Positions 1-64,000 of a DNA stretch of 64,000 nucleotides are shown here, in pieces. The DNA is taken from positions 6,250,001 through 6,314,000 of the forward strand of contig NZ_CP109171.1 in assembly GCF_036246005.1 (NCBI RefSeq), written 5' to 3'. The stretch comes from Streptomyces sp. NBC_01723. Lineage in GTDB: Bacteria; Actinomycetota; Actinomycetes; Streptomycetales; Streptomycetaceae. The position numbers and the translations under genes are program-made. The stretch's first letter is position 1, and the number at the start of each line of letters is the position of its first letter. The notes under the pieces are model-generated. The model made no database searches and had not been told where the DNA came from. It saw only the letters and a program-made list of their open reading frames with translations.

Positions 1-1
1 C

Positions 2-55
2 GACACCGGGGCCAACGCCGTGCGAGCGGCACTCTTCTGCGTGGAACCGGCGTGA
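2..55 (+). CDS. C-terminal end of an unidentified gene (partial)
   Basis: An open frame enters from the left edge and ends in TGA at 53-55. It reads DTGANAVRAALFCVEPA before the stop. The stop overlaps the GTG start of the LacI gene (GTGA), which is typical of translationally coupled genes. Too little is present to assign a function. Confidence 0.45.
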   Translation, partial: DTGANAVRAALFCVEPA

Positions 56-1080
56 GCGGACAGTCCGTACGCGTCACCATCAAGGAGGTGGCCGCGGCCG
101 CCGGCGTGTCCAAGGGGGCCGTCTCCCTGGCCTTTAACGACAAGCCGGGGGTCTCGGACGCCACCCGGGAGCGGATCTTCGCGGTGGCCCGGCAGCTCGG
201 CTGGGCTCCGAACTCCTCGGCCCGCAGCCTGTCGCGCCAGTCGGTGGACACCGTCGGGCTGGCGATCTGCCGGCCTGCCCGGCTGCTGGGCCTGGAGCCC
301 TTCTACATGGAGTTCGTCTCCGGCATCGAGAGCGTGCTGGCCGAACGCGACTGCTCCCTGCTGCTGCGTCTGGTCGGCTCGCTCGACGAGGAGATCGGGC
401 TGCAGGAGCGCTGGTGGCGGGAGCGGCAGGTAGGGGGCTCGATCCTGGTCGACTTCCATCAGGAGGATCCCCGGATCGCTCCGCTGCGGCACATCGGCCT
501 CCCGGCCGTGGCTGTCGGCCACCCGTCCCTCACCGGCGGGTTCCCATCGGTGTGGACCGACGACGCCGCCGCCGTCGCCGAGGCGGTGCGCTACCTCGCG
601 GTGCTGGGGCACCGGCGCATCGCACACGTGGGCGGCCCCCACGGGCTCGGACACAGCGCCATCCGGACGACCGCGTTCGAGCAGACCATGGCCGAACTCG
701 GCCTGGAGCGAGGGCCGCACATCGAGACGGGATTCTCGGGCGAGGACGGCGCACGCGCCACCCGCTCCCTGCTGCTGTCCGCCGGGCGCCCCACGGCCAT
801 CCTCTACGACAACGACATCATGGCGGTCGCCGGACTCGGTGTCGCCGCCGAGATGGGCGTCTCCGTGCCGGACGACGTGTCGCTGCTGGCATGGGACGAC
901 TCCCAGTTGTGCCGGCTGACGCATCCGACGCTGTCGGCGATGAGCCACGACGTGCACGGCTTCGGGGCGCAGGTGGCGCGGGTGCTGTTCGAGGTGCTGG
1001 CCGGTCACGACGTGACGTCCAGGCCCGTCGCGACACCGTCACTGGTGCCGCGGGCGTCGACCGCCCCACCTCCTTCGTAG
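52..1080 (+). CDS. LacI/GalR-family transcriptional regulator
   Basis: A 342-aa sugar-responsive repressor. An N-terminal LacI helix-turn-helix (about residues 8-60, VTIKEVAAAAGVSKGAVSLA) is followed by the hinge (NSSARSLS) and a periplasmic-binding-protein-like effector domain, including the late motif DDVSLLAWDD typical of the family. The GTG start overlaps the stop of the upstream gene. Length and layout are normal for LacI. The nearest downstream gene encodes a secreted mannanase preceded by a dyad with a central CG, as LacI operators have. Control of that gene and of the Endo H-like gene is my inference; the sugar effector is unknown. Confidence 0.93.
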   Translation: MSGQSVRVTIKEVAAAAGVSKGAVSLAFNDKPGVSDATRERIFAVARQLGWAPNSSARSLSRQSVDTVGLAICRPARLLGLEPFYMEFVSGIESVLAERDCSLLLRLVGSLDEEIGLQERWWRERQVGGSILVDFHQEDPRIAPLRHIGLPAVAVGHPSLTGGFPSVWTDDAAAVAEAVRYLAVLGHRRIAHVGGPHGLGHSAIRTTAFEQTMAELGLERGPHIETGFSGEDGARATRSLLLSAGRPTAILYDNDIMAVAGLGVAAEMGVSVPDDVSLLAWDDSQLCRLTHPTLSAMSHDVHGFGAQVARVLFEVLAGHDVTSRPVATPSLVPRASTAPPPS

Positions 1081-1099
1081 GGGCGTAAGTCGAGGACCG

Positions 1100-1126
1100 A
1101 GGGGCGCGGCGCCATGCCGCGCCCCT
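1100..1126 (+). terminator. Intrinsic terminator after the LacI gene
   Basis: A perfect 11-bp inverted repeat (AGGGGCGCGGC / GCCGCGCCCCT) with a 5-nt loop lies 19 bp after the LacI stop. There is no long T-tract, which is usual in Streptomyces. Confidence 0.75.
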
Positions 1127-1529
1127 TCGCGTGCCGTCGAGTCCTGGGGGTGACCATGCACAGCGGCACTCCCGTTCGGAGGATGACTTGCATGTACCGG
1201 TTAATCGAGAAGGAACGTAGAGGCGCCTGCTACGACTGTCAATCAATCGTGCAGAGTGCCTTCCTGCTGCTGAATGTCCAATCGTGGACGCCTCTTGGTA
1301 TTGGGCAGCTGATTTAGCGGTTTAGCTCTCAAGGGGTTCGATGCTCGCTGAAGTGAATCGTGAACCGCCTATTGACATGGATGGAACATCCGATGCCTCA
1401 TGGTGTGGCGCTGGGCGGTCGCAGCCCTCTTCCGGCCGCCTCGACGACCCGTCGCACCGTTTGTACGGCGCCTGCTCCGCAACCTCCGACGCCCGTGAGG
1501 GCCTGTGCCGGGCGGCATGTTCCACCGTC
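1127..1529. other. Non-coding leader region upstream of the mannanase gene
   Basis: About 400 bp without a convincing gene. The short open frames here lack ribosome-binding sites and family features. A TTGACA hexamer at 1372-1377 could be a -35 element but I see no good -10 partner. A small dyad (GGATG..CATCC) lies just after it. The stretch is less GC-rich than its surroundings, consistent with a promoter region. Confidence 0.5.
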
Positions 1530-1543
1530 TGACATCGTTGTCA
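1530..1543. promoter_or_regulatory. Candidate LacI-type operator upstream of the mannanase
   Basis: TGACATCGTTGTCA is a near-perfect dyad (TGACA/TGTCA arms, central CG) 17 bp before the mannanase start. The 12-bp core GACATCGTTGTC recurs at 9741-9752 and 10707-10718 around the Endo H-like gene. Assignment to the LacI protein at 52-1080 is inference. Confidence 0.6.
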
Positions 1544-1560
1544 TTCACCTGAGGAGACAC

Positions 1561-2826
1561 ATGGGAAAGCCAAGAAGCACGCTCATCACGACGGCGGGGA
1601 TGGCGTTCGCCGCCGTCCTCGGGCTGCTGTTCTCACTCGCCGGGCCGTGCACCGGCAAGGCTGAGGCGGCGGAAGGCGGTATCCACGTCGGCGACGGACG
1701 CGTCGTTGAGGGCAACGGCAACGCGTTCGTCATGCGCGGGGTCAACCATGCCTACACCTGGTACCCCGAGCAGACCGGCTCCATCGCCGACATCGCGGCC
1801 AAGGGCGCCAACACCGTCCGCGTCGTGCTCGGCAGTGGCGGCCGCTGGACGAGGACGAGCGCGTCCGAGGTCTCCACGCTCATCGGCCAGTGCAAGGCGA
1901 ACAAGGTCATCTGCGTCCTGGAGGTCCACGACACCACCGGGTACGGCGAGGACGGCGCTGCTACCAGCCTGGACCAGGCCGCCGACTACTGGATCAGCGT
2001 GAAGGGCGCGCTGGAGGGCCAGGAGGACTACGTCGTCGTCAACATCGGCAACGAGCCCTTCGGCAACACGAACTACACCGCGTGGACCGATGCCACCAAG
2101 TCGGCCATCGGCAAGCTCCGCGGCGCCGGCATCGACCACGCCCTGATGGTGGACGCGCCCAACTGGGGCCAGGACTGGTCCGGCACGATGCGGTCCAACG
2201 CGGCCTCGGTGTTCGCCTCCGACCCCGACCGCAACACCATCTTTTCCATCCACATGTACGGGGTCTACGACACCGCGACCGAGGTGCGGGACTACCTCAA
2301 CGCCTTCGCCGGCAACGGACTGCCCATCGTCGTAGGCGAGTTCGGCGACCAGCACAGCGACGGCAACCCCGACGAGGACGCGATCATGGCGACGGCCCAG
2401 TCCCTCGGCGTCGGCTACATCGGCTGGTCGTGGAGCGGCAACGGCAGCGGTGTCGAGTACCTCGACATGGTCAACGGCTTCGACCCGAACTCGCTGACCA
2501 GCTGGGGCGACCGCTTCTTCAACGGCAGCAACGGGATCGCCGCCACGTCCAAGACGGCCACGGTGTACAGCGACGGTGGCGACGACGGCGGCACGGGCGG
2601 TACCGCGCCCAACGGTTACCCGTACTGCGTGAACGGCGGTGCCTCCGACCCGGACGGTGACGGGTGGGGCTGGGAGAACAACAGCTCGTGCGTGGTCCCC
2701 GGCGGCCTCGCGCCCAACGGTTACCCGTACTGCGTGGACGGCGGTGCCTCCGACCCGGACGGTGACGGGTGGGGCTGGGAGAGCAGCCGTTCCTGTGTCG
2801 TCCGGGGCGGCGCTGCGGATCGCTGA
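1561..2826 (+). CDS. Secreted GH5 endo-beta-mannanase with two CBM10-like modules
   Basis: A 421-aa exported glycoside hydrolase. It starts at the ATG preceded by GAGGAGA; the longer open frame upstream lacks a signal-peptide start. Residues 1-37 form a signal peptide (hydrophobic core, cleavage near AEA-A). The catalytic domain (about 38-335) shows the GH5 acid/base NEP (Glu165) and nucleophile GEF (Glu260). It most resembles actinobacterial mannanases of the GH5_8 type, but cellulase activity cannot be excluded. A Gly/Asp-rich linker leads to two copies of a roughly 30-residue module (NGYPYC...GWGWE...SCVV) resembling CBM10. Regulation is probably by the LacI protein through the operator at 1530-1543. 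Confidence 0.88.
   Translation: MGKPRSTLITTAGMAFAAVLGLLFSLAGPCTGKAEAAEGGIHVGDGRVVEGNGNAFVMRGVNHAYTWYPEQTGSIADIAAKGANTVRVVLGSGGRWTRTSASEVSTLIGQCKANKVICVLEVHDTTGYGEDGAATSLDQAADYWISVKGALEGQEDYVVVNIGNEPFGNTNYTAWTDATKSAIGKLRGAGIDHALMVDAPNWGQDWSGTMRSNAASVFASDPDRNTIFSIHMYGVYDTATEVRDYLNAFAGNGLPIVVGEFGDQHSDGNPDEDAIMATAQSLGVGYIGWSWSGNGSGVEYLDMVNGFDPNSLTSWGDRFFNGSNGIAATSKTATVYSDGGDDGGTGGTAPNGYPYCVNGGASDPDGDGWGWENNSSCVVPGGLAPNGYPYCVDGGASDPDGDGWGWESSRSCVVRGGAADR
2605..2782 (+). repeat. Tandem duplication encoding the two CBM modules
   Basis: Bases 2605-2677 and 2710-2782 are identical except for one position (A versus G). The period is 105 bp. Near-identity at the DNA level, including third positions, indicates a recent duplication or gene conversion inside the mannanase gene. 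Confidence 0.85.
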
Positions 2827-2944
2827 CCGGGGGATGAGGTGATGCCTCGCCCAAGGGAAGGCCCAGGGGCGGGGCATCAGTGAGAGTTCGCGCCACGGCG
2901 TGAGACCACTCGCCGTACCCGGCGGTTGTTCGGCCTGGTCGGCG

Positions 2945-3440
2945 TCAGTGATGGAAGGCCAAGCCCGAGATGATCATGTCCTTCCTGCGGTCGACGAGGA
3001 ACAGATAGCCGTCCTCCCGCATCCACGCGAGGTCTCCGGTGTGCACCTAGCCGTCCCGGACGGTCTCCGCGGACAGCGTGGGCTCTTTCCAGTACTCGCG
3101 CACGCAGTCGGGCCCCCGCACGACGACCTCTCCGATCTCGCGGGGTCTCAGCTCCCGGCCCGCCTCGTCGACGACGCGTATCTCGGTGTCGTACGCGGCG
3201 GGCCCGCACGACTGGAGCAGCTCGGGGTCCTCCTTCACCGCGCGGGCGATCTCCCCGCTGCTCAGAGCCGCGACCACGCTGGTGGTCTTCACAGAGGCCG
3301 TATCCCTGGGCGACGACCGGGCCGAAGCGTCCGCAGCCCCGGCGGGGTGCCCGTCGCCGCGACGATGCCGAACACCGCGCCCCGCTGGAGCGGCGGGACG
3401 ACGGCCGACGCCCCGTGCACGTCCCCGTGACGTGCGCGGG
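2945..3440 (-). pseudogene. Acyl-CoA/AMP-ligase (ANL superfamily) remnant
   Basis: On the minus strand a frame encodes the C-terminal half of an AMP-binding domain: EIRVVDEAGRELRPREIGEV, then VVRGPDCVREYWKEP, then [20 protein letters not shown] and KDMIISG. The conserved GD and DRRKD motifs are intact. A TAG at 3046-3048 interrupts the frame between VRDG and VHTGD, and the protein ends shortly after KDMIISG, so the Lys-bearing C-terminal subdomain is missing. The N-terminal half is absent, or survives only as unrecognisable out-of-frame sequence to about 3440. Non-functional. Confidence 0.8.
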
Positions 3441-3462
3441 AGCATCTTCTAGGGTCGCTCAT

Positions 3463-4128
3463 ATGATGATCGACGCCGAAGCCGCCGGCTTGCTGTTCGA
3501 TTCCCTCCAGGCGGACGCCCTCACCAGCCCGGACCAGCTGCGCGAGCTCTACCCGCAGCCGAACCAGAACGCCCTGCGCAAGGAGATCGACCACCTCACC
3601 GAGGAGACCCGGGCACTGATCGGCTGTTCCTCACTCGTGTTCATCGGCAGTGCGGACCACGAAGGCCGGGCGGATGTGACGCCGCGTGGCGGCCCGGCCG
3701 GGTTCGTCTCGGTGCTGGACGAGCAGACCCTGGTCATCCCCGACGCAACCGGCAACAAGCGGCTCGACACCCTGCACAACGTGCTGGAAACCGGACGCGT
3801 CGGGCTGCTCTTCCTCATCCCGGGCCGCCCGACCACCCTGCGGGTCAACGGCCGCGCCTGTGTTTCCACGCGCCCGGAGCTGCTGGCCCAACTCACTCCA
3901 GTTGGGAAACCCCCGGTCACAGCGCTTGTGGTGCATGCCGAACAGGTCTATCCGCACTGCCCGAAGTCACTGATGCGCGCCAACGCCTGGCGACCGGAGC
4001 AGTGGCTGCCTGCCGACGCCCAGCCGAGCAGCGCCGAGGTGATACTGGCCCAAATGAACCTGCCCGGCCTGACCCTGGAACAGATCGAGGAGGCCGAAAG
4101 GGAATCACTGCGCCTGCGCTACGAATGA
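3463..4128 (+). CDS. PPOX-class (pyridoxamine 5'-phosphate oxidase-like) flavin-fold protein
   Basis: A 221-aa cytosolic protein with the split-barrel fold that binds FMN, haem or F420. The core GCSSLVFIGSADHEGRADVT, PRGGPAGFV and IPDATGNKRLDTL matches the MSMEG_1061-like PPOX subfamily. The start is the first ATG of ATGATG at 3463; 3466 is equally possible. It is convergent with the NIPSNAP gene 46 bp downstream. The substrate is unknown. Confidence 0.85.
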   Translation: MMIDAEAAGLLFDSLQADALTSPDQLRELYPQPNQNALRKEIDHLTEETRALIGCSSLVFIGSADHEGRADVTPRGGPAGFVSVLDEQTLVIPDATGNKRLDTLHNVLETGRVGLLFLIPGRPTTLRVNGRACVSTRPELLAQLTPVGKPPVTALVVHAEQVYPHCPKSLMRANAWRPEQWLPADAQPSSAEVILAQMNLPGLTLEQIEEAERESLRLRYE

Positions 4129-4174
4129 ATCCACGACGCGGACGGGTCGGCAGGCTCGTGGTCAACGGTTTTCG

Positions 4175-4726
4175 TCAGCAGGGCTTCACGGGCTCCAGCC
4201 GCAGCCGTTGGGCCGGCCAGGGCGGTGGTTCGGCCGGGCCGAACCACACCCGGACATCCTCCCCGGTGCGGACGGGCAGGCGGGGGAAGTCGTTCTCGGC
4301 GTGCTCGGTGCGGTGCAGCGCGTGGGCCCGGCCCAGGTGCCGTGCCGAGTAGGCGTCGAAGTCGCCGGCGTCAGTGGGACGGCAGACGGTCGCGAGCACC
4401 TCACCCGTCCCCGGCTCCGGTGTGTAGCCCGGGCCGCGCAGCAGCAGGACGTCGTCGCTGTCGGCCATGGTGGCGTTGGCGGTGTCACGGTGCTCCCGCC
4501 AGACCGGGCCGGTGTAGAACGCCTCCAGCGCCCGCCGGCGGTGCGCCATGTCGGGGAACGCGCGCAGCCAGACGAAGCGGTCCTGGTCGTCCAGGTCGCG
4601 GAACCGCCCGCCGACGGTGATGCCGGCCGCCTGCTGACCGGTCACGAACTCGCGCTCGAACAGCTCGATCAGCGTCTCGCGGGCGCCGGGATGCAGGGTG
4701 TACTGCCGGAGTTCCACGATGCTCAT
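4175..4726 (-). CDS. NIPSNAP family protein
   Basis: A 183-aa protein with the dimeric alpha/beta-barrel NIPSNAP fold: the N-terminal VELRQYTLHPG and ELFEREFV and the later FVWLRAFPDM are characteristic. The start at 4726 directly overlaps the stop of a 17-codon upstream ORF (ATGA). It diverges from the WYL regulator gene and probably shares its operator, so it is the likely target of that regulator. Its biochemical role is unknown; the fold is often linked to small-molecule or stress functions. Confidence 0.85.
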   Translation of the reverse strand: MSIVELRQYTLHPGARETLIELFEREFVTGQQAAGITVGGRFRDLDDQDRFVWLRAFPDMAHRRRALEAFYTGPVWREHRDTANATMADSDDVLLLRGPGYTPEPGTGEVLATVCRPTDAGDFDAYSARHLGRAHALHRTEHAENDFPRLPVRTGEDVRVWFGPAEPPPWPAQRLRLEPVKPC

Positions 4727-4776
4727 GCGGTGGCCTGCCCCATGCGGGTGAGGTCCGTCGTCCAGTTGTCGCTCAT
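4723..4776 (-). CDS. 17-aa upstream ORF coupled to the NIPSNAP gene
   Basis: ATG at 4774-4776 opens a 17-codon frame (MSDNWTTDLTRMGQATA) whose TGA overlaps the NIPSNAP ATG. It could be a translated leader that couples NIPSNAP translation. No clear Shine-Dalgarno precedes it, and it may be chance. Confidence 0.35.
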   Translation of the reverse strand: MSDNWTTDLTRMGQATA

Positions 4777-4805
4777 GCTTCGCAGAGTAGGAGCGGTCCG
4801 CTGAC

Positions 4806-4822
4806 ATCCACTGTCAGTGGAT
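4806..4822. promoter_or_regulatory. Palindromic operator between NIPSNAP and WYL-regulator genes
   Basis: ATCCACTGTCAGTGGAT is a perfect 8-1-8 palindrome, 10 bp before the regulator start and in the divergent promoter region. This is the usual position for the autoregulatory site of YafY-type regulators. Confidence 0.7.
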
Positions 4823-4832
4823 ACTGAGCGGT

Positions 4833-5762
4833 ATGCGTGCGAGCCGGCTGGTCACCCTGCTTCTGCTGCTCCAGAACCGGGGCCGGATGACGGCCCGGCA
4901 GCTGGCCGACGAACTGGGGGTCTCCGTCCGGACGGTCTACCGGGACGTCGACGCCCTCGGCGCCGCGGGTATCCCGCTGTACGGCGCCGCCGGCCACGCC
5001 GGCGGCTACCGGCTGGTCGACGGCTACCGGACCCGCCTCACCGGCCTGACCGTGGACGAGGCGCAGGCCGCGTTCCTCGTCGCACTCCCCGGCGCCGCCG
5101 CGGAACTCGGCCTCGGCGAGGCCCTCGCCGGCGCCCTGCTGAAGCTGCGGACCGCCCTTCCGGCGGAGCTGCGCGAGCATGCCGAGCGGATCCAGGCAGG
5201 TTTCCTTCTCGACGCCCCCGGCTGGTACGGCGACGTCGACCCAGTTCCTCACCTGGCCGCGGTCGCCGCCGCGGTGTGGGCGCGGCGGGCGGTGGTGCTG
5301 CGGTACCGGCGCTGGCGGGCGCCGGAGGAGATCGAGCGAAGGGTGGAGCCGTACGGGCTCGTCCTCAAGGCAGGCCGCTGGTACCTGGTCGCCGGTGGGC
5401 CGTCCGGGATCCGCACCTACCGGGTCGACCAGATCCTGGGAGTCCGGCCGCTGGCGGAGGAGTTCGTCATCCCGGACGGGTTCGACCTGGCCGGATGCTG
5501 GAAGGTCTTTCTGGCCGACTTCCGAGCGCGACTGCACACCGCGGACGCCCTGGTGCGGCTCACCCCCGAGGGCGCTCGCCGTCTCGGTGTGACACCCGCG
5601 GGGGACGGATGGACGGAGGTCCGCGTGCCCATCGAGTCGATCGACCACGCCCACCGGGACTTCCTGCGGCTGGGCGCCGACGTCGAGGTCCTGGCACCCG
5701 CCGAACTACGCGACCGCATCGCCGAGACGGCACGAACCCTGGCCACTCGCTACGAAGGGTGA
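4833..5762 (+). CDS. YafY-type WYL-domain transcriptional regulator
   Basis: A 309-aa DNA-binding regulator. The N-terminal DeoR/HTH_11 domain (RMTARQLADELGVSVRTVYR) is followed by a helical linker and a WYL ligand-sensing domain. RRVEPYGLVLKAGRWYLVAG contains the W-Y-L signature, and the domain is followed by a WCX-like C-terminal extension. Such proteins often control a divergent single gene, here the NIPSNAP gene, via the palindrome just upstream. The ligand is unknown. Confidence 0.92.
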   Translation: MRASRLVTLLLLLQNRGRMTARQLADELGVSVRTVYRDVDALGAAGIPLYGAAGHAGGYRLVDGYRTRLTGLTVDEAQAAFLVALPGAAAELGLGEALAGALLKLRTALPAELREHAERIQAGFLLDAPGWYGDVDPVPHLAAVAAAVWARRAVVLRYRRWRAPEEIERRVEPYGLVLKAGRWYLVAGGPSGIRTYRVDQILGVRPLAEEFVIPDGFDLAGCWKVFLADFRARLHTADALVRLTPEGARRLGVTPAGDGWTEVRVPIESIDHAHRDFLRLGADVEVLAPAELRDRIAETARTLATRYEG

Positions 5763-5993
5763 CGCTGCCGTGCCGTCGGCCCTCGCCCCTCTTCGCCCAG
5801 GTCGTGCCGCCGTGGCGCGCGAGACGGGACAGGGGTTCCGCACCTCATGGCATACGTCAAGCTGCGGGCCGTCACTGAGGGTGATTCTCTGGAGGGGGCC
5901 TGCTGACGCCTGTACCGTTGATGACAGTTGCCGCCCCGCAGCGACCGCGACAGGCAGGAGGATTCGGGAGACCCGCCGGGATTCCCGAAGGTG

Positions 5994-7616
5994 ATGGACG
6001 TTCCCGCCCCGTTCACGCGCGACGTGGTCCGAGCCCAGGTCATCGACCTGGACCGGGTGCCGCACGCCGCTGTGACGCTCGCGCCCGACGGATCGCTCGT
6101 CGGTCTCAACGCACGGGCCGGACGCCTCCTCGACGGTGGAGGCCCGGCCGCTGTGCCGGCCTGGCTCGCCGAGGCACACCGCCGCCTGAGCGGTTCCGGC
6201 GACGCGGCCGACGGGTGCTGCTCCGGACCGGTGGGTGACCGGCACGTCGAGGCCCGTCCGGTACCGGAAGGCGACGGCAGCGTCGTCTGGTGGCTGCTGG
6301 ACGTCACCGACCGGGTGCGCGCCGAACGCGACCTGCGGGAGGAACGCGAGCGCTCCGCGGTCCTCGCGGAGGTCTCCACCGCCCTGGTGTCCGCTCTGAA
6401 CGCCGACCGCTGCCTGGAGCTGACGGCACGCACCGCGGCGGACCACCTGGCCGAGGCGGCCGTCGTCGTCACTCCTGCCGGAGGCGGCCGGCACACCCTC
6501 GCCCTGGCCCGGCGCGACGGCCCCGTCACCATGACCCGGCAGGCCATCGATCCCACGGCGCTGCCAGGTCTGGCGGACGCCCTCGCCGGATTCCCGCCGG
6601 TCACCGCCTGCTGGATACCTCCGGGCGACCTGCCGTCCTGGGCCCGCGTCGCGGAGCTGCCCGCACCCGTGCGGTCCGTCAGCGTCACGCCGCTTCCCGG
6701 GCACGGCGAGTCGGCAGGGGCGCTGGTCCTGCTCCGTACCGCCTCCAGGGCGTCCTTCACCCCCGCCGAGGAAGAGTTCGCGCGGTCGTTCGCGGTGCGG
6801 GCGGGCGCGGCGCTGTCCTCCGCCCGTGCCTTCGCCGAGCAGGCGGACATCTCCTCCGTCCTCACGCGTGACCTGCTGCCGCCGGTCCTCGGACCGCTCC
6901 GCGGAGTCGAGTACGCGGGTGCCTACCGGGCGGCGCAGGACGCCGATCAGGTCGGCGGTGACTTCTACGACGTCCATCCGGGCGCCGCCGACGGGGACGA
7001 GACACTCGTGGTCCTGGGCGATGTGGCGGGCAAGGGACTCGAGGCCGCCGTCCTCACCGGACGCATGCGCAGCACGCTGCAGGCCCTGCTGCCCTTCACC
7101 GGGGACCACGGACGGGTCCTGAGCCTGCTCAACCAGTCCGTGCTGATCTCTCGGCACAACCGCTTCGCCACCCTTGTCCTGGCCTCGGTGCGCGTTACCC
7201 CGGGCGGTGTGATGCTCCGTGTGACGAGCGCCGGGCACCCGCCGCCGCTGGTCGTACGGTTCGACGGCACCGTGGAGGAGGTGCCCACCCGCGGCATGGC
7301 GGTCGGCGTGGTGGCGCAGGTGACCTCGCGGACGGCCGAGATCGTGCTCGGACCGGGTGACACCTGCCTGCTGTACACCGACGGGGTCACCGAAGCCCGC
7401 GGGGGTCCCTTCGGAGACGAGTTCTTCGGCGAGGCGCGCCTGGCCAAGGTCCTCACCGAATGCGGCGGCATGCTGCCCCACGCGGTGGTGGAGCGGGTGC
7501 AGATGGTCACCGGTGAGTGGATCCGCGGGGGGCAGCACGACGACATCGCCACCGTCGCCGTCGGCGCTCCCCGTACCGACGGCTCCCCGGATCTGGCGTC
7601 CGAGGACGGGACGTGA
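5994..7616 (+). CDS. SpoIIE-type PP2C serine phosphatase with PAS-like and GAF-like sensor domains
   Basis: A 540-aa signalling phosphatase, probably acting on an anti-sigma-factor antagonist. An N-terminal PAS-like segment (about 1-110) and a GAF-like segment (about 125-290) precede a PPM/SpoIIE catalytic domain. That domain has the metal-binding motifs DQVGGDFYDV, LGDVAGKGLEA, LLYTDGVTEAR and QHDDIATVAV. GTG at 5991 immediately before the chosen ATG is an alternative start. Its stop overlaps the start of the B12-binding protein gene (GTGA), so the two are co-translated and probably one pathway. The 230 bp upstream holds no gene I can support. Confidence 0.9.
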   Translation: MDVPAPFTRDVVRAQVIDLDRVPHAAVTLAPDGSLVGLNARAGRLLDGGGPAAVPAWLAEAHRRLSGSGDAADGCCSGPVGDRHVEARPVPEGDGSVVWWLLDVTDRVRAERDLREERERSAVLAEVSTALVSALNADRCLELTARTAADHLAEAAVVVTPAGGGRHTLALARRDGPVTMTRQAIDPTALPGLADALAGFPPVTACWIPPGDLPSWARVAELPAPVRSVSVTPLPGHGESAGALVLLRTASRASFTPAEEEFARSFAVRAGAALSSARAFAEQADISSVLTRDLLPPVLGPLRGVEYAGAYRAAQDADQVGGDFYDVHPGAADGDETLVVLGDVAGKGLEAAVLTGRMRSTLQALLPFTGDHGRVLSLLNQSVLISRHNRFATLVLASVRVTPGGVMLRVTSAGHPPPLVVRFDGTVEEVPTRGMAVGVVAQVTSRTAEIVLGPGDTCLLYTDGVTEARGGPFGDEFFGEARLAKVLTECGGMLPHAVVERVQMVTGEWIRGGQHDDIATVAVGAPRTDGSPDLASEDGT

Positions 7617-8671
7617 CCGGGACGGAGCTGGACGCGCTGCGTGACGACCTGTGGCAGGCGGTGGTCCGCGGTGACGAGGGCACCGCACAGGCACTGGTCC
7701 GGCAGGCCCGCACGTCGGGCGTCGACCCCGAGACGCTGCTGGTGGACGTCGTGGCCGACACACAACGGCGGATCGGCGCGGCCTGGGCCGCGGGCCGGCT
7801 CACCGTGGCGCGGGAGCACGCCGCGACCGCGATCAACGACCGGGTCGTCACCCTGCTCACGACATCGGACGAAGGCGCGAGGCCCGCACCGCAGCGTGGC
7901 CGCGTGGTGGTGGCCTGCGTGGAGGGGGAGTGGCACGCCCTGCCGGCTCGCCTGGTCACCGGAGTGCTGCGTCTGCGAGGCTGGCGGGTCGACTTCCTCG
8001 GCGCCCAGACACCCGCTCGGCACCTGGTCAGCCACCTGCACCGGTCCACCGCCGACGCCGTGCTGCTGTCCTCGTCGCTGCCGACACGGTTGCCGGCGGC
8101 CCACGCCGCCATCACCGCCTGTCAGGCCGTCGGCATCCCCGTCCTGACGGGCGGCGCCGCCTTCGGGCCTGACGGCCGCTACGCCCGGCTGCTCGGCGCG
8201 GACGGTTGGGCGCCGGGAGCCCAGGAGGCCGCCGACGTCCTGGCGGCCGGACTGGAGCGCCCGGCCAACGCCGCGGCCCGGCACCCCGTCGACGACCTGC
8301 CGCACCTGGCCGACCAGGAGTACGCCCTCGTCACCCGGGCCCGCCCCCGGCTGGTCAATCAGACCTTCGCCGACCTGTCCGACCGGCTTACGGCCGTACG
8401 CCGCTACGACGATCAGCAGCGTGAACGCATCGCCGAGGACCTGGCCCACACGGTGGACTTCCTCGCCGCGGCCCTCTACGTCGACGACACCGACCTCTTC
8501 ACCGGCTTTCTCACGTGGACGGCGGACATCCTCACCGCCCACGGCATCTCCTCCCGGTGCTCGCTGTTGCCGGCTCTGAGCTCGCTCCGGGAACAGCTGC
8601 ACGACTTTCCGCGGGCCCGACGCCTGCTCGACGAGGGAGCCCTCGCACTCGGCGACCCTGCGGTCCGGTGA
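7613..8671 (+). CDS. Cobalamin-binding-domain sensor protein
   Basis: A 352-aa protein. The N-terminal helical B12-cap-like region (AAWAAGRLTVAREHAAT, about 55-75) and a Rossmann-like B12-binding domain (about 100-220) resemble CarH and methionine-synthase modules. The histidine of EGEWHALP sits where the cobalt-ligating His of DxHxxG or ERHxLG is expected. The family glycine is replaced, so B12 binding is likely but not certain. The C-terminal 120 residues are helical and unassigned. It is translationally coupled to the SpoIIE phosphatase, which suggests it supplies a light or redox/B12 input to that pathway (inference). Confidence 0.8.
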   Translation: MTGTELDALRDDLWQAVVRGDEGTAQALVRQARTSGVDPETLLVDVVADTQRRIGAAWAAGRLTVAREHAATAINDRVVTLLTTSDEGARPAPQRGRVVVACVEGEWHALPARLVTGVLRLRGWRVDFLGAQTPARHLVSHLHRSTADAVLLSSSLPTRLPAAHAAITACQAVGIPVLTGGAAFGPDGRYARLLGADGWAPGAQEAADVLAAGLERPANAAARHPVDDLPHLADQEYALVTRARPRLVNQTFADLSDRLTAVRRYDDQQRERIAEDLAHTVDFLAAALYVDDTDLFTGFLTWTADILTAHGISSRCSLLPALSSLREQLHDFPRARRLLDEGALALGDPAVR

Positions 8672-8765
8672 CCGTCGGCAGGGGGTGACAGGCGCGCGGC
8701 ATCGCGTACGCACCGCCGTCGTGGCGCTCGCGTGCTCGCTCGGCCGCCGGTGCGCCGTACCAAGG

Positions 8766-9587
8766 TCAGGCCGAGGGAAAGTCGGCGGTGAGCAGCGACA
8801 GCAAGCGGCCCGGCGCGTCCTCCTGGAGCAGGTGGCCCGCGTCCTCGATCCAGTGCAGTTCGGCGTGTGGGATCCGGTCGCGCAGCCACTCGGCGTACTG
8901 AGGGGGAAGGATGCGGTCCTCGCGGCCCCAGACGATGCGCACGGGAAGCGGGATCTCGCCCAGCAAGTGCTCGTACGCGACGGTGTCCGCCTGCCTGATC
9001 TGGCTGTACTGACGGTAGAAGGCGGCCTGCCCCTCGGCCCCCAGCCAGGGTGTGAGGAACCCTTCGAGGACTTCCGGCCGGAGGCCGACCTGCGTGGCGT
9101 GCCGCAGGTGGCTGGTGACCAGTGCTTCGTGCGCGTAGTCGGGAAGCTGCTCGAAAATCTCCCGGTGCTCCAGGATGAGCCGGAAGAGCCCTCGCTCCCA
9201 CTGCCCGCCGCTCACCGCGTCGAACAGGGTCAGATCCCGGTACTCCCTCTTCTCCAGCAGGAGCGTCCGCAGCGCCACCGCCCCGCCGATGTCGTGCGCG
9301 ACGACGCTGGGGCGGGCCCGCCCCCAGTGGTCGAGGAGCCGGGCGAAGTTCCGTGCGTGGGCCGCCAGGCTCAGGTCCTGGCCCTCGTGCCGGTCCGACT
9401 GGCCGAAGCCGAGGTGGTCGAAGACGAAGACCGTGCGGGTGCGGGCGAGGGCCGGGGCGATGTCCCGCCAGAGGAAGGACGAGTACGGCGTGCCGTGCAC
9501 CAGCACGATCGGGTCGCCGCTGCCCATGACGTCCCACCGGATCACCCCTTCGGGCGTCTCGAACTCCTCGCCGAGCCTCCAGTCCAT
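8766..9587 (-). CDS. Alpha/beta hydrolase of the haloalkane dehalogenase/epoxide hydrolase type
   Basis: A 273-aa hydrolase. It has the oxyanion-hole motif HGTP, the nucleophile elbow HDIGG (Asp nucleophile rather than Ser) and the late catalytic histidine in DAGHLLQED. The Asp nucleophile points to haloalkane dehalogenases, epoxide hydrolases or related C-C hydrolases. ATG at 9585-9587 is preceded by GGGAG; an in-frame GTG just before it is less likely. It lies downstream of the Endo H-like gene on the same strand, with the third copy of the LacI-type dyad in the gap. Confidence 0.88.
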   Translation of the reverse strand: MDWRLGEEFETPEGVIRWDVMGSGDPIVLVHGTPYSSFLWRDIAPALARTRTVFVFDHLGFGQSDRHEGQDLSLAAHARNFARLLDHWGRARPSVVAHDIGGAVALRTLLLEKREYRDLTLFDAVSGGQWERGLFRLILEHREIFEQLPDYAHEALVTSHLRHATQVGLRPEVLEGFLTPWLGAEGQAAFYRQYSQIRQADTVAYEHLLGEIPLPVRIVWGREDRILPPQYAEWLRDRIPHAELHWIEDAGHLLQEDAPGRLLSLLTADFPSA

Positions 9588-9739
9588 CACCGGTCTCCCT
9601 TTCGGTCTCCCGTAACTCCTGTCACTTGGACCATGCCCGACGCGTCGCAGGCAAACGTCCCGGGCGGACAGAGGGGCCCGAGCTCATTTCCGGGACGCCG
9701 GTGGCACTCAGGCGCGGCCGCTGCCGCCCCGTCGACGCC

Positions 9740-9756
9740 TGACATCGTTGTCGACA
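9740..9756. promoter_or_regulatory. Third copy of the LacI-type dyad, between the GH18 and hydrolase genes
   Basis: TGACATCGTTGTCGACA contains the same 12-bp core (9741-9752) as the copies near the mannanase start and at the GH18 start codon. It lies 27 bp after the GH18 stop and about 150 bp before the hydrolase start. It may regulate the hydrolase or act as an auxiliary operator for looping. Confidence 0.5.
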
Positions 9757-9778
9757 GGACGGCCCACCTGTTGGCGCC

Positions 9779-10711
9779 CTACGGCGTGTACACGGCGTCG
9801 CTCCCGTACAGCTCCCTCGTGAACGCCGAGACGTCCGCGCTGCGGTCGGAACCGTCGAGGTTGTACGTCAGGTAGACGCCGTAGCCCTCGTTGACCGTGC
9901 GGCGGGCGAGGCTCGTGACCGTGCTCTGCGAGGTTCGGCCGATCTCGACGGCCGCCGGGGACAGCTGCGACTTGGGGAGGCCGATGCCGGGGACCTGCCA
10001 GGTGCCGTAGTAGGGGTTCCAGGCGTAGTCGAACTTGGCGGAGACGTCGACGCCGCCGTAGGACAGGCGTGATGCGGCCGGGCCGATGTTGTAGAGGCTG
10101 ATGATCTTGTCCGGCATGTTCGCGCGCAGTGCCGTCACCAGGTGCACGAACGAGCTGTCGTTGGGCTGGGCGGTGCCGTTCTTGCCGTACTCGGCGTATT
10201 CGTCGTCGAAGTCGATGCCGTCGAGGCCGTACTCGGCCACGGCGTCCGACATCTCCTTCGCGAACGCCGAAGCCGTCTGCTGGGACGTGAAGTTGGCGAA
10301 CCCCGCGCCCTGGTGGTTGCCCAGCACCGAGAGGACGACCTTGATGCCCTGCTGCTGCAACGGCCGTATCTCCGTGGCGGCGTTGTCGAGGACGCGCTGC
10401 ACGTTCTCGTTGAAGTGCAGGTACGCCTTCTTGGAGTTGGTGTCGTAGTTGATGTTCGCCGCGAAGATCACGGCGACGTCGAAGGCGTTTCCGCCGCCGT
10501 CGGCGATCGTGTACTTGCCGGCGTTGAGCATGCTGTTGTTGTTCACCTCGATGTAGGCCACCGAGGTCGGTCCCTGCTTCGCGGCGGGCGAGGGCGAGGG
10601 CGCGGGTGCCGCTGTCGCGCCGGTCGTGGTGGTCGTGCCGAGGGCGAGGGCCGCGACGGCCGAGAGTGCGAGGGCGGCAGTGCGTACTCTGCTCCGTACC
10701 GGATTGGACAT
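9779..10711 (-). CDS. Secreted endo-beta-N-acetylglucosaminidase, Endo H type (GH18)
   Basis: A 310-aa exported enzyme closely resembling Streptomyces plicatus Endo H. It cleaves the chitobiose core of high-mannose N-glycans. A signal peptide (RTAALALSAVAALALG) leads to a single GH18 barrel with GPTSVAYIEVNNNSMLN, VLSVLGNHQGAGFANF and the catalytic DGIDFDDEYAEYG. The start is the ATG at 10709-10711, preceded by GGGAGA; longer frames upstream run into unrelated sequence. The start codon lies inside the 12-bp dyad shared with the mannanase promoter, so repression by the nearby LacI protein is likely. Confidence 0.95.
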   Translation of the reverse strand: MSNPVRSRVRTAALALSAVAALALGTTTTTGATAAPAPSPSPAAKQGPTSVAYIEVNNNSMLNAGKYTIADGGGNAFDVAVIFAANINYDTNSKKAYLHFNENVQRVLDNAATEIRPLQQQGIKVVLSVLGNHQGAGFANFTSQQTASAFAKEMSDAVAEYGLDGIDFDDEYAEYGKNGTAQPNDSSFVHLVTALRANMPDKIISLYNIGPAASRLSYGGVDVSAKFDYAWNPYYGTWQVPGIGLPKSQLSPAAVEIGRTSQSTVTSLARRTVNEGYGVYLTYNLDGSDRSADVSAFTRELYGSDAVYTP

Positions 10712-10718
10712 CGTTGTC
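10707..10718. promoter_or_regulatory. LacI-type operator overlapping the Endo H-like start codon
   Basis: GACATCGTTGTC, identical in 12 of 12 bases to the core upstream of the mannanase, spans the ATG of the GH18 gene. Binding here would block translation initiation-site transcription or elongation; this is inference. Confidence 0.55.
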
Positions 10719-10959
10719 GGTCTCCCATCGCGTGGCGGCGCCCGACGGGTTCGGAAGCGCCTGGTGAGCCTCCGAGTGTTCCGCCGACGTGACCGAATCC
10801 CGGGAAGCGTGCGTCGTTTCTTCACGACTTCCACGCACGGACCGCCCCCGGCTCGGCCCGACCGCGCCTCGAACTGGGCCGGCAGAAGGTCGAGGGTGTC
10901 GGGGAACGCCGAGTGCGCGCCCCCGGGCAGGTGCTCGCGGACGGCGCGGATGGGTGTCC

Positions 10960-11310
10960 GCGGGCAGGTTGCCGTGGACGTCCCTCCGGGCCGTGCTCTC
11001 CTGGTCGCGCCCGGCCGTGCCGGCAGCGGTAGTTGTCGAGGATCAGGATGTCGCCCTCGTCCAGTCGGAAGCGCGGCAGGGACGCCTCGGCGTCCAGGAC
11101 GGCCTCGCGGAATCGGGCCAGTTGGTCCTGGACGTGCCCGGTGGCCGGGTCTCGGTGGAGGGGGACCGCGCCCGTCGGCGCACCGGACGACGCGTCGTCC
11201 GGTGCGGGTGTACTCGACGTGCCGTCCCGCGCGCGGCACGACGGGCAGGCCGCGCACTTTCGCCCCAGGCCCCGGCCCTGGGTTCTCGCCCGGCTCCGGC
11301 GTCTCGCGGG
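10960..11310 (-). pseudogene. TauD/TfdA-family dioxygenase remnant
   Basis: The minus strand retains GLPVVPRAGRHVEYTRTG in one frame (about 11197-11302). In another frame it retains ATGHVQDQLARFREAVLDAE and then FRLDEGDILILDNYRCRHGR (about 11013-11160). The last segment matches the GD-hLDN-R-HGR motif that ends Fe(II)/2-oxoglutarate dioxygenases of the clavaminate synthase/TauD type. The frame change and loss of the N-terminal HxD half show a decayed gene. The stretch between it and the GH18 gene (10719-10960) shows nothing recognisable. Confidence 0.7.
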
Positions 11311-11374
11311 ATCCCGGCGTCTGGGGCGACGGGTTGATACGCGCGGCGGCCTGCATGGCTTCAGGCCGGCGCAT

Positions 11375-12685
11375 TCAGCGACCGGCACCGGCCATGCTGA
11401 GATCGGCGTGCCCCGACTCCGGGTGGTGGGAGAAGCCGCGGGAGGACGGGACCAGGGCGGCCGCGGCGGGTGCCGCGAAGCAGGTGACCGCGCAGACGAC
11501 CAGGACCGGCCTGGCGCCGAAGGCGTCGATGGCGGGGGCGATCAGGGCGAGTCCGAGCGGGGCCAGGCCGTACGAGAGCAGGAAGTCCAGGGAGGAGACC
11601 CGGGCCAGTTTGTCCGGCGCCACCTCGCGTTGTGCGGCGGTGAACCAGGGCACGTTGAACATCTCGATGCCGACGCCCGCGATGGCGTAGGCGGCCATCA
11701 CGACGGCGGGGTGCACGGGGAACACGAGGCTGAGGGGCGCGAATCCGTAGGCGGCGAGGCCGGCCAGGGCGGCCCGGCCGGGGGAGCGGGGGCGCCAGCG
11801 GGCGATGAGCAGCGCACCGGCCAGTGCTCCGGCGGTGTAGGCGGTCATCGCGCCCGCGAGGACGACCTCGGTGCCGTAGTCGTCCCTGCTGACCAGGGGG
11901 AGTGCCACACCGGTCGCCGAGTAGCCGGTGGCTATGACGGCCGTCAGCGCGCCCAGGCCCGCGACGAACCAGGGGTGCCGGCGGGCCTCCCGGACGCCGT
12001 CCACGAACTCCGCGAGGAACGACCTGCCCCGGGCGCCGCCCGAGGTGGCCGGCTCTTCCCGCGTGACGTCAGTGGGCCGCGCGCCGCGTCCGGGTACGCA
12101 CGCGGCGACCAGCCACAGCAGTCCGATGCCCGTCAGGAGCGCCCAGGTGTCGAGGAACACGGCGAGCAGGGCGGCCAGTGAGGGGCCCACGAGCGTGGTG
12201 ACGCGTACCGCGAGGGTCATGGCGGCGTTCGCCTGCTGCCTGCGGTCGGCGTCCACCACCTCGGCGGTCAGGGCCTGGTAGGCGGGCCGGCAGGCCCCCT
12301 GCCCGGCTCCGGCGACCGCGGCCGCGATCGCCATCAGCGGCACCGAGCGGTCCAGCCCGGCGGCCAGCACCGGGGCCGCCGCCCCGGAGGCGAGCCCCGC
12401 CCACAGGACGACGCTGCGGCGGGAGTGCCGGTCGGCCAGTACCCCGGCCACGGGCACGGCGGCGAGGAACCCCACGGTGCGGGCCGCGAGCAGCAGGCCG
12501 AGGTCGGTGGCGCCGAGGGTGCGGTCGAGTACCGCGAGTCCGAGCACGAACGGCAGGGCCCAGGTGGCCAGGCCCGATGCGGTGGCGCCCGTCCACAGGC
12601 GGAGGAACGCGACGTCGAGCAGGATGGGCCGTTGCCCTCCGGCCCCGGCCCCGGCGGACGTGGTCGGTGCGGGTGAGGTCGGCAC
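11375..12685 (-). CDS. MFS transporter, probable exporter of the adjacent pathway's product
   Basis: A 436-aa integral membrane protein with about 12 hydrophobic segments. It has the MFS loop motif GVLADRHSRR after TM2 and resembles the enterobactin-exporter (EntS/MFS_3) branch. The GTG start at 12683-12685 has GGAG upstream. It diverges from the methyltransferase-DUF364-GHMP-PLP operon, and the shared 184-bp intergenic region carries a Zur-like box. Co-regulation and export of that operon's product is a reasonable inference. Confidence 0.87.
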   Translation of the reverse strand: MPTSPAPTTSAGAGAGGQRPILLDVAFLRLWTGATASGLATWALPFVLGLAVLDRTLGATDLGLLLAARTVGFLAAVPVAGVLADRHSRRSVVLWAGLASGAAAPVLAAGLDRSVPLMAIAAAVAGAGQGACRPAYQALTAEVVDADRRQQANAAMTLAVRVTTLVGPSLAALLAVFLDTWALLTGIGLLWLVAACVPGRGARPTDVTREEPATSGGARGRSFLAEFVDGVREARRHPWFVAGLGALTAVIATGYSATGVALPLVSRDDYGTEVVLAGAMTAYTAGALAGALLIARWRPRSPGRAALAGLAAYGFAPLSLVFPVHPAVVMAAYAIAGVGIEMFNVPWFTAAQREVAPDKLARVSSLDFLLSYGLAPLGLALIAPAIDAFGARPVLVVCAVTCFAAPAAAALVPSSRGFSHHPESGHADLSMAGAGR

Positions 12686-12798
12686 GATGGTGCGCTCCAG
12701 TCCTGGTGGGGTGAAGGTGCGGGTGGTGGGGCGGAGTTGGGCGGTGGGGCCGAGGCATGGCAGCTGTCGGCCGGGCGCCGTCCAGGCAGACTATCGTA

Positions 12799-12817
12799 AT
12801 GACAATCATTTCCGTTA
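12799..12817. promoter_or_regulatory. Zur-box-like site in the divergent promoter
   Basis: ATGACAATCATTTCCGTTA matches the actinobacterial Zur consensus (TGAAAATCATTTTCA-type) at 12 of the 15 core positions and lies in an AT-rich island. It also contains the dyad AATGA-CAA-TCATT (12798-12810). The DmdR/IdeR iron-box pattern (TTAGGTTAGGCTAACCTAA) does not fit. Consensus from established knowledge; assignment is inference. Confidence 0.65.
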
Positions 12818-12869
12818 GTGTTCCTGCCGGCACCCCGCCACCCCCTTCCCGCGAGCCCGAGGAGCCCAC

Positions 12870-13622
12870 GTGGACCCGACCGCAACCGGACCCGCTCTCC
12901 TGGACCACCTGCCCCCGCCCCTGGCCGGCGACCGGATCATCGCCCTCAACCAGCCGAAGGGCGACCTGCACACCACGCGTGCCTACGAGTGGAACGGCTG
13001 GACGTTCGACGTCCCGCCCGGCGTCTTCATACCCGGCTGGACCAGCCGCCTGATCCACGAGCGGCTGCTCGACGGCCGCATCGAGACACGGCACCGCCGC
13101 TACGCCGCCATGGGCGTGGGCCTCGGTGTCGAGGCGGTGGCCGCCGCCCACCGCGGTGCCCGGGAGATCCACGCCGTCGACGTCCATCCCGAGAGCGTCG
13201 CCGCCGCCGCCCGCCACTACGCGCGCATCGTCGGTGAGCGCCCGGAGACCGCCTTCCTGCCGATGGTCGGCGACCTCTTCGACGCCGTTCCGGACGGCCG
13301 GAGACTGGACGTCGTCACCTTCAATCCGCCCGCCGTCAGCCGGACCGTCAGCGACGACCCCGACGTCGTACGCAACGTCTGCGTGGGCGCGTCGCTGCTG
13401 GCGAGGTTCTTCGCCCAGGTCGCGGAGAGGGACCTGCTCGCCCCCGGCGGCGAGATCTTCGTCATCGCCTCCAACACCGCGGATCTGCGCGGCATCGTCC
13501 AGCACGCCCTGGACCACGGGTTCCATCCGGAGACGGAGTACCTCCACGACTGGGGGGACGGCGTACTGACCTTCCTGTTCCGCATCACCCGTGACATCCC
13601 CGGCGCCGGAGGGCAGGCATGA
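12870..13622 (+). CDS. Class I SAM-dependent methyltransferase (NPPA motif)
   Basis: A 250-aa enzyme. The SAM-binding segment GVGLGVEAVAAAHRGAREIH followed by AVDVHPESVAAA and the post-motif TFNPPAV (the NPPY position of N- or carboxyl-methylating enzymes) place it with HemK/RsmC-like methyltransferases. The GTG start has GAGGAG 6 bp upstream. It is the first gene of a four-gene operon with ATGA overlaps. The substrate is unknown; a small amino-acid-derived product of the operon is more likely than nucleic acid because of the neighbours. Confidence 0.85.
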   Translation: MDPTATGPALLDHLPPPLAGDRIIALNQPKGDLHTTRAYEWNGWTFDVPPGVFIPGWTSRLIHERLLDGRIETRHRRYAAMGVGLGVEAVAAAHRGAREIHAVDVHPESVAAAARHYARIVGERPETAFLPMVGDLFDAVPDGRRLDVVTFNPPAVSRTVSDDPDVVRNVCVGASLLARFFAQVAERDLLAPGGEIFVIASNTADLRGIVQHALDHGFHPETEYLHDWGDGVLTFLFRITRDIPGAGGQA

Positions 13623-14425
13623 AGAACACCGAGGACCTGCTGACCGCCGTCCTGGCGGGCGAACTCGGTCCGCGTCCCGACGGACTCGTGGCCACCAGCG
13701 TGTTCTGGATCCACCACGGCACGCGGCTGGCCGGGGGCGACACCACGTACCTCAACCAGTACGTCCTCGTCCGGCTGGGCGGCTCCTTCGGAGGCTGTGC
13801 GTTCGAGGCGGGCGAGGTCGATCCGTCCCTGTGCCGTGACGCCTCCGGCGCACCCCTCGACTCCCTGCTGCGCGAGGCGCCCCGCCCGCTGCGGATCGCC
13901 GCACTCGACGCCTACCTCTCCGAAGTCGACCCGCACCGCGAGGCCGGGGCCGAACCGGTCGTCCTGCCCGCCGGGACGCCCGAGGTCCGGGCGCGGGCCC
14001 GGGACGCGGCCATCGCCGGACTGCTGGACACCGGACCCGGCGCGCGGGTCGGGCTGATAGGCGTCGTCAACCCGCTCGTCGCCGCCATCCGCGAGCGCGG
14101 CGGCACCCCCCTGCTCTGCGACTTCAACCTCCGCACCACCCAGTGGGGCGACCGGGTCACCGACGACATGCACGAGGTCCTCGACACCGCCGAGGCCGTG
14201 ATCGCCACCGGTATGACCCTCAGCAACGGCACCTTCGACACGGTCCTGGCGCGCTGCCGCGAACGGGACGTGCCGCTGGTGGTCTACGCGCAGACCGGCA
14301 GCGCCGTGGCCCGCGCGTTCCTCGGCGCGGGCGTGACCGCCCTGTCCGCGGAGCCCTTCCCCTTCTCCCAGTTCAGCGCGGAGCCCACGACGCTGTACCG
14401 CTACCGGGCGGCGGACGGCGCATGA
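13619..14425 (+). CDS. DUF4213/DUF364-type Rossmann-like protein (putative heavy-metal chelation family)
   Basis: A 268-aa protein with the DUF364 signature in its C-terminal half: RVGLIGVVNPLVAAIRERGG, then VIATGMTLSNGTFDTVLARC, then a late GAGVTALSAEPF. The N-terminal region fits DUF4213. The family is annotated as possibly metal-chelating and often sits in metal-uptake loci; its reaction is not established. Its ATG overlaps the methyltransferase stop and its TGA overlaps the next ATG, so stoichiometric co-expression is likely. Confidence 0.8.
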   Translation: MKNTEDLLTAVLAGELGPRPDGLVATSVFWIHHGTRLAGGDTTYLNQYVLVRLGGSFGGCAFEAGEVDPSLCRDASGAPLDSLLREAPRPLRIAALDAYLSEVDPHREAGAEPVVLPAGTPEVRARARDAAIAGLLDTGPGARVGLIGVVNPLVAAIRERGGTPLLCDFNLRTTQWGDRVTDDMHEVLDTAEAVIATGMTLSNGTFDTVLARCRERDVPLVVYAQTGSAVARAFLGAGVTALSAEPFPFSQFSAEPTTLYRYRAADGA

Positions 14426-15519
14426 CGGCGACCGCCCCGCGGACCACCACCCGGCACGCCACCACCGACGCGAACCCCGGCGACGGCGTCGGCACCGGAC
14501 ACGCCGCCTGCCACCACGGCGAGATCCTCCAGGGCGTCTTCCTGGACGAGCGCGGGCGCCCCTGCCAGGCGCTGGTCACCCTGCCGATGAACGGGCCCGG
14601 CAGCACCGCCCGCTTCACACCCCGGACCGGCACCCCGCCCGACGACGTGCGCGTGACGCCCGCCGGACGCACCAAGGCGCGGGCGGCGGCCCTCCTCGCG
14701 CTCCGGGAGTGCGCCGCACGCCTGTCCGCGGCGCCCTGCGGCGGAGTACTGACGTTGACCGGCGACATCCCCGTCGGGCTGGGCATGGGCTCCTCCACGA
14801 GTGACGTCATCGCCACCGTGCGCGCGGTCGCCGACGCGTGGGGCGTACGGCTGCCGCCCCGGACGATCGCCGGGCTGGCGGTCCGGGCCGAGGGTGCCAG
14901 CGATCCGCTGATGCTCGCCCCTGGCCCGCCGCTGCTCTTCGCCCAGCGCGAGGGCCGCACCCTCGAAGCCCTGGGCGCCGCCCTTCCGCCCGCCGTCGTG
15001 CTGGGCTGCGCCCTCGGCGGCGGCGCCCCCGTGGACACCCTCGCCCTGCCCGCCCCCACCTACGATGCCCGCGACCTCGACACCTACGAGCACCTGCGCC
15101 GGATGCTGCGCCGGGCGGTGTCCGACGGCGACTCCGCCCTCCTGGGACGGGTCGCCACCGCCAGCGCCCGCCTCGGCCAACGCCGCCTCACACACGTGGA
15201 GTTCCCGGCCCTCACCCGCATCGCGGACCGGGTGGGCGCCGTCGGCGTGCAGATCGCCCACAGCGGCAACGTGGCCGGCGTCCTCTTCGACCCCCGGGCC
15301 CCCGGCCTGAACGCCCGGCTGCACCGCTGCGCGCGGGATCTGGAACGCGAGGGCATCACGCCGACCCGCGTCTTCACCACCCACCCGAGCCCCAACGGCC
15401 CCACAAGCCACCAACCGACCCCGAGTGAGGACTCCTCCCGTGGACGCGCACATCTCGGAAGCCATCGGCCGGCCGGACCTGATACGTCTCGACGACGGAC
15501 TCGTCTGCCTGCGGTTTGA
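14422..15519 (+). CDS. GHMP kinase related to L-threonine kinase (PduX-like)
   Basis: A 365-aa kinase. The N-terminal GHAACHHGEILQGVF corresponds to the GxxGELxQG start of PduX-type L-threonine kinases. The GHMP ATP motif is PVGLGMGSSTSD, and a C-terminal GVQIAHSGNVAGVLFD matches motif 3. It probably phosphorylates a hydroxy-amino acid (threonine or serine), which would supply an activated O-phospho substrate to the PLP enzyme encoded next. The C-terminal tail after about residue 320 is low-complexity and overlaps the PLP gene by 80 bp, which is unusual. Confidence 0.85.
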   Translation: MTATAPRTTTRHATTDANPGDGVGTGHAACHHGEILQGVFLDERGRPCQALVTLPMNGPGSTARFTPRTGTPPDDVRVTPAGRTKARAAALLALRECAARLSAAPCGGVLTLTGDIPVGLGMGSSTSDVIATVRAVADAWGVRLPPRTIAGLAVRAEGASDPLMLAPGPPLLFAQREGRTLEALGAALPPAVVLGCALGGGAPVDTLALPAPTYDARDLDTYEHLRRMLRRAVSDGDSALLGRVATASARLGQRRLTHVEFPALTRIADRVGAVGVQIAHSGNVAGVLFDPRAPGLNARLHRCARDLEREGITPTRVFTTHPSPNGPTSHQPTPSEDSSRGRAHLGSHRPAGPDTSRRRTRLPAV

Positions 15520-16507
15520 GACGATGAAGGTGGTCTCCGCCCTGGCCGCCGTACGCCACCTGCTCGACACCGGAGCGGTACGGCGCGGCGACACCCTCGT
15601 GGACAGCTCCAGCGGGATCTACGCCTACGCCCTCGCGCTGGCCTGCCACCGCTACGGCATGCGCTGCCACATCGTCGGCTCCACCACCGTCGACCACACC
15701 CTGCGCACCCAACTCGCCGTACTGGGCGCCCGCCTGGAGCAGATGGAGCCCAGCGCGAGCCTGAAGCTCGACCAGAGCCGCCGGGTCGCGCGGGTACGGG
15801 AGATCCTGCGCGACCACCCGGATTACCACTGGATGCGCCAGTACCACGACGACATCCACTACCTCGGCTACGAGGCCGTCGCCGAGCGGATCCACGCCGA
15901 GACCGGCACGCGGGCGCTGACCCTCGTGGGCGGCGTGGGTTCCGGGGCCTCCACCGGCGCGCTCGCCCAGTACCTGAGCAAACGATCGTCCGGTGTGCGG
16001 CTCGTCGGCGTCCAGCCCTACGGCAGCGTCACCTTCGGCAGCGAGCACGTCCTGGATCCGGAGATCATCATCGCCGGGATCGGCAGCTCCATCCCGTTCG
16101 GCAACGTGCGCCACGACCTGTACGACACCGTCCACTGGCTCGCCTTCGACGCCGCCCGCGCGGGGAGCGTCGACCTGCTGCGCCGGCACGCCGTCTTCGC
16201 CGGCCTGTCCACCGGCGCCGCCTACCTCGCCGCCCGCTGGGAGAGCCGCGTCGAGCCTGCCGGGACGACCGTGTTCATCGCCGCCGACACCGGTCACCGG
16301 TACGTCGACACGGTGTTCACCGGCCACCACGAGGCGTCCTCCGTCGAGGAGTTGGCGCCCCGTCCGGTGGCCTCCCCGGACGAGCTGGCGATGCCGTGGT
16401 CGCGCATGGACTGGAAGGGCGCGTCGGCGCCGCCGAACGGGTCTTTCGCGGAGAGCCCCGGGATCAGCCCTTCACGATGCAGAACGGGTGCCCGGCGGGA
16501 TCGGTGA
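15440..16507 (+). CDS. PLP-dependent fold-type II enzyme (cysteine synthase/SbnA-like)
   Basis: A 355-aa beta-family PLP enzyme. FETMKVVSALAAVRHLL holds the candidate Schiff-base lysine. DSSSGIYAYALALACHRYG aligns with the (S/T)SGNTG phosphate/substrate loop of CysK, and GGVGSGASTGALAQYL with the PLP-phosphate loop GTGGT. The start is GTG 15440 with GAGGA 9 bp upstream; GTG 15425 is also in frame. It likely performs a beta-replacement on an O-phospho amino acid made by the kinase, as SbnA does for 2,3-diaminopropionate precursors (inference). The last 44 bp overlap the convergent VOC gene. Confidence 0.85.
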   Translation: MDAHISEAIGRPDLIRLDDGLVCLRFETMKVVSALAAVRHLLDTGAVRRGDTLVDSSSGIYAYALALACHRYGMRCHIVGSTTVDHTLRTQLAVLGARLEQMEPSASLKLDQSRRVARVREILRDHPDYHWMRQYHDDIHYLGYEAVAERIHAETGTRALTLVGGVGSGASTGALAQYLSKRSSGVRLVGVQPYGSVTFGSEHVLDPEIIIAGIGSSIPFGNVRHDLYDTVHWLAFDAARAGSVDLLRRHAVFAGLSTGAAYLAARWESRVEPAGTTVFIAADTGHRYVDTVFTGHHEASSVEELAPRPVASPDELAMPWSRMDWKGASAPPNGSFAESPGISPSRCRTGARRDR

Positions 16508-16826
16508 GGACCCGCCATCTCTCCTCGTTCGGCTGGTGATCCGGCCTGCCCGCCCCCAGCCCCAGCAGTCTGGCCTCCGCCTCGTCCAGGTCGTCGACCG
16601 CGAAGTCGAGGTGGAGCTGCTGGGGGACGGTCTGGTCCGGCCGGCGCGGAGCCCGGTGGCCGTCGACCCGCTGGAAGCCGATGAAGAGACCGTCCGCGCA
16701 GACGAGTCCGGCGAACTCGGCGTTGGACTCCGGGTGGGGTTCGAGGCCGGCGGCCTTCTGGTAGAAGGCCGCCAGGGCCGGCGGATCGGGGCAGTCCAGG
16801 GTGATCGCGCGCAACCTCATCGTCAC
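16464..16826 (-). CDS. VOC-family (glyoxalase/bleomycin-resistance-like) protein
   Basis: A 120-aa single-module vicinal-oxygen-chelate protein. It has RAITLDCPDPPALAAFYQ at the N-terminus, HLDFAVDDLDEAEARLLGLG in the middle and DPAGHPFCIV at the end, as in lactoylglutathione-lyase-like proteins. The GTG start overlaps the stop of the upstream DUF4097 gene (GTGA); ATG 16820 is the alternative. Its substrate is unknown. Confidence 0.85.
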   Translation of the reverse strand: MTMRLRAITLDCPDPPALAAFYQKAAGLEPHPESNAEFAGLVCADGLFIGFQRVDGHRAPRRPDQTVPQQLHLDFAVDDLDEAEARLLGLGAGRPDHQPNEERWRVLTDPAGHPFCIVKG

Positions 16827-17491
16827 AGGCTACGTGCGCTGATGTCTCCGTGGGACGTGGTCGCCCGGATGTGCAGGGCGGCGGTGTCGTGGGCGTTCCT
16901 CAGGGCGTTGTGGACCCGGCCGTAGGAGGTGCCGGCGTCCAGCGACGCGGAGACTCCGCGGGCGGCGCCGATCGACACGTCGCCGGCCTCGGTGCTCAGC
17001 TCGACCGTGCCGCCCAGCGCCTCGGTGACGCGGATGTCGCCCTTCTGCGTGCCGAGCCGCGCGTCGCCGCCCAGCCTGCCCACCGTGACGTCGCCGGCGA
17101 GGAGGATGAGGCGGGCGCTCGCGGCCTCGTCGAGCTTGACCGAGCCCTTCGCCCCCTCGAAGTCGACGTCGCCGAGCCGCCCGACGCCGCGGAACTCGGC
17201 GTCGGCCGTCTTCGCCTCGACGCGGGAGCCGGCGGGCAGCTGGACCGTCACCTCTATGGCGCCGGAGTTGCCGAGCACGCGGTTCTTCGCCGGTGCGGCC
17301 GCGATCCGCAGCACGCCGTCGCCGTACGCCACCGTGGTCTGCTCCGCCGCCTTCACGTCGGTGCCCTTCCTGGCGTCCGCGGGGAGGACCTCGACCGCGG
17401 TGTCGGCCCGGTCGGCGGCGATGAGGCGGATGCGGCCCGCGGGGACGTCGAGGAGGACCGAGACCGGGGCGGGGGTGTCGAAGGTCTGCAT
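16823..17491 (-). CDS. DUF4097-family beta-helix-like protein
   Basis: A 222-aa protein made of repeating short beta strands (DVSIGAARG, GDVTVGRLGGDARLGTQKGD, GDISARSL), as in DUF4097 or adhesin-like domains of Streptomyces. ATG 17491 has a strong AAGGAG 6 bp upstream. There is no signal peptide, so it is likely cytosolic. It diverges from the MarR-type regulator gene across a region rich in TGCAA/TTGCA repeats, so it is probably controlled by that regulator. Confidence 0.85.
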   Translation of the reverse strand: MQTFDTPAPVSVLLDVPAGRIRLIAADRADTAVEVLPADARKGTDVKAAEQTTVAYGDGVLRIAAAPAKNRVLGNSGAIEVTVQLPAGSRVEAKTADAEFRGVGRLGDVDFEGAKGSVKLDEAASARLILLAGDVTVGRLGGDARLGTQKGDIRVTEALGGTVELSTEAGDVSIGAARGVSASLDAGTSYGRVHNALRNAHDTAALHIRATTSHGDISARSL

Positions 17492-17552
17492 CGTTGCGCT
17501 CCTTGGCTTCGTTGTTTCTGTTGATGGAAACGCTACGTTGCGTTCGCAGAAC

Positions 17553-17661
17553 GTGCAATGCGTTCGTTGCATTCTATTAGAGAATATGCAGCTCAAGGCG
17601 TTGAAAGTGTTGCAATGGGCTGCGGGATAACGCAACGAGGGTCAGGGTTTCGTTGCAATGG
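17553..17661. promoter_or_regulatory. Repeated TTGCA-type operator candidates
   Basis: The AT-richer divergent region contains an inverted repeat TGCAA-N8-TTGCA (17554-17571) and two exact direct copies of GTTGCAATGG (17609-17618 and 17652-17661). CGCAACG-type variants lie between them. These are plausible binding sites for the regulator encoded at 17714-18466. Confidence 0.5.
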
Positions 17662-17713
17662 AATGATGGTGAACGCTATACTCCAAGCGCCACGGAACAC
17701 GAGGGAGGCCGCG

Positions 17714-18466
17714 ATGCCCGGAGGCAGACTCACCGAGCAGGAACGTCAGCAGATCGCGCTGGGGGTGGCCGACGGCCTCGCCTACGCGGAGATCGCCAGA
17801 CGTCTCGACCGGCCGACCTCGACCGTCACCCGCGAGGTCATGCGCAACGGCGGCCCCACCGCCTACCGCGCCGACCTCGCCCACCGGGCCACCGAACGCC
17901 GCGCCCACCGCCGCGGGCGGCCCGCGCCCCGGGCGGGCGAGGCGCCGTCGGCGGCCGACGGGCGGGACGCCGAGGCCGTGCGGGAGTTCGAGGAGGTCTT
18001 CACCACCGTCCTCATGCAGTCCGGTATGGCCAAGATGATGTCCCGGGTGATGGCCTGCCTCACCATCACCGACTCGGGCAGTCTCACCGCCGCCGAACTC
18101 GTCGAGCGCCTCCAGGTCAGCCCGGCGTCCGTGTCCAAGGCCGTGGCGTTCCTCGAGGGCCAGGGCTTCGTCCGGCGGGAGCGCGACGAACGCCGCCGTG
18201 ATCGCTACGTCGTCGACGACGACATCTGGTACCAGTCGATGATGGCCAGCGCCCGCACCACCCTCCAGATCGTCGAGACCGCGCGGCAGGGCGCCGGCGT
18301 CCTCGGCTCCGGCACTCCCGCCGGGGTCCGCCTGGAGAACGTCGCGCGGTTCCTCGACTTCGTCTCCGAGGGCATCGCCCGCGCCGCCGAGCAGGCCCGC
18401 GACATCCTCTACGTGACGGCCGAGACGCCCTCCGGTGACCGCGCCGAGCAGGCCGAGGAGCGCTGA
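17714..18466 (+). CDS. GbsR/MarR-like regulator with an extra N-terminal HTH
   Basis: A 250-aa protein with two DNA-binding domains. The first (about 6-50, LTEQERQQIALGVADGLAYA) resembles the HTH_38 domain of IS30-type transposases. The second (about 110-165) is a winged helix (LTAAELVERLQVSPASVSKA, FLEGQGFVRRERDERR) of the MarR/GbsR type. ATG 17714 has GGGAGG just upstream. It diverges from DUF4097, and its stop overlaps an upstream in-frame start codon of the TetR gene. Confidence 0.85.
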   Translation: MPGGRLTEQERQQIALGVADGLAYAEIARRLDRPTSTVTREVMRNGGPTAYRADLAHRATERRAHRRGRPAPRAGEAPSAADGRDAEAVREFEEVFTTVLMQSGMAKMMSRVMACLTITDSGSLTAAELVERLQVSPASVSKAVAFLEGQGFVRRERDERRRDRYVVDDDIWYQSMMASARTTLQIVETARQGAGVLGSGTPAGVRLENVARFLDFVSEGIARAAEQARDILYVTAETPSGDRAEQAEER

Positions 18467-18564
18467 TGATCGGCGGCCACGCTCCCGCGTACGCCACGTG
18501 CCAGAATGGAATCTTCGCCACCCCCACCGTCCCGCCACCCCCGCAACGCCGCCCCGAGGTCGCC

Positions 18565-19224
18565 GTGTCCAAGCCCGTCGCCCGTGAGCCGCAGCGACGC
18601 AACGCGCGGTCCAACCGGGCGCGCATCCTGGCCACGGCCCGCCGGGAGCTGGGGCGGAATCCGGACACCACGCTGGAGGAACTGGCCCGCGCCGCCGGTG
18701 TCGTACGGCGGACCCTCTTCGGCCACTTCCCGGGACGCGCGGCGCTCCTGGAGGCCCTCGCCGAGGAGGCGTCCGAGGTGCTGCGCGGCGCGATGGCCGC
18801 CGGCGCGGAGCGGGTCGGGCCCGGCGAACCGGCCGACCGTGCGCTCGCGCACTTCGTGCTGCTGATGTGGCCCGTGGGCGACCGCTACCGGATGCTCCTC
18901 GCGCTGGCCCGGCACGACCTGGGCGTGGAGCGCGTCGCCGAGATCCTCGCCCCGGCCCGTGCCGAGGTCACCGCCATCCTGGAGCGCGGCCAGCGGGACG
19001 GCGTCTTCCCCGCGCATCTGCCGCCGGCCGTGCTGAGCGCCGGACTGGAGGCGATGACCGTCGCCCTCCTGGAGCAGGTCAACACCGGGGCCCTGGAGGA
19101 CGACGGCACCCGGGCCGCCGTCGCCACGCTCATCGCGGCGGGCGTGACCCGGCGCCGCGCACACACGGTGGTCGCGGAGGCCGGCCCGGCGCCGGTACCG
19201 GAGGAGTCCGCCTCCGGCGTATAG
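18565..19224 (+). CDS. TetR-family regulator (copy 1)
   Basis: A 219-aa repressor. The N-terminal HTH (ILATARRELGRNPDTTLEEL, ARAAGVVRRTLFGHFPGR) is followed by a helical ligand-binding domain. GTG 18565 has GAGG 5 bp upstream; the in-frame ATG 18466 would add a Pro-rich 33-residue leader and seems less likely. It is clearly paralogous to the TetR gene at 19608-20261: shared LWPVGDRY, GQRxGVF, EDDGTxAAVA and (L/V)(I/V)AAGV segments. Confidence 0.88.
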   Translation: MSKPVAREPQRRNARSNRARILATARRELGRNPDTTLEELARAAGVVRRTLFGHFPGRAALLEALAEEASEVLRGAMAAGAERVGPGEPADRALAHFVLLMWPVGDRYRMLLALARHDLGVERVAEILAPARAEVTAILERGQRDGVFPAHLPPAVLSAGLEAMTVALLEQVNTGALEDDGTRAAVATLIAAGVTRRRAHTVVAEAGPAPVPEESASGV

Positions 19225-19243
19225 GCCACCGACTGCGCCCGCC

Positions 19244-19630
19244 GAGTCCGCCTCCGGCGTGCGGGTCACCGGCCCGTGCCCGCCGGGATCCTCCGCGGCG
19301 CCCAAGCTCGTCGGCCCCGTCCGCCACCGGCGTGGAGGTCACCGGTCCGAGTCCGCCTCGGGCGTGCGGGCCACCCGGCCGAGTCCGCCTCGGGCGTGCG
19401 GGTCACCGGCCCGTGCCCGCCGGGATCCTCCGCGGCGCCCAAGCTCGTCGGCCCCGCCCGCCACCGGCGTGGAGGTCACCGGTCCGAGTCCGCCTCGGGC
19501 GTGCGGGCCACCCGGCCGAGTCCGCCTCCGGCGTGCGGGCCACCAGCCCGTGCTCGCCGGGATCGTCCCCGGCGCCAAGATCGCCGGCCGCGCCCGCGTC
19601 GGTCAGGTCACCGGTCGCGCCCCGGCCTCG
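19244..19630. repeat. 137-bp tandem repeat between two TetR genes
   Basis: Copy 1 (19244-19380) and copy 2 (19381-19517) differ at only a few positions. A third, diverged and truncated copy begins at 19518 and runs into the 3' end of the second TetR gene. A related short motif (GAGTCCGCCTCCGGCGT) is also the 3' end of the first TetR gene (about 19205-19221), so the array may have grown from that coding end. It fills the 380-bp convergent intergenic gap; no gene is present. Confidence 0.85.
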
Positions 19631-20261
19631 TCCCCGCGGGGAGCCGCCCAGCTTCCGCCACCTCCGCCGCGGTCCTGCTCTCCACCCCCGCCACCACCAG
19701 CGCGGCCACCGCCGCCCCGGTGCCGTCGTCCTCCCAGGTCCCCGACCGCGCGCAGCCCAGCAGTGCCAGCAGGTGGGCCTCCAAAGCCGCCCCGAGCGCC
19801 CCCGCTGGAACGCCGGTGTGGAAGACGCCCGCCCGCTGTCCGCGGACGATGATCGCGGTGACCGTGTCACGGGCGGGGCCGAGGACGGCGCGCACCGGAT
19901 CGGGGTCGAGTCCCTGGCGGCGGGCGAGTGCGATGAGCGTGCCGTAGCGGTCGCCGACCGGCCAGAGCGCGCGGACGAAACGGGCCAGCGCGGTCGTGGG
20001 GTCGTCCTCCGGGGTGGGTGCGTCCGGTCCGGCGAGGGCACGCCGTACCGCCCGCGCGGCCTCCTCGACCAGCCCTTCGACCAGCGCGTCGCGGCCGGTG
20101 AAGTGGCCGTAGACGGTGCGGCGCGCCACGCCGGCCGCCGCGGCGACCTCCGCGAGGCTGCTGTCGGGATCGCGGACCAGCAGCCGCTCGGCCGCACACA
20201 GGATCCGGGCACGGGTGCTCGTCCCGCCGCCTCCGCCGCTGGCGCCGCGTCGCCTCCGCAT
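19608..20261 (-). CDS. TetR-family regulator (copy 2), probable repressor of the DHA2 exporter
   Basis: A 217-aa TetR protein (HTH LAEVAAAAGVARRTVYGHFT). ATG 20261 has GGAGG about 10 bp upstream. It diverges from the DHA2-family exporter gene, and a perfect TTGCACA-CCAC-TGTGCAA palindrome lies between them. This is the classic arrangement for a drug-responsive repressor-pump pair. It is paralogous to the TetR gene at 18565-19224. Confidence 0.92.
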   Translation of the reverse strand: MRRRRGASGGGGGTSTRARILCAAERLLVRDPDSSLAEVAAAAGVARRTVYGHFTGRDALVEGLVEEAARAVRRALAGPDAPTPEDDPTTALARFVRALWPVGDRYGTLIALARRQGLDPDPVRAVLGPARDTVTAIIVRGQRAGVFHTGVPAGALGAALEAHLLALLGCARSGTWEDDGTGAAVAALVVAGVESRTAAEVAEAGRLPAGTRPGRDR

Positions 20262-20300
20262 GCCGCCTTCCTCCTCCTCGGCCTCGTCGAACAGTCATAT

Positions 20301-20318
20301 TTGCACACCACTGTGCAA
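20301..20318. promoter_or_regulatory. TetR operator palindrome
   Basis: TTGCACACCACTGTGCAA has perfect 7-bp arms with a 4-bp spacer in the AT-rich divergent promoter between tetR copy 2 and the exporter. Confidence 0.75.
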
Positions 20319-20387
20319 CAAACTACGCTGACATTTGTCTGCACATCGATGGGCAATTAACTCGCCCGCGTTTTCCCGGAGACCTCC

Positions 20388-22010
20388 ATGCCCCTACTGG
20401 CCACCACCCCCGTCGAGAAGATGAACGGGCCCTACCCACGGCGCTGGTGGGCCCTCCTCGTGCTGTGTCTGAGCCTGCTGATCGTCGTGATGGCCAACAC
20501 GTCCCTGATCGTGGCCGCGCCGGACATGACCGCCGACCTGGGCCTGAGCAGCAGCGACCTGCAGTGGGTCATCGACGGCTACACCGTCCCGTACGCCGCG
20601 CTGATGCTGGTGCTCGGCGCGATCGGCGACAAGTACAGCCGCCGCGGCGCCCTGATCACCGGACTGGTGATCTTCGCGGGCGGCTCGGTGATGGGCAGCC
20701 TGGTCGAGGAGACGGGGCTGGTCATCGCGGCCCGCGCGGTCATGGGCGTGGGTGCCGCCGTCGTCATGCCGGCCACCCTGTCGCTGCTGGTCGCGGTCTT
20801 CCCCAAGGGCGAGCGGGCCCGCGCCATCACCGCCTGGACCGCCACCTCCGGACTCGCCATCGCGGTCGGCCCGCTGGTCGCCGGCTGGCTCCTGGAGGAC
20901 CACGCCTGGGGTTCGACCTTCCTGGTCAACGTCCCCATCGCGGTCCTCGCGGTCGTCGGCGCGCTGCTCCTCGTACCGCCGTCCAAGGCGGCCGGCATGG
21001 GCCGGATCGACTACGTGGGCGGTCTGCTCTCCATCGTCTCCGTCGGCTCCCTGGTCTACGCGACCATCGAGGGCCCGCACTTCGGCTGGGGCGCCGGCCC
21101 GGTCACCGCCGCCGTCGTGGCGGGCGTCGGCCTGGTGGCCTTCGTCGCCTGGGAGCTGCGCCACCCGCACCCCATGCTGGACGTGCGCCGGTTCCTGCTG
21201 CGGCCCTTCAGCGGCTCGATGCTGGCCGTGCTGTTCTTCTTCTTCGGCACCTACGGCGCCATCTACTACGCAACGCAGTTCCTCCAGTTCGTGCTCGGCT
21301 ACGGCGCGCTGGAGACGGGCGTACGGCTGCTGCCGCTGGCCGGCGCCGTGTTCGTCGGCGCCGCGGTGACCGGGCGGCTCACCCCGAAGCTGGGCGTGAA
21401 GGCCATGGTCGGCTCCGGCATGGCGATCGGCACGGTCGGCGTCTTCCTGCTGGTCCTGATCGACCAGGGCTCCACCTACGCCGACTTCCTCGCCCCGATG
21501 CTGCTCCTCGGCCTCGCGATCGGCCTCAGCGTCTCCCCGGCCACCGACACCATCATGGGCACCTTCCCGGAGGACGAACTGGGCGTCGGCGGCGGCGCCA
21601 ACGACACCGCGCTCGAACTCGGCGGCTCGCTGGGCATCGCCGTCCTCGGCTCCCTCCTCGGCACCGCCTACCGCGACGAACTCGGCAGCCTGGTCGGCGA
21701 CCGCCTCCCGGCCGCCGCGCTGGACACCGCCCAGGACTCCGTGGGCGGCGGACTCGCCGTCGCCCAGCGGCTCGCCACCGACCCGGCCGCCGGGCCCGAG
21801 CAGGCGCAGGCCCTCACCGACGCCGTGGACCGGGCCTTCGCCCACGGCGTCTCGACCACCAGCCTCGTCGGCGGCATCATCATGGCCGTCGGCACCCTGA
21901 TCGTCCTGGCCGTCCTGCCGGGCCGCCGCCGCGGCGGCGCCGAGGAACGCCCCGAGGGCGAGCCGACGGCGGCCAACCCCGAACCGGAGCACAGCGACTC
22001 CGCGCGGTGA
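20388..22010 (+). CDS. DHA2-family MFS multidrug exporter (14 TM, EmrB/QacA-like)
   Basis: A 540-aa membrane protein with 14 predicted hydrophobic segments. It has the TM1 motif D/E-like region AAPDMTADLGLSSSDLQWVI, the loop motif GAIGDKYSRRG and motif C-like segments (SGLAIAVGPLVAGWLLEDHAW). These are typical of drug:H+ antiporters of the DHA2 class such as EmrB, QacA and actinorhodin-type exporters. It is likely repressed by the divergent TetR protein. The substrate is unknown. Confidence 0.92.
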   Translation: MPLLATTPVEKMNGPYPRRWWALLVLCLSLLIVVMANTSLIVAAPDMTADLGLSSSDLQWVIDGYTVPYAALMLVLGAIGDKYSRRGALITGLVIFAGGSVMGSLVEETGLVIAARAVMGVGAAVVMPATLSLLVAVFPKGERARAITAWTATSGLAIAVGPLVAGWLLEDHAWGSTFLVNVPIAVLAVVGALLLVPPSKAAGMGRIDYVGGLLSIVSVGSLVYATIEGPHFGWGAGPVTAAVVAGVGLVAFVAWELRHPHPMLDVRRFLLRPFSGSMLAVLFFFFGTYGAIYYATQFLQFVLGYGALETGVRLLPLAGAVFVGAAVTGRLTPKLGVKAMVGSGMAIGTVGVFLLVLIDQGSTYADFLAPMLLLGLAIGLSVSPATDTIMGTFPEDELGVGGGANDTALELGGSLGIAVLGSLLGTAYRDELGSLVGDRLPAAALDTAQDSVGGGLAVAQRLATDPAAGPEQAQALTDAVDRAFAHGVSTTSLVGGIIMAVGTLIVLAVLPGRRRGGAEERPEGEPTAANPEPEHSDSAR

Positions 22011-22038
22011 ACCCGGGCCGCCCCGGCCGGCGCACGCG

Positions 22039-22887
22039 TCAGTCGGCCAGGGCGGCCAGCTCCTCCGCGGTGCGCGGTCCGGCCGCCGACTCCGGCAACA
22101 GGCCCCGCGCCCGCAGCAGTCCGGCCGCCGCGACGCCCCACGGCAACCGCAGCCCCGCCTGCCGCAGCAGATCCGTGCGGGCCAGCGTCGCGGCCGTCGG
22201 ACCGGTGCGCACACCGTCCGGGGTGAGCAGCGCGGCATCGTCCGACCAGCGCAGGGCGAGGTCGACGTCATGAGTGGCCATCACCACCGTGGTGCCGCCC
22301 GCGCGGAGCCGGTCCAGCGTGGCGAGCAGCCGCTCCTGACCGTCCGGATCGAGCCCCGCGGTCGGCTCGTCCAGGATCAGCACCCGGGGCCGCATCGCGA
22401 CCGCCCCCGCGATCGCCGTCCGCTTGCGCTGCCCGTACGACAGCAGATGGGTCGGCCGGTCGGCCAGCGCCCCGATGTCCAGCGCGGCGAGCGCCTCGTC
22501 GACCCGGGACCGGACCTCCGCGTCCGGCAGGCCCAGGTTCAACGGACCGAAGGACACGTCCTGCCCCACCGAGGCCGCGAAGAGCTGGTCGTCCGGATCC
22601 TGCACCACCAACTGCACCGTGGTCCGCAGCCGGGTCAGCCCCTTGCGGTCATACGCCACCGGCTCCCCGCCGAGCGTCAACGTCCCCGCACGCGGCCGGA
22701 GTCCGCCGCTCAGCAGCCGCATCAGCGTGGTCTTGCCGCTGCCGTTGCGGCCGAGGAGCGCCAGCGCCCGCCCCTCGCGCACCGAGAAGTCCAGCCCGGC
22801 CAGCACGTCCGGGCCCTCCTCGTAGGCGAAGGCCGCGCCCCGCAGGGCGACCAGTGTCTCCGGCGTGGCCTCGCTCGTCCCACTCAC
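22039..22887 (-). CDS. cbiO: Cobalt/nickel ECF transporter ATPase CbiO
   Basis: A 282-aa ABC ATPase. It has Walker A GRNGSGKTT, a signature LLSYGQRKR and Walker B VLILDEPTAGLD. The GTG start overlaps the stop of cbiQ (GTGA). It is the last gene of a cbiMNQO operon under a cobalamin riboswitch, so it energises cobalt uptake for B12 synthesis. Confidence 0.94.
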   Translation of the reverse strand: MSGTSEATPETLVALRGAAFAYEEGPDVLAGLDFSVREGRALALLGRNGSGKTTLMRLLSGGLRPRAGTLTLGGEPVAYDRKGLTRLRTTVQLVVQDPDDQLFAASVGQDVSFGPLNLGLPDAEVRSRVDEALAALDIGALADRPTHLLSYGQRKRTAIAGAVAMRPRVLILDEPTAGLDPDGQERLLATLDRLRAGGTTVVMATHDVDLALRWSDDAALLTPDGVRTGPTAATLARTDLLRQAGLRLPWGVAAAGLLRARGLLPESAAGPRTAEELAALAD

Positions 22888-23633
22888 GACAACGGCCCTT
22901 CCAGTACGAGGGTGAGGGCGGCCAGTGCCGCCAGCAGCGCGCCGCTCGCCGCCGTGAAGGCCACCGAGACGCGGGCCTCGGGCACCAGGACCCGCAGGGT
23001 GCCGTCGTAGCCGCGGCCCGCCAGCCCGGACTGGAGCCGCGCCGCCCGGTCGAAGGCGCGCACGAACGCCGTGGCGCCGAGCCCGCCCAGCGAACGCCAG
23101 GTCGCGGCGCGGGTGGTGTGCCCGAGCCGCGCCGCCTGAGCCTCCCGGATGCGGCGCACTGAGTCCAGCAGCAGGAAACTCATCCGGTACGTCACGAGCG
23201 CCACGTCCACGACCGGCGCGGGCACCCCCGCCCGCACCAGCCGGGGCAGCAGGTCCGACATCGGCGTGGTGAACGCGAACAGCAGCACCCCGAGCGAGGC
23301 CGCCGAGGTCCGCAGCAGCAGCTCACCGGCGCGCACCGGCCCGTCCTGCGCCACCGTCAGGAACCCGTCCGCGCCCCCGACCTGGACCAGCAGCGGCAGC
23401 GCGCCCGTCACACAGAAGCCCAACGGCACCCGGTACGCCCGCCACAGCCGCCGCCCGGGCACACCTGCCGGGCCGAGCAGCACCGCCAGCGCCGTCACCA
23501 GCACCAGCGCCGCGCCCGGCCAGGGCGGCAGCGAGATCGCGAGCACGGTCAGGCCAAGACCGAGCACGGCCTTGTCCACGGGATGGCGGCGGCGCCACCG
23601 GCTGCTGTGGGCCGCCGCGTCGATCGGCAGCAC
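22884..23633 (-). CDS. cbiQ: ECF transporter T-component CbiQ
   Basis: A 249-aa membrane protein with several hydrophobic helices and the cytoplasmic coupling motifs ARLGHTTRAATWRS and LQSGLAGRGYDG near the C-terminus, which dock on the ATPase. The GTG start directly follows the cbiN stop. Confidence 0.92.
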   Translation of the reverse strand: MLPIDAAAHSSRWRRRHPVDKAVLGLGLTVLAISLPPWPGAALVLVTALAVLLGPAGVPGRRLWRAYRVPLGFCVTGALPLLVQVGGADGFLTVAQDGPVRAGELLLRTSAASLGVLLFAFTTPMSDLLPRLVRAGVPAPVVDVALVTYRMSFLLLDSVRRIREAQAARLGHTTRAATWRSLGGLGATAFVRAFDRAARLQSGLAGRGYDGTLRVLVPEARVSVAFTAASGALLAALAALTLVLEGPLS

Positions 23634-23972
23634 TCAGTCCCCTTCGGGAGTGTCCCGCAGTGCCGCCGCCGCCCGCTCCTCGCCCTGCCGCCGGCCCCGG
23701 CGCACACCGAAGTAGTACGCCAGCACGCCCGCGCCGAGGGCGGCCTGCACCGCGAACAGCGCCGACTCGATCTCCCCGGACGGCGGTTCGTACAGCGGCG
23801 AGAACCACGGCTCGTAGTCCGGCTCGATCTCGGTGATCGCCGTCTCCGCCTCCGCGTCCGCGCCGGCGAACGGCTCCTCCTTGTGGTCGCCGAGCCCCAG
23901 CACCAGCGGCAGCACCGCGAGCGCGGCCACGGCGAGCAGCAGCAGGGCGTTGATCTTCACGTTGCGGGTCAT
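23634..23972 (-). CDS. cbiN: Cobalt transporter small subunit CbiN
   Basis: A 112-aa protein with an N-terminal and a C-terminal TM helix flanking an acidic external loop ([20 protein letters not shown]), the hallmark of CbiN. The ATG overlaps the cbiM stop. It assists metal insertion into CbiM. Confidence 0.93.
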
Positions 23973-24676
23973 CGGGCCACCGCCTCCTGCTCGTCGGACG
24001 TGTTCCTGCCCGACCGGGTGAGCAGCACGCCCAGCCGGGTCAGTTCGCCCTTGCTGGACTGCACCAGCAGCCGCATCACGATCACCGTGAGCAGGCCCTC
24101 GCTGACCGCGAGCGGGATCTGCGTGACGGCGAAGATGGACCCGAACTTGCCCAGTGCGCCGAGGAATCCGCTGCTCGGGTCCGGGAAGGCCAGCGCCAGC
24201 TGCACGCTGGTCACGCAGTAGGTGGACAGGTCGGCGACGAACGCGCCGAAGAACACGGCGACCATCAGCGGCACGTCGTAGCGGCGCAGCAGCCGGTAGA
24301 TGCCGTACCCCGCCCAGGGGCCGACGATCGCCATCGAGAAGACGTTGGCGCCGAGCGTGGTCAGCCCGCCGTGGGCGAGCAGCAGCGCTTGGAAGAGCAG
24401 GGTGATGGTGCCCAGTACCGCCATGATCGGCGGCCGGAAGAGGATGGCGCCCAGACCGGTGCCGGTCGGATGGGAGCAGCTCCCGGTGACCGAGGGCAGT
24501 TTCAGGGCCGACAGGACGAACGTGAAGGCACCGGAGGCGCCGAGGAGCAGCGTGCTCTCCGGGTGCTCCCTGACCTCACGGGTGAGTGACCGGACTCCGT
24601 GGACGACGAACGGCGCGGACGCGACACCCCAGGCGATCGCGTGCGCCGGTGGCAGAAAGCCCTCGGCTATGTGCAT
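23969..24676 (-). CDS. cbiM: Cobalt transporter substrate-binding subunit CbiM
   Basis: A 235-aa membrane S-component. The invariant N-terminus MHIAEGFLP (Met1-His2 ligate the metal) and later [13 protein letters not shown] are diagnostic of CbiM. It is the first gene of the operon, with the riboswitch about 40 bp upstream. Confidence 0.95.
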
Positions 24677-24711
24677 GGCTCAGCAGACCCTCTCCAGCAC
24701 CTCGTGGATGG

Positions 24712-24888
24712 ACGACGCGCCTTGGCCGGTCTCCTGGCTGACGGGTACCGCAGTCCGGGCAACGCCTTCCCGGGTCACGAGGACCCAGTGGCTGCCCACG
24801 AGGGGCCGGAGCCGGACTTCCCGATTCACAGTGGCGAGGGCCGCACCGGCATCACACCGGATTTCCCGTTCACCAAGGCGTGGCGACA
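24712..24888 (-). promoter_or_regulatory. Cobalamin riboswitch upstream of cbiMNQO
   Basis: Read on the minus strand the leader has the conserved segments GGTGAACGGGAAATCCGGTG, then the GCCACTG core, and near its 3' end the B12 box GTCAGCCAGGAGACCGGCC. The cbiM ATG follows about 35 bp later. When B12 is bound it should shut off cobalt import. Confidence 0.92.
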
Positions 24889-25332
24889 GTAGTGCTCCCA
24901 CGGGGGTGGTGACAAGCGGGCCCCGGTCGGCGGGTACCCGGACCACCCGTCCTGGGCTGCGGAAACGTCCCCCGCCAGCCGGTCCGGTCCCCGTCCGTGC
25001 GCCGCACCACCATGGCGCGCGCCCGCGTGCTGAGCGCGGTCGCGGCGGCGGTGAGGAAGACGAAGCTGTAGGCGCATCGTGATGACCACGCCGGGCCCGG
25101 TCTCGGGGCGGTCCACGAGGACGTGGTGGATCCGCCGGAGCGGCAGCGCCGCCACGACGGCCAGCAGCAGGGCGCACAGCACCCAGCTCAGCACGGGCCG
25201 GTGCGGCCCCAGACGGTCGAGGGGCAGCAGGAAGTAGGCCACGACCACGGCCACCGCGACGCAACCGCGTACGGCCCAGGGCCGGGCGGTGCGCCAGGTG
25301 GAACGGGTCCGCACGGCGCGGCGCTCCGTCAC
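24870..25332 (-). pseudogene. Two-TM potassium-channel-like gene with the pore region deleted
   Basis: GTG 25330-25332 overlaps the ClC stop and starts a frame with two hydrophobic segments (CVAVAVVVAYFLLPLD and SWVLCALLLAVVAAL) and RRIHHVLVDRPETGPGVVIT. The sequence then jumps, in another reading frame, to YSFVFLTAAATALSTRARAM, which resembles the C-terminal helix of two-TM ion channels. The pore helix and TVGFGD-type selectivity filter that should lie between are missing, so an out-of-frame internal deletion removed them. The remnant ends in TGA at 24870-24872, inside the riboswitch start. Confidence 0.7.
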
Positions 25333-26684
25333 CCGGTCGTTCCCGTCGCCGGGGCGTGGGCCGCCTCCGGTTCCGTCCGGCGCACCACCTGGGAGACGAC
25401 GAAGGAGACCACCGACGCGATGACGATCAGCGGCATCTGGTCGGACGCGTCCCCACCCGTCAGCAGCACCGCGAGGACCGCGCTGGACAGCGGCAGCCCC
25501 GTCACGGCGGCCGCCGCGGCGGAGATGCCGAGGGCGAGCGCCGGGGTCACACCGAAGCCGGGCAGCCCGGAACAGGCCATGGCCGTCGCCGTGCCCAACA
25601 GCAGCGACGGGAAGATCGGACCGCCGCGCAGGCTGCCCAGGGCGATGCCCCACGCCAGCCCCTTGCACGCGACCAGGGCGATCAGCGCGCCCACTGACCA
25701 GGCGTGCGGGTGGGCGGCGAGCTGGGCGAGCGCGGCCTGCCCGGAGAGCGCCGCCTCGGCCGGGGAACGGCCGGTGATCAGCGCGTACGCGGCGACGCAC
25801 ACCCCGACCGCGGCGGCGCAGGCGACCGTGCGCACGGCCGTGTGCCGGCGCGTCCACGAGACGGTGCGGTGCCCCAGCTCCCGGGCCAGCGTGATCAGTA
25901 CGGCGATCAGCGCGGCCGTCGGGATGCCCCAAAGGAAGTCACCAGCGTCCGGGTTGGCGGCCGGTGGCAGGTCGGGCAGGGCGAGCGCGCCGATCTTCAG
26001 GCCGGTCCACTGCCCGAAGCCGGTGAAGACCAGAGAGCCGGTGGCGCTGGCCAGCAGACAGGGCAGCAGCAGGACCACCATCTGCGCCCCGGCCAGCCCC
26101 GCGCCCTCGATGAGCAGGACGGCCGCGGCCACCGGACCGCCGAGGATGGTGGAGATGGCGGCGGTGGAGCCGGCCGTCGCGAGGATCGCCCCGGCCCGCT
26201 GGTCGCCGCCCGCCCCCGCCCGCCGCACCGCCAGCAGCGCGAGTCCGCTGCCGACCGCCATGAGCGGGGCCTCGGGACCCAGCACCACACCGAGCGGCAG
26301 CGTCGCCAGCGCGGCCAGGACCGCGCCCGGCAGCGCCTTGGGTCCGACGGGCGGCCCGCCCAGCCCGTTCACCGGCAGATGCCCGCCGGCGCCCGGCATC
26401 CGGGTCACGATCGGCGCGAGGATCAGCCCGGCCAGCACCAGTGCGGGCAGCGGCCACCACCAGGGCGGGGTGTCGTAACCGGCCGCCTCGGGCAGCGAGG
26501 TCCACACCCAGTGCTGCAACTGGTGCTGGAGAGCCACGAAGAAGAAGCAGGCCAGCGCGATCGGCACGCCCAGCAGCACGCACAGCAGCAACAGCCGCCG
26601 GTAGCCGGGGCTCAGCAGCATCTGTCGCAGCGACTGCTCGGCCCGGCCCGGGGCGGCCTTCGCCGGTGCCGGCCGACTCGTCAC
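25329..26684 (-). CDS. ClC-family chloride channel/antiporter-like protein
   Basis: A 451-aa multi-spanning membrane protein. The family motifs are recognisable but atypical: GAGGHLP for GSGIP, LGPEAPLMAVGSGLALL for GKEGP, and LGSLRGGPIFPSLLLG for GGxFxP. The replaced residues leave transport mode (channel, H+ antiport or fluoride) open. The downstream channel pseudogene overlaps its stop and was probably co-transcribed. Confidence 0.85.
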   Translation of the reverse strand: MTSRPAPAKAAPGRAEQSLRQMLLSPGYRRLLLLCVLLGVPIALACFFFVALQHQLQHWVWTSLPEAAGYDTPPWWWPLPALVLAGLILAPIVTRMPGAGGHLPVNGLGGPPVGPKALPGAVLAALATLPLGVVLGPEAPLMAVGSGLALLAVRRAGAGGDQRAGAILATAGSTAAISTILGGPVAAAVLLIEGAGLAGAQMVVLLLPCLLASATGSLVFTGFGQWTGLKIGALALPDLPPAANPDAGDFLWGIPTAALIAVLITLARELGHRTVSWTRRHTAVRTVACAAAVGVCVAAYALITGRSPAEAALSGQAALAQLAAHPHAWSVGALIALVACKGLAWGIALGSLRGGPIFPSLLLGTATAMACSGLPGFGVTPALALGISAAAAAVTGLPLSSAVLAVLLTGGDASDQMPLIVIASVVSFVVSQVVRRTEPEAAHAPATGTTG

Positions 26685-26895
26685 GTGCCCTCCTTCGTCC
26701 GCTCCCGCGGGTGCGGCTCAGTTAACGCGAGGGGGCGCACGGCCGCATGCGCACGTCGGGGCACCGTTCACCTGTACGGCGGACCCGCGTGGCCGGGGGG
26801 CCCGGCGCCCCGCAGGCTCGGAACGACCCGGCGGCGCCGTGCCGGTGCCGGCGGGCCGAGGCCCGTACGGGGGACACGCAGAAAGGACCGCGCAC

Positions 26896-27357
26896 ATGAG
26901 CCAGCACGCCGAACCCACTCCCGGACGCCCGTCCCAAGGCGACGGCACCTGGTCCCGGCGCTCGGCCGACCGGCCCGGCGGCTGGGCGGCAGGCGGCGTC
27001 GTCTTCGCGGGCGTCCTGCTGACGCTGAACGGAGCCCTCGCCGTCCTCCAGGGCATCGCGGCCATCGCCGAGGACGACGTGTACGCCCGCATCGGCACGT
27101 ACGTCTACGAGATGAGCCTCACCGGCTGGGGCATCGTCCACGTCGTCCTCGGCGCCCTCGTCCTCGTCACCGGGTACGGCCTGTTGAAGGACATGGCCTG
27201 GGCGCGGGTCGCGGGCATCGTCATCGCCTCGCTGAGCCTGATCGCCCAGTTCCTGTTCCTGCCGTACGCGCCCGTCTGGTCGGTGATCATGATGGCGATC
27301 GACGTGTTCGTCATCTGGGCCCTGGCCGGCCGTCAGGACGCCACGTCCCGGGTATGA
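26896..27357 (+). CDS. DUF7144-type four-TM membrane protein
   Basis: A 153-aa protein with a polar N-terminus (1-35) and four hydrophobic helices containing the family segments FAGVLLTLNGALAVLQGIAA, GWGIVHVVLGALVLVTGYGL and WSVIMMAIDVFVIWAL. It is common in actinomycetes; function unknown. GAAAGGA lies upstream of the ATG. Confidence 0.8.
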   Translation: MSQHAEPTPGRPSQGDGTWSRRSADRPGGWAAGGVVFAGVLLTLNGALAVLQGIAAIAEDDVYARIGTYVYEMSLTGWGIVHVVLGALVLVTGYGLLKDMAWARVAGIVIASLSLIAQFLFLPYAPVWSVIMMAIDVFVIWALAGRQDATSRV

Positions 27358-27453
27358 GCCCCGCGGACCGTGTCGCAGTTGGGCCGAACGGGTGACTTGA
27401 CGTAAGAATTGGCTGGTGCAGGCAATAACGGCGAGTGGAATGCGGGGGAGCCG

Positions 27454-27846
27454 GTGAACAGCCACGACGTCACCGATGAGCAGTGGGAGGGGCTCGCCCA
27501 GGTCGTTCCTTTGCGCGGACGCGACGCCTGGCCCTCGGCGGTCGGTCACCGGGCGATGCCCGAGGCGGCGACCGAGCGGCGCCGCCGCTTCGTGGTGCTG
27601 CGGGTCAACGTGTTCGCGGACGCGCGCGAGGTCGCGGAGACGCTGATGGCGGGCATCCCCGTCCTGCTGGACCTGACCGGCGCCGAGGGCGATGTCGCCA
27701 AGCGGGTCCTCGACTTCAGCACCGGCGTCGTCTTCGGACTGGCCAGCGGGATGCACCGGGTCGACCGCAACGTCTTCCTGCTGAGCCCGGCGGGGACCGA
27801 GGTCAACGGACTGATGGAGGACGCCGTCGGGGTCCCCGGGGTGTGA
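27454..27846 (+). CDS. SepF-like cell-division protein
   Basis: A 130-aa protein with the DUF552/SepF core: ADAREVAETLMAGIPVLLDL, then KRVLDFSTGVVFGL and VDRNVFLLSP. It lacks the N-terminal membrane-targeting helix of canonical SepF, so it resembles the SepF-like paralogues (SflA/SflB) of Streptomyces, which modulate FtsZ-dependent septation. GTG 27454 has GGGGGAG upstream. Confidence 0.85.
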   Translation: MNSHDVTDEQWEGLAQVVPLRGRDAWPSAVGHRAMPEAATERRRRFVVLRVNVFADAREVAETLMAGIPVLLDLTGAEGDVAKRVLDFSTGVVFGLASGMHRVDRNVFLLSPAGTEVNGLMEDAVGVPGV

Positions 27847-27875
27847 CGGTGCCGTCCCGTCCTGACGGCGCCGTC
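27845..27875 (+). terminator. Hairpin after the SepF-like gene
   Basis: GACGGTGCCGTC and GACGGCGCCGTC form a 12-bp stem (one G-T pair) over a 7-nt loop directly at the stop codon. Confidence 0.6.
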
Positions 27876-27941
27876 CCCCGATCGTAGGAACGCACCGGGG
27901 GCAAAACGGTTCGCCGTGCGACGGAGCCCTACGGTCCGCAT

Positions 27942-29096
27942 ATGGCAGCGTCATCCGCGTCGGCGGCGTCCGTCGCACCGCTCCCCGGCCGCCCCCGCGT
28001 CACGGAGCTGCGGCTTTCCGCCTTCGCGGGGCACCGGCGCGCGGTGCTGCGGCTCGGGCCGCTCACCCTGCTCGCCGGGCCCAGCGGCTGCGGCAAGACC
28101 ACCGCGCTCAGGGCCTACGACGCCCTGGCCCGGCTCGGCGGCGGCGCGGAACTCGGCGCCGTGTTCCCCGACCCCGTCGCCTGCGTGCCCGAACGGGCCC
28201 GGCCCGACGGCCAGCGGCGCCGGGGCTTCCGCATCGGCTGCACGGCCGACGGCGCCGAGGGCCCGGTCCACCTGGACGTCGCCGTGCAGGCTGAGCCCGA
28301 ACTGCGCGTCGTGGGGGAGCGGCTGTCGGCGGACGGCGTCGTGCTGCTGGAGACGGCCCTGCGCGACCCCGGCCGGCGTGCCGTGCAGGCCGCCTGGCAC
28401 ACGGCCGGTTCGGCGCCGGTGACCCGCGCGCCCCTGCCCGACGACCGGCTCGGCACCCCGCTGCTGCCGCTGCGGGTGGCCGGCAAGACGGACGGACAGC
28501 GCAGGGTGCTGGCGGCCGCCGAGCAGATGGTGGTCGCGCTGCGCTCCGTCTTCGCCTGCGACCCCCGGCCCGGCCGGATGCGGGAGCCCGTACCGACCGG
28601 CTCCGGCCGCCTGCTGGGCGGCTGCGACAACCTCGCCGACGTGCTGTGGCGCACCCGCACCGAATGCGTCCGGCGGCACGCGCAGTTCGTCGCGGCGGTC
28701 CGCACCGGCTGCGCGGGCCCCGTCGCGGACGTACTGGCCGAACCTGCCGTCGGCGGCGTGGTCCGCGCCCTGCTGGACCGGGGCGACGGGGTGCGCACCG
28801 GCCTGGCCCGGCTCGGCTACGGCGAACTGCGCTACCTCGCCCTCGCGCTGGTGCTGTTCACCGGACCCGGGGTGCTGGAGGTCGATCCGGCCGGCGAGGT
28901 CCCCGCCGCCCTGCAGACGCTCACCGTCCTCGCCGACGGCTTCGACCGCGGCCTGGACGTGCGCCAGCGCGCCGAACTCCTGCGGCTGGCGGCGCGGATG
29001 TGCGACCGCGGCCACATCCGCCTCGTCGGAGCGGTCGCCGACGCCTCGTGGGCGGCGGGGGCGGACGGCGTCACGGTGGTACACCTGGACCCGTGA
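27942..29096 (+). CDS. P-loop AAA ATPase (RecF/ABC-like fold)
   Basis: A 384-aa ATPase. The N-terminal RVTELRLSAFAGHRRAVLRL and Walker A AGPSGCGKTTAL are typical of predicted ATP-binding proteins of the AAA_21/RecF-like group. A late segment with LALALVLFTGPGVLEVDPAG fits a degenerate signature/Walker B region. It is co-translated with the MazG-like gene (GTGA overlap). The cellular role is unknown. Confidence 0.75.
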   Translation: MAASSASAASVAPLPGRPRVTELRLSAFAGHRRAVLRLGPLTLLAGPSGCGKTTALRAYDALARLGGGAELGAVFPDPVACVPERARPDGQRRRGFRIGCTADGAEGPVHLDVAVQAEPELRVVGERLSADGVVLLETALRDPGRRAVQAAWHTAGSAPVTRAPLPDDRLGTPLLPLRVAGKTDGQRRVLAAAEQMVVALRSVFACDPRPGRMREPVPTGSGRLLGGCDNLADVLWRTRTECVRRHAQFVAAVRTGCAGPVADVLAEPAVGGVVRALLDRGDGVRTGLARLGYGELRYLALALVLFTGPGVLEVDPAGEVPAALQTLTVLADGFDRGLDVRQRAELLRLAARMCDRGHIRLVGAVADASWAAGADGVTVVHLDP

Positions 29097-29437
29097 CCGA
29101 TCACCCCCAGGACCTCGCCGTACTCCAGCGCAGGCTCGCCGAGTTCGCCGCCGCCCGGCACTGGCAGCCATACCACACGCCCAAGAACCTCGTCGCGGCG
29201 CTCAGCGTGGAGGCCGGCGAACTCGTCGAGATCTTCCAGTGGCTGACGCCCGAGCAGTCGGCCGCCGTCATGGCCGACCCGGACACCGCGCACCGCGTCC
29301 GGGACGAGGTCGCCGACGTCCTGGCCTACCTGCTCCAGTTCTGCGAGGTGCTGGGCGTCGATCCGCTGGCCGCGCTGGAGGCGAAGATCGAGCGGAACGA
29401 GTCGCGGTTCCCCCTGCCGGACCCGCGGGACGACTGA
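29093..29437 (+). CDS. MazG-like nucleotide pyrophosphohydrolase
   Basis: A 114-aa all-helical NTP pyrophosphatase. It shows the metal-binding EAGELVEIFQWL and VRDEVADVLAYLLQF motifs (ExxE and ExxxD) of the dCTPase/MazG-like family, which clears non-canonical or excess dNTPs. The GTG start overlaps the ATPase stop. Confidence 0.9.
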   Translation: MTDHPQDLAVLQRRLAEFAAARHWQPYHTPKNLVAALSVEAGELVEIFQWLTPEQSAAVMADPDTAHRVRDEVADVLAYLLQFCEVLGVDPLAALEAKIERNESRFPLPDPRDD

Positions 29438-29638
29438 GCGGCAGGACGGCCGAGTTCGGAGGAGCCGACCACTCCGTTATCACTCTCCGCAGTCAAAATT
29501 CGGCCAGTTATCGAGATGTTGTCCGAAGATTTCCGCCTTCCTCTGGCTTTTCGCCCCACACACCTTCACTCTGGGTAGTGAGTGACGGAGTTCGGGCGGA
29601 CGCGCCGCGCGCGCGTCGGAAACAGACGGGGGCAGCGC

Positions 29639-30109
29639 ATGGACGCTGTGCGGCTCATCGTGACCAGTGGGCGTGCCCTGGCCGCCGGCGGAGAGGTGCC
29701 GGACGTCCTGACCGAGGTGTGGCAGGTGCAGGCCCTCGCCCAGGCGATCGGCAGCCGGCTGGCCGTCCACGGCCCACCGGAACTGCGCGGCGAGGCCATC
29801 GGCCTGACCGAACTGGCAGGCCGCGGCTGCGGAGTCCTGCACACCCCGGACCTGGCCCCGGGCGAACTGCGCGCCGCCCAGCTCACCGAGCTGGGCGACG
29901 CCCGCCAGGCCCTGATGCGCCTGGGCACCCTGCTCGGCGAGACCGGCATAGCCCTGGTGGGCATCGCCTGCGCCGCCGGCGACGAGGCCACCTACTGGCA
30001 GTGCGTGGAGGCGATCGACGCGGCGGACGAATCACGCGACCGGGTCCTGGAGATGCTGCGCAAACTCACCGACCGCGACGCCGGGTTACCGGAGCGGGAG
30101 GCCGGTTAG
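29639..30109 (+). CDS. DUF6099-like conserved actinomycete protein
   Basis: A 156-aa helical protein starting MDAVRLIVTSGRALA, preceded by a G-rich ribosome-binding stretch. The sequence looks like a Streptomyces-conserved DUF6099 family member; no catalytic motif is visible. The stop codon directly abuts the terminal inverted repeat of the MITE. Confidence 0.65.
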   Translation: MDAVRLIVTSGRALAAGGEVPDVLTEVWQVQALAQAIGSRLAVHGPPELRGEAIGLTELAGRGCGVLHTPDLAPGELRAAQLTELGDARQALMRLGTLLGETGIALVGIACAAGDEATYWQCVEAIDAADESRDRVLEMLRKLTDRDAGLPEREAG

Positions 30110-30325
30110 GGCCTTTCCGGCGGATCACGCCGCAGACGCGGGGTCTGGCACGCACATCTGCGGCGTTGTCGTCGGTTGCCAACTCCTCCACGCTCGGCTT
30201 CGCTCGCGCGGGGGCCCCATCGCGTTGCCGCCCTCCTCCGCCTTGCAGCCGCACGCACCAGACCCCGCTCACCTGCGCTGATCAGGTGCCGTCGCCTTCC
30301 TGCGACCTGATCCGCCGGACAGGCC
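30110..30325. mobile_element. 216-bp MITE-like element with 18-bp terminal inverted repeats
   Basis: GGCCTTTCCGGCGGATCA (30110-30127) and TGATCCGCCGGACAGGCC (30308-30325) are inverted copies with 17 of 18 matches. The interior encodes nothing and contains a further 8-bp dyad (GATCAGGT/ACCTGATC). I see no target duplication. It has the form of a non-autonomous IS-derived element. Confidence 0.7.
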
Positions 30326-30381
30326 CCAGCCCCGGGAGAGCCTGTCCGGCGCACCCGCGCCGAACAGGCAGGATGGAACGC

Positions 30382-31305
30382 ATGGATCTCCGTATCTTCA
30401 CCGAGCCCCAGCAGGGGGCCACCTACGACACCTTGCTCGCCGTGGCCAAGGCCACCGAGGACCTCGGTTTCGACGCCTTCTTCCGCTCGGACCACTATCT
30501 CCGCATGGGCTCCTCGGACGGCCTGCCCGGCCCCACCGACGCCTGGATCACCCTGGCGGGCCTGGCCCGGGAGACCAAGCGCATCCGCCTCGGCACCCTC
30601 ATGACCGCCGGCACCTTCCGGCTCCCCGGTGTCCTCGCCATCCAGGTCGCGCAGGTGGACCAGATGTCGGGCGGCCGGGTCGAGCTGGGCCTGGGCGCCG
30701 GCTGGTTCGAGGAGGAGCACAAGGCGTACGGCATCCCCTTCCCGAAGGAGAAGCTCGGCCGCCTGGAGGAGCAACTGGCCATCGTCACCGGTCTGTGGGC
30801 CACCGAGACCGGCAAGACCTTCGACTTCCACGGCAAGTTCTACGACCTCACCGACTCGCCCGCGCTGCCCAAGCCCGCGCAGCCGAAGGTGCCCGTGCTC
30901 ATCGGCGGACACGGGGCCACCCGCACCCCGCGCCTGGCCGGCCGGTACGCCGACGAGTTCAACATGCCGTTCGCCTCCGTCGAGGACACCGAGCGGCAGT
31001 TCGGCCGGGTGCGGGCCGCCGCCGAGGAGGCCGGCCGCGGGGCCGACGCCCTCACCTACTCCAACGCGCTGGTCGCCTGCGTCGGCAAGGACGACGCCGA
31101 GGTCGCCCGCCGCGCCGCCGCGATCGGCCGCGAGGTCGACGAGCTGAAGGCCAACGGCCTCGCCGGGTCCCCGGCCGAGGTCGTCGACAAGATCGGCCGG
31201 TACGCCGCCGTCGGCGCCCGGCGGATCTACCTCCAGATCCTCGACCTCGACGACCTGGACCACCTTGAGCTGATCTCCTCCCAGGTCCAGGCACAGCTGT
31301 CCTGA
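30382..31305 (+). CDS. LLM-class F420-dependent oxidoreductase
   Basis: A 307-aa TIM-barrel flavin/F420 enzyme. The start DLRIFTEPQQGATYDTLLAV, the F420-type segments LGTLMTAGTFRLPGVLA and VDQMSGGRVELGLGAGW, and a C-terminal GARRIYLQILDL are typical of the Streptomyces F420-dependent family. ATG 30373 is an alternative start 9 bp upstream. The substrate is unknown. Confidence 0.88.
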   Translation: MDLRIFTEPQQGATYDTLLAVAKATEDLGFDAFFRSDHYLRMGSSDGLPGPTDAWITLAGLARETKRIRLGTLMTAGTFRLPGVLAIQVAQVDQMSGGRVELGLGAGWFEEEHKAYGIPFPKEKLGRLEEQLAIVTGLWATETGKTFDFHGKFYDLTDSPALPKPAQPKVPVLIGGHGATRTPRLAGRYADEFNMPFASVEDTERQFGRVRAAAEEAGRGADALTYSNALVACVGKDDAEVARRAAAIGREVDELKANGLAGSPAEVVDKIGRYAAVGARRIYLQILDLDDLDHLELISSQVQAQLS

Positions 31306-31460
31306 CGCCCTGACACCCGTCCGATAACCGAAGGCGCCGCTCACCGGCCCTGTGCGATGGTGTGACCGTCGTCCTGCCGGAGCCCCCGGGATCACTCACC
31401 CTGGGGGCTCCCGCGCGTACGGCGCCTCGTAAGCATCCACCGGCCGGAGAGGCCCTCAGC

Positions 31461-32930
31461 ATGTTCCTGACCATCACCACCACCGGCACCCCCGGACACC
31501 CCGCGACCGACCTCGGATTCCTGCTGCACAAGCATCCCGACAACGCGCAGGCGTTCTCCACCTCCTTCGGCACGGCCCACGTGTTCTACCCGGAGGCGGA
31601 GGAGCAGCGCTGCACGGCGGCGCTGCTGCTGGAGGTCGACACGGTGGCGCTGGTCAGGCGCGGCAAGGGCAAGGGCCGGGGCGGCGCCCCCGACGCGGCC
31701 CTCGCGCAGTACGTCAACGACCGCCCCTACGCGGCCTCCTCCCTGCTCGCCGTCGCTCTGAGCAACGTCTTCTCCAGCGCGATGCGCGGCGTGTGCAAGG
31801 CCCGCCCCGAGCGCGCCGCCGAGCCGCTGCCGCTGCGCGTCGAGATCCCGGCGCTGCCCGCCCGCGGCGGACCCGGCCTCGTCCGCCGCCTCTTCGAGCC
31901 CCTCGGCTGGGCCGTCACCGTCGAGGCCGTGCCGCTGGACACCGACTTCCCCGAGTGGGGCGAGTCGCGCTACGTCCGCCTGGCCCTGGAGTCCGGCACC
32001 CGCACCCTCTCCGACGCCCTGCGCCACCTGTACGTCCTGCTGCCGGTACTCGACGACGCCAAGCACTACTGGGTCTCGCCGGACGAGGTCGACAAGCTGC
32101 TGCGGGCCGGCGAGGGCTGGCTGCCGGGCCACCCCGAGCAGAAGCTGATCACCAGCCGCTACCTGTCCCGCCGCTGGTCGCTGACGCGCGAGGCGATGGA
32201 GCGACTGGAACTGCTCCGGCTGGCGGAGACCGACGACAGCGAGGTCGAGGAGATCGACAACGCCGTCGCGGCCGAGACCGAGCAGGAGGACCGGCCGACC
32301 CCGCTCGCCGTGCACCGCCGCGAGGCCATCCTCACCGCGCTCCGCGACCACGCCGCCGCCCGCGTCCTCGACCTCGGCTGCGGCGAGGGCCACCTGGTGC
32401 GCGAACTGCTCAAGGAGCCGCGGTTCACCGAGATCACCGGCGTGGACGTGTCGGTGCGCGCGCTCACCATCGCCTCCCGGCGGCTCAAGCTGGACCGCAT
32501 GGGTGAGCGGCAGGCCGCGCGCGTGAACCTCCTCCAGGGCTCCCTCGCCTACACCGACAAGAGGCTGGGGGGCTACGACGCCGCCGTGCTCAGCGAGGTG
32601 ATCGAACACCTCGACCTGCCGAGGCTGCCCGCCCTGGAGTACGCGGTCTTCGGCGCGGCCCGCCCCCGTACCGTCGTCGTCACCACGCCGAACGTCGAGT
32701 ACAACGTGCGCTGGGAGACCCTCCCGGCCGGCCACGTCCGCCACCGCGACCACCGCTTCGAGTGGACCCGAGAGGAGTTCCGGACCTGGGCGGAGACGGT
32801 CGCCGAACGGCACGGATACGACGTCGGGTTCCGCCCCGTCGGTCCCCACGACCCCGAGGTGGGACCGCCCACCCAGATGGCAGTCTTCAGCACCAGGACC
32901 CCGACCGCGAAGGAGGCGAAGGCCGCATGA
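31461..32930 (+). CDS. hen1: 3'-terminal RNA ribose 2'-O-methyltransferase Hen1
   Basis: A 489-aa bacterial Hen1. The N-terminal regulatory domain (about 1-245, MFLTITTTGTPGHPATDLGF) is followed by a SAM-dependent methyltransferase. That domain has LDLGCGEGHLVREL and the metal-binding SEVIEHLDL plus RHRDHRFEWTR, which supply the Glu/His ligands. In bacteria Hen1 works with Pnkp to repair ribotoxin-cleaved tRNA, methylating the damaged 3' end before sealing. It overlaps pnkp by ATGA. This copy looks intact although its partner is truncated. Confidence 0.95.
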   Translation: MFLTITTTGTPGHPATDLGFLLHKHPDNAQAFSTSFGTAHVFYPEAEEQRCTAALLLEVDTVALVRRGKGKGRGGAPDAALAQYVNDRPYAASSLLAVALSNVFSSAMRGVCKARPERAAEPLPLRVEIPALPARGGPGLVRRLFEPLGWAVTVEAVPLDTDFPEWGESRYVRLALESGTRTLSDALRHLYVLLPVLDDAKHYWVSPDEVDKLLRAGEGWLPGHPEQKLITSRYLSRRWSLTREAMERLELLRLAETDDSEVEEIDNAVAAETEQEDRPTPLAVHRREAILTALRDHAAARVLDLGCGEGHLVRELLKEPRFTEITGVDVSVRALTIASRRLKLDRMGERQAARVNLLQGSLAYTDKRLGGYDAAVLSEVIEHLDLPRLPALEYAVFGAARPRTVVVTTPNVEYNVRWETLPAGHVRHRDHRFEWTREEFRTWAETVAERHGYDVGFRPVGPHDPEVGPPTQMAVFSTRTPTAKEAKAA

Positions 32931-34171
32931 CCACCATGGACACCCCCGGGACCACCGACACCACCGCGAGGACCCGGAACCTCCCCGTCACCGACCTCTC
33001 CCTCGTCGTGCTGATCGGTGCCTCCGGCTCCGGCAAGTCCACCTTCGCCCGGCGCCACTTCAAGCCCACCGAGGTCATCTCCTCCGACTTCTGCCGCGGC
33101 CTGGTCGCCGACGACGAGAACGACCAGAGCGCCAGCGGGGACGCCTTCGACGTCCTGCACTACATCGCCGGCAAGCGGCTCGCGGCCGGCCGCCGCACCG
33201 TCGTCGACGCCACCAACGTGCAGCAGGACGCCCGCCGTCAGCTGATCGACCTGGCCAAGCGGCACGACGTGCTGCCCATCGCGATCGTCCTCGACGTCCC
33301 CGAGCAGGTGTGCGTCGAGCGCAACGCCACTCGCACCGACCGCGCCGACATGCCCCGCCGGGTCGTCCAGCGCCACACCCGCGAACTCCGCCGCTCCCTG
33401 CGCCACCTGGAGCGCGAGGGCTTCCGCAAGGTGCACGTCCTGCGCGGCGCGGCGGAGGCCGAGCACGCCACCGTCGTCACCGAGAAGCGGTTCAACGACC
33501 TCACCCACCTCACCGGCCCCTTCGACATCGTCGGCGACATCCACGGCTGCGCCGCCGAACTGGAGGCCCTGCTCGGCAAGCTGGGCTACGCCGACGGCGT
33601 CCACCCCGAGGGCCGCACCGCCGTCTTCGTCGGCGACCTGGTCGACCGCGGCCCGGACAGCCCCGGCGTCCTGCGCCGCGTGATGTCCATGGTGAAGTCG
33701 GGCAACGCGCTGTGCGTCCCCGGCAACCACGAGAACAAGTACGGCCGCCACCTCAAGGGCCGGAAGGTCCAGCACACCCACGGACTCGCCGAGACCGTCG
33801 AGCAGATGGACGGCGAGAGCGAGGAGTTCCGCGCCGAGGTACGGGAGTTCATCGACGGCCTGGTCAGCCACTACGTCCTCGACGGCGGCCGGCTCGTGGT
33901 CTGCCACGCCGGTCTGCCGGAGAAGTACCACGGCCGCACCTCCGGCCGGGTCCGCTCGCACGCCCTGTACGGCGAGACCACCGGCGAGACCGACGAGTTC
34001 GGGCTGCCGGTGCGCTACCCGTGGGCCGAGGACTACCGGGGCCGCGCGGCCGTGGTCTACGGCCACACCCCGGTCCCGGAGGCCAGCTGGCTCAACAACA
34101 CCATCAGGCAGAACAACAGCCTGCCGCCACAAGGCGCACCAAGAGCAGCAAGCCTGACACCAGTCGCCTAG
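32927..34171 (+). CDS. pnkp: Polynucleotide kinase-phosphatase Pnkp, truncated by the element (ligase domain lost)
   Basis: A 414-aa product; full bacterial Pnkp is about 850 aa. The kinase domain (P-loop IGASGSGKSTFAR) and the metallophosphatase domain (DIHGCAAELEALLGKLG, VGDLVDRGPDSPGVL, GNHENK, YGHTPVPEASWLNNTI) are intact. Immediately after WLNNTI, where Pnkp normally continues with the DTGCVFGG(K/R)LTALR segment leading to the adenylyltransferase domain, the sequence becomes unrelated (RQNNSLPPQG...) and stops at 34171. The last 21 codons are therefore element DNA. End-healing might persist, but RNA sealing cannot. Start ATG 32927; 32936 is an alternative. Confidence 0.93.
   Translation: MTTMDTPGTTDTTARTRNLPVTDLSLVVLIGASGSGKSTFARRHFKPTEVISSDFCRGLVADDENDQSASGDAFDVLHYIAGKRLAAGRRTVVDATNVQQDARRQLIDLAKRHDVLPIAIVLDVPEQVCVERNATRTDRADMPRRVVQRHTRELRRSLRHLEREGFRKVHVLRGAAEAEHATVVTEKRFNDLTHLTGPFDIVGDIHGCAAELEALLGKLGYADGVHPEGRTAVFVGDLVDRGPDSPGVLRRVMSMVKSGNALCVPGNHENKYGRHLKGRKVQHTHGLAETVEQMDGESEEFRAEVREFIDGLVSHYVLDGGRLVVCHAGLPEKYHGRTSGRVRSHALYGETTGETDEFGLPVRYPWAEDYRGRAAVVYGHTPVPEASWLNNTIRQNNSLPPQGAPRAASLTPVA
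34091..34120. other. Left attachment junction (attL) of the integrated element
   Basis: The pnkp frame leaves its family at about 34105. AACAACA occurs twice around the junction (34094-34100 and 34112-34118), and a short dyad (AGGCAG/CTGCC) follows. The crossover core probably lies within CTCAACAACACCATC. The exact core cannot be fixed without attR, which is beyond the window. Confidence 0.65.
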
Positions 34172-34187
34172 CCATCATCGATGCAGG

Positions 34188-35591
34188 TCAGTGAGTCAGG
34201 GCGAGATCCCTGCCGGAACCCTCTGAAGGCTCGCCCGCGTCTTCCAAGACTCCCCGGGTGCTGTCCGCGAGAGGCTGGGGAGCGTCTGGGGAGATCTTTT
34301 TCTCTCCACCCTCAAACCAGTTCTGCATCGCGGTGCGGCCCCGGCCATCCGCCTCGGGCATCATGTGCGCGTAGATCCGGAGTGTGATCGACGGATCCGC
34401 GTGGCCAAGCCACTTCGAGACTGCCACAGGGTTCTCCCGCGAGTCCAGCTGCACACTGGCGTAGGTGTGACGCAGCGAATGGAAGCCCATCTCGCGGTCC
34501 TCCTCGTACCGCCGCACCGTCCGGAACATCCCCGGCTTACCGGCGATGGGCCGCTTCGACACCACGGGCGCCATCGCCAGCCCTACCGCCTCCAACGCCG
34601 GCTTCCACATCGTGTTGTTGAAGTAGTCCCGCCTCCAGCCCCCGCCGCGGCTCGCGGTCAGGAGCAGAGCAAACGTGCGGGGCGCCCGCTCCTTGATCTC
34701 CTTCTCCGTCTCACCGTCAGCGGGGTCACCCCAGGGCAGCGTCACCGCCTTGGCCGGCCAGCGGGCGACATGCTCGCGGACCTGCTGAAGCAGGTGGGCG
34801 GGCACGGGCACGGTCCTCGTCTTGCGGCCCTTGGGCAGCGCGAAGACGAGTTTCGACCCCACCTTCTTTATCTGCCTCTGTACATGGATGACCTGCCCGT
34901 CGAAGTCGACGTCCTCGAGAGCCAGCCCGAACACTTCGCCCTGCCGCAGCCCGGCCCCGACACCGAGGTCGATGGCGAGCCGGACCTGTTCGTCGATCGC
35001 GGCGCGCACCATCAGGACCCGGTCCCGAGTCCACGCCTCGGCGCGCGGCTCCGGCCGGGCGGGGGGACGGACGGTCTTCTGGGAGCGGCAGTAGTTCTTC
35101 GTGATCCGCTCGTCGTCGACAGCGGCCTGGAGGATAGCGGAGAGCGCCGCCCACACGTCGTTCACGGTGCCCGGCCCGAGCTGCGCGTTGAGCGCCGACA
35201 GCCAGGTCCGCAACTGCGGAGTCTTGATCGTGTTCAGCGGCTTCGAGCCCAGGTGGGTGAGGATGTGGTTCCACACCTTGCCGCGGACCGTGCCCCGGGT
35301 GACCGGGTCGGGGTAGGACTGGCTGGGCCACCAGTGCTGCTCGACGTACTCACTGAGGAGGATCTTGCCGTCGCGGGGGTCGATGAACTCGCCGCGGGTG
35401 GACTCGTGCTGAGCCTTCGCCAGCCACGCCTTGGCGCCTTCGGGCCCGAGGAGCTTGTCGAAGCTGCGGTCTTTGACGCCGGGTACGCCGGCTACCCGGT
35501 ACCGCTTGCCCTGGTTGCAGCGGGGCGTGGGGATGGTCCGCTTGCCCTTGTCGTCGAGCTTGTACCAGCGGTCCTCGATGTAGCCGGCCAC
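34188..35591 (-). CDS. int: Tyrosine recombinase (integrase)
   Basis: A 467-aa site-specific recombinase. A core-binding SAM-like domain (about 60-165) precedes the catalytic domain. The catalytic residues are the Arg of GVGAGLRQGEVFGL, H-x-x-R in FHSLRHTYASVQ, the His of WLGHADPSITL and the nucleophilic Tyr of RIYAH. The GTG start has AAGGGGGA upstream. Its 3' end is 83 bp from the presumed attL, the usual place for an element's own integrase. Use of a protein gene (pnkp) rather than a tRNA gene as target is less common for this class. Confidence 0.95.
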   Translation of the reverse strand: MAGYIEDRWYKLDDKGKRTIPTPRCNQGKRYRVAGVPGVKDRSFDKLLGPEGAKAWLAKAQHESTRGEFIDPRDGKILLSEYVEQHWWPSQSYPDPVTRGTVRGKVWNHILTHLGSKPLNTIKTPQLRTWLSALNAQLGPGTVNDVWAALSAILQAAVDDERITKNYCRSQKTVRPPARPEPRAEAWTRDRVLMVRAAIDEQVRLAIDLGVGAGLRQGEVFGLALEDVDFDGQVIHVQRQIKKVGSKLVFALPKGRKTRTVPVPAHLLQQVREHVARWPAKAVTLPWGDPADGETEKEIKERAPRTFALLLTASRGGGWRRDYFNNTMWKPALEAVGLAMAPVVSKRPIAGKPGMFRTVRRYEEDREMGFHSLRHTYASVQLDSRENPVAVSKWLGHADPSITLRIYAHMMPEADGRGRTAMQNWFEGGEKKISPDAPQPLADSTRGVLEDAGEPSEGSGRDLALTH

Positions 35592-35617
35592 GAGGTGTCC
35601 CCCTTGGTTGCGCGGTC

Positions 35618-36067
35618 TTAGACCATGACTCTCTCGGGCGAGTCCATGGTGACGATCTCACCCTGCCACAGCTGGAACCACTGCTTCCCGGCGAGGAACT
35701 TCTCGATGGCCGGGTTGAGGATCCGCACGAGGAACTCGGAGGGCAGGCCGGGGCAGACGTGGAGCCGGACGACGCCCTGGCATTCCCGGATTTGGACGCC
35801 TGCCCGCAGGTCGACGCCCGGGTCGGCTATGTAGCGGACGGTGAGGGGGCTGTCGGGGGAGTCGGCGCTGATGATCTGGCCGCGCCAGATCTGGAACCAT
35901 CCGCACTGCTGGACGAACGTCTCAAGGGCGACGTTGAGGGGTTCCAGGTAGTCATCGGCGACGGTGCCGTACTGAAGTTTGATGTGGACGCGTCCGCGGC
36001 TCTCGTGGATCTCGACGAGTACGCCTGGTGCGAGGGTCTGGGTGGCTTCGTACACAACGCGCAGCAT
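35618..36067 (-). CDS. Hypothetical protein with an internal duplication
   Basis: A 149-aa protein; ATG 36067 with GGGAGGG upstream. It consists of two similar roughly 60-residue units. Unit 1 has GVLVEIHESRGRVHIKLQYG and GWFQIWRGQIISADSPDSP; unit 2 has GVQIRECQGVVRLHVCPG and QWFQLWQGEIVTMDSPERV. Each ends in WFQ(I/L)W(R/Q)G(Q/E)I(I/V). The fold is unknown. It lies between repressor and integrase on the same strand, so it may be a lysogeny-expressed gene. Confidence 0.75.
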   Translation of the reverse strand: MLRVVYEATQTLAPGVLVEIHESRGRVHIKLQYGTVADDYLEPLNVALETFVQQCGWFQIWRGQIISADSPDSPLTVRYIADPGVDLRAGVQIRECQGVVRLHVCPGLPSEFLVRILNPAIEKFLAGKQWFQLWQGEIVTMDSPERVMV

Positions 36068-36224
36068 GCGCCCTCCCGTCGTTGCTGTGCGCCTGCGCGA
36101 CGAGAGTCGGAGACGCACGGTTGTGGAAGGGTACGTCCCGTGAGCAGACCGCGACAATCTGTTCGGAGAATGTCTACTTACGGACTTCTTCTTGTCAGCG
36201 GTCTGCTCGCACGGAAGGTCTCTG

Positions 36225-36656
36225 CTAGTCGTTGTCTCGGCGTGCGCGCTCGTCGGCTTCGATCATTGCGCGCCAGCGTCGCAGTTCAGACTCGGGCATG
36301 CCGGCGAGGTGTCCGACGATGATGCGGACGTTGTCGCCGTAGCCGGCGAGTTCGGTCGCTTCGTATTCCAGCCACTGCTCGGCGGCGGCGGCCTTGACGC
36401 GCCGTTCGGTGGTCTGGATGGCGGCGGCAATTGCGCGGAGTTGTGCGGGGCTCGGGGGGTTGGCGCCCGGGTTGGTGACGAGGCGGGCGAGGTAGGGCTT
36501 GGAGAGTTTCAGCCCTGTCTCCGGGTCGGCTGCGAGCCCGGCCATCTTGGCGTAGGAGAGACCACGGTCGTTTGCGTCCTGGATGAGCTTCGAGAGCGCA
36601 CCTCGGGAGCTCGGCGCTGCCGTCCCGGTGTCCGGGGCGGTGGCCGCTGCCGTCAT
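36225..36656 (-). CDS. Xre-like helix-turn-helix regulator (candidate lysogeny repressor)
   Basis: A 143-aa protein. Residues about 18-85 (LSKLIQDANDRGLSYAKMAG, LKLSKPYLARLVTNPG) form a helix-turn-helix like those of phage/AICE repressors. The C-terminal half is helical and charged. ATG 36656 has AGAGGA upstream; a TTG further upstream is less likely. It diverges from a second small HTH gene across a palindrome-rich region, which is the architecture of a genetic switch. Confidence 0.75.
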   Translation of the reverse strand: MTAAATAPDTGTAAPSSRGALSKLIQDANDRGLSYAKMAGLAADPETGLKLSKPYLARLVTNPGANPPSPAQLRAIAAAIQTTERRVKAAAAEQWLEYEATELAGYGDNVRIIVGHLAGMPESELRRWRAMIEADERARRDND

Positions 36657-36898
36657 GTCCTCTTCCTCTCGGGTCACTTTCAATACCGGCTGTCTCTGTA
36701 GGGGTCGGTAGGCGTCGAGAAAATACCAGCTCAGTCCCTACAACCATCCGGCAACCGAGACAGTTCGTCTACAGATGCATGCTATCGAGCCACAAGTTTT
36801 GCCGAGACTCGACGTCGATCGTCTCCAAACCGTAGACGACTCGTCTCGACTGTGCTTAGCTATGTCAGGCAAGCAGCTCCGCACCACACGGGGGAAAT
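36657..36898. promoter_or_regulatory. Divergent switch region with repeated palindromic operators
   Basis: This AT-richer gap holds AGACAGTTCGTCT (36758-36770) and the perfect palindrome AGACGACTCGTCT (36834-36846). The latter overlaps an inverted pair TCGTCT-N9-AGACGA (36819-36839), and GAGAC/GTCTC arms lie around 36804-36825. The consensus AGAC-n5-GTCT sites likely bind the Xre-like repressor and/or the facing HTH protein. Confidence 0.6.
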
Positions 36899-37189
36899 GT
36901 GAGCCGACGCGCCAGCCGCTGCTGGACCCTACGCAGCATCGCGATCTTCAAGCACTACATGCAGTTCCCCGGCCGCGGCCGACCCTTCTCCGTCCGAACA
37001 CTGGCTGAAGCGTCCGGCGTCAGCCGCGGCCTGATCGACAAACTCCTGACCGGCCGGCAAAGCACCGCCGACGTCGACGACGCCACCGCCCTCGCGGAGG
37101 CTCTTGGAAGCGCCATCCTGCCCCTTTTCGCGCCTCCATCGTCTCCAGAACAGATACGAACGACTCAGAACCTCGACCCCCACGAGTGA
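36899..37189 (+). CDS. Small Xre-type HTH regulator (Cro-like position)
   Basis: A 96-aa protein with a clear HTH: FSVRTLAEASGVSRGLIDKL, then LTGRQSTADVDDATALAEAL. The GTG start follows GGGGGAAAT. It is the first rightward gene after the switch region, the position of Cro-type antirepressors. The true N-terminus could be a few residues shorter. Confidence 0.75.
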   Translation: MSRRASRCWTLRSIAIFKHYMQFPGRGRPFSVRTLAEASGVSRGLIDKLLTGRQSTADVDDATALAEALGSAILPLFAPPSSPEQIRTTQNLDPHE

Positions 37190-37198
37190 GGAACCCCA

Positions 37199-37426
37199 AT
37201 GTCGAACAAGCCGAAGCCGCCGCCCCGCGGATGGCTCTGGACTGAAGACGCCGCCGACTACCTCGGCCTCTGCGTCACCACCCTCTACCGGTGGCGCCGC
37301 GACCAGTACGGGCCGGCCAGCGTCCAGCACGGACGCCGCCGCTACCGCTACAAGATCGCAGAACTCGACGCGTGGATGAACGGCGACACCGCCGACCAGA
37401 AGCGCCAGCCCGCACACGCCGCCTGA
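37199..37426 (+). CDS. AlpA/MerR-like HTH protein, candidate excisionase
   Basis: A 75-aa protein with an HTH_17 domain: WLWTEDAADYLGLCVTTLYR, then WRRDQYGPASVQHGRRRYRY. This is the typical form of excisionases and AlpA-like factors of actinobacterial integrative elements. TGAGGA precedes the ATG. Confidence 0.8.
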   Translation: MSNKPKPPPRGWLWTEDAADYLGLCVTTLYRWRRDQYGPASVQHGRRRYRYKIAELDAWMNGDTADQKRQPAHAA

Positions 37427-37552
37427 CCGGCGACGCAAAGAGGCCGCCGCGACCCGCTAAGCCCGCGACGACCTCACGCTCCACCCCATCCAGAGCACGC
37501 AACGAAAGGGGCTTCACGTGCCTCGATCATCTCAGAACTTCGGCGGTGTCCG

Positions 37553-38179
37553 ATGACTCTTGACACCCGCATCTTCATCCTCGACCAGGTCGACCCGCAG
37601 GAGACGTTCCGGTTCTGCCGTGACCTTCTCGGCGCCACCGACCGGCACGTCTGGTACGACCGGCAGGACAGCACGTGGCGCAAGGGCGAGGCGTCCGTCG
37701 CATCAGACAACCCGTGGACGGTGGGCAATGAGCTCGGCCAGGGGCTGCCCGCACTGCTCGACATCTCCTACCGCCCGGACGCCCCGCTCAGGACCGCGGA
37801 GCAGGCGGCCGAGCACGACGAGGACATCTGCAACCTCCCTGGCGTCGCCTGGTACGACGAGGCGGCCGGCCCCTGTGACGGCGTCCACTCCTGGAATCGC
37901 GCCTGCTGGCTGGAGGTCTCGTTCGACACCGCCTACGGCTACCGCGACGACCGTGGCTACGGCTGCGGTGACCTGCATGCCGAGTACGTCGCCAAGCTTG
38001 GTCAGTGGCTGGACGCCAAGGGTGTCCGCTGGGAGTGGGAGAACGAGTTCACGGGCGAGATCCACAGCGGCTACTCCCGCCTGATCGACCTTGCGTCGGG
38101 TGGCTTCGAGGCCAGCGCCTGGTTCCGCACCGCCGTCCTGCCCTTCATCGAGGCCGAGGCGAAGGGCGGTGCTCGGTGA
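37553..38179 (+). CDS. Hypothetical phage protein
   Basis: A 208-aa acidic soluble protein (FILDQVDPQETFRFCRDLLG near the N-terminus) with many Trp, Tyr and Asp residues. I recognise no family with confidence. It starts the rightward run of overlapped genes; a 12-codon ORF (37518-37556) ends on its ATG. The next gene overlaps its stop (GTGA). Confidence 0.8.
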   Translation: MTLDTRIFILDQVDPQETFRFCRDLLGATDRHVWYDRQDSTWRKGEASVASDNPWTVGNELGQGLPALLDISYRPDAPLRTAEQAAEHDEDICNLPGVAWYDEAAGPCDGVHSWNRACWLEVSFDTAYGYRDDRGYGCGDLHAEYVAKLGQWLDAKGVRWEWENEFTGEIHSGYSRLIDLASGGFEASAWFRTAVLPFIEAEAKGGAR

Positions 38180-38670
38180 GCGCGTTCGCCCGCTTGAAGC
38201 AGATGATCCGCACCCGCCCCGGCCAGATGACGGTGTGGTCCGAGTCCGAGGTCACGGCCGCCGTCGACGCCTTCCGCGCCGAGGTGTTGGCCGAGCGGGA
38301 CACGCAGTTCGTGGCGTGGCTGCTGAAGAAGGCCCGCGAGTGCCCGACCGCCTCGGCCCGCCAGGAGAGGGCGGCCGACGCGATCGCCCGGCTCGCGTCG
38401 AAGGTGGCACGTGGCGCGGTCCGCCCGGACAACCTGCGCAGCAACTTCTTCCAGCCCGGCCACACGTACTCGGACAGCAAAGCGGGCGCGGGCACGGACT
38501 GGCAGTTCCGGTGCGACAGCGTCACGGCTCACCCCGAGAACGGCGAGCGCGCAGCTATCGGCTGGCGGCACTTCCGGGGCGAGTGGGAGCCCTACGCCTA
38601 CTACGAGGACGACTACGAGGTCCACCAGGCCGTCGGCATCACGGACATCACCGAGGAGGTGGCGGCATGA
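38176..38670 (+). CDS. Hypothetical phage protein
   Basis: A 164-aa protein. A helical N-terminal half (VDAFRAEVLAERDTQFVAWL) and an acidic C-terminus (YYEDDYEVHQAVGITDITEE) are visible, but no known motif. The GTG start overlaps the previous stop, and its TGA overlaps the following ATG. Confidence 0.75.
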   Translation: MSAFARLKQMIRTRPGQMTVWSESEVTAAVDAFRAEVLAERDTQFVAWLLKKARECPTASARQERAADAIARLASKVARGAVRPDNLRSNFFQPGHTYSDSKAGAGTDWQFRCDSVTAHPENGERAAIGWRHFRGEWEPYAYYEDDYEVHQAVGITDITEEVAA

Positions 38671-38951
38671 CCGCCCGCACCTTCGACCTGCCGGCCGAGT
38701 CGGATCCGGTCCTGTCGGCGATGGCCACAGTCGAGAAGGCCCTGCACCAGTACTTCGAGGGTTCGCCGACGCCGCGCCTGTCCGCCGCGCTGATCATGTC
38801 GCAGGCGTTCGGCAGCCAGCGGGAGGCCACTGCCGCCGCCTACCGGGATGCCGCCGATCTGGCCGCCCGGTACGCGGCGGGCACGGTCGAGCAGTCCGTC
38901 CTCCGCGACCTCGCCACCGAGTACCGGCGCAAGGCCCAGGAGGCGTCATGA
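38667..38951 (+). CDS. Hypothetical phage protein
   Basis: A 94-aa helical protein (MATVEKALHQYFEGS, REATAAAYRDAADLAARYA). It is coupled by ATGA to both neighbours. Function unknown. Confidence 0.7.
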   Translation: MTARTFDLPAESDPVLSAMATVEKALHQYFEGSPTPRLSAALIMSQAFGSQREATAAAYRDAADLAARYAAGTVEQSVLRDLATEYRRKAQEAS

Positions 38952-39184
38952 GCGTCGCCAGCCTCCCGTCGCCCGTCGTCTACGTCCTCGACCTCGACTC
39001 CGATCAGACAACCACGCACGTCTTCTGCTGCAACCCGGACCGGGCCCTCTGCGGCCACGACGTCAGCGACGACCTCGAAGTCGACGGCCCCACGCCCAAC
39101 GACTGCGTCGTCTGCCTCGACCTCGAAGAACAGCCCTGCCCCGTCTGCGGCTACCAGCCCGACACCGAGGAGGTGACGTCGTGA
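38948..39184 (+). CDS. Small Cys-rich protein, possible zinc ribbon
   Basis: A 78-aa protein with paired cysteines (FCCNPDRALCGHD, CVVCLDLEEQPCPVCGYQPD) suited to zinc binding. It is coupled to both neighbours. Function unknown. Confidence 0.7.
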   Translation: MSVASLPSPVVYVLDLDSDQTTTHVFCCNPDRALCGHDVSDDLEVDGPTPNDCVVCLDLEEQPCPVCGYQPDTEEVTS

Positions 39185-39417
39185 GCATCCCGAACCTGCT
39201 GGCGTCCCTGTCCGGCGGCGACCTGCCCGCGAACGCGGTGGGCGAGGAGCGCTGCCTGATGCCGCCGATCGGCTGCGGCAAGCCGCTGACCGCCCCCGAC
39301 GGCACCACGCGCGTCTTCTGGGACGACGCCGAAGCCCACCGGTACGAGACGGAATGGCGGATCACCGGACTGTGCCCGGACTGCCAGGACCGCATCGAGG
39401 CGGAGGGCGACTGGTGA
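39181..39417 (+). CDS. Small zinc-ribbon-like protein
   Basis: A 78-aa protein. CLMPPIGCGKPL and GLCPDCQDR give two Cys pairs, as in phage proteins that bind a structural zinc. The GTG start overlaps the previous stop. Function unknown. Confidence 0.7.
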   Translation: MSIPNLLASLSGGDLPANAVGEERCLMPPIGCGKPLTAPDGTTRVFWDDAEAHRYETEWRITGLCPDCQDRIEAEGDW

Positions 39418-39632
39418 TGGACGCCTACACCTTCAACGCCCTCGTCGCGGTCGGGACTCCGGTCCGGGTGTTCCCGAACACCCGCCAGGACCCGCCCCGC
39501 ATCACCCGCACCCGCAGCCGAGCCACGGACCTCTGCCACGGCCTCACCGTCGTCCACGTCGACGACCACACCCTGCCCTACCGCGTCGACCAGCTCGACG
39601 TGCTGCCCGACGACTTCCCCGTGGAGGCGTGA
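39417..39632 (+). CDS. Hypothetical phage protein
   Basis: A 71-aa beta-rich protein (VGTPVRVFPNTRQDPPRITR, LTVVHVDDHTLPYRVDQLD), possibly a small SH3-like barrel. TGATG overlap with the upstream gene. Function unknown. Confidence 0.65.
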   Translation: MDAYTFNALVAVGTPVRVFPNTRQDPPRITRTRSRATDLCHGLTVVHVDDHTLPYRVDQLDVLPDDFPVEA

Positions 39633-39877
39633 TGGCCCGCCCGATCCGCGACCTGGACGTGCCCCTCACCGACCTGCGACGGGACATGCGCCGGCTGGTG
39701 GCCCGTCAGCGGGTCGCCGCCTCCGCCGAACGCTTGCAGCTGCTCCTCGCCCACCCCGAAACCGCGACGGTTCCGGCGTCGGACGGCGAGCAGGCCGAGC
39801 AACGGCACTGGCTGTACGACGCCGACGCAGACGCCACCACCCCCGCCTTCCCCTACCCGACCGCCCAGGAGGCGTGA
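39632..39877 (+). CDS. Hypothetical phage protein
   Basis: An 81-aa protein with an amphipathic helical N-terminus (LTDLRRDMRRLVARQRVAAS). ATG 39632 overlaps the upstream TGA (TGATG). Function unknown. Confidence 0.65.
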   Translation: MARPIRDLDVPLTDLRRDMRRLVARQRVAASAERLQLLLAHPETATVPASDGEQAEQRHWLYDADADATTPAFPYPTAQEA

Positions 39878-40098
39878 TGGACCAGCCGACCGTCGTCCTC
39901 AACCAGACGATCGCCCTCACCCCCAACCCGGACGCCATCGCCCTCGACGAGGTGGACGGCCACCAGATCCTCGACCTCGGCAACCGCATCCAGGTCGCCC
40001 TCGGCCTGTCCAGCCAGGACGCCCTCGACAAGCTCGCCACCCTCACCGCCAAGGCCGCCGCAGACAACCGGGCCCGGCACCTGCGGGAGGTGGCCTGA
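39877..40098 (+). CDS. Hypothetical phage protein
   Basis: A 73-aa protein (VVLNQTIALTPNPDAIALDE, LGNRIQVALGLSSQDALDKL). TGATG overlap upstream; one base separates it from the next start. Function unknown. Confidence 0.65.
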   Translation: MDQPTVVLNQTIALTPNPDAIALDEVDGHQILDLGNRIQVALGLSSQDALDKLATLTAKAAADNRARHLREVA

Positions 40099-40099
40099 C

Positions 40100-40303
40100 A
40101 TGGCGACCGTGATCGAGCCCCGGCCGCTCGCCGACCTGGAGCAGGACGCCATCGCGCGCGTCGAAACCGAGATGGCGCGACGGGCCCGCGGCGTGAAGCC
40201 GTGGACGACCACCGAGTACGTCGATCACGTCGCCCGCGTCCACGCCCACTACGAGCAGCGCCGCCAGTGGCTCCGCACCCACGAACAGGAGGCCGCGGCG
40301 TGA
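40100..40303 (+). CDS. Hypothetical phage protein
   Basis: A 67-aa charged helical protein (DLEQDAIARVETEMARRARG). Its stop overlaps the next GTG. Function unknown. Confidence 0.65.
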   Translation: MATVIEPRPLADLEQDAIARVETEMARRARGVKPWTTTEYVDHVARVHAHYEQRRQWLRTHEQEAAA

Positions 40304-40563
40304 GCACCTACCTGCACGACGGTGTCGTCTTCGACCTGACCGTCACCCACACCGACGTGACCGGCGTCGAATGGCAGTGGTCCGGCGACTGGAACGACGC
40401 GGGCGAGCCGTGGATGGGGGCGACGGAGAAGGGCTCCGTCATCTTCCTGCCGCCGCTGATCACCCTCCCCGACCTGTACCTGTGGCACGGGCCGCTCATC
40501 CCCACCCCGCGCCGCGCGACCGCCAGCCTCTACCGGCGCGTACTCCGACAGGCCGCAGCATGA
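40300..40563 (+). CDS. Small phage protein, possibly phiSA1p31-related
   Basis: An 87-aa protein beginning MSTYLHDGVVFDLTVTHTDV with a Trp-rich middle (EWQWSGDWNDAGEPWMG). It resembles the group named after Streptomyces phage phiSA1 gp31, but I recall this from memory and it needs a search. The GTG start overlaps the previous stop. Confidence 0.6.
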   Translation: MSTYLHDGVVFDLTVTHTDVTGVEWQWSGDWNDAGEPWMGATEKGSVIFLPPLITLPDLYLWHGPLIPTPRRATASLYRRVLRQAAA

Positions 40564-40772
40564 CCGCCCCGCAGCCGACCCGCACCTCGCCGACCGCGGG
40601 CCTCCTCAACGCCATGGCCCGCCTCTACATCCGCCGCGCTACCCCGTTCATCGCCATCCAAGGGCGGGAGCTCGACGAGGCCCGCAACCTCAACCACCAG
40701 CTCCGCACCGCAGCCAGCGTCCGCGAATCACGGGCCGCCGGCTACTTCGACACCGACCTGGAGAAGCCGTGA
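40560..40772 (+). CDS. Hypothetical phage protein
   Basis: A 70-aa basic helical protein (LLNAMARLYIRRATPFIAIQ). ATGA-type overlaps on both sides. Function unknown. Confidence 0.65.
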   Translation: MTAPQPTRTSPTAGLLNAMARLYIRRATPFIAIQGRELDEARNLNHQLRTAASVRESRAAGYFDTDLEKP

Positions 40773-41236
40773 GCCTCAACCTGATACCGCGCCTGAAGGG
40801 TCCCGGCCGGCGCCGTGCCACCGACAAGGTCGCCGAACTCCGCGACGAGAACCGGCGCCTCCTCGGCCAGCTGTTCGGGGCCAGCGACGCCTACCAGATC
40901 CTCGACCAGCGGCTCACCGAGACCGCGTCCCGGCAGGCGGAGGCCGAGGAACTCGTCGTCCAGCAGCAGGCCGACATCGACGACCTCACCGCCGAGAACG
41001 AGCAGCTCCGCGACGAGTTGGCCGCCCTCAAGGTCCGCTTCGGGCCCGAGCTGGCCGCCGAAGCCAACGCCGACGCGATCACCGTGCCGCCCATGGTCCG
41101 CGACACCACCGCCTTCGAAGACCAGGCGACCGCGCCGATCCCCGTCATCACCCTGCAGCAGGCGTTCGGCAGCACCGACCCCGCCCACGTACCCGCCTGG
41201 GCCGTCCGCGACGACGACCCGGCCCCGGCCGCCTAG
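40769..41236 (+). CDS. Coiled-coil phage protein
   Basis: A 155-aa protein whose residues about 20-95 form a heptad-rich coiled coil (KVAELRDENRRLLGQL, DDLTAENEQLRDELAALKVR). The C-terminus is Asp/Pro-rich. A hairpin follows the gene (41289-41315). Function unknown. Confidence 0.75.
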   Translation: MSLNLIPRLKGPGRRRATDKVAELRDENRRLLGQLFGASDAYQILDQRLTETASRQAEAEELVVQQQADIDDLTAENEQLRDELAALKVRFGPELAAEANADAITVPPMVRDTTAFEDQATAPIPVITLQQAFGSTDPAHVPAWAVRDDDPAPAA

Positions 41237-41288
41237 ACCGCCGCCCGCCGGATGACCACCAGGCCGGCAGGCGGCGCACCACGCAAGA

Positions 41289-41315
41289 ACCCCGCCCGGG
41301 GATAGCGGGCGGGGT
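41289..41315 (+). terminator. Intergenic hairpin
   Basis: ACCCCGCCCG / CGGGCGGGGT, a perfect 10-bp stem with a 7-nt loop, lies in the gap between the coiled-coil gene and the next gene. Confidence 0.6.
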
Positions 41316-41346
41316 CCGGAACCCAGGATCCCACAAGGAGAACCCC

Positions 41347-41889
41347 ATGATCGGTGCGACCACCGACTACCAGATGGTCATCAAGGGCGAGCAGCGGTAC
41401 ACCGTCCCCAACGCCATCCAGGCCGCGCCCGGCCTCGTCGTCTTCCGCATGCCGAACGACCAGTCCATCAACTCGGCGGCCCGCTGGCGGATCGGCCACC
41501 ACGACGGGCGGGCCATCGCCGAAGCGATGTGCCGCGAGAACGCCTTCAAGGGCATCGACATCCTCGTCAAGTCCGGCATCGACTGGACGCTCGACGAGGA
41601 CGACCTCCAGAACGCGATCAGCACCGAAACCGCCCGCGACCTGTTCGCGAAGCTCTCCTACGCCTGGTGCGAGCAACCCGGCACCTCGTACATGCCCGGC
41701 GACGTCACCCGCAACGGCACCTACACCGACGCCGACATCGAGCAGGCCGCCGCCGAGTACAAGGACGACCAGCTCAATGCACTGGAGATCCTCACCGCGA
41801 TGGCGCACACCGTGCCGTGGATGGGCCTCGACACCAACGACTTCAACGACGCCCACAACCGCATCGTCGAACTCGCCGACGCCGACTAG
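41347..41889 (+). CDS. Hypothetical phage protein
   Basis: A 180-aa acidic protein (IGATTDYQMVIKGEQRYTVP; DIEQAAAEYKDDQLNALEIL). No family recognised. CAAGGAGAACCCC precedes the ATG. It lies just upstream of the recombination genes. Confidence 0.75.
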   Translation: MIGATTDYQMVIKGEQRYTVPNAIQAAPGLVVFRMPNDQSINSAARWRIGHHDGRAIAEAMCRENAFKGIDILVKSGIDWTLDEDDLQNAISTETARDLFAKLSYAWCEQPGTSYMPGDVTRNGTYTDADIEQAAAEYKDDQLNALEILTAMAHTVPWMGLDTNDFNDAHNRIVELADAD

Positions 41890-41950
41890 CAGGCGCCCCC
41901 ACAACCACATACGCCGCGCTGGGCGACCCCCACGCTCCGCGGCATCCCAG

Positions 41951-41989
41951 GCGGCCCGTCCCGCACCTCCCCCCGTCGGGACGGGCCGC
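41951..41989 (+). terminator. Intergenic hairpin before the exonuclease gene
   Basis: GCGGCCCGTCCC / GGGACGGGCCGC, a perfect 12-bp stem with a 15-nt loop, lies 30 bp before the next start codon. Confidence 0.6.
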
Positions 41990-42019
41990 CACCACCCAGC
42001 ACATCCTCAGGAGCGTCAC

Positions 42020-42973
42020 ATGAGCACCGAAAGCACCACAAACAACCCGGGCGTCGTCCCGGAGGGGGTACTGCTGGGCCACCTCACCCCCGGCACTCCG
42101 GACTGGGACGCCGCCCGCTCGGGTCTCACCATCACCGCCACCGAGATCGCCGCCGTCGTCGGCCTCTCCCCGTGGATGAGCCGCTTCACCCTCTGGCACA
42201 AGAAGGCGGGCCTGCGCGCGGCCCCGTTCGAGATGACCCCCGCCATCGAGTGGGGCAACCGGCTCGAGGACCCGGTCGCCGCGAAGTGGCAGGACGAGCA
42301 CCCCGGCTTCGTCGCCGCCCCGGCAGGGACATGGCAGCACCGAGAGCGGGAGTGGCAGCGCGCCACCCCCGACCGGCTCATCTACCCGCAGCCTGCCGCC
42401 GAGTTCGACCTGCCCGGTCAGGCGGTCGGCCTGCTGGAGGTCAAGACGTCGCCGATGGGTGACGAGTGGGGTCCGGACGGCGCCGAGGACGGGGTGCCGA
42501 TCTGGTACCGCTGCCAAGTCATGTGGCAGATGGACACCCTCGGCGTCCGCCGCACCGACTTCGGCGTGCTGATCTCCGGCCACGACTACCGCGAGTACAC
42601 CGTCGAGTACGACGAAGGCGAAGCGAAGATCCTCCGCGACGCAGCCCAGGAGTTCCTCGACGAAGTCCGCGACGGGAAGCGTCCGCCGATCGACAGCGCC
42701 GACGACACGTACAAGACCATCCGCGTCCAGCCCGACAGCTTCGACGACGTCGACATCGAGATCGCCGCAGAAGCCGCCGCCCGCTACGAGAACGCGCAGG
42801 CCGAATCCAAGGCCGCCGCAGCCGAGCTCACCGCCGCCAAATCCGTCGTCCTCGACCTGATCGGCACCGGCCGCCGCGCCGTCTGCAACGGACGCCGCAT
42901 CGCCTACCGCATCGCCAAACCCGACGGCACCACCAAGAGCCTCAACCCCTACAAGCAGAAGGAAGCCGCCTGA
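42020..42973 (+). CDS. YqaJ-type phage recombination exonuclease
   Basis: A 317-aa lambda-exonuclease-fold nuclease that would resect DNA ends to single strands. The fold is marked by LTITATEIAAVVGLSPWMSR (N-terminal YqaJ signature) and IEWGNRLEDPVAAKW (catalytic Glu). GLLEVKTSP (E-x-K) and the helix WYRCQVMWQMDTLG complete it. A C-terminal coiled stretch follows. CAGGAG lies upstream. Its TGA overlaps the recT ATG, so the pair forms a two-component single-strand-annealing system. Confidence 0.9.
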   Translation: MSTESTTNNPGVVPEGVLLGHLTPGTPDWDAARSGLTITATEIAAVVGLSPWMSRFTLWHKKAGLRAAPFEMTPAIEWGNRLEDPVAAKWQDEHPGFVAAPAGTWQHREREWQRATPDRLIYPQPAAEFDLPGQAVGLLEVKTSPMGDEWGPDGAEDGVPIWYRCQVMWQMDTLGVRRTDFGVLISGHDYREYTVEYDEGEAKILRDAAQEFLDEVRDGKRPPIDSADDTYKTIRVQPDSFDDVDIEIAAEAAARYENAQAESKAAAAELTAAKSVVLDLIGTGRRAVCNGRRIAYRIAKPDGTTKSLNPYKQKEAA

Positions 42974-43815
42974 TGAGCCAGATCAGCAACGCCATCGCCA
43001 CCCGCGACAACGGCCCCGAAGCCATCGTCCGCGCACACAAGGAAGACCTCACCCTCGTCCTCCCCTCCCACGTCAAAGGCGAGACCTGGATGCGCCTCGC
43101 CTACGGCGTCCTCCGCTCCAACGCCCAGCTCATGCAGGTCGCCACCCGCAACCCCGGCAGCCTCATGACCGCCCTCCAAGACTGCGCCCGCCTCGGCCAC
43201 GAGCCCGCCTCCAAGAGCTTCTACCTGGTGCCGTTCGGCAACGAAATCCAGGGCATCGAGGGCTACCGCGGAGTCGTCGAACGCATCTACCGCGCCGGCG
43301 CCGTCAAGGTCGTCCACGCCGAGGTCGTCTACGAGAACGACGAGTTCGTGTGGGAGCCCGGCACCGTCGACACCCACCAGCCGCCCCGCTGGGAAGGCCC
43401 CCAGACCGTCCCCTTCCACAAGGCCGACTGGTTCGCCGACCGCGGCGACGTCAAGGGCGCCTTCTCCTACGGCATCTTCCAGGACGGAACCCCGTCCCGC
43501 GTCGTCATCATCAACCGCACCTACATCAACAAGGTCCGCAAGGAATCCAAGGGCAGCGAAAGCCCGAAGTCGCCGTGGGTGAAGTGGTTCGACCAGATGG
43601 TCCTCAAGACCGTCGCCCACCGCTTGGAGCCGTGGGTGCCCACCTCCACCGAGTGGCGCAAGGAGCAGCTCCGCGCCGCCGCCGAAGTCACCGCCGAACA
43701 GGCCGGCCCCGCCGTCATCGCGCCGACCAACACCGGGCCCGGCTACCCCGAACCCACCTCGCTCGACGACTTCAACGACGAAGGCCCCGTCGAAGGCGAA
43801 CTCGTCGACGACTGA
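42973..43815 (+). CDS. recT: RecT-family single-strand annealing protein
   Basis: A 280-aa annealase. It contains the RecT core (VLRSNAQLMQVATRNPGSLM, LQDCARLGHEPASKSFYLVP) and IQGIEGYRGVVERIYRAGAV, with an acidic C-terminal tail (FNDEGPVEGELVDD). It binds the single-stranded DNA generated by the YqaJ nuclease encoded immediately upstream, for phage recombination-dependent replication or repair. Confidence 0.95.
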   Translation: MSQISNAIATRDNGPEAIVRAHKEDLTLVLPSHVKGETWMRLAYGVLRSNAQLMQVATRNPGSLMTALQDCARLGHEPASKSFYLVPFGNEIQGIEGYRGVVERIYRAGAVKVVHAEVVYENDEFVWEPGTVDTHQPPRWEGPQTVPFHKADWFADRGDVKGAFSYGIFQDGTPSRVVIINRTYINKVRKESKGSESPKSPWVKWFDQMVLKTVAHRLEPWVPTSTEWRKEQLRAAAEVTAEQAGPAVIAPTNTGPGYPEPTSLDDFNDEGPVEGELVDD

Positions 43816-43831
43816 CCCCACCCCACCCGCA

Positions 43832-43868
43832 CCGGGGTCCCGCCCGCCGCAAACAGGCGGGGCCCCGG
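43832..43868 (+). terminator. Intergenic hairpin after recT
   Basis: CCGGGGTCCCGCC / GGCGGGGCCCCGG pair over 13 bp with one T-G wobble, 17 bp after the recT stop. Confidence 0.6.
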
Positions 43869-43889
43869 CCAGAACAGGAGACCACAGCC

Positions 43890-44288
43890 ATGAAGGCACT
43901 GACCATCCGCCAGCCGTGGGCGGGCGCGATCGCCCACCAGTCGAAGCGGGTCGAGAACCGCTCGTGGAAGCTCCCCGCGAAGCACGAGGGCGCCCGCATC
44001 CTCATCCACGCCGGAGCCCAGCCCGACAAGTGGGCGGCCGTCTACGGAGAGCACCTCGACGTGTACTCCGCGATCATCGCCGTCGCCACCATCAGCAGCT
44101 GCCACTACGACAACGGCAACCCGGTCTGCTGCAGCTACTGGGCCCAGCCCGACCTCTACCACTGGGAACTCGCCGACGTGATCGCCCTGCCCGAGCCCGT
44201 GCCTGCCAAGGGCGCCCTCGGCTTCTGGACCCCCAGCGACGAGATCGTCAACGCTGCGCTCCGGCAGGAGACGGGAGTGGCCCTGTGA
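43890..44288 (+). CDS. ASCH-domain protein
   Basis: A 132-aa protein opening with KALTIRQPWAGAIAHQSKRV and ENRSWKLP, the signature of ASCH domains, which bind RNA or modified bases. Phage ASCH proteins may read or alter RNA, or have nuclease activity; that is not resolved here. CAGGAG precedes the ATG, and the next GTG overlaps the stop. Confidence 0.85.
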   Translation: MKALTIRQPWAGAIAHQSKRVENRSWKLPAKHEGARILIHAGAQPDKWAAVYGEHLDVYSAIIAVATISSCHYDNGNPVCCSYWAQPDLYHWELADVIALPEPVPAKGALGFWTPSDEIVNAALRQETGVAL

Positions 44289-44743
44289 CCAGCCTGCCGT
44301 ACACCGACGAGGACGCCCGCGCCGAGGCCGCCGCCCAGCTGCGCGCCGCCCACGGCCCGGAGTCCTTCGACGTGAACATCGAGGGCCACAAGATCCCCAG
44401 CCGGGGCGACGTCCAGTGGGACCAGCTTGGCGACGACGACTTCCACGACGCCAACCGTGAGATCGACGAGCACGTCGAGGACGCCGTCGACCTCGCACGC
44501 TGGTCCGTCGACCTCGGCGCCTGCGCACTTCGCACGACCACCGAACTCGCCTGGGGCCGCGGCGGCAACGCCTGGGACCTCGCCATCCAGATCGCCCACC
44601 GGCCTGCGCTGAAGGACGACCTGCGCGAGGCGATCACGACGGCCATCCGGGACGCGGTGGACGCGGCCCTCGCCAGCCACGGCATCGACGACACCCGCCT
44701 GCTGCACCAGTCCGCGCCCACTGACAAGGAGTCCGCGTCATGA
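44285..44743 (+). CDS. Hypothetical phage protein
   Basis: A 152-aa acidic helical protein (EIDEHVEDAVDLARWSVDLG; LREAITTAIRDAVDAALASH). It is coupled to both neighbours. Function unknown. Confidence 0.7.
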   Translation: MTSLPYTDEDARAEAAAQLRAAHGPESFDVNIEGHKIPSRGDVQWDQLGDDDFHDANREIDEHVEDAVDLARWSVDLGACALRTTTELAWGRGGNAWDLAIQIAHRPALKDDLREAITTAIRDAVDAALASHGIDDTRLLHQSAPTDKESAS

Positions 44744-45018
44744 CCGTCCGAACCATGCAACAGACAGAAGCGGACCTCCGGGCCGCACTCACCATCCTCG
44801 CCGACCGCTGGCACCAGATGGCCATCAACGAAGAGGCGTCGATCCCGCACCTCCAAGGCCCCGCCGCCGAGCAGGTCGGAGCCCAGATTCACCAGCGCGT
44901 GACCACCTATCGCAAGGCCGCCGCTGACGTCCGCGATGTCCTGCGGACTGGCCGGATTCCGCACGACCTGATGACCGACGCCGAGCTCGAGCAGCACGGC
45001 ACCCCGGCAGCCGAGTAG
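44740..45018 (+). CDS. Hypothetical phage protein
   Basis: A 92-aa helical protein (TEADLRAALTILADRWHQMA). ATG overlaps the previous stop. Function unknown. Confidence 0.7.
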   Translation: MTVRTMQQTEADLRAALTILADRWHQMAINEEASIPHLQGPAAEQVGAQIHQRVTTYRKAAADVRDVLRTGRIPHDLMTDAELEQHGTPAAE

Positions 45019-45030
45019 CCGACCCCGATC

Positions 45031-45065
45031 GGGGCCTGCCGCGGCCCGAATCTGCGGCAGGCCCC
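45031..45065 (+). terminator. Intergenic hairpin
   Basis: GGGGCCTGCCGC / GCGGCAGGCCCC, a perfect 12-bp stem with an 11-nt loop, lies 12 bp after a stop codon. Confidence 0.65.
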
Positions 45066-45084
45066 GGAACCAGGAGAGCACACC

Positions 45085-45459
45085 ATGACGACACTCACCC
45101 CGGACCAGGCCGCTGCCCGAGCCCGCCGCATCCTCGCCGCCCTCGGCCCCGTCCCCGCCTGGACGACTGCGGTCCTCGACCAGGCCGTCCTCCACCTCGG
45201 CCGCAGCGGACGCCCCTTCGGCTCCAACGACCTGCGGCTCATAGTCCCCGCCGACGACTGCAAGGCCGCCGGCCTGTACCTGCACCAGCTGATCGAGCTC
45301 GAGACGCCCGTCGTGCTCGTCAAGGTCGCCGAGGTCGTGTCGATCAACCCGAAGGCCCACGGCAAGCGCGTCAACGAGTACCGGCTGACCGCCGCCGGAC
45401 GGCGGTACCTCGAGGCCCGCGTCGCCGCCCGCACCCAGCAGCGGAAGGCCGCCGCGTGA
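45085..45459 (+). CDS. Small winged-helix-like phage protein
   Basis: A 124-aa protein ending with VNEYRLTAAGRRYLEARVAA, which looks like the wing of a winged-helix domain. FGSNDLRLIVPADDCKAAG could be its recognition region. The next GTG overlaps the stop. Assignment tentative. Confidence 0.65.
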   Translation: MTTLTPDQAAARARRILAALGPVPAWTTAVLDQAVLHLGRSGRPFGSNDLRLIVPADDCKAAGLYLHQLIELETPVVLVKVAEVVSINPKAHGKRVNEYRLTAAGRRYLEARVAARTQQRKAAA

Positions 45460-45749
45460 ACGCCCCCACCGGCGCCCAGCCGGATCCGCAAGGGGCGGCC
45501 GTCGTCGACCTCGTCGCCGACAGCCTCGCCACCCTCGACACGATCACCGACACCGCCGCGATCTACGTCACCGCCGCCGCAGGCATCTGCGCCGCCCTCA
45601 CCATCGCCGCCACCGCCATCTGCCGGGCCGCCATCACCGCCACCCGCCGCAGGAGGCACACCCGGCGCGAACTCCGCCGCATCGAGCACTACGCCAACCA
45701 CCCCGGCGCCCGCCAACTCCACACCACCCCGCGAGAGGAGACACCGTGA
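45456..45749 (+). CDS. Small membrane protein
   Basis: A 97-aa protein with one hydrophobic segment (AAIYVTAAAGICAALTIAAT) followed by a strongly basic tail (TRRRRHTRRELRRIEHY). Single-pass, N-terminus outside by the positive-inside rule. Function unknown. Confidence 0.7.
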   Translation: MNAPTGAQPDPQGAAVVDLVADSLATLDTITDTAAIYVTAAAGICAALTIAATAICRAAITATRRRRHTRRELRRIEHYANHPGARQLHTTPREETP

Positions 45750-46570
45750 CCGCCGCCGTCCGCGAAGCCCCCCACCACCGCAACACCGTGTGCGTGAAGC
45801 TCTACCGCTGCCAACTCCCCGAATGCCGCGACAGGTTCAACGAGCGCCGCCGCCAGATCGCGACCGGACAGCGGCAGCCCGACCGGATCCTCATCGACGC
45901 CACCCCCGTCCGGCAGCACATCACCGAACTGCAAGACGCCGGAATGACCCTCACCTGCATCGCACGGCTGGCCGGCGTCGCCCACACCACCATCTGCACG
46001 GTCATGAACGGCCGCCCGGCCAGCAAGCGAGGACGCCAACAGTCGACCACACCGGAAACCGCCGCCAAGATCCTCGCAGTCCGTCCCCTCACCGCCGTCG
46101 GCGCACAGCGACGCATCCGCGCCCTCGCCGTCGAAGGCTGGCCCGTGCCCCGCATCGCAGCCCACGCCGGAGTCTCGGCGTGGTGGGCATACAGCGTCCG
46201 ACCCGACTCCGTCATCCGCACCTGCAAGGCCGAGCAGATCGCCGTCGCCTACCAGGAACTACGCGACCTCATCCCGGAGGAACACGGCGTGTGCCGCGGA
46301 CACGCCGCCCGCGAACGCGCCCGCGCCAAGGACAACCGCTGGCCCGACGCCGCCTACTGGGACAAGCACGCCGCCGACCTCGAAGACCCCCACTTCGAGC
46401 CCATGTACGGCGTCACCCGCCGAGAGATCGTCGCCCACGACGCCAACGAACTCATGCGAATCAGCGGCCTCGACCGGCAAGCCGCCGCCCACCGCCTCGG
46501 CATCAGCAAGGCCTACATCGACCACGCCTTCCGCGAGTTCCCCCAGTACGCCGTCGAGGTCGCCGCATGA
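45746..46570 (+). CDS. HTH DNA-binding phage protein
   Basis: A 274-aa protein with several helix-turn-helix-like segments: TLTCIARLAGVAHTTICTVM, VPRIAAHAGVSAWWAYSVRP and QAAAHRLGISKAYIDHAFRE. N-terminal cysteines (CQLPECRDRF) may bind metal. Similar multi-HTH proteins occur in actinobacteriophages upstream of HNH or nuclease genes. Coupled to both neighbours. Confidence 0.7.
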   Translation: MTAAVREAPHHRNTVCVKLYRCQLPECRDRFNERRRQIATGQRQPDRILIDATPVRQHITELQDAGMTLTCIARLAGVAHTTICTVMNGRPASKRGRQQSTTPETAAKILAVRPLTAVGAQRRIRALAVEGWPVPRIAAHAGVSAWWAYSVRPDSVIRTCKAEQIAVAYQELRDLIPEEHGVCRGHAARERARAKDNRWPDAAYWDKHAADLEDPHFEPMYGVTRREIVAHDANELMRISGLDRQAAAHRLGISKAYIDHAFREFPQYAVEVAA

Positions 46571-46989
46571 GCCGCGCCGCGATCGAGCAGCTGTTGCACG
46601 CCGGCTACGGCGACCGCACCATCGGCCGACGGCTCGCCGTGTCCATCGGCACCGTCCGCCGAGCCCGCGCCCTGCTTCAGCTCCCCGCCGGCCGGCCCGG
46701 CCCCAAATCCCACGGCACCCCCGCCGACGTGTTCTGGTCCCGCGCCAAACCCGTCGACGGCGGCCACATGGAGTGGACCGGCACCGTCCACAGCGGAACC
46801 ACCCCCAGCCTCCGCCACGGCGGCAACCGCTACTCCGCCTACCGCATCGCCTTCACCATCGCCCACGGCCGCGAACCCGTCGGCCGAACCCAGCCCGGAT
46901 GCGACCACCCCGGCTGCATCCACCCGCGGCACCTCGAAGACCAGACCATGCGCAACACCTTCGCCGCGATCTTCGGGGAGGCCGCATGA
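46567..46989 (+). CDS. HTH-HNH homing-endonuclease-like protein
   Basis: A 140-aa protein. An N-terminal HTH (IEQLLHAGYGDRTIGRRLAV) is joined to an HNH_3-like nuclease motif (YSAYRIAFTIAHGREPVG; CDHPGCIHPRHLEDQTMRNT). It may be a homing nuclease or a phage DNA-processing nuclease. Coupled on both sides by ATGA. Confidence 0.8.
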   Translation: MSRAAIEQLLHAGYGDRTIGRRLAVSIGTVRRARALLQLPAGRPGPKSHGTPADVFWSRAKPVDGGHMEWTGTVHSGTTPSLRHGGNRYSAYRIAFTIAHGREPVGRTQPGCDHPGCIHPRHLEDQTMRNTFAAIFGEAA

Positions 46990-47156
46990 CCTGCCTCACC
47001 GGGAAGATCCCGCACCCCAGCAAGGTCGCCGCCCGCAAAGAACTCGCCGCCGCCCAACGACGCCGCACCCAGCAGCAGCGGCGCGAAGAGCGCATCTACC
47101 GGTGCCCCACCTGCAACCAGTGGCACCTCACCAGCCGCACCCAACCCAGGCCATAG
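46986..47156 (+). CDS. Small basic zinc-finger-like protein
   Basis: A 56-aa basic protein with YRCPTCNQWHLTSRT (CxxC plus His), a frequent actinophage zinc-finger form. It ends the rightward run; a strong terminator follows. Confidence 0.65.
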   Translation: MTCLTGKIPHPSKVAARKELAAAQRRRTQQQRREERIYRCPTCNQWHLTSRTQPRP

Positions 47157-47170
47157 GCCGCACACGACAA

Positions 47171-47192
47171 AGGCCCCGCAGATGCGGGGCCT
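47171..47192. terminator. Intrinsic terminator between convergent transcripts
   Basis: AGGCCCCGCA / TGCGGGGCCT, a perfect 10-bp stem, lies between the end of the rightward run (47156) and the leftward GIY-YIG gene (47221). It could serve both directions. Confidence 0.75.
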
Positions 47193-47220
47193 GGAGGACA
47201 ACCGAGAGGAGGGGCCAGTG

Positions 47221-47733
47221 CTAGTCGTCGGACTCGGCCGGCTTGCGGCGGATCACAACGCGCTTCTTGGGTTTGGGCGCCTCAATGCCCTTCGCCTTGC
47301 AGTAGGCGCGGACGCGCGAGTGAACGTGGCGACGAAGGTCGTCGGTGCGCGTCGTGCCTTCCTCCGCGCACAGCTGGCCGTACAGATCCCACATCTCGTC
47401 GTCGATGCGGATCATGCGACCGATCTTGGCGCCCGGAGCGTGTGCCGCGCGCTTAGCGTGCTCCTCCTCCGAGTCGCGCACGTTGTGCAGGGGCTTCTCG
47501 TTGCGAATGGAAGCGACCTCTGCCGCGGCGGCCTCAAGGCGAGTGTCGTACCACTCGACTCTCCGCTCGGCCACGATCGGCCACCAGTCCTTCTGACGGG
47601 CATGGTCGTACCAGCGACTGCGCGGGTCGAAGGCTATGCCGACATAGAGGAGCCGCCCCTCCGAGTCGAAGAGGCGGTACAGAGCCGTTCGGCGGCTGTA
47701 GTCGAGCGACTGGCTGGGGCGGCGAACCCGCAC
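47221..47733 (-). CDS. GIY-YIG nuclease fused to a ribbon-helix-helix-like domain
   Basis: A 170-aa protein. The N-terminal GIY-YIG domain has TALYRLFDSEGRLLYVGIAF and RWYDHARQKDWW, with the downstream Glu in EKPLHN. The C-terminal part (about 105-150, GRMIRIDDEMWDLYGQLCAE, TTRTDDLRRHV) looks like an RHH or similar DNA-binding domain. The GTG start lies 15 bp after the stop of a Phd-like antitoxin gene on the same strand. This could be a toxin, a homing nuclease or an anti-competitor nuclease; the pairing suggests a toxin-antitoxin-like unit. Confidence 0.8.
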   Translation of the reverse strand: MRVRRPSQSLDYSRRTALYRLFDSEGRLLYVGIAFDPRSRWYDHARQKDWWPIVAERRVEWYDTRLEAAAAEVASIRNEKPLHNVRDSEEEHAKRAAHAPGAKIGRMIRIDDEMWDLYGQLCAEEGTTRTDDLRRHVHSRVRAYCKAKGIEAPKPKKRVVIRRKPAESDD

Positions 47734-47748
47734 GTGGAATCTCCTCGG

Positions 47749-47949
47749 TCAGGCCGGGGAGTCGCCTCCCGGCTCGTTCCTTTTGGCCTCGATGGCCTCG
47801 GCTTCGGGGACCGGCACGATCGCGCCCACGCGCCGGCCGTGGCTGGTCACGTAGGTGATCCGGCCGCGGACGGCGGTCTCGTTCAAGACCTCGGACAGGG
47901 CGGCCCGCAGTTCGCGGACTCCGATTTCAACACTCGTGGGCGCAGGCAT
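47749..47949 (-). CDS. Phd/YefM-like antitoxin or DNA-binding protein
   Basis: A 66-aa protein with the Phd/YefM fold: VEIGVRELRAALSEVLNETA, then RITYVTSHGRRVGAIVPV. Such proteins bind their own promoter palindrome and neutralise a partner toxin. ATG 47949 is chosen; an upstream in-frame start would add eight residues. The operator palindrome is 29 bp upstream. Confidence 0.8.
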   Translation of the reverse strand: MPAPTSVEIGVRELRAALSEVLNETAVRGRITYVTSHGRRVGAIVPVPEAEAIEAKRNEPGGDSPA

Positions 47950-47977
47950 ACACAGATGGTAGCGCCGGTACACCGAC

Positions 47978-47991
47978 GTACACTAGTGTAC
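47978..47991. promoter_or_regulatory. Palindromic operator upstream of the antitoxin-like gene
   Basis: GTACACTAGTGTAC is a perfect 14-bp palindrome, with a further GGTACACC at 47967-47974. It sits between the leftward antitoxin-like gene and the rightward replication operon and could regulate both. Confidence 0.65.
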
Positions 47992-48091
47992 ACATTGCAG
48001 GGTGAGTCGCTTGCACCCTTTGCGCCTCCATGAGGGCTGTCCCAAAACCAGTCATGACCAGCACAGACACCCCTCCAGAAGGAAGTCATCC

Positions 48092-49051
48092 GTGAGTACT
48101 GAGGCCGTCACCTGGGCCATGGACCACGCGCCCATGCTGCGCACCGAGAAGGGCAAGCCGGACACCACCGCCCGGCACGTCCTTCAGGCGCTCGCTGAGC
48201 ACGCCAGTCCGACCGGCACCGACGCGCACCCCTCGGTGCTCCGCATCCAGTACCGCACCGGCTACGACCGGGCCACCGTCCAGCGCGCCCTGCGGCGCCT
48301 GGAGAAGGGCGGTCTGATCGCCAAGGACGGCATGAGGGAGAGCCGTACCCGCTGGAAGCTCGCCATGGAACTGCGCCGGCCGGTCACGGACTGGGCCGAC
48401 CTGGAGAGGGAGGAGGACGAGTTCCGGGCCTCGGCTGCGGAGCGGAAGCGCCGGTCCCGCTCGAAGGGTGTCACGCACGCAGAGTCCGTGACTGTCACGG
48501 ACGCAGAAGGTGTGACTGTCACGCACGGAGAGTCCGTGACCGACGATGTCACGCACTCAAAGTCCGTCCGTCACGCACTTAAAGTCCGTTCGTCACGCAC
48601 GGAACGCAGCCCTAACCACCCACAACCGTCAGACAACCAACTACTAAAAGACTCTTCTCCCGCAGCCGAGCCGGACGAGCAGCAGGCGCATGCCGCCACG
48701 GTCCAGACCAAGAGCAGCAGCGAGAAGACCGATCACCACATCAAGGCCTTCGGCGCCTTCTGGCTGACCTACCCCAAGCGCAAGGCCAAGGAAGAAGCCC
48801 GCAAGGCGTGGATCGCCGCCATCGAGCGTGGCGCCGACCCGCAGCACATCGTCGCTGCCGCCAAGGACTACGCCCACGAGCGGCAAGGCCAGGACGCCAA
48901 GTACACGAAGTTCCCGGCCACCTGGCTGAACAAGGGCTGCTACGACGACGAGCCCGACCCCCAGCCCGGCCGGCACCTCCACGCCGTCTCCGGCGGCTAT
49001 CAGCCGTACCGCGATCCCACCGACGAGTCCGTCTACGACAAGGATCTGTGA
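48092..49051 (+). CDS. Replication initiator-like protein with winged-helix N-terminus (lambda O-like role)
   Basis: A 319-aa protein. The N-terminal winged helix (RHVLQALAEHASPTGTDAHP; YDRATVQRALRRLEKGGLI) resembles phage initiator and DnaD/RepA-like domains. The centre (about 125-180) is a repetitive Val/Thr/Ser/His stretch encoded by iterons. The C-terminal domain (AFWLTYPKRKAKEEARKAWI, FPATWLNKGCYDDE) is common in phage replication proteins. AGAAGGAAG precedes GTG 48092. The DnaC-like and DnaB-like genes follow, as in lambdoid O-P modules. Confidence 0.82.
   Translation: MSTEAVTWAMDHAPMLRTEKGKPDTTARHVLQALAEHASPTGTDAHPSVLRIQYRTGYDRATVQRALRRLEKGGLIAKDGMRESRTRWKLAMELRRPVTDWADLEREEDEFRASAAERKRRSRSKGVTHAESVTVTDAEGVTVTHGESVTDDVTHSKSVRHALKVRSSRTERSPNHPQPSDNQLLKDSSPAAEPDEQQAHAATVQTKSSSEKTDHHIKAFGAFWLTYPKRKAKEEARKAWIAAIERGADPQHIVAAAKDYAHERQGQDAKYTKFPATWLNKGCYDDEPDPQPGRHLHAVSGGYQPYRDPTDESVYDKDL
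48470..48602 (+). repeat. Iterons inside the initiator gene: candidate replication origin
   Basis: Six GTCACG(C/G)AC-initiated repeats start at 48470, 48494, 48518, 48548, 48570 and 48592. The first three are 24 bp apart, and all but the last carry an AGTCCGT- or GTGTGACT-like 3' half. A stretch much richer in A/T (about 48603-48660, with CTACTAAAAGACTCTT) follows. Iterons plus AT-rich tract within the initiator ORF match the plan of lambda ori in gene O. Confidence 0.75.
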
Positions 49052-49761
49052 TGCAGTACATCCCGCCGAACAACCTGCGAGGCCACGACCTCGCCCCGCT
49101 GCTCGCCGCTCGCGGCCTTCCCGCGGACTGGTTGCAGGTCAACGACTTCGACCCGCACAGCCCGCAGAACGTGGCCCGCCACACCTACAGCGAGGTCGCC
49201 GCGCTGGTGCCGTTCCACTACCGGTCCGCGGCACCGACGCTTCCCGAGCTGCGGGAGTGGATCGACGTCCTGGTCGCCGCGGCGAAGGAAGCCCAGGCGG
49301 CCCGCAACGCGCCGATGGCCACCGTGCTGCACGGCCCGTCGCTGCTCCTCCTCGGCCGCGTCGGCACCGGCAAGACCTACGAGTCCTACGGGGCGATGCG
49401 GGAGCTGGCCGTCACCGGGGTTCGCGCCCAGTGGCACGTCACCACGGCCGCCGACCTGTACGCCGCGCTCCGCCCGCGGCACGGCATCGACTCCGAGGCC
49501 GAGTTCCGCACCTACCGTGACGCGCCGCTGCTCCTCGTCGACGACCTCGGCGCCGGCGGGAAGCCGTCCGAGTTCACAGAGGAAGTCAACTTCCGGCTGA
49601 TCAACTACCGGTACGAGCGGCAGCTTCCGACCCTGTTTACGTCGAACGCCGACGCCGACCAGCTCCGGGACCGCCTCGGCGACCGGGTCACCTCCCGGCT
49701 CCGGGAGATGTGCCAGCGCGTCGCCGTCAAGGGCACCGACCGCCGCCGGAGTGCGGCGTGA
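49051..49761 (+). CDS. DnaC/IstB-like helicase loader ATPase
   Basis: A 236-aa AAA+ ATPase. It has Walker A LLGRVGTGKTYESYG, Walker B LLLVDDLGAG, sensor 1 LPTLFTSNADADQLRDRLGD and an arginine-finger region (RLREMCQRVAVKG). In phage systems this type loads the replicative helicase at the origin. Start ATG overlaps the initiator stop (TGATG). Confidence 0.9.
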   Translation: MQYIPPNNLRGHDLAPLLAARGLPADWLQVNDFDPHSPQNVARHTYSEVAALVPFHYRSAAPTLPELREWIDVLVAAAKEAQAARNAPMATVLHGPSLLLLGRVGTGKTYESYGAMRELAVTGVRAQWHVTTAADLYAALRPRHGIDSEAEFRTYRDAPLLLVDDLGAGGKPSEFTEEVNFRLINYRYERQLPTLFTSNADADQLRDRLGDRVTSRLREMCQRVAVKGTDRRRSAA

Positions 49762-50156
49762 CCCGCGGGGCCGGCCGTACCCGCGGCTACCGCGCACAGG
49801 AGTCCGAGCTCCGGCCCGGCAAGGTCGTCGTCCCGTTCGGCGAGAAGACGATGATCTGCCCGGCCTGCCGCCAGCACAAGCACCACGCCTGCTGGGCACA
49901 CACCGCCGCCCTCGGTATCGGCGGAGAGGCCGGTTGCCCGTGCGGCTGCCACGTCCCCCTCGACGAGCCGCTCCTCACCGACGAGGCCATCGACGACATG
50001 GCCGCCCACGGAACCCTCGCCGACCACGTCAAGACCCAGAAGGCGTGGGCCATGGGCTCCGGCCCGATCCACTTCGACGAGCCCTGCCGCCGCTGCGCCG
50101 CCATCAAGGGCGCCCGCACCGGCCAGCAGACCGCACTTTCCCTGGAGAACGAGTGA
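49758..50156 (+). CDS. Cys-rich zinc-binding phage protein
   Basis: A 132-aa protein with CPACRQHKHHAC, CPCGC and CRRC motifs, enough for two zinc sites. It is sandwiched between helicase loader and helicase genes with overlaps on both sides, so a role in replication is possible. No family recognised. Confidence 0.72.
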   Translation: MTRGAGRTRGYRAQESELRPGKVVVPFGEKTMICPACRQHKHHACWAHTAALGIGGEAGCPCGCHVPLDEPLLTDEAIDDMAAHGTLADHVKTQKAWAMGSGPIHFDEPCRRCAAIKGARTGQQTALSLENE

Positions 50157-51535
50157 CCACCGACACCGAACTGTGGGCGCCCGACGAGGCCGTGGCCGAC
50201 ACCGGTCCGCGCCCGCCGGAGCGCCCCCGGGACGTCGAAGCCGAACGCGTCCTCGTCGCAACCGCCATGCAGCAGCCGAACGTCGTCGACGAGCTCGGCG
50301 CCGAGGGCTTCGACCCCGCCGACATCACCACCGACGCCTACCGGTGGACGTGGTGGGCCGTCGAAGAACTCCAGGGCCAGTTCCGTGACGGGGAGCTCAA
50401 GCACCTCGCCGTGCACCGGCTCCTCGAGACGTGGCACGCCGAAGGCCGCATGCCCTCCCGCGTGCCGTCCGTTGCCGAGTTCCTCGACCTGTACCAGCAG
50501 GCCCACCCCGGTGCCGCCGCCTGGTACGCGAGGCGCATCGAGAAGAAGGCGATCGCCGCCAGGCTCGTCACCCTCGGCTACGACGCCATGCTGAAGGGCG
50601 CCTCGCCGGCGTTCGACGAGGACGCCGACGTCGCCGCCGTCCAGGCCGACCTCGACGGCGTCGTCCGGACCGCCGACGACGCCGACATGGCCCCCATCGG
50701 CGACCTGCTCCTCGACAGCCTCGAGCGGGCCACGACCCCGCCCACCAACGAACAGCGCATCCCCACCGGCTTCATGGACCTGGACGCGCTGCTGTCCGGC
50801 GGCTGGGCGCCCGGCCAGCTCGTCGTCGTCGGCGCCCGGCCCGCCATGGGCAAGTCCACGATCGCCGCCGACTTCGCCCGCGGCGCCGCCATCAAAAACA
50901 AGATCCCGTCCTTGTTCGAGTCGCTGGAGATGGGCAAGGACGAACTCTCGGACCGGATTCTGTGCGCCGAAGCCCGCATCCCGCTGCACCACCTGAAGCA
51001 GGGCATCGTTTCCGACGAGGACATGGCGCGCGCCGCACGGCACGCCCCGGCGATCGCCGCCGCCCCACTGTGGATCAACGATGCGGCGACGCTGTCGCTG
51101 CCGATGCTCCGCGGCCGGATCCGCAACCTCGTCCGCACCCAAGGCCTCCGCCTCGCGATCGTCGACTACCTGCAGCTGATGCAGGCCCCCCGGGCCGAGT
51201 CCCGGCAGCAGGCCGTCGCCGAGATCTCCCGCAACCTCAAGCTGATCGCGAAGGACTTCGGGATCACCGTCATCGTCCTGTGCCAGCTCAACCGCGGGCC
51301 CGAGCAGCGGCAGGAGAAGCGCCCGCTCGTCTCCGACCTGCGCGAGTCCGGGGCGATCGAACAGGACGCCGACATCGTCATCCTCCTCCACCGCGAAGAC
51401 GCCTACGAGAAGGAATCCCCGCGGGCAGGTGAAGCCGACCTGATCGTCGGCAAGCACCGCGGCGGACCGACAGCTGTGATCACCGTCGCCGCGCAACTCC
51501 ACTTCGCTCGCATGATCGACATGGCAGGTACGTGA
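50153..51535 (+). CDS. DnaB-like replicative helicase
   Basis: A 460-aa helicase. An N-terminal helical domain (about 30-150) contains RDVEAERVLVATAMQQPNVV. The RecA-like core has Walker A GARPAMGKSTIAADFA, LFESLEMGKDEL, Walker B LAIVDYLQLMQAP and a late QDADIVILLHREDAY. Length and motifs are normal for DnaB. GTG overlaps the previous stop. Confidence 0.95.
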   Translation: MTTDTELWAPDEAVADTGPRPPERPRDVEAERVLVATAMQQPNVVDELGAEGFDPADITTDAYRWTWWAVEELQGQFRDGELKHLAVHRLLETWHAEGRMPSRVPSVAEFLDLYQQAHPGAAAWYARRIEKKAIAARLVTLGYDAMLKGASPAFDEDADVAAVQADLDGVVRTADDADMAPIGDLLLDSLERATTPPTNEQRIPTGFMDLDALLSGGWAPGQLVVVGARPAMGKSTIAADFARGAAIKNKIPSLFESLEMGKDELSDRILCAEARIPLHHLKQGIVSDEDMARAARHAPAIAAAPLWINDAATLSLPMLRGRIRNLVRTQGLRLAIVDYLQLMQAPRAESRQQAVAEISRNLKLIAKDFGITVIVLCQLNRGPEQRQEKRPLVSDLRESGAIEQDADIVILLHREDAYEKESPRAGEADLIVGKHRGGPTAVITVAAQLHFARMIDMAGT

Positions 51536-51816
51536 TGACGACCCAGCCCACCCCCGAAGACATCGCCGCGATGCGCGCCGACGGCAGCCTCCGCGACTAC
51601 CTCAAATACCTCACCAGCCAAGCCGAGAAGCCCACCGCCAAGCCCAAGCCCGCCCTCACCGCGGTCCCGGCGGCCGGCTACCGCATCGCCCACACCGGCG
51701 GCTGGCCCCTCGGCACCGCCGCCACAGGCCCGACCCCGCCGCCGGACGCCTGCACCTGCGCCCGCTGCAGCCACAACCCCACCAGCACCACCACTCACCG
51801 AGAGGACGCCGCCTGA
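51535..51816 (+). CDS. Small hypothetical phage protein
   Basis: A 93-aa protein. The N-terminal helix (PEDIAAMRADGSLRDYLKYL) is followed by Pro-rich sequence and CTCARC. TGATG overlap with the helicase gene and an overlap with the methyltransferase start. Function unknown. Confidence 0.7.
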   Translation: MTTQPTPEDIAAMRADGSLRDYLKYLTSQAEKPTAKPKPALTAVPAAGYRIAHTGGWPLGTAATGPTPPPDACTCARCSHNPTSTTTHREDAA

Positions 51817-53549
51817 TGTCGACCACGTCGAAGAAGCAGAAGGTCCGCACGGCCACGCACCGGCCGGCCACTCGCCGTCGCCGCTTCCGCCACGACGACC
51901 TGATCGCGGTCGACCTGTTCTCCGGCTTCGGTGGTCTGACCCGCGGGATCGAGATGGCCGGGTTCACGACGATCATGGCGGCGAACCACAACAGCTACAA
52001 GGTCGAGGTGCACGAGGCCAACCACCCGGACGCAGAGCACTGGATCGCCGACCTGGTCGACCCCGACGCCGCGGACTACCACTCCGCCCGGGACCTTCCT
52101 GCCGCCGATCTCCTCGTCGCCGGAGTGTCGTGCGTCAATCACTCGTTCGCCAACACGCAGCGGGCCTACGCGCACGGTTTGACGCTGTTCGGGATGAACG
52201 ACCCCGACTACGAGGACAGGGTCACCAAGTCCGAGCGGGACCGGGCCACCGCGAACTGCGTGCTGCACTACGCGCAGAGGCACCGGCCGCGGATGATCCT
52301 CGTGGAGTGCACGACCGAGCTGCAGTCCTGGGGGCCGCTGCGGCCCGGCAGCAAGAAGATCGGCGACGGATCGACGTACCGGTGGTGGCTGAAGCAGTTC
52401 GACCTGCTCGACTACCACCCCCCGCAGGTTCTGTTCCTGAACTCGCAGTTCTTCGGGGTGCCGCAGTCCCGGAACCGCGGCTACTGGGTGTTCGTCCACA
52501 AGTCGCTGCCGATGCCGGACCTGGAGCACCGCCCGGTGTCGCGCTGCCACCACTGCGACAAGGACGTCGAAGCGGTGTGGACGTGGCGGACCCGGATCCC
52601 GCCGACGGGGAAGGTCGCCTACGGCGAGCAGTACGACTACCGGTGTCCGTCGTGCCGTCGGGAGGTCGTTCCGCCGATGACGCCGTCGCTCGCCGCCCTG
52701 GACCTCGGCGACCTCGGAACCCGCATCGGTGACCGTCCGGTCAAGACGTTCCCCGACGGCCACCGCGGGCCGTTCGCGGCGTCGACGACTGCCCGAATCG
52801 AGCGGTGCCGGCAGAAGTTCGCCGACTTCCCGGCGATCCTCATGCCGGCGAAGGGTGTGCACGGTTCGGAGCGGCTGCTGCTTCAGCCGCTGGCGACGCA
52901 GACCAGCCAGCAGGAGGCCGCGATCCTGTCGACCGGGCGGGCCCCGCAGGGTCTGTGGGACGAGGCGGCGATAGCGCTCGCCGTCGACAACTACCAGGGA
53001 GCTGCACGCGGAGCTGGCGAGCCGCTGCCCACCCAGGTTGGTTCCGAGACGCTCGCCGTGGTCTCGTCCGGCGTCATCCCGTACCGGAAGCACACCGTGC
53101 CCGCCGTGCACGCGGAGCCGATGTCGACGTTCACCTCCGACCAGATCCCGGGGCTGCTGACCGCGGCCGGCTGGTTCAAGCAGAACGGCTCCACTGGTAC
53201 CGAAACCGCTGCCCACCCGGTGACCGACCCGCTGGGCACGATCACCGCCCGGGATACGACGGCGCTGGTCACGGCCGACTGGGGGCCTGCACTGTCGGAG
53301 CTGCCGTTCGAGGAGTGCTTCTACCGCATGATGGCGGCCCACGAGATCGGCCGTGGTTGCGGCTTCGACGTCAACTTCGGTGCCTACCGCGGCACGTTCA
53401 AGGTCTGGGGTACCGCCCGCAACCAGGTCGACGGCTTTGGGAACGCCGTTAGCCCGCAGGTGGGTGCCTGGATCGGTGCGCGTCTGCGGGCCGTGATCCA
53501 CAGTCCGCAGGACTCGGGCACGACCGCGGACCTCGCCGAGGCTGCCTGA
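51816..53549 (+). CDS. C5-cytosine DNA methyltransferase-like enzyme with an atypical catalytic motif
   Basis: A 577-aa protein. Motif I (AVDLFSGFGGLTRGIEMAG), motif VIII (QSRNRGYW) and a late motif X-like segment (VDGFGNAVSPQVGAWI) identify a Dcm-type enzyme. The catalytic motif IV is AGVSCVNHSF where GPPCQ-F is usual: the Cys is retained, the Pro is Ser. Motif VI reads VECTTEL where ENV is usual. A Cys-rich insert (CHHCDKDVE, CPSCRRE) suggests a zinc-binding target-recognition region. It may methylate phage DNA or perform a different C5 chemistry. Confidence 0.85.
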   Translation: MSTTSKKQKVRTATHRPATRRRRFRHDDLIAVDLFSGFGGLTRGIEMAGFTTIMAANHNSYKVEVHEANHPDAEHWIADLVDPDAADYHSARDLPAADLLVAGVSCVNHSFANTQRAYAHGLTLFGMNDPDYEDRVTKSERDRATANCVLHYAQRHRPRMILVECTTELQSWGPLRPGSKKIGDGSTYRWWLKQFDLLDYHPPQVLFLNSQFFGVPQSRNRGYWVFVHKSLPMPDLEHRPVSRCHHCDKDVEAVWTWRTRIPPTGKVAYGEQYDYRCPSCRREVVPPMTPSLAALDLGDLGTRIGDRPVKTFPDGHRGPFAASTTARIERCRQKFADFPAILMPAKGVHGSERLLLQPLATQTSQQEAAILSTGRAPQGLWDEAAIALAVDNYQGAARGAGEPLPTQVGSETLAVVSSGVIPYRKHTVPAVHAEPMSTFTSDQIPGLLTAAGWFKQNGSTGTETAAHPVTDPLGTITARDTTALVTADWGPALSELPFEECFYRMMAAHEIGRGCGFDVNFGAYRGTFKVWGTARNQVDGFGNAVSPQVGAWIGARLRAVIHSPQDSGTTADLAEAA

Positions 53550-53785
53550 TGTCGCCCCGCCTGTGTGAGGGCGGGTGTGGCCGGTGGTTGACGACGCCGG
53601 CATCGGTGGCGCTCGGCTACGGCCGGGTGTGCGCCGAACGCCACGGCATTCCGACCGGCGCCCGCCGCCGACCCGCCCCCGCCCGGCCGCGGCCCATCCG
53701 GGCCACCGAACCGCCGGCCGAACCCATACCGGGCCAGGTCGAGATCGACCTGACCCCCATGCAACCCAGCCTCTGGTCCCTGTGA
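53549..53785 (+). CDS. Small DUF6011-like zinc protein
   Basis: A 78-aa protein with CEGGCGRWL and YGRVCAERHG, the Cys pairs of DUF6011-like phage proteins. The ATG overlaps the methyltransferase stop (TGATG). Confidence 0.7.
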   Translation: MSPRLCEGGCGRWLTTPASVALGYGRVCAERHGIPTGARRRPAPARPRPIRATEPPAEPIPGQVEIDLTPMQPSLWSL

Positions 53786-53811
53786 CCGAGGCCCAACCCG
53801 AAGGAGAACCG

Positions 53812-54309
53812 ATGACCGAGCTCCACGACCACGAGCCCAAGCAGTTCTACTGGGACGCCGAGACCAACCACTGCCCGCACAAGCCGATCCCCGAGCGGAA
53901 CACCGACGCCTGGGACCAGTGGATGACTCTGGGCCACCAGCCCTACGACAACGGCTCGGACCACGGCACCCTCTGCCTGTCCGCGCCCGCCGGCACCGCC
54001 TGCCCGGCTTGCTCCGCCGAGCACGGCGACATGGTGCCCTGGGAGCGCTGCGAGGGTCGCGACCACATCCGCCCGGCGAACGGCATCGCCCCCAACCCCG
54101 AGGTCGAGCACCAGGCGATCCCGGTCTGGGTCGGCAGCCTCGAATGCCTGGAACGGGAGTGCGAGGACTTCTTCACCGACGACGGCGACGAGAAGTTCGA
54201 CGTCGAGACGTGCTCGCACGTCCGCGAGGAGACCGCGTGCTCCTGCCAGGCCCTCGGCTCGGGCGAGTACTCGCTGGGGGCGTGCCCGGCGCTGGCCCCC
54301 AGCCCGTGA
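53812..54309 (+). CDS. Cys/His-rich hypothetical phage protein
   Basis: A 165-aa acidic protein with many Cys and Trp (CPACSAEHGD; CSHVREETACSCQAL). Possibly metal-binding. GAAGGAGAACCG precedes the ATG. Function unknown. Confidence 0.75.
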   Translation: MTELHDHEPKQFYWDAETNHCPHKPIPERNTDAWDQWMTLGHQPYDNGSDHGTLCLSAPAGTACPACSAEHGDMVPWERCEGRDHIRPANGIAPNPEVEHQAIPVWVGSLECLERECEDFFTDDGDEKFDVETCSHVREETACSCQALGSGEYSLGACPALAPSP

Positions 54310-54318
54310 ACGCGGCAG

Positions 54319-54345
54319 TCCCGGCGTGCTCGTAACACGCCGGGA
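54319..54345 (+). terminator. Intergenic hairpin
   Basis: TCCCGGCGTG / CACGCCGGGA, a perfect 10-bp stem, 10 bp after the stop codon. Confidence 0.6.
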
Positions 54346-54431
54346 CCTGCCCCGACCCTACCGCCGGGCCAGAGGGACCGGTGGTCCCGAAACCCCCGCC
54401 GCACACGCGGCCCAACCCCAGGAGAAACCCG

Positions 54432-55220
54432 ATGAGCACACGCCACGTGGTGATGTGGTCCGGCGGGATCACGTCGTGGGCGACCGCCCGCCATGTCATC
54501 GCCGAACACGGCACGGCCAGCGTCACGCTGCTGTTCGCCGACACCCTCGCCGAGGACGAAGGGCTGCACGCCTTCAACGCTGCGGCCAGCGCGCAGCTCG
54601 GCGTGCCGATCACCCGCGTCGCCGACGGCCGCGACCCCTGGCAGGTCTTCGAGGACAAGCGCTGGCTCGGCAACACCCGCGTCGCCCAGTGCTCGATGGA
54701 GCTGAAGCTGAAGCCCTGCCGCGACTGGCTGAACGCCAACGCCGGGAACTTCGCCGACACCACGCTGTACGTCGGCATCGACTGGACCGAGACCGAACGC
54801 CTGCCCGCCATCGTCAAGGGCTGGGCCCCGTGGGCCGTGGACGCCCCGCTGACTCGGCCGCCGTACCGCGACAAGCGGCAGCTCCTCGACGACGCCCGTG
54901 CCGCTGGCCTGCCGGTGCCTCGCCTGTACGGGCTGGGCTTCGCGCACAACAACTGCGGCGGAGCCTGCGTGAAGGGCGGCCAGGCGCAGTGGGCGCGGCT
55001 GCTGAAGGTCTTCCCCGAGCGGTACGCCCGCGCCGAGGCCGCCGAGATCAAGATGCGGACGCTGCTCGGCAAGGACGTGTCGATACTCCGCGACCGCACC
55101 GGCGGCGACACGAAGCCGCTGACGCTGACCGTGCTCCGCTCTCGCATCGAGGAGCAGCCCGACCAGCTCGACCTGTTCGACGAAGGTGGCTGCGGCTGCT
55201 TCACCGACCTTGCCGCCTGA
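54432..55220 (+). CDS. PP-loop ATPase, PAPS-reductase/adenine nucleotide alpha-hydrolase family
   Basis: A 262-aa protein. The PP-loop SGGITSWATA (SGGxxS) and LLFADTLAEDEGLHAF define the family, which includes PAPS reductase, tRNA thiolases and DndC. CSMELKLKPC and the late HNNCGGACVKGG and CGCF give candidate Fe-S or redox cysteines. In phages such proteins are suspected in DNA or tRNA base modification. It lies between two DNA methyltransferase genes. Confidence 0.88.
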   Translation: MSTRHVVMWSGGITSWATARHVIAEHGTASVTLLFADTLAEDEGLHAFNAAASAQLGVPITRVADGRDPWQVFEDKRWLGNTRVAQCSMELKLKPCRDWLNANAGNFADTTLYVGIDWTETERLPAIVKGWAPWAVDAPLTRPPYRDKRQLLDDARAAGLPVPRLYGLGFAHNNCGGACVKGGQAQWARLLKVFPERYARAEAAEIKMRTLLGKDVSILRDRTGGDTKPLTLTVLRSRIEEQPDQLDLFDEGGCGCFTDLAA

Positions 55221-55229
55221 ATGCCAGTG

Positions 55230-55260
55230 GCCCGGGGCGCGCCGTTACCGCGCCCCGGGC
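55230..55260 (+). terminator. Intergenic hairpin
   Basis: GCCCGGGGCGCG / CGCGCCCCGGGC, a perfect 12-bp stem with a 7-nt loop, 10 bp after the stop. Confidence 0.65.
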
Positions 55261-55298
55261 CTGGCCCTGATCATCCCACCCCGACCCTTGGAGACCCG

Positions 55299-56285
55299 AT
55301 GACCGACCAGACCACCGAGCCGCACTTCGGCAGCCCGGACTGCACCTGCATCCCGTACACCCGGAAGTACGGGACCCCCCGCTACTGCGGCCCGAACGAG
55401 ACCGTGGACGACATCAGTGGCTGGGAGCGCGGCACCGACTGCCCGCACCACGCCCCGGCTGCCCCGCTGCCGCCCGCCGACCAGACCGCGCTCCGGGACC
55501 GCATCACCACCGCGATCAGCAAGTGGCATCGCGACCCCGAGCAGCCGCTGTACGAGCAGGGAGCCGACGCGGTGCTGGCCGAGCTGGCGTCCCTCGCGGT
55601 CAACGCTGGCCGGGCACTCCAAGACGAGAAGCGGCACTACGAGATCGCGTGCAGGGAGAACACCCGGCTGCGCGCCGAGCTGGAGAGCGAGCGTGACGCC
55701 TCCCGCCGACTGCTTGCCCAGCGCCAGGAGATGGCTGAGGAGCGGTACGCCTGGCAGCAGCGGGGCGACCGCGCCGAGGCCGAGGTGAAGCGGCTCCGCG
55801 CCGACCGGGCCGCCGTCCTCGAAAGCGAGGCCGCGCTGATCCTGAAGCACTGCCCCGATCACGGGCCGCAGGACCAGGACGGCGTGTGGATGGACTGCCA
55901 CTGCGCCGTGGTCGACGACATGCGGAAGCGCGCCGCCGAGCTGCGTCGTGTGGCCGACGAGACGGCAGCCACCGAGACGCACGCGTGCAAGCTCTGCAGC
56001 CTTGCCGCAGACGCCACCGAATACCGCATCCCCGTACCCGAGGACGGCGGTACAACCCTCCTCCTCCGGCGCCAGAACCTCGCCCACGGAACCGGATGGG
56101 CGGCGACCGCCCCCGGCTACGGCGGCGGCCGAGCCTGGACCACAGAGGGATGGCAGGACTCCATCAGCGCCCTCAGCGTCGACCGCCTCTTCTGCTGGCC
56201 CGACGCCCCTACCGCAGCCGACGAAGCACGCCGCGCCCTAGCCGCCGATGGCCCCGCGCGCGGCGAGCAGGAGGATGGACAGTGA
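55299..56285 (+). CDS. Coiled-coil hypothetical phage protein
   Basis: A 328-aa protein. The N-terminus has Cys pairs (CTCIPYTRKYGTPRYC). The middle (about 125-230) is a long coiled coil (RENTRLRAELESERDASRRL; RAEAEVKRLRADRAAVLESE). The C-terminal part is acidic. TTGGAG precedes the ATG, and the next GTG overlaps the stop. Function unknown. Confidence 0.8.
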   Translation: MTDQTTEPHFGSPDCTCIPYTRKYGTPRYCGPNETVDDISGWERGTDCPHHAPAAPLPPADQTALRDRITTAISKWHRDPEQPLYEQGADAVLAELASLAVNAGRALQDEKRHYEIACRENTRLRAELESERDASRRLLAQRQEMAEERYAWQQRGDRAEAEVKRLRADRAAVLESEAALILKHCPDHGPQDQDGVWMDCHCAVVDDMRKRAAELRRVADETAATETHACKLCSLAADATEYRIPVPEDGGTTLLLRRQNLAHGTGWAATAPGYGGGRAWTTEGWQDSISALSVDRLFCWPDAPTAADEARRALAADGPARGEQEDGQ

Positions 56286-57127
56286 CCAAGCCGTACTGGG
56301 AAGACACGGACGCCGGACTGGCTCTCTACCACGGCGACATGCGCGAGCTCCTGCCCCAGCTGGAACTGCAGGCGGATCTGATCCTTGCTGACCCGCCCTA
56401 CGCCGAGACCAGCCTCAAGTGGGACCGGTGGCCCGACGGCTGGCTCACCACCGCAGCGAAGCACGCACGGAGCATGTGGTGCTTCGGCAGCCAGCGCATG
56501 TTCTTCGACCGCCTCCACGAATTCCGCGCCGAGGACTGGCACCTCAGCCAGGACGTCGTCGGCAAGGATCCCGACGGACAGCCCGTCTTCGGCGACGTCC
56601 ACTTCATCTGGGAGAAGACCGTCGGATCTTCCGCTGTCGCCGACCGCTTCCGCCGGGTCCACGAACACGCCCTCCACTGGTACCGCGGCCCCTGGCGCGA
56701 CGTCCATCACGAGGCGCAGCGGGAACGCCGGCACGGCCGTAACCAGTCCACCCGGCGCTCCGGCTACAAGGGTCCGCATCTGGGCACCTACAACGCGCGG
56801 TCGTGGGCGGATGACGGCACGCGTCTGTTGACCTCGATGATCCAGACGTCTGGCATGCGGGGCAAGGCGATCCATCCCACGCAGAAGCCCTTGAAGATCG
56901 CTGAGCCGCTCATTCGCTACGGTTGCCCGCCCGGTGGCCTTGTCCTTGACGTCTTCTCCGGATCCGGCGTCGGTCTAGAAGCAGCACGGCAGTCCGGGCG
57001 CCGGTGCATTGCTATCGAGGCGCGTGAGGAGTACTGCGAGCGCATTGCTCGGCGCCTGTCTGAGATGCCTCTATTCATCGCCGAGCCTGTGCCCGCCGCC
57101 GGGGCGCGGCAGGACGAGGAGGTGTGA
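56282..57127 (+). CDS. N4/N6 DNA methyltransferase (DPPY type)
   Basis: A 281-aa SAM-dependent methyltransferase of the beta arrangement. Catalytic LILADPPYAETSLKWDRW comes first, and the SAM-binding HPTQKPLKIAEPLIR and GLVLDVFSGSGVGLEAA come late. It modifies adenine N6 or cytosine N4 in an unknown sequence. No cognate restriction gene is near, so it is an orphan, consistent with phage anti-restriction. The C-terminus carries a 27-bp repeat shared with the next gene. Confidence 0.93.
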   Translation: MTKPYWEDTDAGLALYHGDMRELLPQLELQADLILADPPYAETSLKWDRWPDGWLTTAAKHARSMWCFGSQRMFFDRLHEFRAEDWHLSQDVVGKDPDGQPVFGDVHFIWEKTVGSSAVADRFRRVHEHALHWYRGPWRDVHHEAQRERRHGRNQSTRRSGYKGPHLGTYNARSWADDGTRLLTSMIQTSGMRGKAIHPTQKPLKIAEPLIRYGCPPGGLVLDVFSGSGVGLEAARQSGRRCIAIEAREEYCERIARRLSEMPLFIAEPVPAAGARQDEEV

Positions 57128-57337
57128 CCATGGCCCAGCACGTCACCAAGGTGGCACCCGCCCTGCGCGGGCTGGATCACCTCCTCGTCAGCAAGCGACA
57201 CCTGCGGGCCGCCCGACGGTGGCCGTGGGCCTGGTGGTGCACCTGCCGCGACGGGCACGGCGCCGCGAAGACGGAGACCGAAGCCGAGCAGCAGGCCGCC
57301 GCGCACCGGGCCGCCGCCGGGGCGCGGCAGGACGAGG
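57093..57337 (+). repeat. Exact 27-bp direct repeat ending two adjacent genes
   Basis: Bases 57093-57119 and 57311-57337 are identical (starting CCGCCGCCGGGGCGCGGCAG). They encode AAGARQDE near the C-terminus of both the methyltransferase and the following small protein. A duplication or recombination scar is likely. Confidence 0.8.
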
Positions 57338-57348
57338 CGCAGCGGTGA
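57124..57348 (+). CDS. Small basic hypothetical phage protein
   Basis: A 74-aa protein rich in His, Arg and Trp (RHLRAARRWPWAWWCTCRDG). GTG 57124 overlaps the methyltransferase stop; ATG 57130 is an alternative. Function unknown. Confidence 0.65.
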   Translation: MTMAQHVTKVAPALRGLDHLLVSKRHLRAARRWPWAWWCTCRDGHGAAKTETEAEQQAAAHRAAAGARQDEAQR

Positions 57349-57527
57349 GCCTCGCCGGCCGCCGTGCCGCTGCCCTCGCCGTCCTGTCCCGCCGCCAGCC
57401 TCCCGCCGGGCAATTCCCGGGGGAGACCCGCCCGTCGGGGGACCTGCCGACGGATTGGCGGGAGGCGCTCGCCTACCTCGACGCCCGGGACCGAACGGAG
57501 GCCGGGGAGGAGCCTCCGCCCGCGTGA
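57345..57527 (+). CDS. Small hypothetical phage protein
   Basis: A 60-aa protein (AGRRAAALAVLSRRQPPAGQ; DWREALAYLDARDRTE). The GTG start overlaps the previous stop. Function unknown. Confidence 0.6.
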   Translation: MSLAGRRAAALAVLSRRQPPAGQFPGETRPSGDLPTDWREALAYLDARDRTEAGEEPPPA

Positions 57528-57534
57528 CCGCCGC

Positions 57535-57567
57535 GCGGGGCGCTGTGTGCCCGTCTCAGCGCCCCGC
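57535..57567 (+). terminator. Intergenic hairpin
   Basis: GCGGGGCGCT / AGCGCCCCGC, a perfect 10-bp stem with a 13-nt loop, 7 bp after the stop. Confidence 0.6.
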
Positions 57568-57652
57568 ACCTGCCCGACGCCCCCTCGCGGCGCCGAAACC
57601 CTCCCCAGAGCCTCACAGAGGCGCACAGAGCTTTCGATCACCAGGAGACGAC

Positions 57653-57988
57653 ATGACCCCCGCCGACGAACTCCGCACCGCCGCCGAGAAGCTGAGGCAG
57701 GACGCCGCTGCCGCGCACCGGGCATCGCCCTCCCCGTGGAACGTCACCGACGAGAACGTCGTCCGCTGCGCCGACGGCATGATCGTCGCCGACCGGTCCG
57801 GCACCGGCCACCCCGCCGAACGCGCCGACCTCCCGTACATCGCCGCCATGCACCCCGGAGTTGGCGCCGCCCTCGCCGCGTGGCTGGAGAGCTGGACCGG
57901 CATCGAGATGTACGAGGCCCACGCCCTTCCCGAGGACGCCCGCCACGCCCTCGCGGTCGCCCGAGCGATCAACGGCACCGCGCCGTGA
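57653..57988 (+). CDS. Hypothetical phage protein
   Basis: A 111-aa protein. DELRTAAEKLRQDAAAAHRA forms an N-terminal helix, and LPYIAAMHPGVGAALAAWLE suits a conserved phage family seen in actinophages, though I cannot name it. CAGGAGACGAC precedes the ATG. Confidence 0.75.
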   Translation: MTPADELRTAAEKLRQDAAAAHRASPSPWNVTDENVVRCADGMIVADRSGTGHPAERADLPYIAAMHPGVGAALAAWLESWTGIEMYEAHALPEDARHALAVARAINGTAP

Positions 57989-58164
57989 CCGCGGACCCGC
58001 TCCCGTTCTGCGACCCCCTGTGGACCGACGACTGGGAGCCCGGCGACCGCCCGCCCAGCGCCTTCGACCTTCGGCAAGCCGAGATACGGGACCTCAAACG
58101 CCAACGCGCCGGAACCAAAGCGCTCTGGACCGCCGACACCGTTCCCACCAGCCACTACCTCTGA
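57985..58164 (+). CDS. Small hypothetical phage protein
   Basis: A 59-aa protein (LPFCDPLWTDDWEPGDRPPS) with a basic middle. The GTG start overlaps the previous stop. Function unknown. Confidence 0.65.
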   Translation: MTADPLPFCDPLWTDDWEPGDRPPSAFDLRQAEIRDLKRQRAGTKALWTADTVPTSHYL

Positions 58165-58165
58165 C

Positions 58166-58195
58166 CCGCCGCCGCCCCACACCTGAGGCGGCGGC
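58166..58195 (+). terminator. Intergenic hairpin
   Basis: GCCGCCGCC / GGCGGCGGC arms, 4 bp after the stop codon, with a loop of about 10 nt. Confidence 0.55.
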
Positions 58196-58214
58196 CCGAG
58201 AAAGGCCCAGCATC

Positions 58215-58586
58215 ATGACCGAACAGCCCTGCCCGTTCTGCGAGATCAACGCCGGACGCTCCCCGGCCACGTTCATTCACGAGTGGGCCGACGCCTTCGC
58301 GATCACCCCGCTCAAGCCTGTCGTCGACGGCCACACCTTGATCATCCCCAAGAGTCACGTCACCGACTTCGCGGACGACCCCGACGTAACCGGGGTGACC
58401 GCCCGGCGGGCGGCACAGCTCTGCCGGGAGCTAGACCTGGTGCACGCCAACCTCATCACCAGCCGAGGCGTGCACGCCACGCAGTCCGTGACGCATCTTC
58501 ACCTGCACCTCGTGCCCCGCGCCGAGAACGACGGCCTGGCTCTGCCCTGGTACAGCGGGCGCGGCGGGAAGCGGGTGCACTCGTGA
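58215..58586 (+). CDS. HIT-family nucleotide hydrolase/transferase
   Basis: A 123-aa histidine-triad protein. The N-terminal zinc-type CPFCEI and the catalytic HLHLHLVP triad (H-x-H-x-H) are intact. HIT enzymes hydrolyse AMP-lysine, dinucleoside polyphosphates or adenylated products. In a phage this could reverse adenylylation or process nucleotides; the role is inference. GTG overlap downstream. Confidence 0.92.
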   Translation: MTEQPCPFCEINAGRSPATFIHEWADAFAITPLKPVVDGHTLIIPKSHVTDFADDPDVTGVTARRAAQLCRELDLVHANLITSRGVHATQSVTHLHLHLVPRAENDGLALPWYSGRGGKRVHS

Positions 58587-58783
58587 CCGGCCGCCCGCTG
58601 CCGCATGTGCAGCCGTCGGCGCGGGTGTGGCAGATCCTCCGCCGCTGCTACCCCGGACAGTCCCCGGCCGCCGTCCTCGAACGCGCGCTGATCATGCTCG
58701 CCACCGCCGACGGCAACCTCACACCCAGCGGGCAGCTGAAGGCCGGCATCGGCGGGCGGCCCGCAGGACGGAGGCAGCCGTGA
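58583..58783 (+). CDS. Small RHH-like hypothetical protein
   Basis: A 66-aa basic protein (SARVWQILRRCYPGQSPAAV, LERALIMLATADG) that could form a ribbon-helix-helix or small HTH. Coupled by GTGA to both neighbours. Confidence 0.6.
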   Translation: MTGRPLPHVQPSARVWQILRRCYPGQSPAAVLERALIMLATADGNLTPSGQLKAGIGGRPAGRRQP

Positions 58784-59244
58784 CCGAGATGCCGTCCCGT
58801 GAGCTGGAGGTGCTGAAGCTGATGGCCGACGGCTTCACCTACGAGGAGATCGCCGAACAGCTGTCCATCGGCGTCGGCGGAGCGAAGGGTGCTGCGAGTC
58901 GCATGATGATGCGGCTCGGCGCCCTCAACGCCCCGAACGCCGTCTTCCTCGCCGTCCAGCAGGGAATCCTCCCCGGCCGTGCCAAGCGGCGCCCAGGACC
59001 CCCACGGCAGCCACTCACCCCCAGGCAAGCCGAAGTGCTCGACGCCGCCGCAGACGGGGCCAGCCTCACCGTCGTCGCCGCTCGTCTCGGCACCAAGCGA
59101 GAGCAGGTTGCAGCCAGCCTCTCCGGCGCCTACCTCCGCCTCGGCGTCCACCAGCATCCGCGAACCGAACGCCGCGCCGCCGCCGTCGCCGAAGCCCGCC
59201 ACCGCGGACTCATCCCACCCGCCCAACAGGAGCGTGCCGCATGA
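58780..59244 (+). CDS. Protein with tandem LuxR-type HTH domains
   Basis: A 154-aa protein with two GerE/LuxR-like HTHs: SRELEVLKLMADGFTYEEIA, then LTPRQAEVLDAAADGASLTV. Each is followed by a recognition helix region (GAKGAASRMMMRLGA; REQVAASLSGAYLRLGV). There is no receiver domain. Two fused HTHs in one polypeptide suggest a pseudo-dimer, possibly a regulator of late genes. Confidence 0.82.
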   Translation: MTEMPSRELEVLKLMADGFTYEEIAEQLSIGVGGAKGAASRMMMRLGALNAPNAVFLAVQQGILPGRAKRRPGPPRQPLTPRQAEVLDAAADGASLTVVAARLGTKREQVAASLSGAYLRLGVHQHPRTERRAAAVAEARHRGLIPPAQQERAA

Positions 59245-59681
59245 CCCCGTACCGCGTCCTCGTCACCGGCAGCCGGGACTGGCCCGCGCCCGAGACGGTG
59301 TGGACTGCCCTCAACGACGTCCGCACCGAGACGCTCCTCGCAGGCCGACCGCTGATCGTCGTCCACGGCGCCTGCCCGACCGGCGCCGACCTGCACGCAG
59401 CCCAGTGGGCCGACGTCGCCAGTCAGTTCACCCGCCAGGTCACCGCCGAACACCACCCCGCCCAAGGCCACCCAACGCAGAACTTCGGACCGTGGCCGGA
59501 AGCCGGACCTCGCCGCAACGCCTACATGGTCAGCCTCGGCGCAGACCTCTGCCTCGCCTTCGCAGGCCCTTGCACCAGGCCCCGCTGCCACAGGCCACGA
59601 CCACACCCCAGCCACGGAGCCAGCCACTGCGCCCGCCTCGCCGAAGCCGCTGGCATCCCCGTTCGAAGGAGCGCCGCATGA
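59241..59681 (+). CDS. YspA/DUF2493-type SLOG-domain protein
   Basis: A 146-aa Rossmann-like protein. The start RVLVTGSRDWPAPETVWTAL, PLIVVHGACPTGADLHAAQW and GADLCLAFAGPC match the cpYpsA-related SLOG family, proposed nucleotide or nucleotide-sugar binders. In phages and defence systems such proteins may sense NAD or cyclic signals; the role here is unknown. Confidence 0.85.
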   Translation: MTPYRVLVTGSRDWPAPETVWTALNDVRTETLLAGRPLIVVHGACPTGADLHAAQWADVASQFTRQVTAEHHPAQGHPTQNFGPWPEAGPRRNAYMVSLGADLCLAFAGPCTRPRCHRPRPHPSHGASHCARLAEAAGIPVRRSAA

Positions 59682-60160
59682 CCGATCTGCCGACTAGCCT
59701 GCCCTGCAAGCACGCGCGCCTGCGGCAGGTGCACGGCCCGCACGGCTGGGAGCCGCAGCCCGGCATGGATCCTGTCCACTGCCCCGGCCACGGCCAGCCC
59801 GCAGCGACCGAAGCGACCGACGCCGCGGCCCTGCGCCGCCTTGAGTCCTGTGCGGTGATCGCCGCCCTCAAAGCCCTCCACGCCCAAGGAGAAGGCGGCC
59901 TGCCCATGCCCGCCGTCGAAGCCATGGCCAAAGCTGTCGTCGCCGAGACCGCCCCCGACCTGGGCCGATACCGGGAGTGGCTGGCCCGCGAGTTGGCCAA
60001 GGCCGAACACGCCGACCAGGTCACCCGCGACCGCGGCGGCATCCCCGACGAGCTGCGGATCAGCCCGCACAACGGGATCGCCGCCGGACTCCGCACCGCA
60101 CTCGCCGGCCTCGACCAGCACCTCGGAGCGATGGGCGCCGAAACCGGTCGCCGCGCGTGA
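59678..60160 (+). CDS. Hypothetical phage protein, last gene of the rightward operon
   Basis: A 160-aa protein. N-terminal CKHARLRQVHGPHGWEPQPG and CPGH may bind metal, and the rest is helical (YREWLARELAKAEHADQVTR). A strong terminator follows. Function unknown. Confidence 0.75.
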   Translation: MTDLPTSLPCKHARLRQVHGPHGWEPQPGMDPVHCPGHGQPAATEATDAAALRRLESCAVIAALKALHAQGEGGLPMPAVEAMAKAVVAETAPDLGRYREWLARELAKAEHADQVTRDRGGIPDELRISPHNGIAAGLRTALAGLDQHLGAMGAETGRRA

Positions 60161-60162
60161 CG

Positions 60163-60195
60163 AAGCCCCGCCACCTCTCCGGAGGGGCGGGGCTT
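60163..60195. terminator. Intrinsic terminator between convergent operons
   Basis: AAGCCCCGCC / GGCGGGGCTT, a perfect 10-bp stem, starts 3 bp after the rightward stop and 10 bp before the leftward stop. TTTCG follows. Likely bidirectional. Confidence 0.8.
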
Positions 60196-60204
60196 TCGTC
60201 GCGC

Positions 60205-60528
60205 TCAGAACCGGCCGGTGCAGGCCAGGCACACGTGCGACCGCGCCCAGGCCGCGTGCTGCTCCTCCGCCCACTGCGACGCCTTGAACACCAGCCCGCC
60301 CCAGCCGGCGCCACCAAGGACGATCAGCAGGCCGAGCAGGATCGCCCCCTCGGCGAGCACCACGACGCCGACAGCGATCGCGGCCAGCGCCGCCCAATAC
60401 GACACTTTCGGCTTCGACGGCGGCGCGTAGTCGACCTTCAGCGGCGAATCCGACGGCAGGCTCCGCCAGTAATGCGGAAGATCAGCAACGTTCGGAGAGG
60501 AACATTTCGGCGACGGGCAAGCGATCAC
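60205..60528 (-). CDS. Small membrane protein with cysteine pairs
   Basis: A 107-aa protein. N-terminal CPSPKC, two adjacent hydrophobic segments (YWAALAAIAVGVVVLAEGAI, LLGLLIVLGGAGWGGLVF) and C-terminal CLAC are seen. GTG 60528 follows GGGGG. The cysteine pairs could make an intracellular zinc knuckle between termini. Function unknown. Confidence 0.7.
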   Translation of the reverse strand: MIACPSPKCSSPNVADLPHYWRSLPSDSPLKVDYAPPSKPKVSYWAALAAIAVGVVVLAEGAILLGLLIVLGGAGWGGLVFKASQWAEEQHAAWARSHVCLACTGRF

Positions 60529-60655
60529 GGCAACCCCCGAGGTGCGGCGCGGTAGAGGCAGCAGCGTCCGGGGGTACCGGCCGGTACAGCAAGGCGGATG
60601 CGGGAGGTGTGGGCTGGGCCACAACCCGGCAGCCCCGCCCACCACATTCGTCGCT

Positions 60656-61492
60656 CTAGGCGAACCGTCCTCCGCCCGAACGAGCCGCACCGTGCCGGCC
60701 CTTGCCGGGTCGCGCTGCGTGGGCTGCCTGTACCTGGTCCGCGGCGAACAACGACTCCCCGCCCCGCCCTGGCGCGCGCCCGACGGCTTCCAGGCCCCAG
60801 CGGGACATCTGCTTGCGGGCCGAGCCGTTCGCCGACTTGCCCGTGTAGCCGAGGTGGTCGGCGACCTGGCTGATCGTCCACCGGTCGTAGGTGCGGGCGG
60901 CGTAGGCGTCGATGTCGTCCACGTGCCACAACGGCAGGCGGCCGTCGAGGGCGTGGTGCCGTGGCTCGGGCAGGTGGCCGACCTTCCACAGCAGGCTCCA
61001 CCCCGTCGGCGACATGACCAGTTGGTGGGTGTCGGCGAGGTAGGAGCGGACCGTGTCCAGCGACAGGCAGCGGTCGTCGCGGGCGGCGTCGGCGGAGGGG
61101 ACGCGTTCGTCGAGGGTGGTGAGGCTGTCGCGGGATCCGGCGATGGGGTACACGTCGTGGGCGAGGCCGTGGGCCTGGCGTTCCAGCCACTCCTCGGGCG
61201 GGGTGACGGAGTCGGCGCGCAGCGCGGTGGGGCGGATCACGGTGGTGACGGGCTGGGTGGCGATGGTGTCGGCTTCGGGGCCGGTGCCGTACCGCCAGGC
61301 GTAGTTCGGGGCGTCGCCCTTGGTCTTGCCGGTGGCGCACAGGATGCCGATGGGCCGATGACCAGCGGAGGCGTGGATGGCTTCGGCGAACGCGCGGGCC
61401 TTCGGGGTGAGGGTGTCGAGGTCGACGGTGTCGGTGAAGGCCTCGGTGCCGTCTGCGGTGCGGCGGATGTTGAGGGGGACGAGGGTGGGCAT
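60656..61492 (-). CDS. Hypothetical phage protein with a C-terminal HTH
   Basis: A 278-aa protein. The N-terminal half (LVPLNIRRTADGTEAFTDTV) is unassigned. Residues about 205-245 contain WTISQVADHLGYTGKSANGS and MSRWGLEAVGR, consistent with an HTH. It is followed on the same strand by the membrane protein. Function unknown. Confidence 0.75.
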   Translation of the reverse strand: MPTLVPLNIRRTADGTEAFTDTVDLDTLTPKARAFAEAIHASAGHRPIGILCATGKTKGDAPNYAWRYGTGPEADTIATQPVTTVIRPTALRADSVTPPEEWLERQAHGLAHDVYPIAGSRDSLTTLDERVPSADAARDDRCLSLDTVRSYLADTHQLVMSPTGWSLLWKVGHLPEPRHHALDGRLPLWHVDDIDAYAARTYDRWTISQVADHLGYTGKSANGSARKQMSRWGLEAVGRAPGRGGESLFAADQVQAAHAARPGKGRHGAARSGGGRFA

Positions 61493-61522
61493 GGCGGCGT
61501 CTCCGGCTGTGGTGGCGGGTGG

Positions 61523-62056
61523 TCAGGCGGCGAGCTGGGCGCGGATCTGCTTGGCCAGGTCGATGACCGTGTCCATCGGGATGGCTGCGGTCGGCTGGTG
61601 CTTGATGCGGAGCCGGCCCTGGTCGAGGAAGGCGATGCCGTTGACGATCTCGTCGGGGCCTTCCTCGATCTGGTCGGTGATGGTGATCTGGGAGCCGGTG
61701 AGGGCGATGAGGGTGGCGGTGCGGTCTCCGTCGTCGGTGATGGCGTTGAGGCGGTCGGCGAAGAGCGGGGCGAGGCCGGTGATGGTGGTCCAGGTGTAGC
61801 CGGTCTTGCGGGTGCGGGTCTTCGTCGTGGTGGTGACCGTGGTGTCGGCGTGGGTGTAGGTGCCGGCGAGGTTGATGGTCACGGGGTTGGCCTTCCTGGT
61901 GCGCATGGCGCCGATGGTGATGCGGGCGGCGAGGGAGGTGGTGTCGATGATCCAGCGGCCGGCCTGCTTGGTGGCGGCGATGACGCCGCGGCGGCACCAG
62001 GTGCGGATGGTGGCGGTGGTGACCCGGGCTTCGGTGGCGGCGGCGGTGGTGTTCAT
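61523..62056 (-). CDS. MerR/AlpA-like HTH phage protein
   Basis: A 177-aa protein. It opens with TEARVTTATIRTWCRRGVIA and TKQAGRWIIDTTSLAARI, a MerR-like HTH. A Thr-rich beta segment (YTHADTTVTTTTKTRTRK) follows. ATG 62056 has AAGGGGGA upstream. It probably regulates or accompanies the gene encoded 30 bp downstream. Confidence 0.75.
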   Translation of the reverse strand: MNTTAAATEARVTTATIRTWCRRGVIAATKQAGRWIIDTTSLAARITIGAMRTRKANPVTINLAGTYTHADTTVTTTTKTRTRKTGYTWTTITGLAPLFADRLNAITDDGDRTATLIALTGSQITITDQIEEGPDEIVNGIAFLDQGRLRIKHQPTAAIPMDTVIDLAKQIRAQLAA

Positions 62057-62161
62057 CGTGTCCCCCTTGGTTCGATGACTCCATAATGCCGCACCGTGAG
62101 GCGTTATGGCAAGGGGGGTGAAGCCAACCAACCCCCGACAACACAAGCCCAAAACGCGAAA

Positions 62162-62196
62162 CTGCCCGCCACCAGCAGAAAGCCGATGGCGGGCAG
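62162..62196. terminator. Hairpin upstream of the MerR-like gene
   Basis: CTGCCCGCCA / TGGCGGGCAG, a perfect 10-bp stem with a 15-nt loop, between the CRISPR-like repeats and the MerR-like gene. Confidence 0.5.
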
Positions 62197-62214
62197 AGAG
62201 GACCCGCACGAAAG

Positions 62215-62304
62215 ACCAGCCAACCCCGCAGCGGCGGGGAGCAAGGGCACATCACCAGAAACGCACGTTCCGGCCTCGGGCCACCCCCGCCAGCGCGGGG
62301 AGCA
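62215..62304 (-). CRISPR. CRISPR-like pair: two degenerate type I-E-style repeats flanking a 32-nt spacer
   Basis: Units 62215-62243 and 62276-62304 are 29 bp each and 61 bp apart, the exact type I-E period. Both contain GCCA(A/C)CCCCGC-N4-GCGGGGAGCA, with a 6-bp CCCCGC/GCGGGG stem and the same GGGGAGCA end found in Streptomyces I-E repeats. They match at 21 of 29 positions; the differences lie in the 4-nt loop and the 5' side. The intervening 62244-62275 is unrelated sequence. No cas gene is near. With only two units, coincidence of GC hairpins remains possible. Confidence 0.45.
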
Positions 62305-62373
62305 GACGCCGGTCACCCGACGCACCGTCACCATGCCACGCCCCACCAGCAGAACGCAGCCGAACGCGCGACT

Positions 62374-62404
62374 GAGGCCCCCGCCCGGATCGGGTGGGGG
62401 CCTC
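62374..62404 (-). terminator. Terminator after the 62414-62722 gene
   Basis: GAGGCCCCCGCCCG / CGGGTGGGGGCCTC, a 14-bp stem with one wobble pair and a 3-nt loop, lies 10 bp beyond the stop of the leftward gene. Confidence 0.75.
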
Positions 62405-62413
62405 GTCGTCTGC

Positions 62414-62722
62414 TCAGCCGCGGGGCGCCGGAACCTCCGACAGCTGGTACGGCTCAGGCAGTGGCGGCAGTGGCACCCGCAACACCGCCCCCAGCATCGC
62501 CCGCGCCATCAACTCCCACTCCGCATCCGGCCGGCCCGCCGGCTTCACGAACAGCAGCGTCCCGTCTTCGCGGACGTAGGTGCCGCCTGTGAACCCCGGG
62601 CCCGCCTCCAGGGCGGTCACCGTCACGCCGTACTCATCGAGGAGCTCGGCGAGTGGTGCGTTGAGGAGACGGCTGGGGGAGGGCTTCCGCTGGGCGTCAG
62701 GGCAGGCTTGCGCTAAAGTCAT
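62414..62722 (-). CDS. Hypothetical phage protein
   Basis: A 102-aa protein (APLAELLDEYGVTVTALEAG; FTGGTYVREDGTLLFVKPAG) with an alpha/beta look but no known family. ATG 62722; its own terminator follows the stop. The upstream leader contains two hairpins (62758-62775, 62787-62811). Confidence 0.75.
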   Translation of the reverse strand: MTLAQACPDAQRKPSPSRLLNAPLAELLDEYGVTVTALEAGPGFTGGTYVREDGTLLFVKPAGRPDAEWELMARAMLGAVLRVPLPPLPEPYQLSEVPAPRG

Positions 62723-62980
62723 GGCGTACTCCAGTTCCTTGGGTGGGATTGGTGAACAGCGAGTGGCGACTCGCTGGTGAAGAACAGGCCGGGCGTTGGT
62801 AGCGCCCGGCCGTTCACGTTGTTGGGCTAGCCAGCTGCTTTCCGGCGCGGCGGAGTGTGTCGTGTGCTCGAAGACTCAGACATGCCGCTCCTAACCGAGT
62901 GTGTGGCGTGTGCCACTCTCGGGAGTGACTGTAAGAGGTTAATTGAGAGGTTGGCAATCCTCGCGCTTGCCTCATAAGGC
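62723..62980. other. Non-coding promoter/leader region with two small hairpins
   Basis: No gene seen. AGCGAGT-GGCG-ACTCGCT (62758-62775) and GGCCGGGCG / CGCCCGGCC (62787-62811) lie in the presumed leader of the leftward gene. An AT-richer patch (about 62930-62960, GGTTAATTGAGAGGTT) may hold the promoter. Confidence 0.5.
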
Positions 62981-63014
62981 AGAGAGCCCCGACGCCTCGG
63001 CGTCGGGGCTCTCT
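62981..63014 (-). terminator. Strong intrinsic terminator after the GntR gene
   Basis: AGAGAGCCCCGACGCC / GGCGTCGGGGCTCTCT, a perfect 16-bp stem with a 2-nt centre (a 4-6 nt loop in practice), 12 bp beyond the GntR stop. Confidence 0.85.
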
Positions 63015-63025
63015 GTTGGTGCAGG

Positions 63026-63787
63026 TCAGAACTCGTACTCCAGCTCGTACAGGTGGCCCGCCTTGATCATGAATTCCGCCTGGATAGGTCGGTCGCCCAC
63101 GCTGTAGGTCACCCGGAACTGACGCAGCACCGGCAGCTTCGTCGGCATCTTCAGTGCCCGCTGCTGCTGCGGTGTCGGCCATCGAGCAGCGACCTTGTCC
63201 ACGCACCGCACAGGCGGCAAGCCGGCCTCGGCGAGCACGCGCCCCGCCCCGCCCTTGATGCGTCGGCGCTCCTCGATCGGAGTCCCCTCCGTAAGATCGA
63301 GAGGGAAGTAGACCTCCACCAACTCGCACGGCTCCTCGTCGAGGTACATCACCTGCCGACGAAGAACCGCGGCCTCGCCCTCACCCATCCCGAGAGCTTC
63401 ACGGACAAGGCGCGGCGGCACGACCTTGTCGACGTCTAGCAGCTCGGACCTTCCAGTCATGCCCTTGCGTTCCGCAGCGGCGATCCACTGATACTTGCCG
63501 CCATCGGCGGGTGGGGTCTTGTACTCCGCCGGCGTCATGGTGCGCTGTCGGTGCTCGCGAGCGAAGATGCCGGCGCCGCGACGGCTGTAGACCAGCCCCT
63601 CGCGTTCCAGGATCTCCATCGCATTCTTGATCGTCTGGGCGGCGGCGCCGAATCGTTCGTTCAGCTTGCGGCTGGAGGGGAGCGCCTCGCCTGGGGGGAA
63701 GTCGCCGTTCAGGATGCCGTCGCGCAGGTAGGCGGCGATCTGGTCCTGAACTGGCCAGACGGTGTCTTCTGGGGGTGTCTCTGTCAC
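63026..63787 (-). CDS. GntR/HutC-family regulator with UTRA domain (KorSA-like)
   Basis: A 253-aa repressor. The GntR winged helix (about 12-80, QDQIAAYLRDGILNGDFPPG, ALPSSRKLNERFGAAAQTIK, NAMEILEREGLVYSRRG) is followed by a UTRA ligand-binding domain (VLRRQVMYLDEEPCELVEVY near its middle, RVTYSVGDRPIQAEFMI at the end). The family includes KorSA of pSAM2 and other actinobacterial transfer/replication repressors. The GTG start is 2 bp after the stop of another regulator-like gene. Confidence 0.9.
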   Translation of the reverse strand: MTETPPEDTVWPVQDQIAAYLRDGILNGDFPPGEALPSSRKLNERFGAAAQTIKNAMEILEREGLVYSRRGAGIFAREHRQRTMTPAEYKTPPADGGKYQWIAAAERKGMTGRSELLDVDKVVPPRLVREALGMGEGEAAVLRRQVMYLDEEPCELVEVYFPLDLTEGTPIEERRRIKGGAGRVLAEAGLPPVRCVDKVAARWPTPQQQRALKMPTKLPVLRQFRVTYSVGDRPIQAEFMIKAGHLYELEYEF

Positions 63788-63788
63788 G

Positions 63789-64000
63789 TCAGTCGACCTT
63801 CATTGAGTAGTGGAGCCGCCCAATGCGGCCGGGGCTGACCATGACTGACACCTCGTAGGGGTGTCCGTCCGGTGCGGTGATCGTGCGGGTGAGGGTCAGG
63901 ACCCATTCGCTGTTGCTCGGTAGGTTCAGCGCTTCAGCTTCCTCCTTCGTGGGGGGCCTGGTTTGGACGTCTTCGTCGACGACGGCGGGGCTGTAGCCCA
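63789..64000 (-). CDS. C-terminal part of a second UTRA-type regulator (partial)
   Basis: The minus strand is open from the right edge to TGA at 63789-63791. It encodes PPTKEEAEALNLPSNSEWVL, then TLTRTITAPDGHPYEVSVMV and IGRLHYSMKV, which has the strand pattern of a UTRA domain end. It lies directly upstream of the GntR gene on the same strand, so two related regulators, or a regulator and a stand-alone UTRA protein, are in tandem. Confidence 0.7.
   Translation of the reverse strand, partial: GYSPAVVDEDVQTRPPTKEEAEALNLPSNSEWVLTLTRTITAPDGHPYEVSVMVSPGRIGRLHYSMKVD

Follow-up and report, generated by a model that had tools for sequence, protein, structure and literature searches.

Why does the pnkp frame of this Streptomyces cease to resemble its family in mid-gene, and can the gene be made whole again? 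The question arises in the window (the whole stretch of 64,000 bp analysed here, C1:6250001-6314000 of an 8.85-Mb genome), where an intact hen1 (31461..32930, plus strand), recognised by its Hen1_L domain (Pfam PF12623, E 9.8e-114) and by methyltransferase families, lies directly 5' of pnkp, whose start at 32927 overlaps the hen1 end. The 5' part of pnkp (32927..34171, plus strand) encodes the kinase and most of the phosphatase, as judged from PF13671, PF00149 and the joined frame described below. The initial annotation had described this frame as family-like through WLNNTI and foreign thereafter, which our frame and family comparisons confirmed: the interrupted product has 414 aa, 393 of them native and 21 foreign, with its stop at 34171.

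The missing half of the gene lies at the other end of the insert. PNKP_ligase (PF16542) has a single match in the genome, at C1:6373984-6375156 on the plus strand, and the frame of this 3' half opens just before a 12-mer at C1:6373738 and stays open for 484 codons. The same 12-mer, AACAACACCATC, stands at 34094-34105 (plus strand), 82 nt from the end of the integrase ORF (34188), and is the sole 12-mer common to the two junction regions compared; we designate this copy the attL core and the second, which was recognised by its match to attL and lies outside the window (C1:6373738-6373749), the attR core, the two being spaced 89,644 bp apart. In a 100-kb stretch, the core is found twice on the plus strand, both times at the junctions, and not at all on the minus strand, and the genome contains a single copy of the 16-mer beginning with the right core. 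Joining the flanks at the core restores the frame and gives 868 codons with a sole, terminal stop, that is, an 867-aa Pnkp in which kinase, metallophosphatase and PNKP_ligase form one chain adjoining hen1, whereas in this genome they are in two pieces. The proposal that an element had inserted in pnkp and cost it the ligase half was hence correct, the 3' half being 89,644 bp downstream behind the second core, and the further proposal that precise excision restores pnkp is upheld as a matter of sequence logic only, in that the joined frame is open.

An unoccupied pnkp was found in G277, a genome listed as the same species. All 867 residues of its Pnkp, which unites the three domains in a single chain beside hen1, are matched at 98%; the joined 4,000-bp empty site aligns gap-free at 97.8% identity, and a search at E<=1e-60 gave no integrase match there. 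The initial annotation had named three outcomes that would count against an insertion, and all three turned out otherwise: the 3' half exists, a search of the genome for Pnkp and PNKP_ligase matches gave no second full pnkp, and intact relatives read through the site. Three simpler accounts of a short Pnkp are ruled out as well, namely truncation by chance or frameshift (by the exact join and the empty site), a naturally short Pnkp (by the intact relatives that cross the site) and a second copy elsewhere (by the genome match search). The core itself is not universal in pnkp. Among 30 pnkp loci that include the site, a set made of best matches and odd cases and not a random sample, 22 have the exact 12-mer and eight differ, seven of these by a one-base change giving NNTL and one (G219) by a larger change.

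The insert is a prophage whose left 30 kb occupies 34094..64000 of the window and which runs on to C1:6373737 outside it, as delimited by att cores, gene calls and family matches. We called about 145 ORFs in it by a custom script in place of a standard gene finder, and 35 of these were taken into family searches, five of them for PADLOC only. A tyrosine integrase of 467 aa (34188..35591, minus strand; PF00589, E 6e-15; phrog_1 integrase, E 4.7e-51) adjoins attL. Further along the plus strand are a small HTH_17 protein (37199..37426; PF12728, E 4.3e-13), a candidate regulator or excisionase, a phage recombination pair, YqaJ-like and RecT (42020..43815; PF09588, E 1.2e-19, and PF03837, E 4.2e-33), and a DnaB-type replicative helicase (50153..51535; PF03796, E 7.1e-83). 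PHROGs and Pfam also identified TerL, an SPP1-type portal, a head protease, a capsid protein, tail proteins and an endolysin, along with a tape measure protein of 1,679 aa, and the family search added two DNA methylases and a LexA-type DNA-binding domain. The GC content is 69.3% in the insert and about 72% in the flanks, and no tRNA was found in the five 20-kb stretches searched. With an integrase, flanking att repeats, an empty site, terminase, portal, capsid, tape measure and lysis genes, this is a temperate tailed prophage; the label of a phage-like element given at first was right as to phage origin and too modest otherwise, the main head, tail and lysis genes being present. The insert looks, in fact, like a complete bacterial virus of about 90,000 bp, known here from its genes, and we assign its host to Streptomyces on the grounds that the nearest named proteins come from that genus. 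Near its right end are also a second tyrosine recombinase and Ku (L006:6626-7642 and L006:8314-9216; C1:6366626-6369216). Separately, a phage protein at 54432-55220 that has no Pfam match resembles the PADLOC model SspD (E 1.7e-13), the strongest result among the 10 phage proteins submitted to PADLOC, the others matching weakly (0.0003 or worse) or not at all.

We are therefore confident that a temperate tailed Streptomyces phage has integrated inside pnkp by site-specific recombination: the insertion is precise, the core stands at both ends, the site is empty in G277 and the phage side of the core is present in relatives described below. Recombination by the tyrosine integrase would have used a phage site with a core, AACAACACCATC, identical to the DNA coding for the conserved NNTI of Pnkp, and the pnkp site was probably chosen for its DNA, which is conserved and found widely in Streptomyces, as with other integrase targets. 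In the lysogen, Pnkp would end at Ile393 plus 21 foreign residues, and excision would restore the gene exactly; reversible inactivation of pnkp is, on the reading frames, a well-supported prediction.

What the lysogen would lose is probably more than was first supposed. The insertion point lies between NNTI and DTG of Pnkp, and the phosphatase chain of CthPnkp (4j6o) aligns through VYGHTP...NNTINIDTGCVFGG...YEPA, about 35 residues beyond the cut, so that the truncated protein has an incomplete phosphatase domain. The residues removed include a conserved Asp just after the core (Asp396, 16 residues from His380), which we take to be Asp392 of CthPnkp, where His376 and Asp392 are likewise 16 apart. 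In CthPnkp, His376 and Asp392 are essential for the phosphatase. Because the cut removes these 35 or so residues, conserved Asp included, not only the ligase but probably also the phosphatase is inactivated by the prophage, and only the kinase and Hen1 probably survive in the lysogen; the earlier view that kinase, phosphatase and Hen1 are all kept thus stands for kinase and Hen1 and probably fails for the phosphatase. The next gene 3' of pnkp lies on the opposite strand, so the insertion does not separate any downstream gene from its operon. Hen1 is described as activating the ligase and 2'-O-methylating the repaired RNA (PMC4411300), and with ligase and probably phosphatase gone, Pnkp-Hen1 repair of cleaved RNA would stop in the lysogen. 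One copy of RtcB is kept in the genome, and RNA sealing may therefore not vanish altogether.

The integrase has relatives that point to the same site. Among the matches listed, 22 (P0121-P0142) are 79-95% identical, 21 of them 467 aa long and one 474 aa, with that of Streptomyces sp. LKA04 at 95%. Two metagenomic viral contigs, L138 (93,470 bp) and L139 (64,708 bp), which may be fragments, encode integrases 82-83% identical, and in both the core is found uninterrupted just downstream of the integrase, with 14 bp in common with the host site; the locus of a third viral match to the core (L169) lacks an integrase. Truncated Pnkp proteins were sought by motif among the best 120 of 7,111 matches, many of which are contig-edge partials or frameshifts. 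One of them, the metagenomic P0010 (411 aa), departs from the family at the same codon, as judged from the protein, and its tail has the motif DIAPP, as do frames read through the phage sites of L138 and L139; DIAPP is absent from the 21-residue tail of our own prophage. P0096 and P0110 likewise depart from the family near the site, and the Pnkp of S. himalayensis (P0035, marked 'partial') stops at TWL, just before the core, the same species name being attached to a 75% identical integrase (P0147). A search with the end of P0010 gave no further foreign tail at the site in P0241-P0295 (among the 120 matches listed). As a separate observation, the 417-aa Pnkp of Streptomyces sp. MJP52 (P0015) becomes foreign after WLNNT, one residue before the site, with another tail, and perhaps reflects another element using the same spot. 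These proteins and contigs describe what looks like a phage lineage with pnkp as its attachment site.

More distant members of the same integrase family appear to go elsewhere. The IMG/VR contigs L140, L141 and L144 encode integrases 62-68% identical, and their integrase-side segment differs from the pnkp core, pointing to another host gene; that of L144 has 87% identity across 87 bp with C1:1351785-1351871, a stretch of our own chromosome inside the 3' part of a frame of 519 codons ending GVR. That stretch (L206) is a likely attachment site of the phage relatives and is vacant within its 3-kb locus. These phages, we infer, replace the end of their target gene and spare it, and the pnkp-cutting lineage would differ in this from relatives that seem to settle in such a gene-sparing site. 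Of the five viral records tested for a portal, those of L142 (whose integrase is 63% identical), L139 and L160 contain one that is 84, 76 and 75% identical, respectively; the portal in the L138 record reaches 40%, and the L140 record has none. In phage records, the portal is matched at 42% identity at best.

Among species representatives, lysogens at this site are rare, a conclusion that follows from the lack of a close integrase in our genome draws and of any lysogen found by attL pattern. Outside our own genome, integrase identity reaches no more than 54% in 392 genus genomes and 57% in 394 family genomes (two draws that overlap), and no pnkp, core or tRNA was seen in the flanks examined of 29 integrase loci at 46-54% identity. 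Phage records with an integrase match number 494, all below 60% identity. A search with the attL pattern over the genome contigs of 84,980 species gave 51 loci, 40 of them titled Hymenobacter, and no further lysogen, because in 51 of 51 the Pnkp match runs across the pattern; in viral contigs, our own attP had 0 matches and the two attL patterns 0 and 0.

What the phage gains from pnkp is a separate matter. One answer, to which we give slightly less than an even chance, is that pnkp is dispensable and happens to carry conserved DNA, so that its loss matters little and the phage gains a common site. In support, 28 of the 392 genus genomes have no pnkp match, one RtcB is kept in ours, and unrelated elements split pnkp too. 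The latter were found by reading one by one 33 genomes, our own and every other with at least two matches or a best E above 0; the remaining 331 of the 364 genomes with a match have one match at E 0 and lie outside this reading. Three of the 33 (our own, G131 and G390) have a clean insert between pnkp parts, all at different sites and all with open joined frames, and several others have only partial, rearranged or degenerate pnkp (e.g., G100, G133, G158, G219, G255, G282 and G354); these counts cover pnkp alone, with no control gene, and are not a measure of a hotspot. The G131 insert (13,648 bp) encodes a serine recombinase and is unrelated to our prophage, and that of G390 (7,514 bp) has a methyltransferase, three ORFs without family match and a 7-bp repeat, ACGCGAC. 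In G131 (L079, G131:C1:497001-516000), pnkp is split near the GNHE motif and the frame of the large serine recombinase runs on into the pnkp 3' part; in G390 (L080, G390:C3:2145001-2160000), the split falls in the kinase, and the three consecutive ORFs of 715, 576 and 409 aa, which have no informative family match, resemble a Tn554-like recombinase trio by eye. Against dispensability stand the pnkp match kept in 364 of the 392 genomes and dN/dS values below 0.4, so that selection must act on pnkp for at least part of the time.

The same values have a bearing on whether the prophage acts as a switch, leaving and returning on cue so that Pnkp is regained when repair is needed, as in active lysogeny. 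In comparison with G277, the left part of pnkp has a dN/dS of 0.379, the right part 0.231 and hen1 0.264, without gaps, and neither pnkp part shows a stop, gap or relaxed constraint. Joining the flanks restores pnkp exactly, and there are precedents in SpyCIM1 and phiSa3; a gene interrupted and restored by excision is indeed what we have here, as read from the joined frame and G277. However, the dN/dS pattern fits recent and frequently reversed integration alike, excision by an intact phage would normally serve lysis, and lysogens are rare, so we consider such a switch unlikely. We are equally doubtful that a large Streptomyces phage lineage has evolved to occupy pnkp with excision regulating resistance to RNA-cutting toxins; on that view, the RNA repair coupled to Hen1 would be lost in lysogens and regained through regulated excision. 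The least probable reading, possible but unsupported, is that the 484-codon 3' half at the prophage end yields a separate ligase working with Hen1. Its first in-frame ATG, at residue 476, falls where the crystallised CthPnkp ligase domain (3ty9) begins, and residues 444-867 are covered by 4drf; against it, no in-frame ATG, GTG or TTG precedes residue 453, the GGAGG ahead of Met476 is only two bases away, and the phosphatase would still be cut.

Integration of a temperate phage by site-specific recombination, with pnkp as its target, is thus the reading we retain, and it defines a candidate attB together with its integrase. Our lysogen (G000) and G277, with its empty site, make a natural pair for testing the loss of Pnkp-Hen1 against ribotoxins and phages. 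We found no report of a prophage in pnkp in the titles and abstract openings of the open-licence papers listed, and 'polynucleotide kinase' does not occur in the main text of a survey of actinobacterial prophages (PMC10023795).

Adjacent hen1 and pnkp with the same domains are likewise found in the Pnkp-Hen1 system of CthPnkp, with the PDB relatives 4drf, 3ty9, 4j6o and 4gp6, but the pnkp of this genome is split by a prophage. In the natural Pnkp1-Rnl-Hen1 variant, the ligase is a protein of its own (PMC4411300). As to the interruption itself, SpyCIM1, a phage-like chromosomal island of S. pyogenes that sits in the 5' end of mutL and whose excision with growth phase has been reported, is similar in that a phage-like element silences a repair gene reversibly by site-specific integration; its target, however, is a gene of DNA mismatch repair, while here an RNA-repair gene is cut in its middle by an element with a full set of structural genes, whose excision is predicted from sequence. 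The phiSa3int prophages of S. aureus, which inactivate hlb and restore it by precise excision (PMC6597384), are alike in that a prophage lies within a structural gene, inactivates it and gives it back on leaving, and differ in that their target encodes a secreted enzyme and their excision has been measured, where we predict restoration from the joined frame. With pnkp, an RNA-repair enzyme would be added to the host functions whose genes are interrupted by prophages and would be restored by excision.
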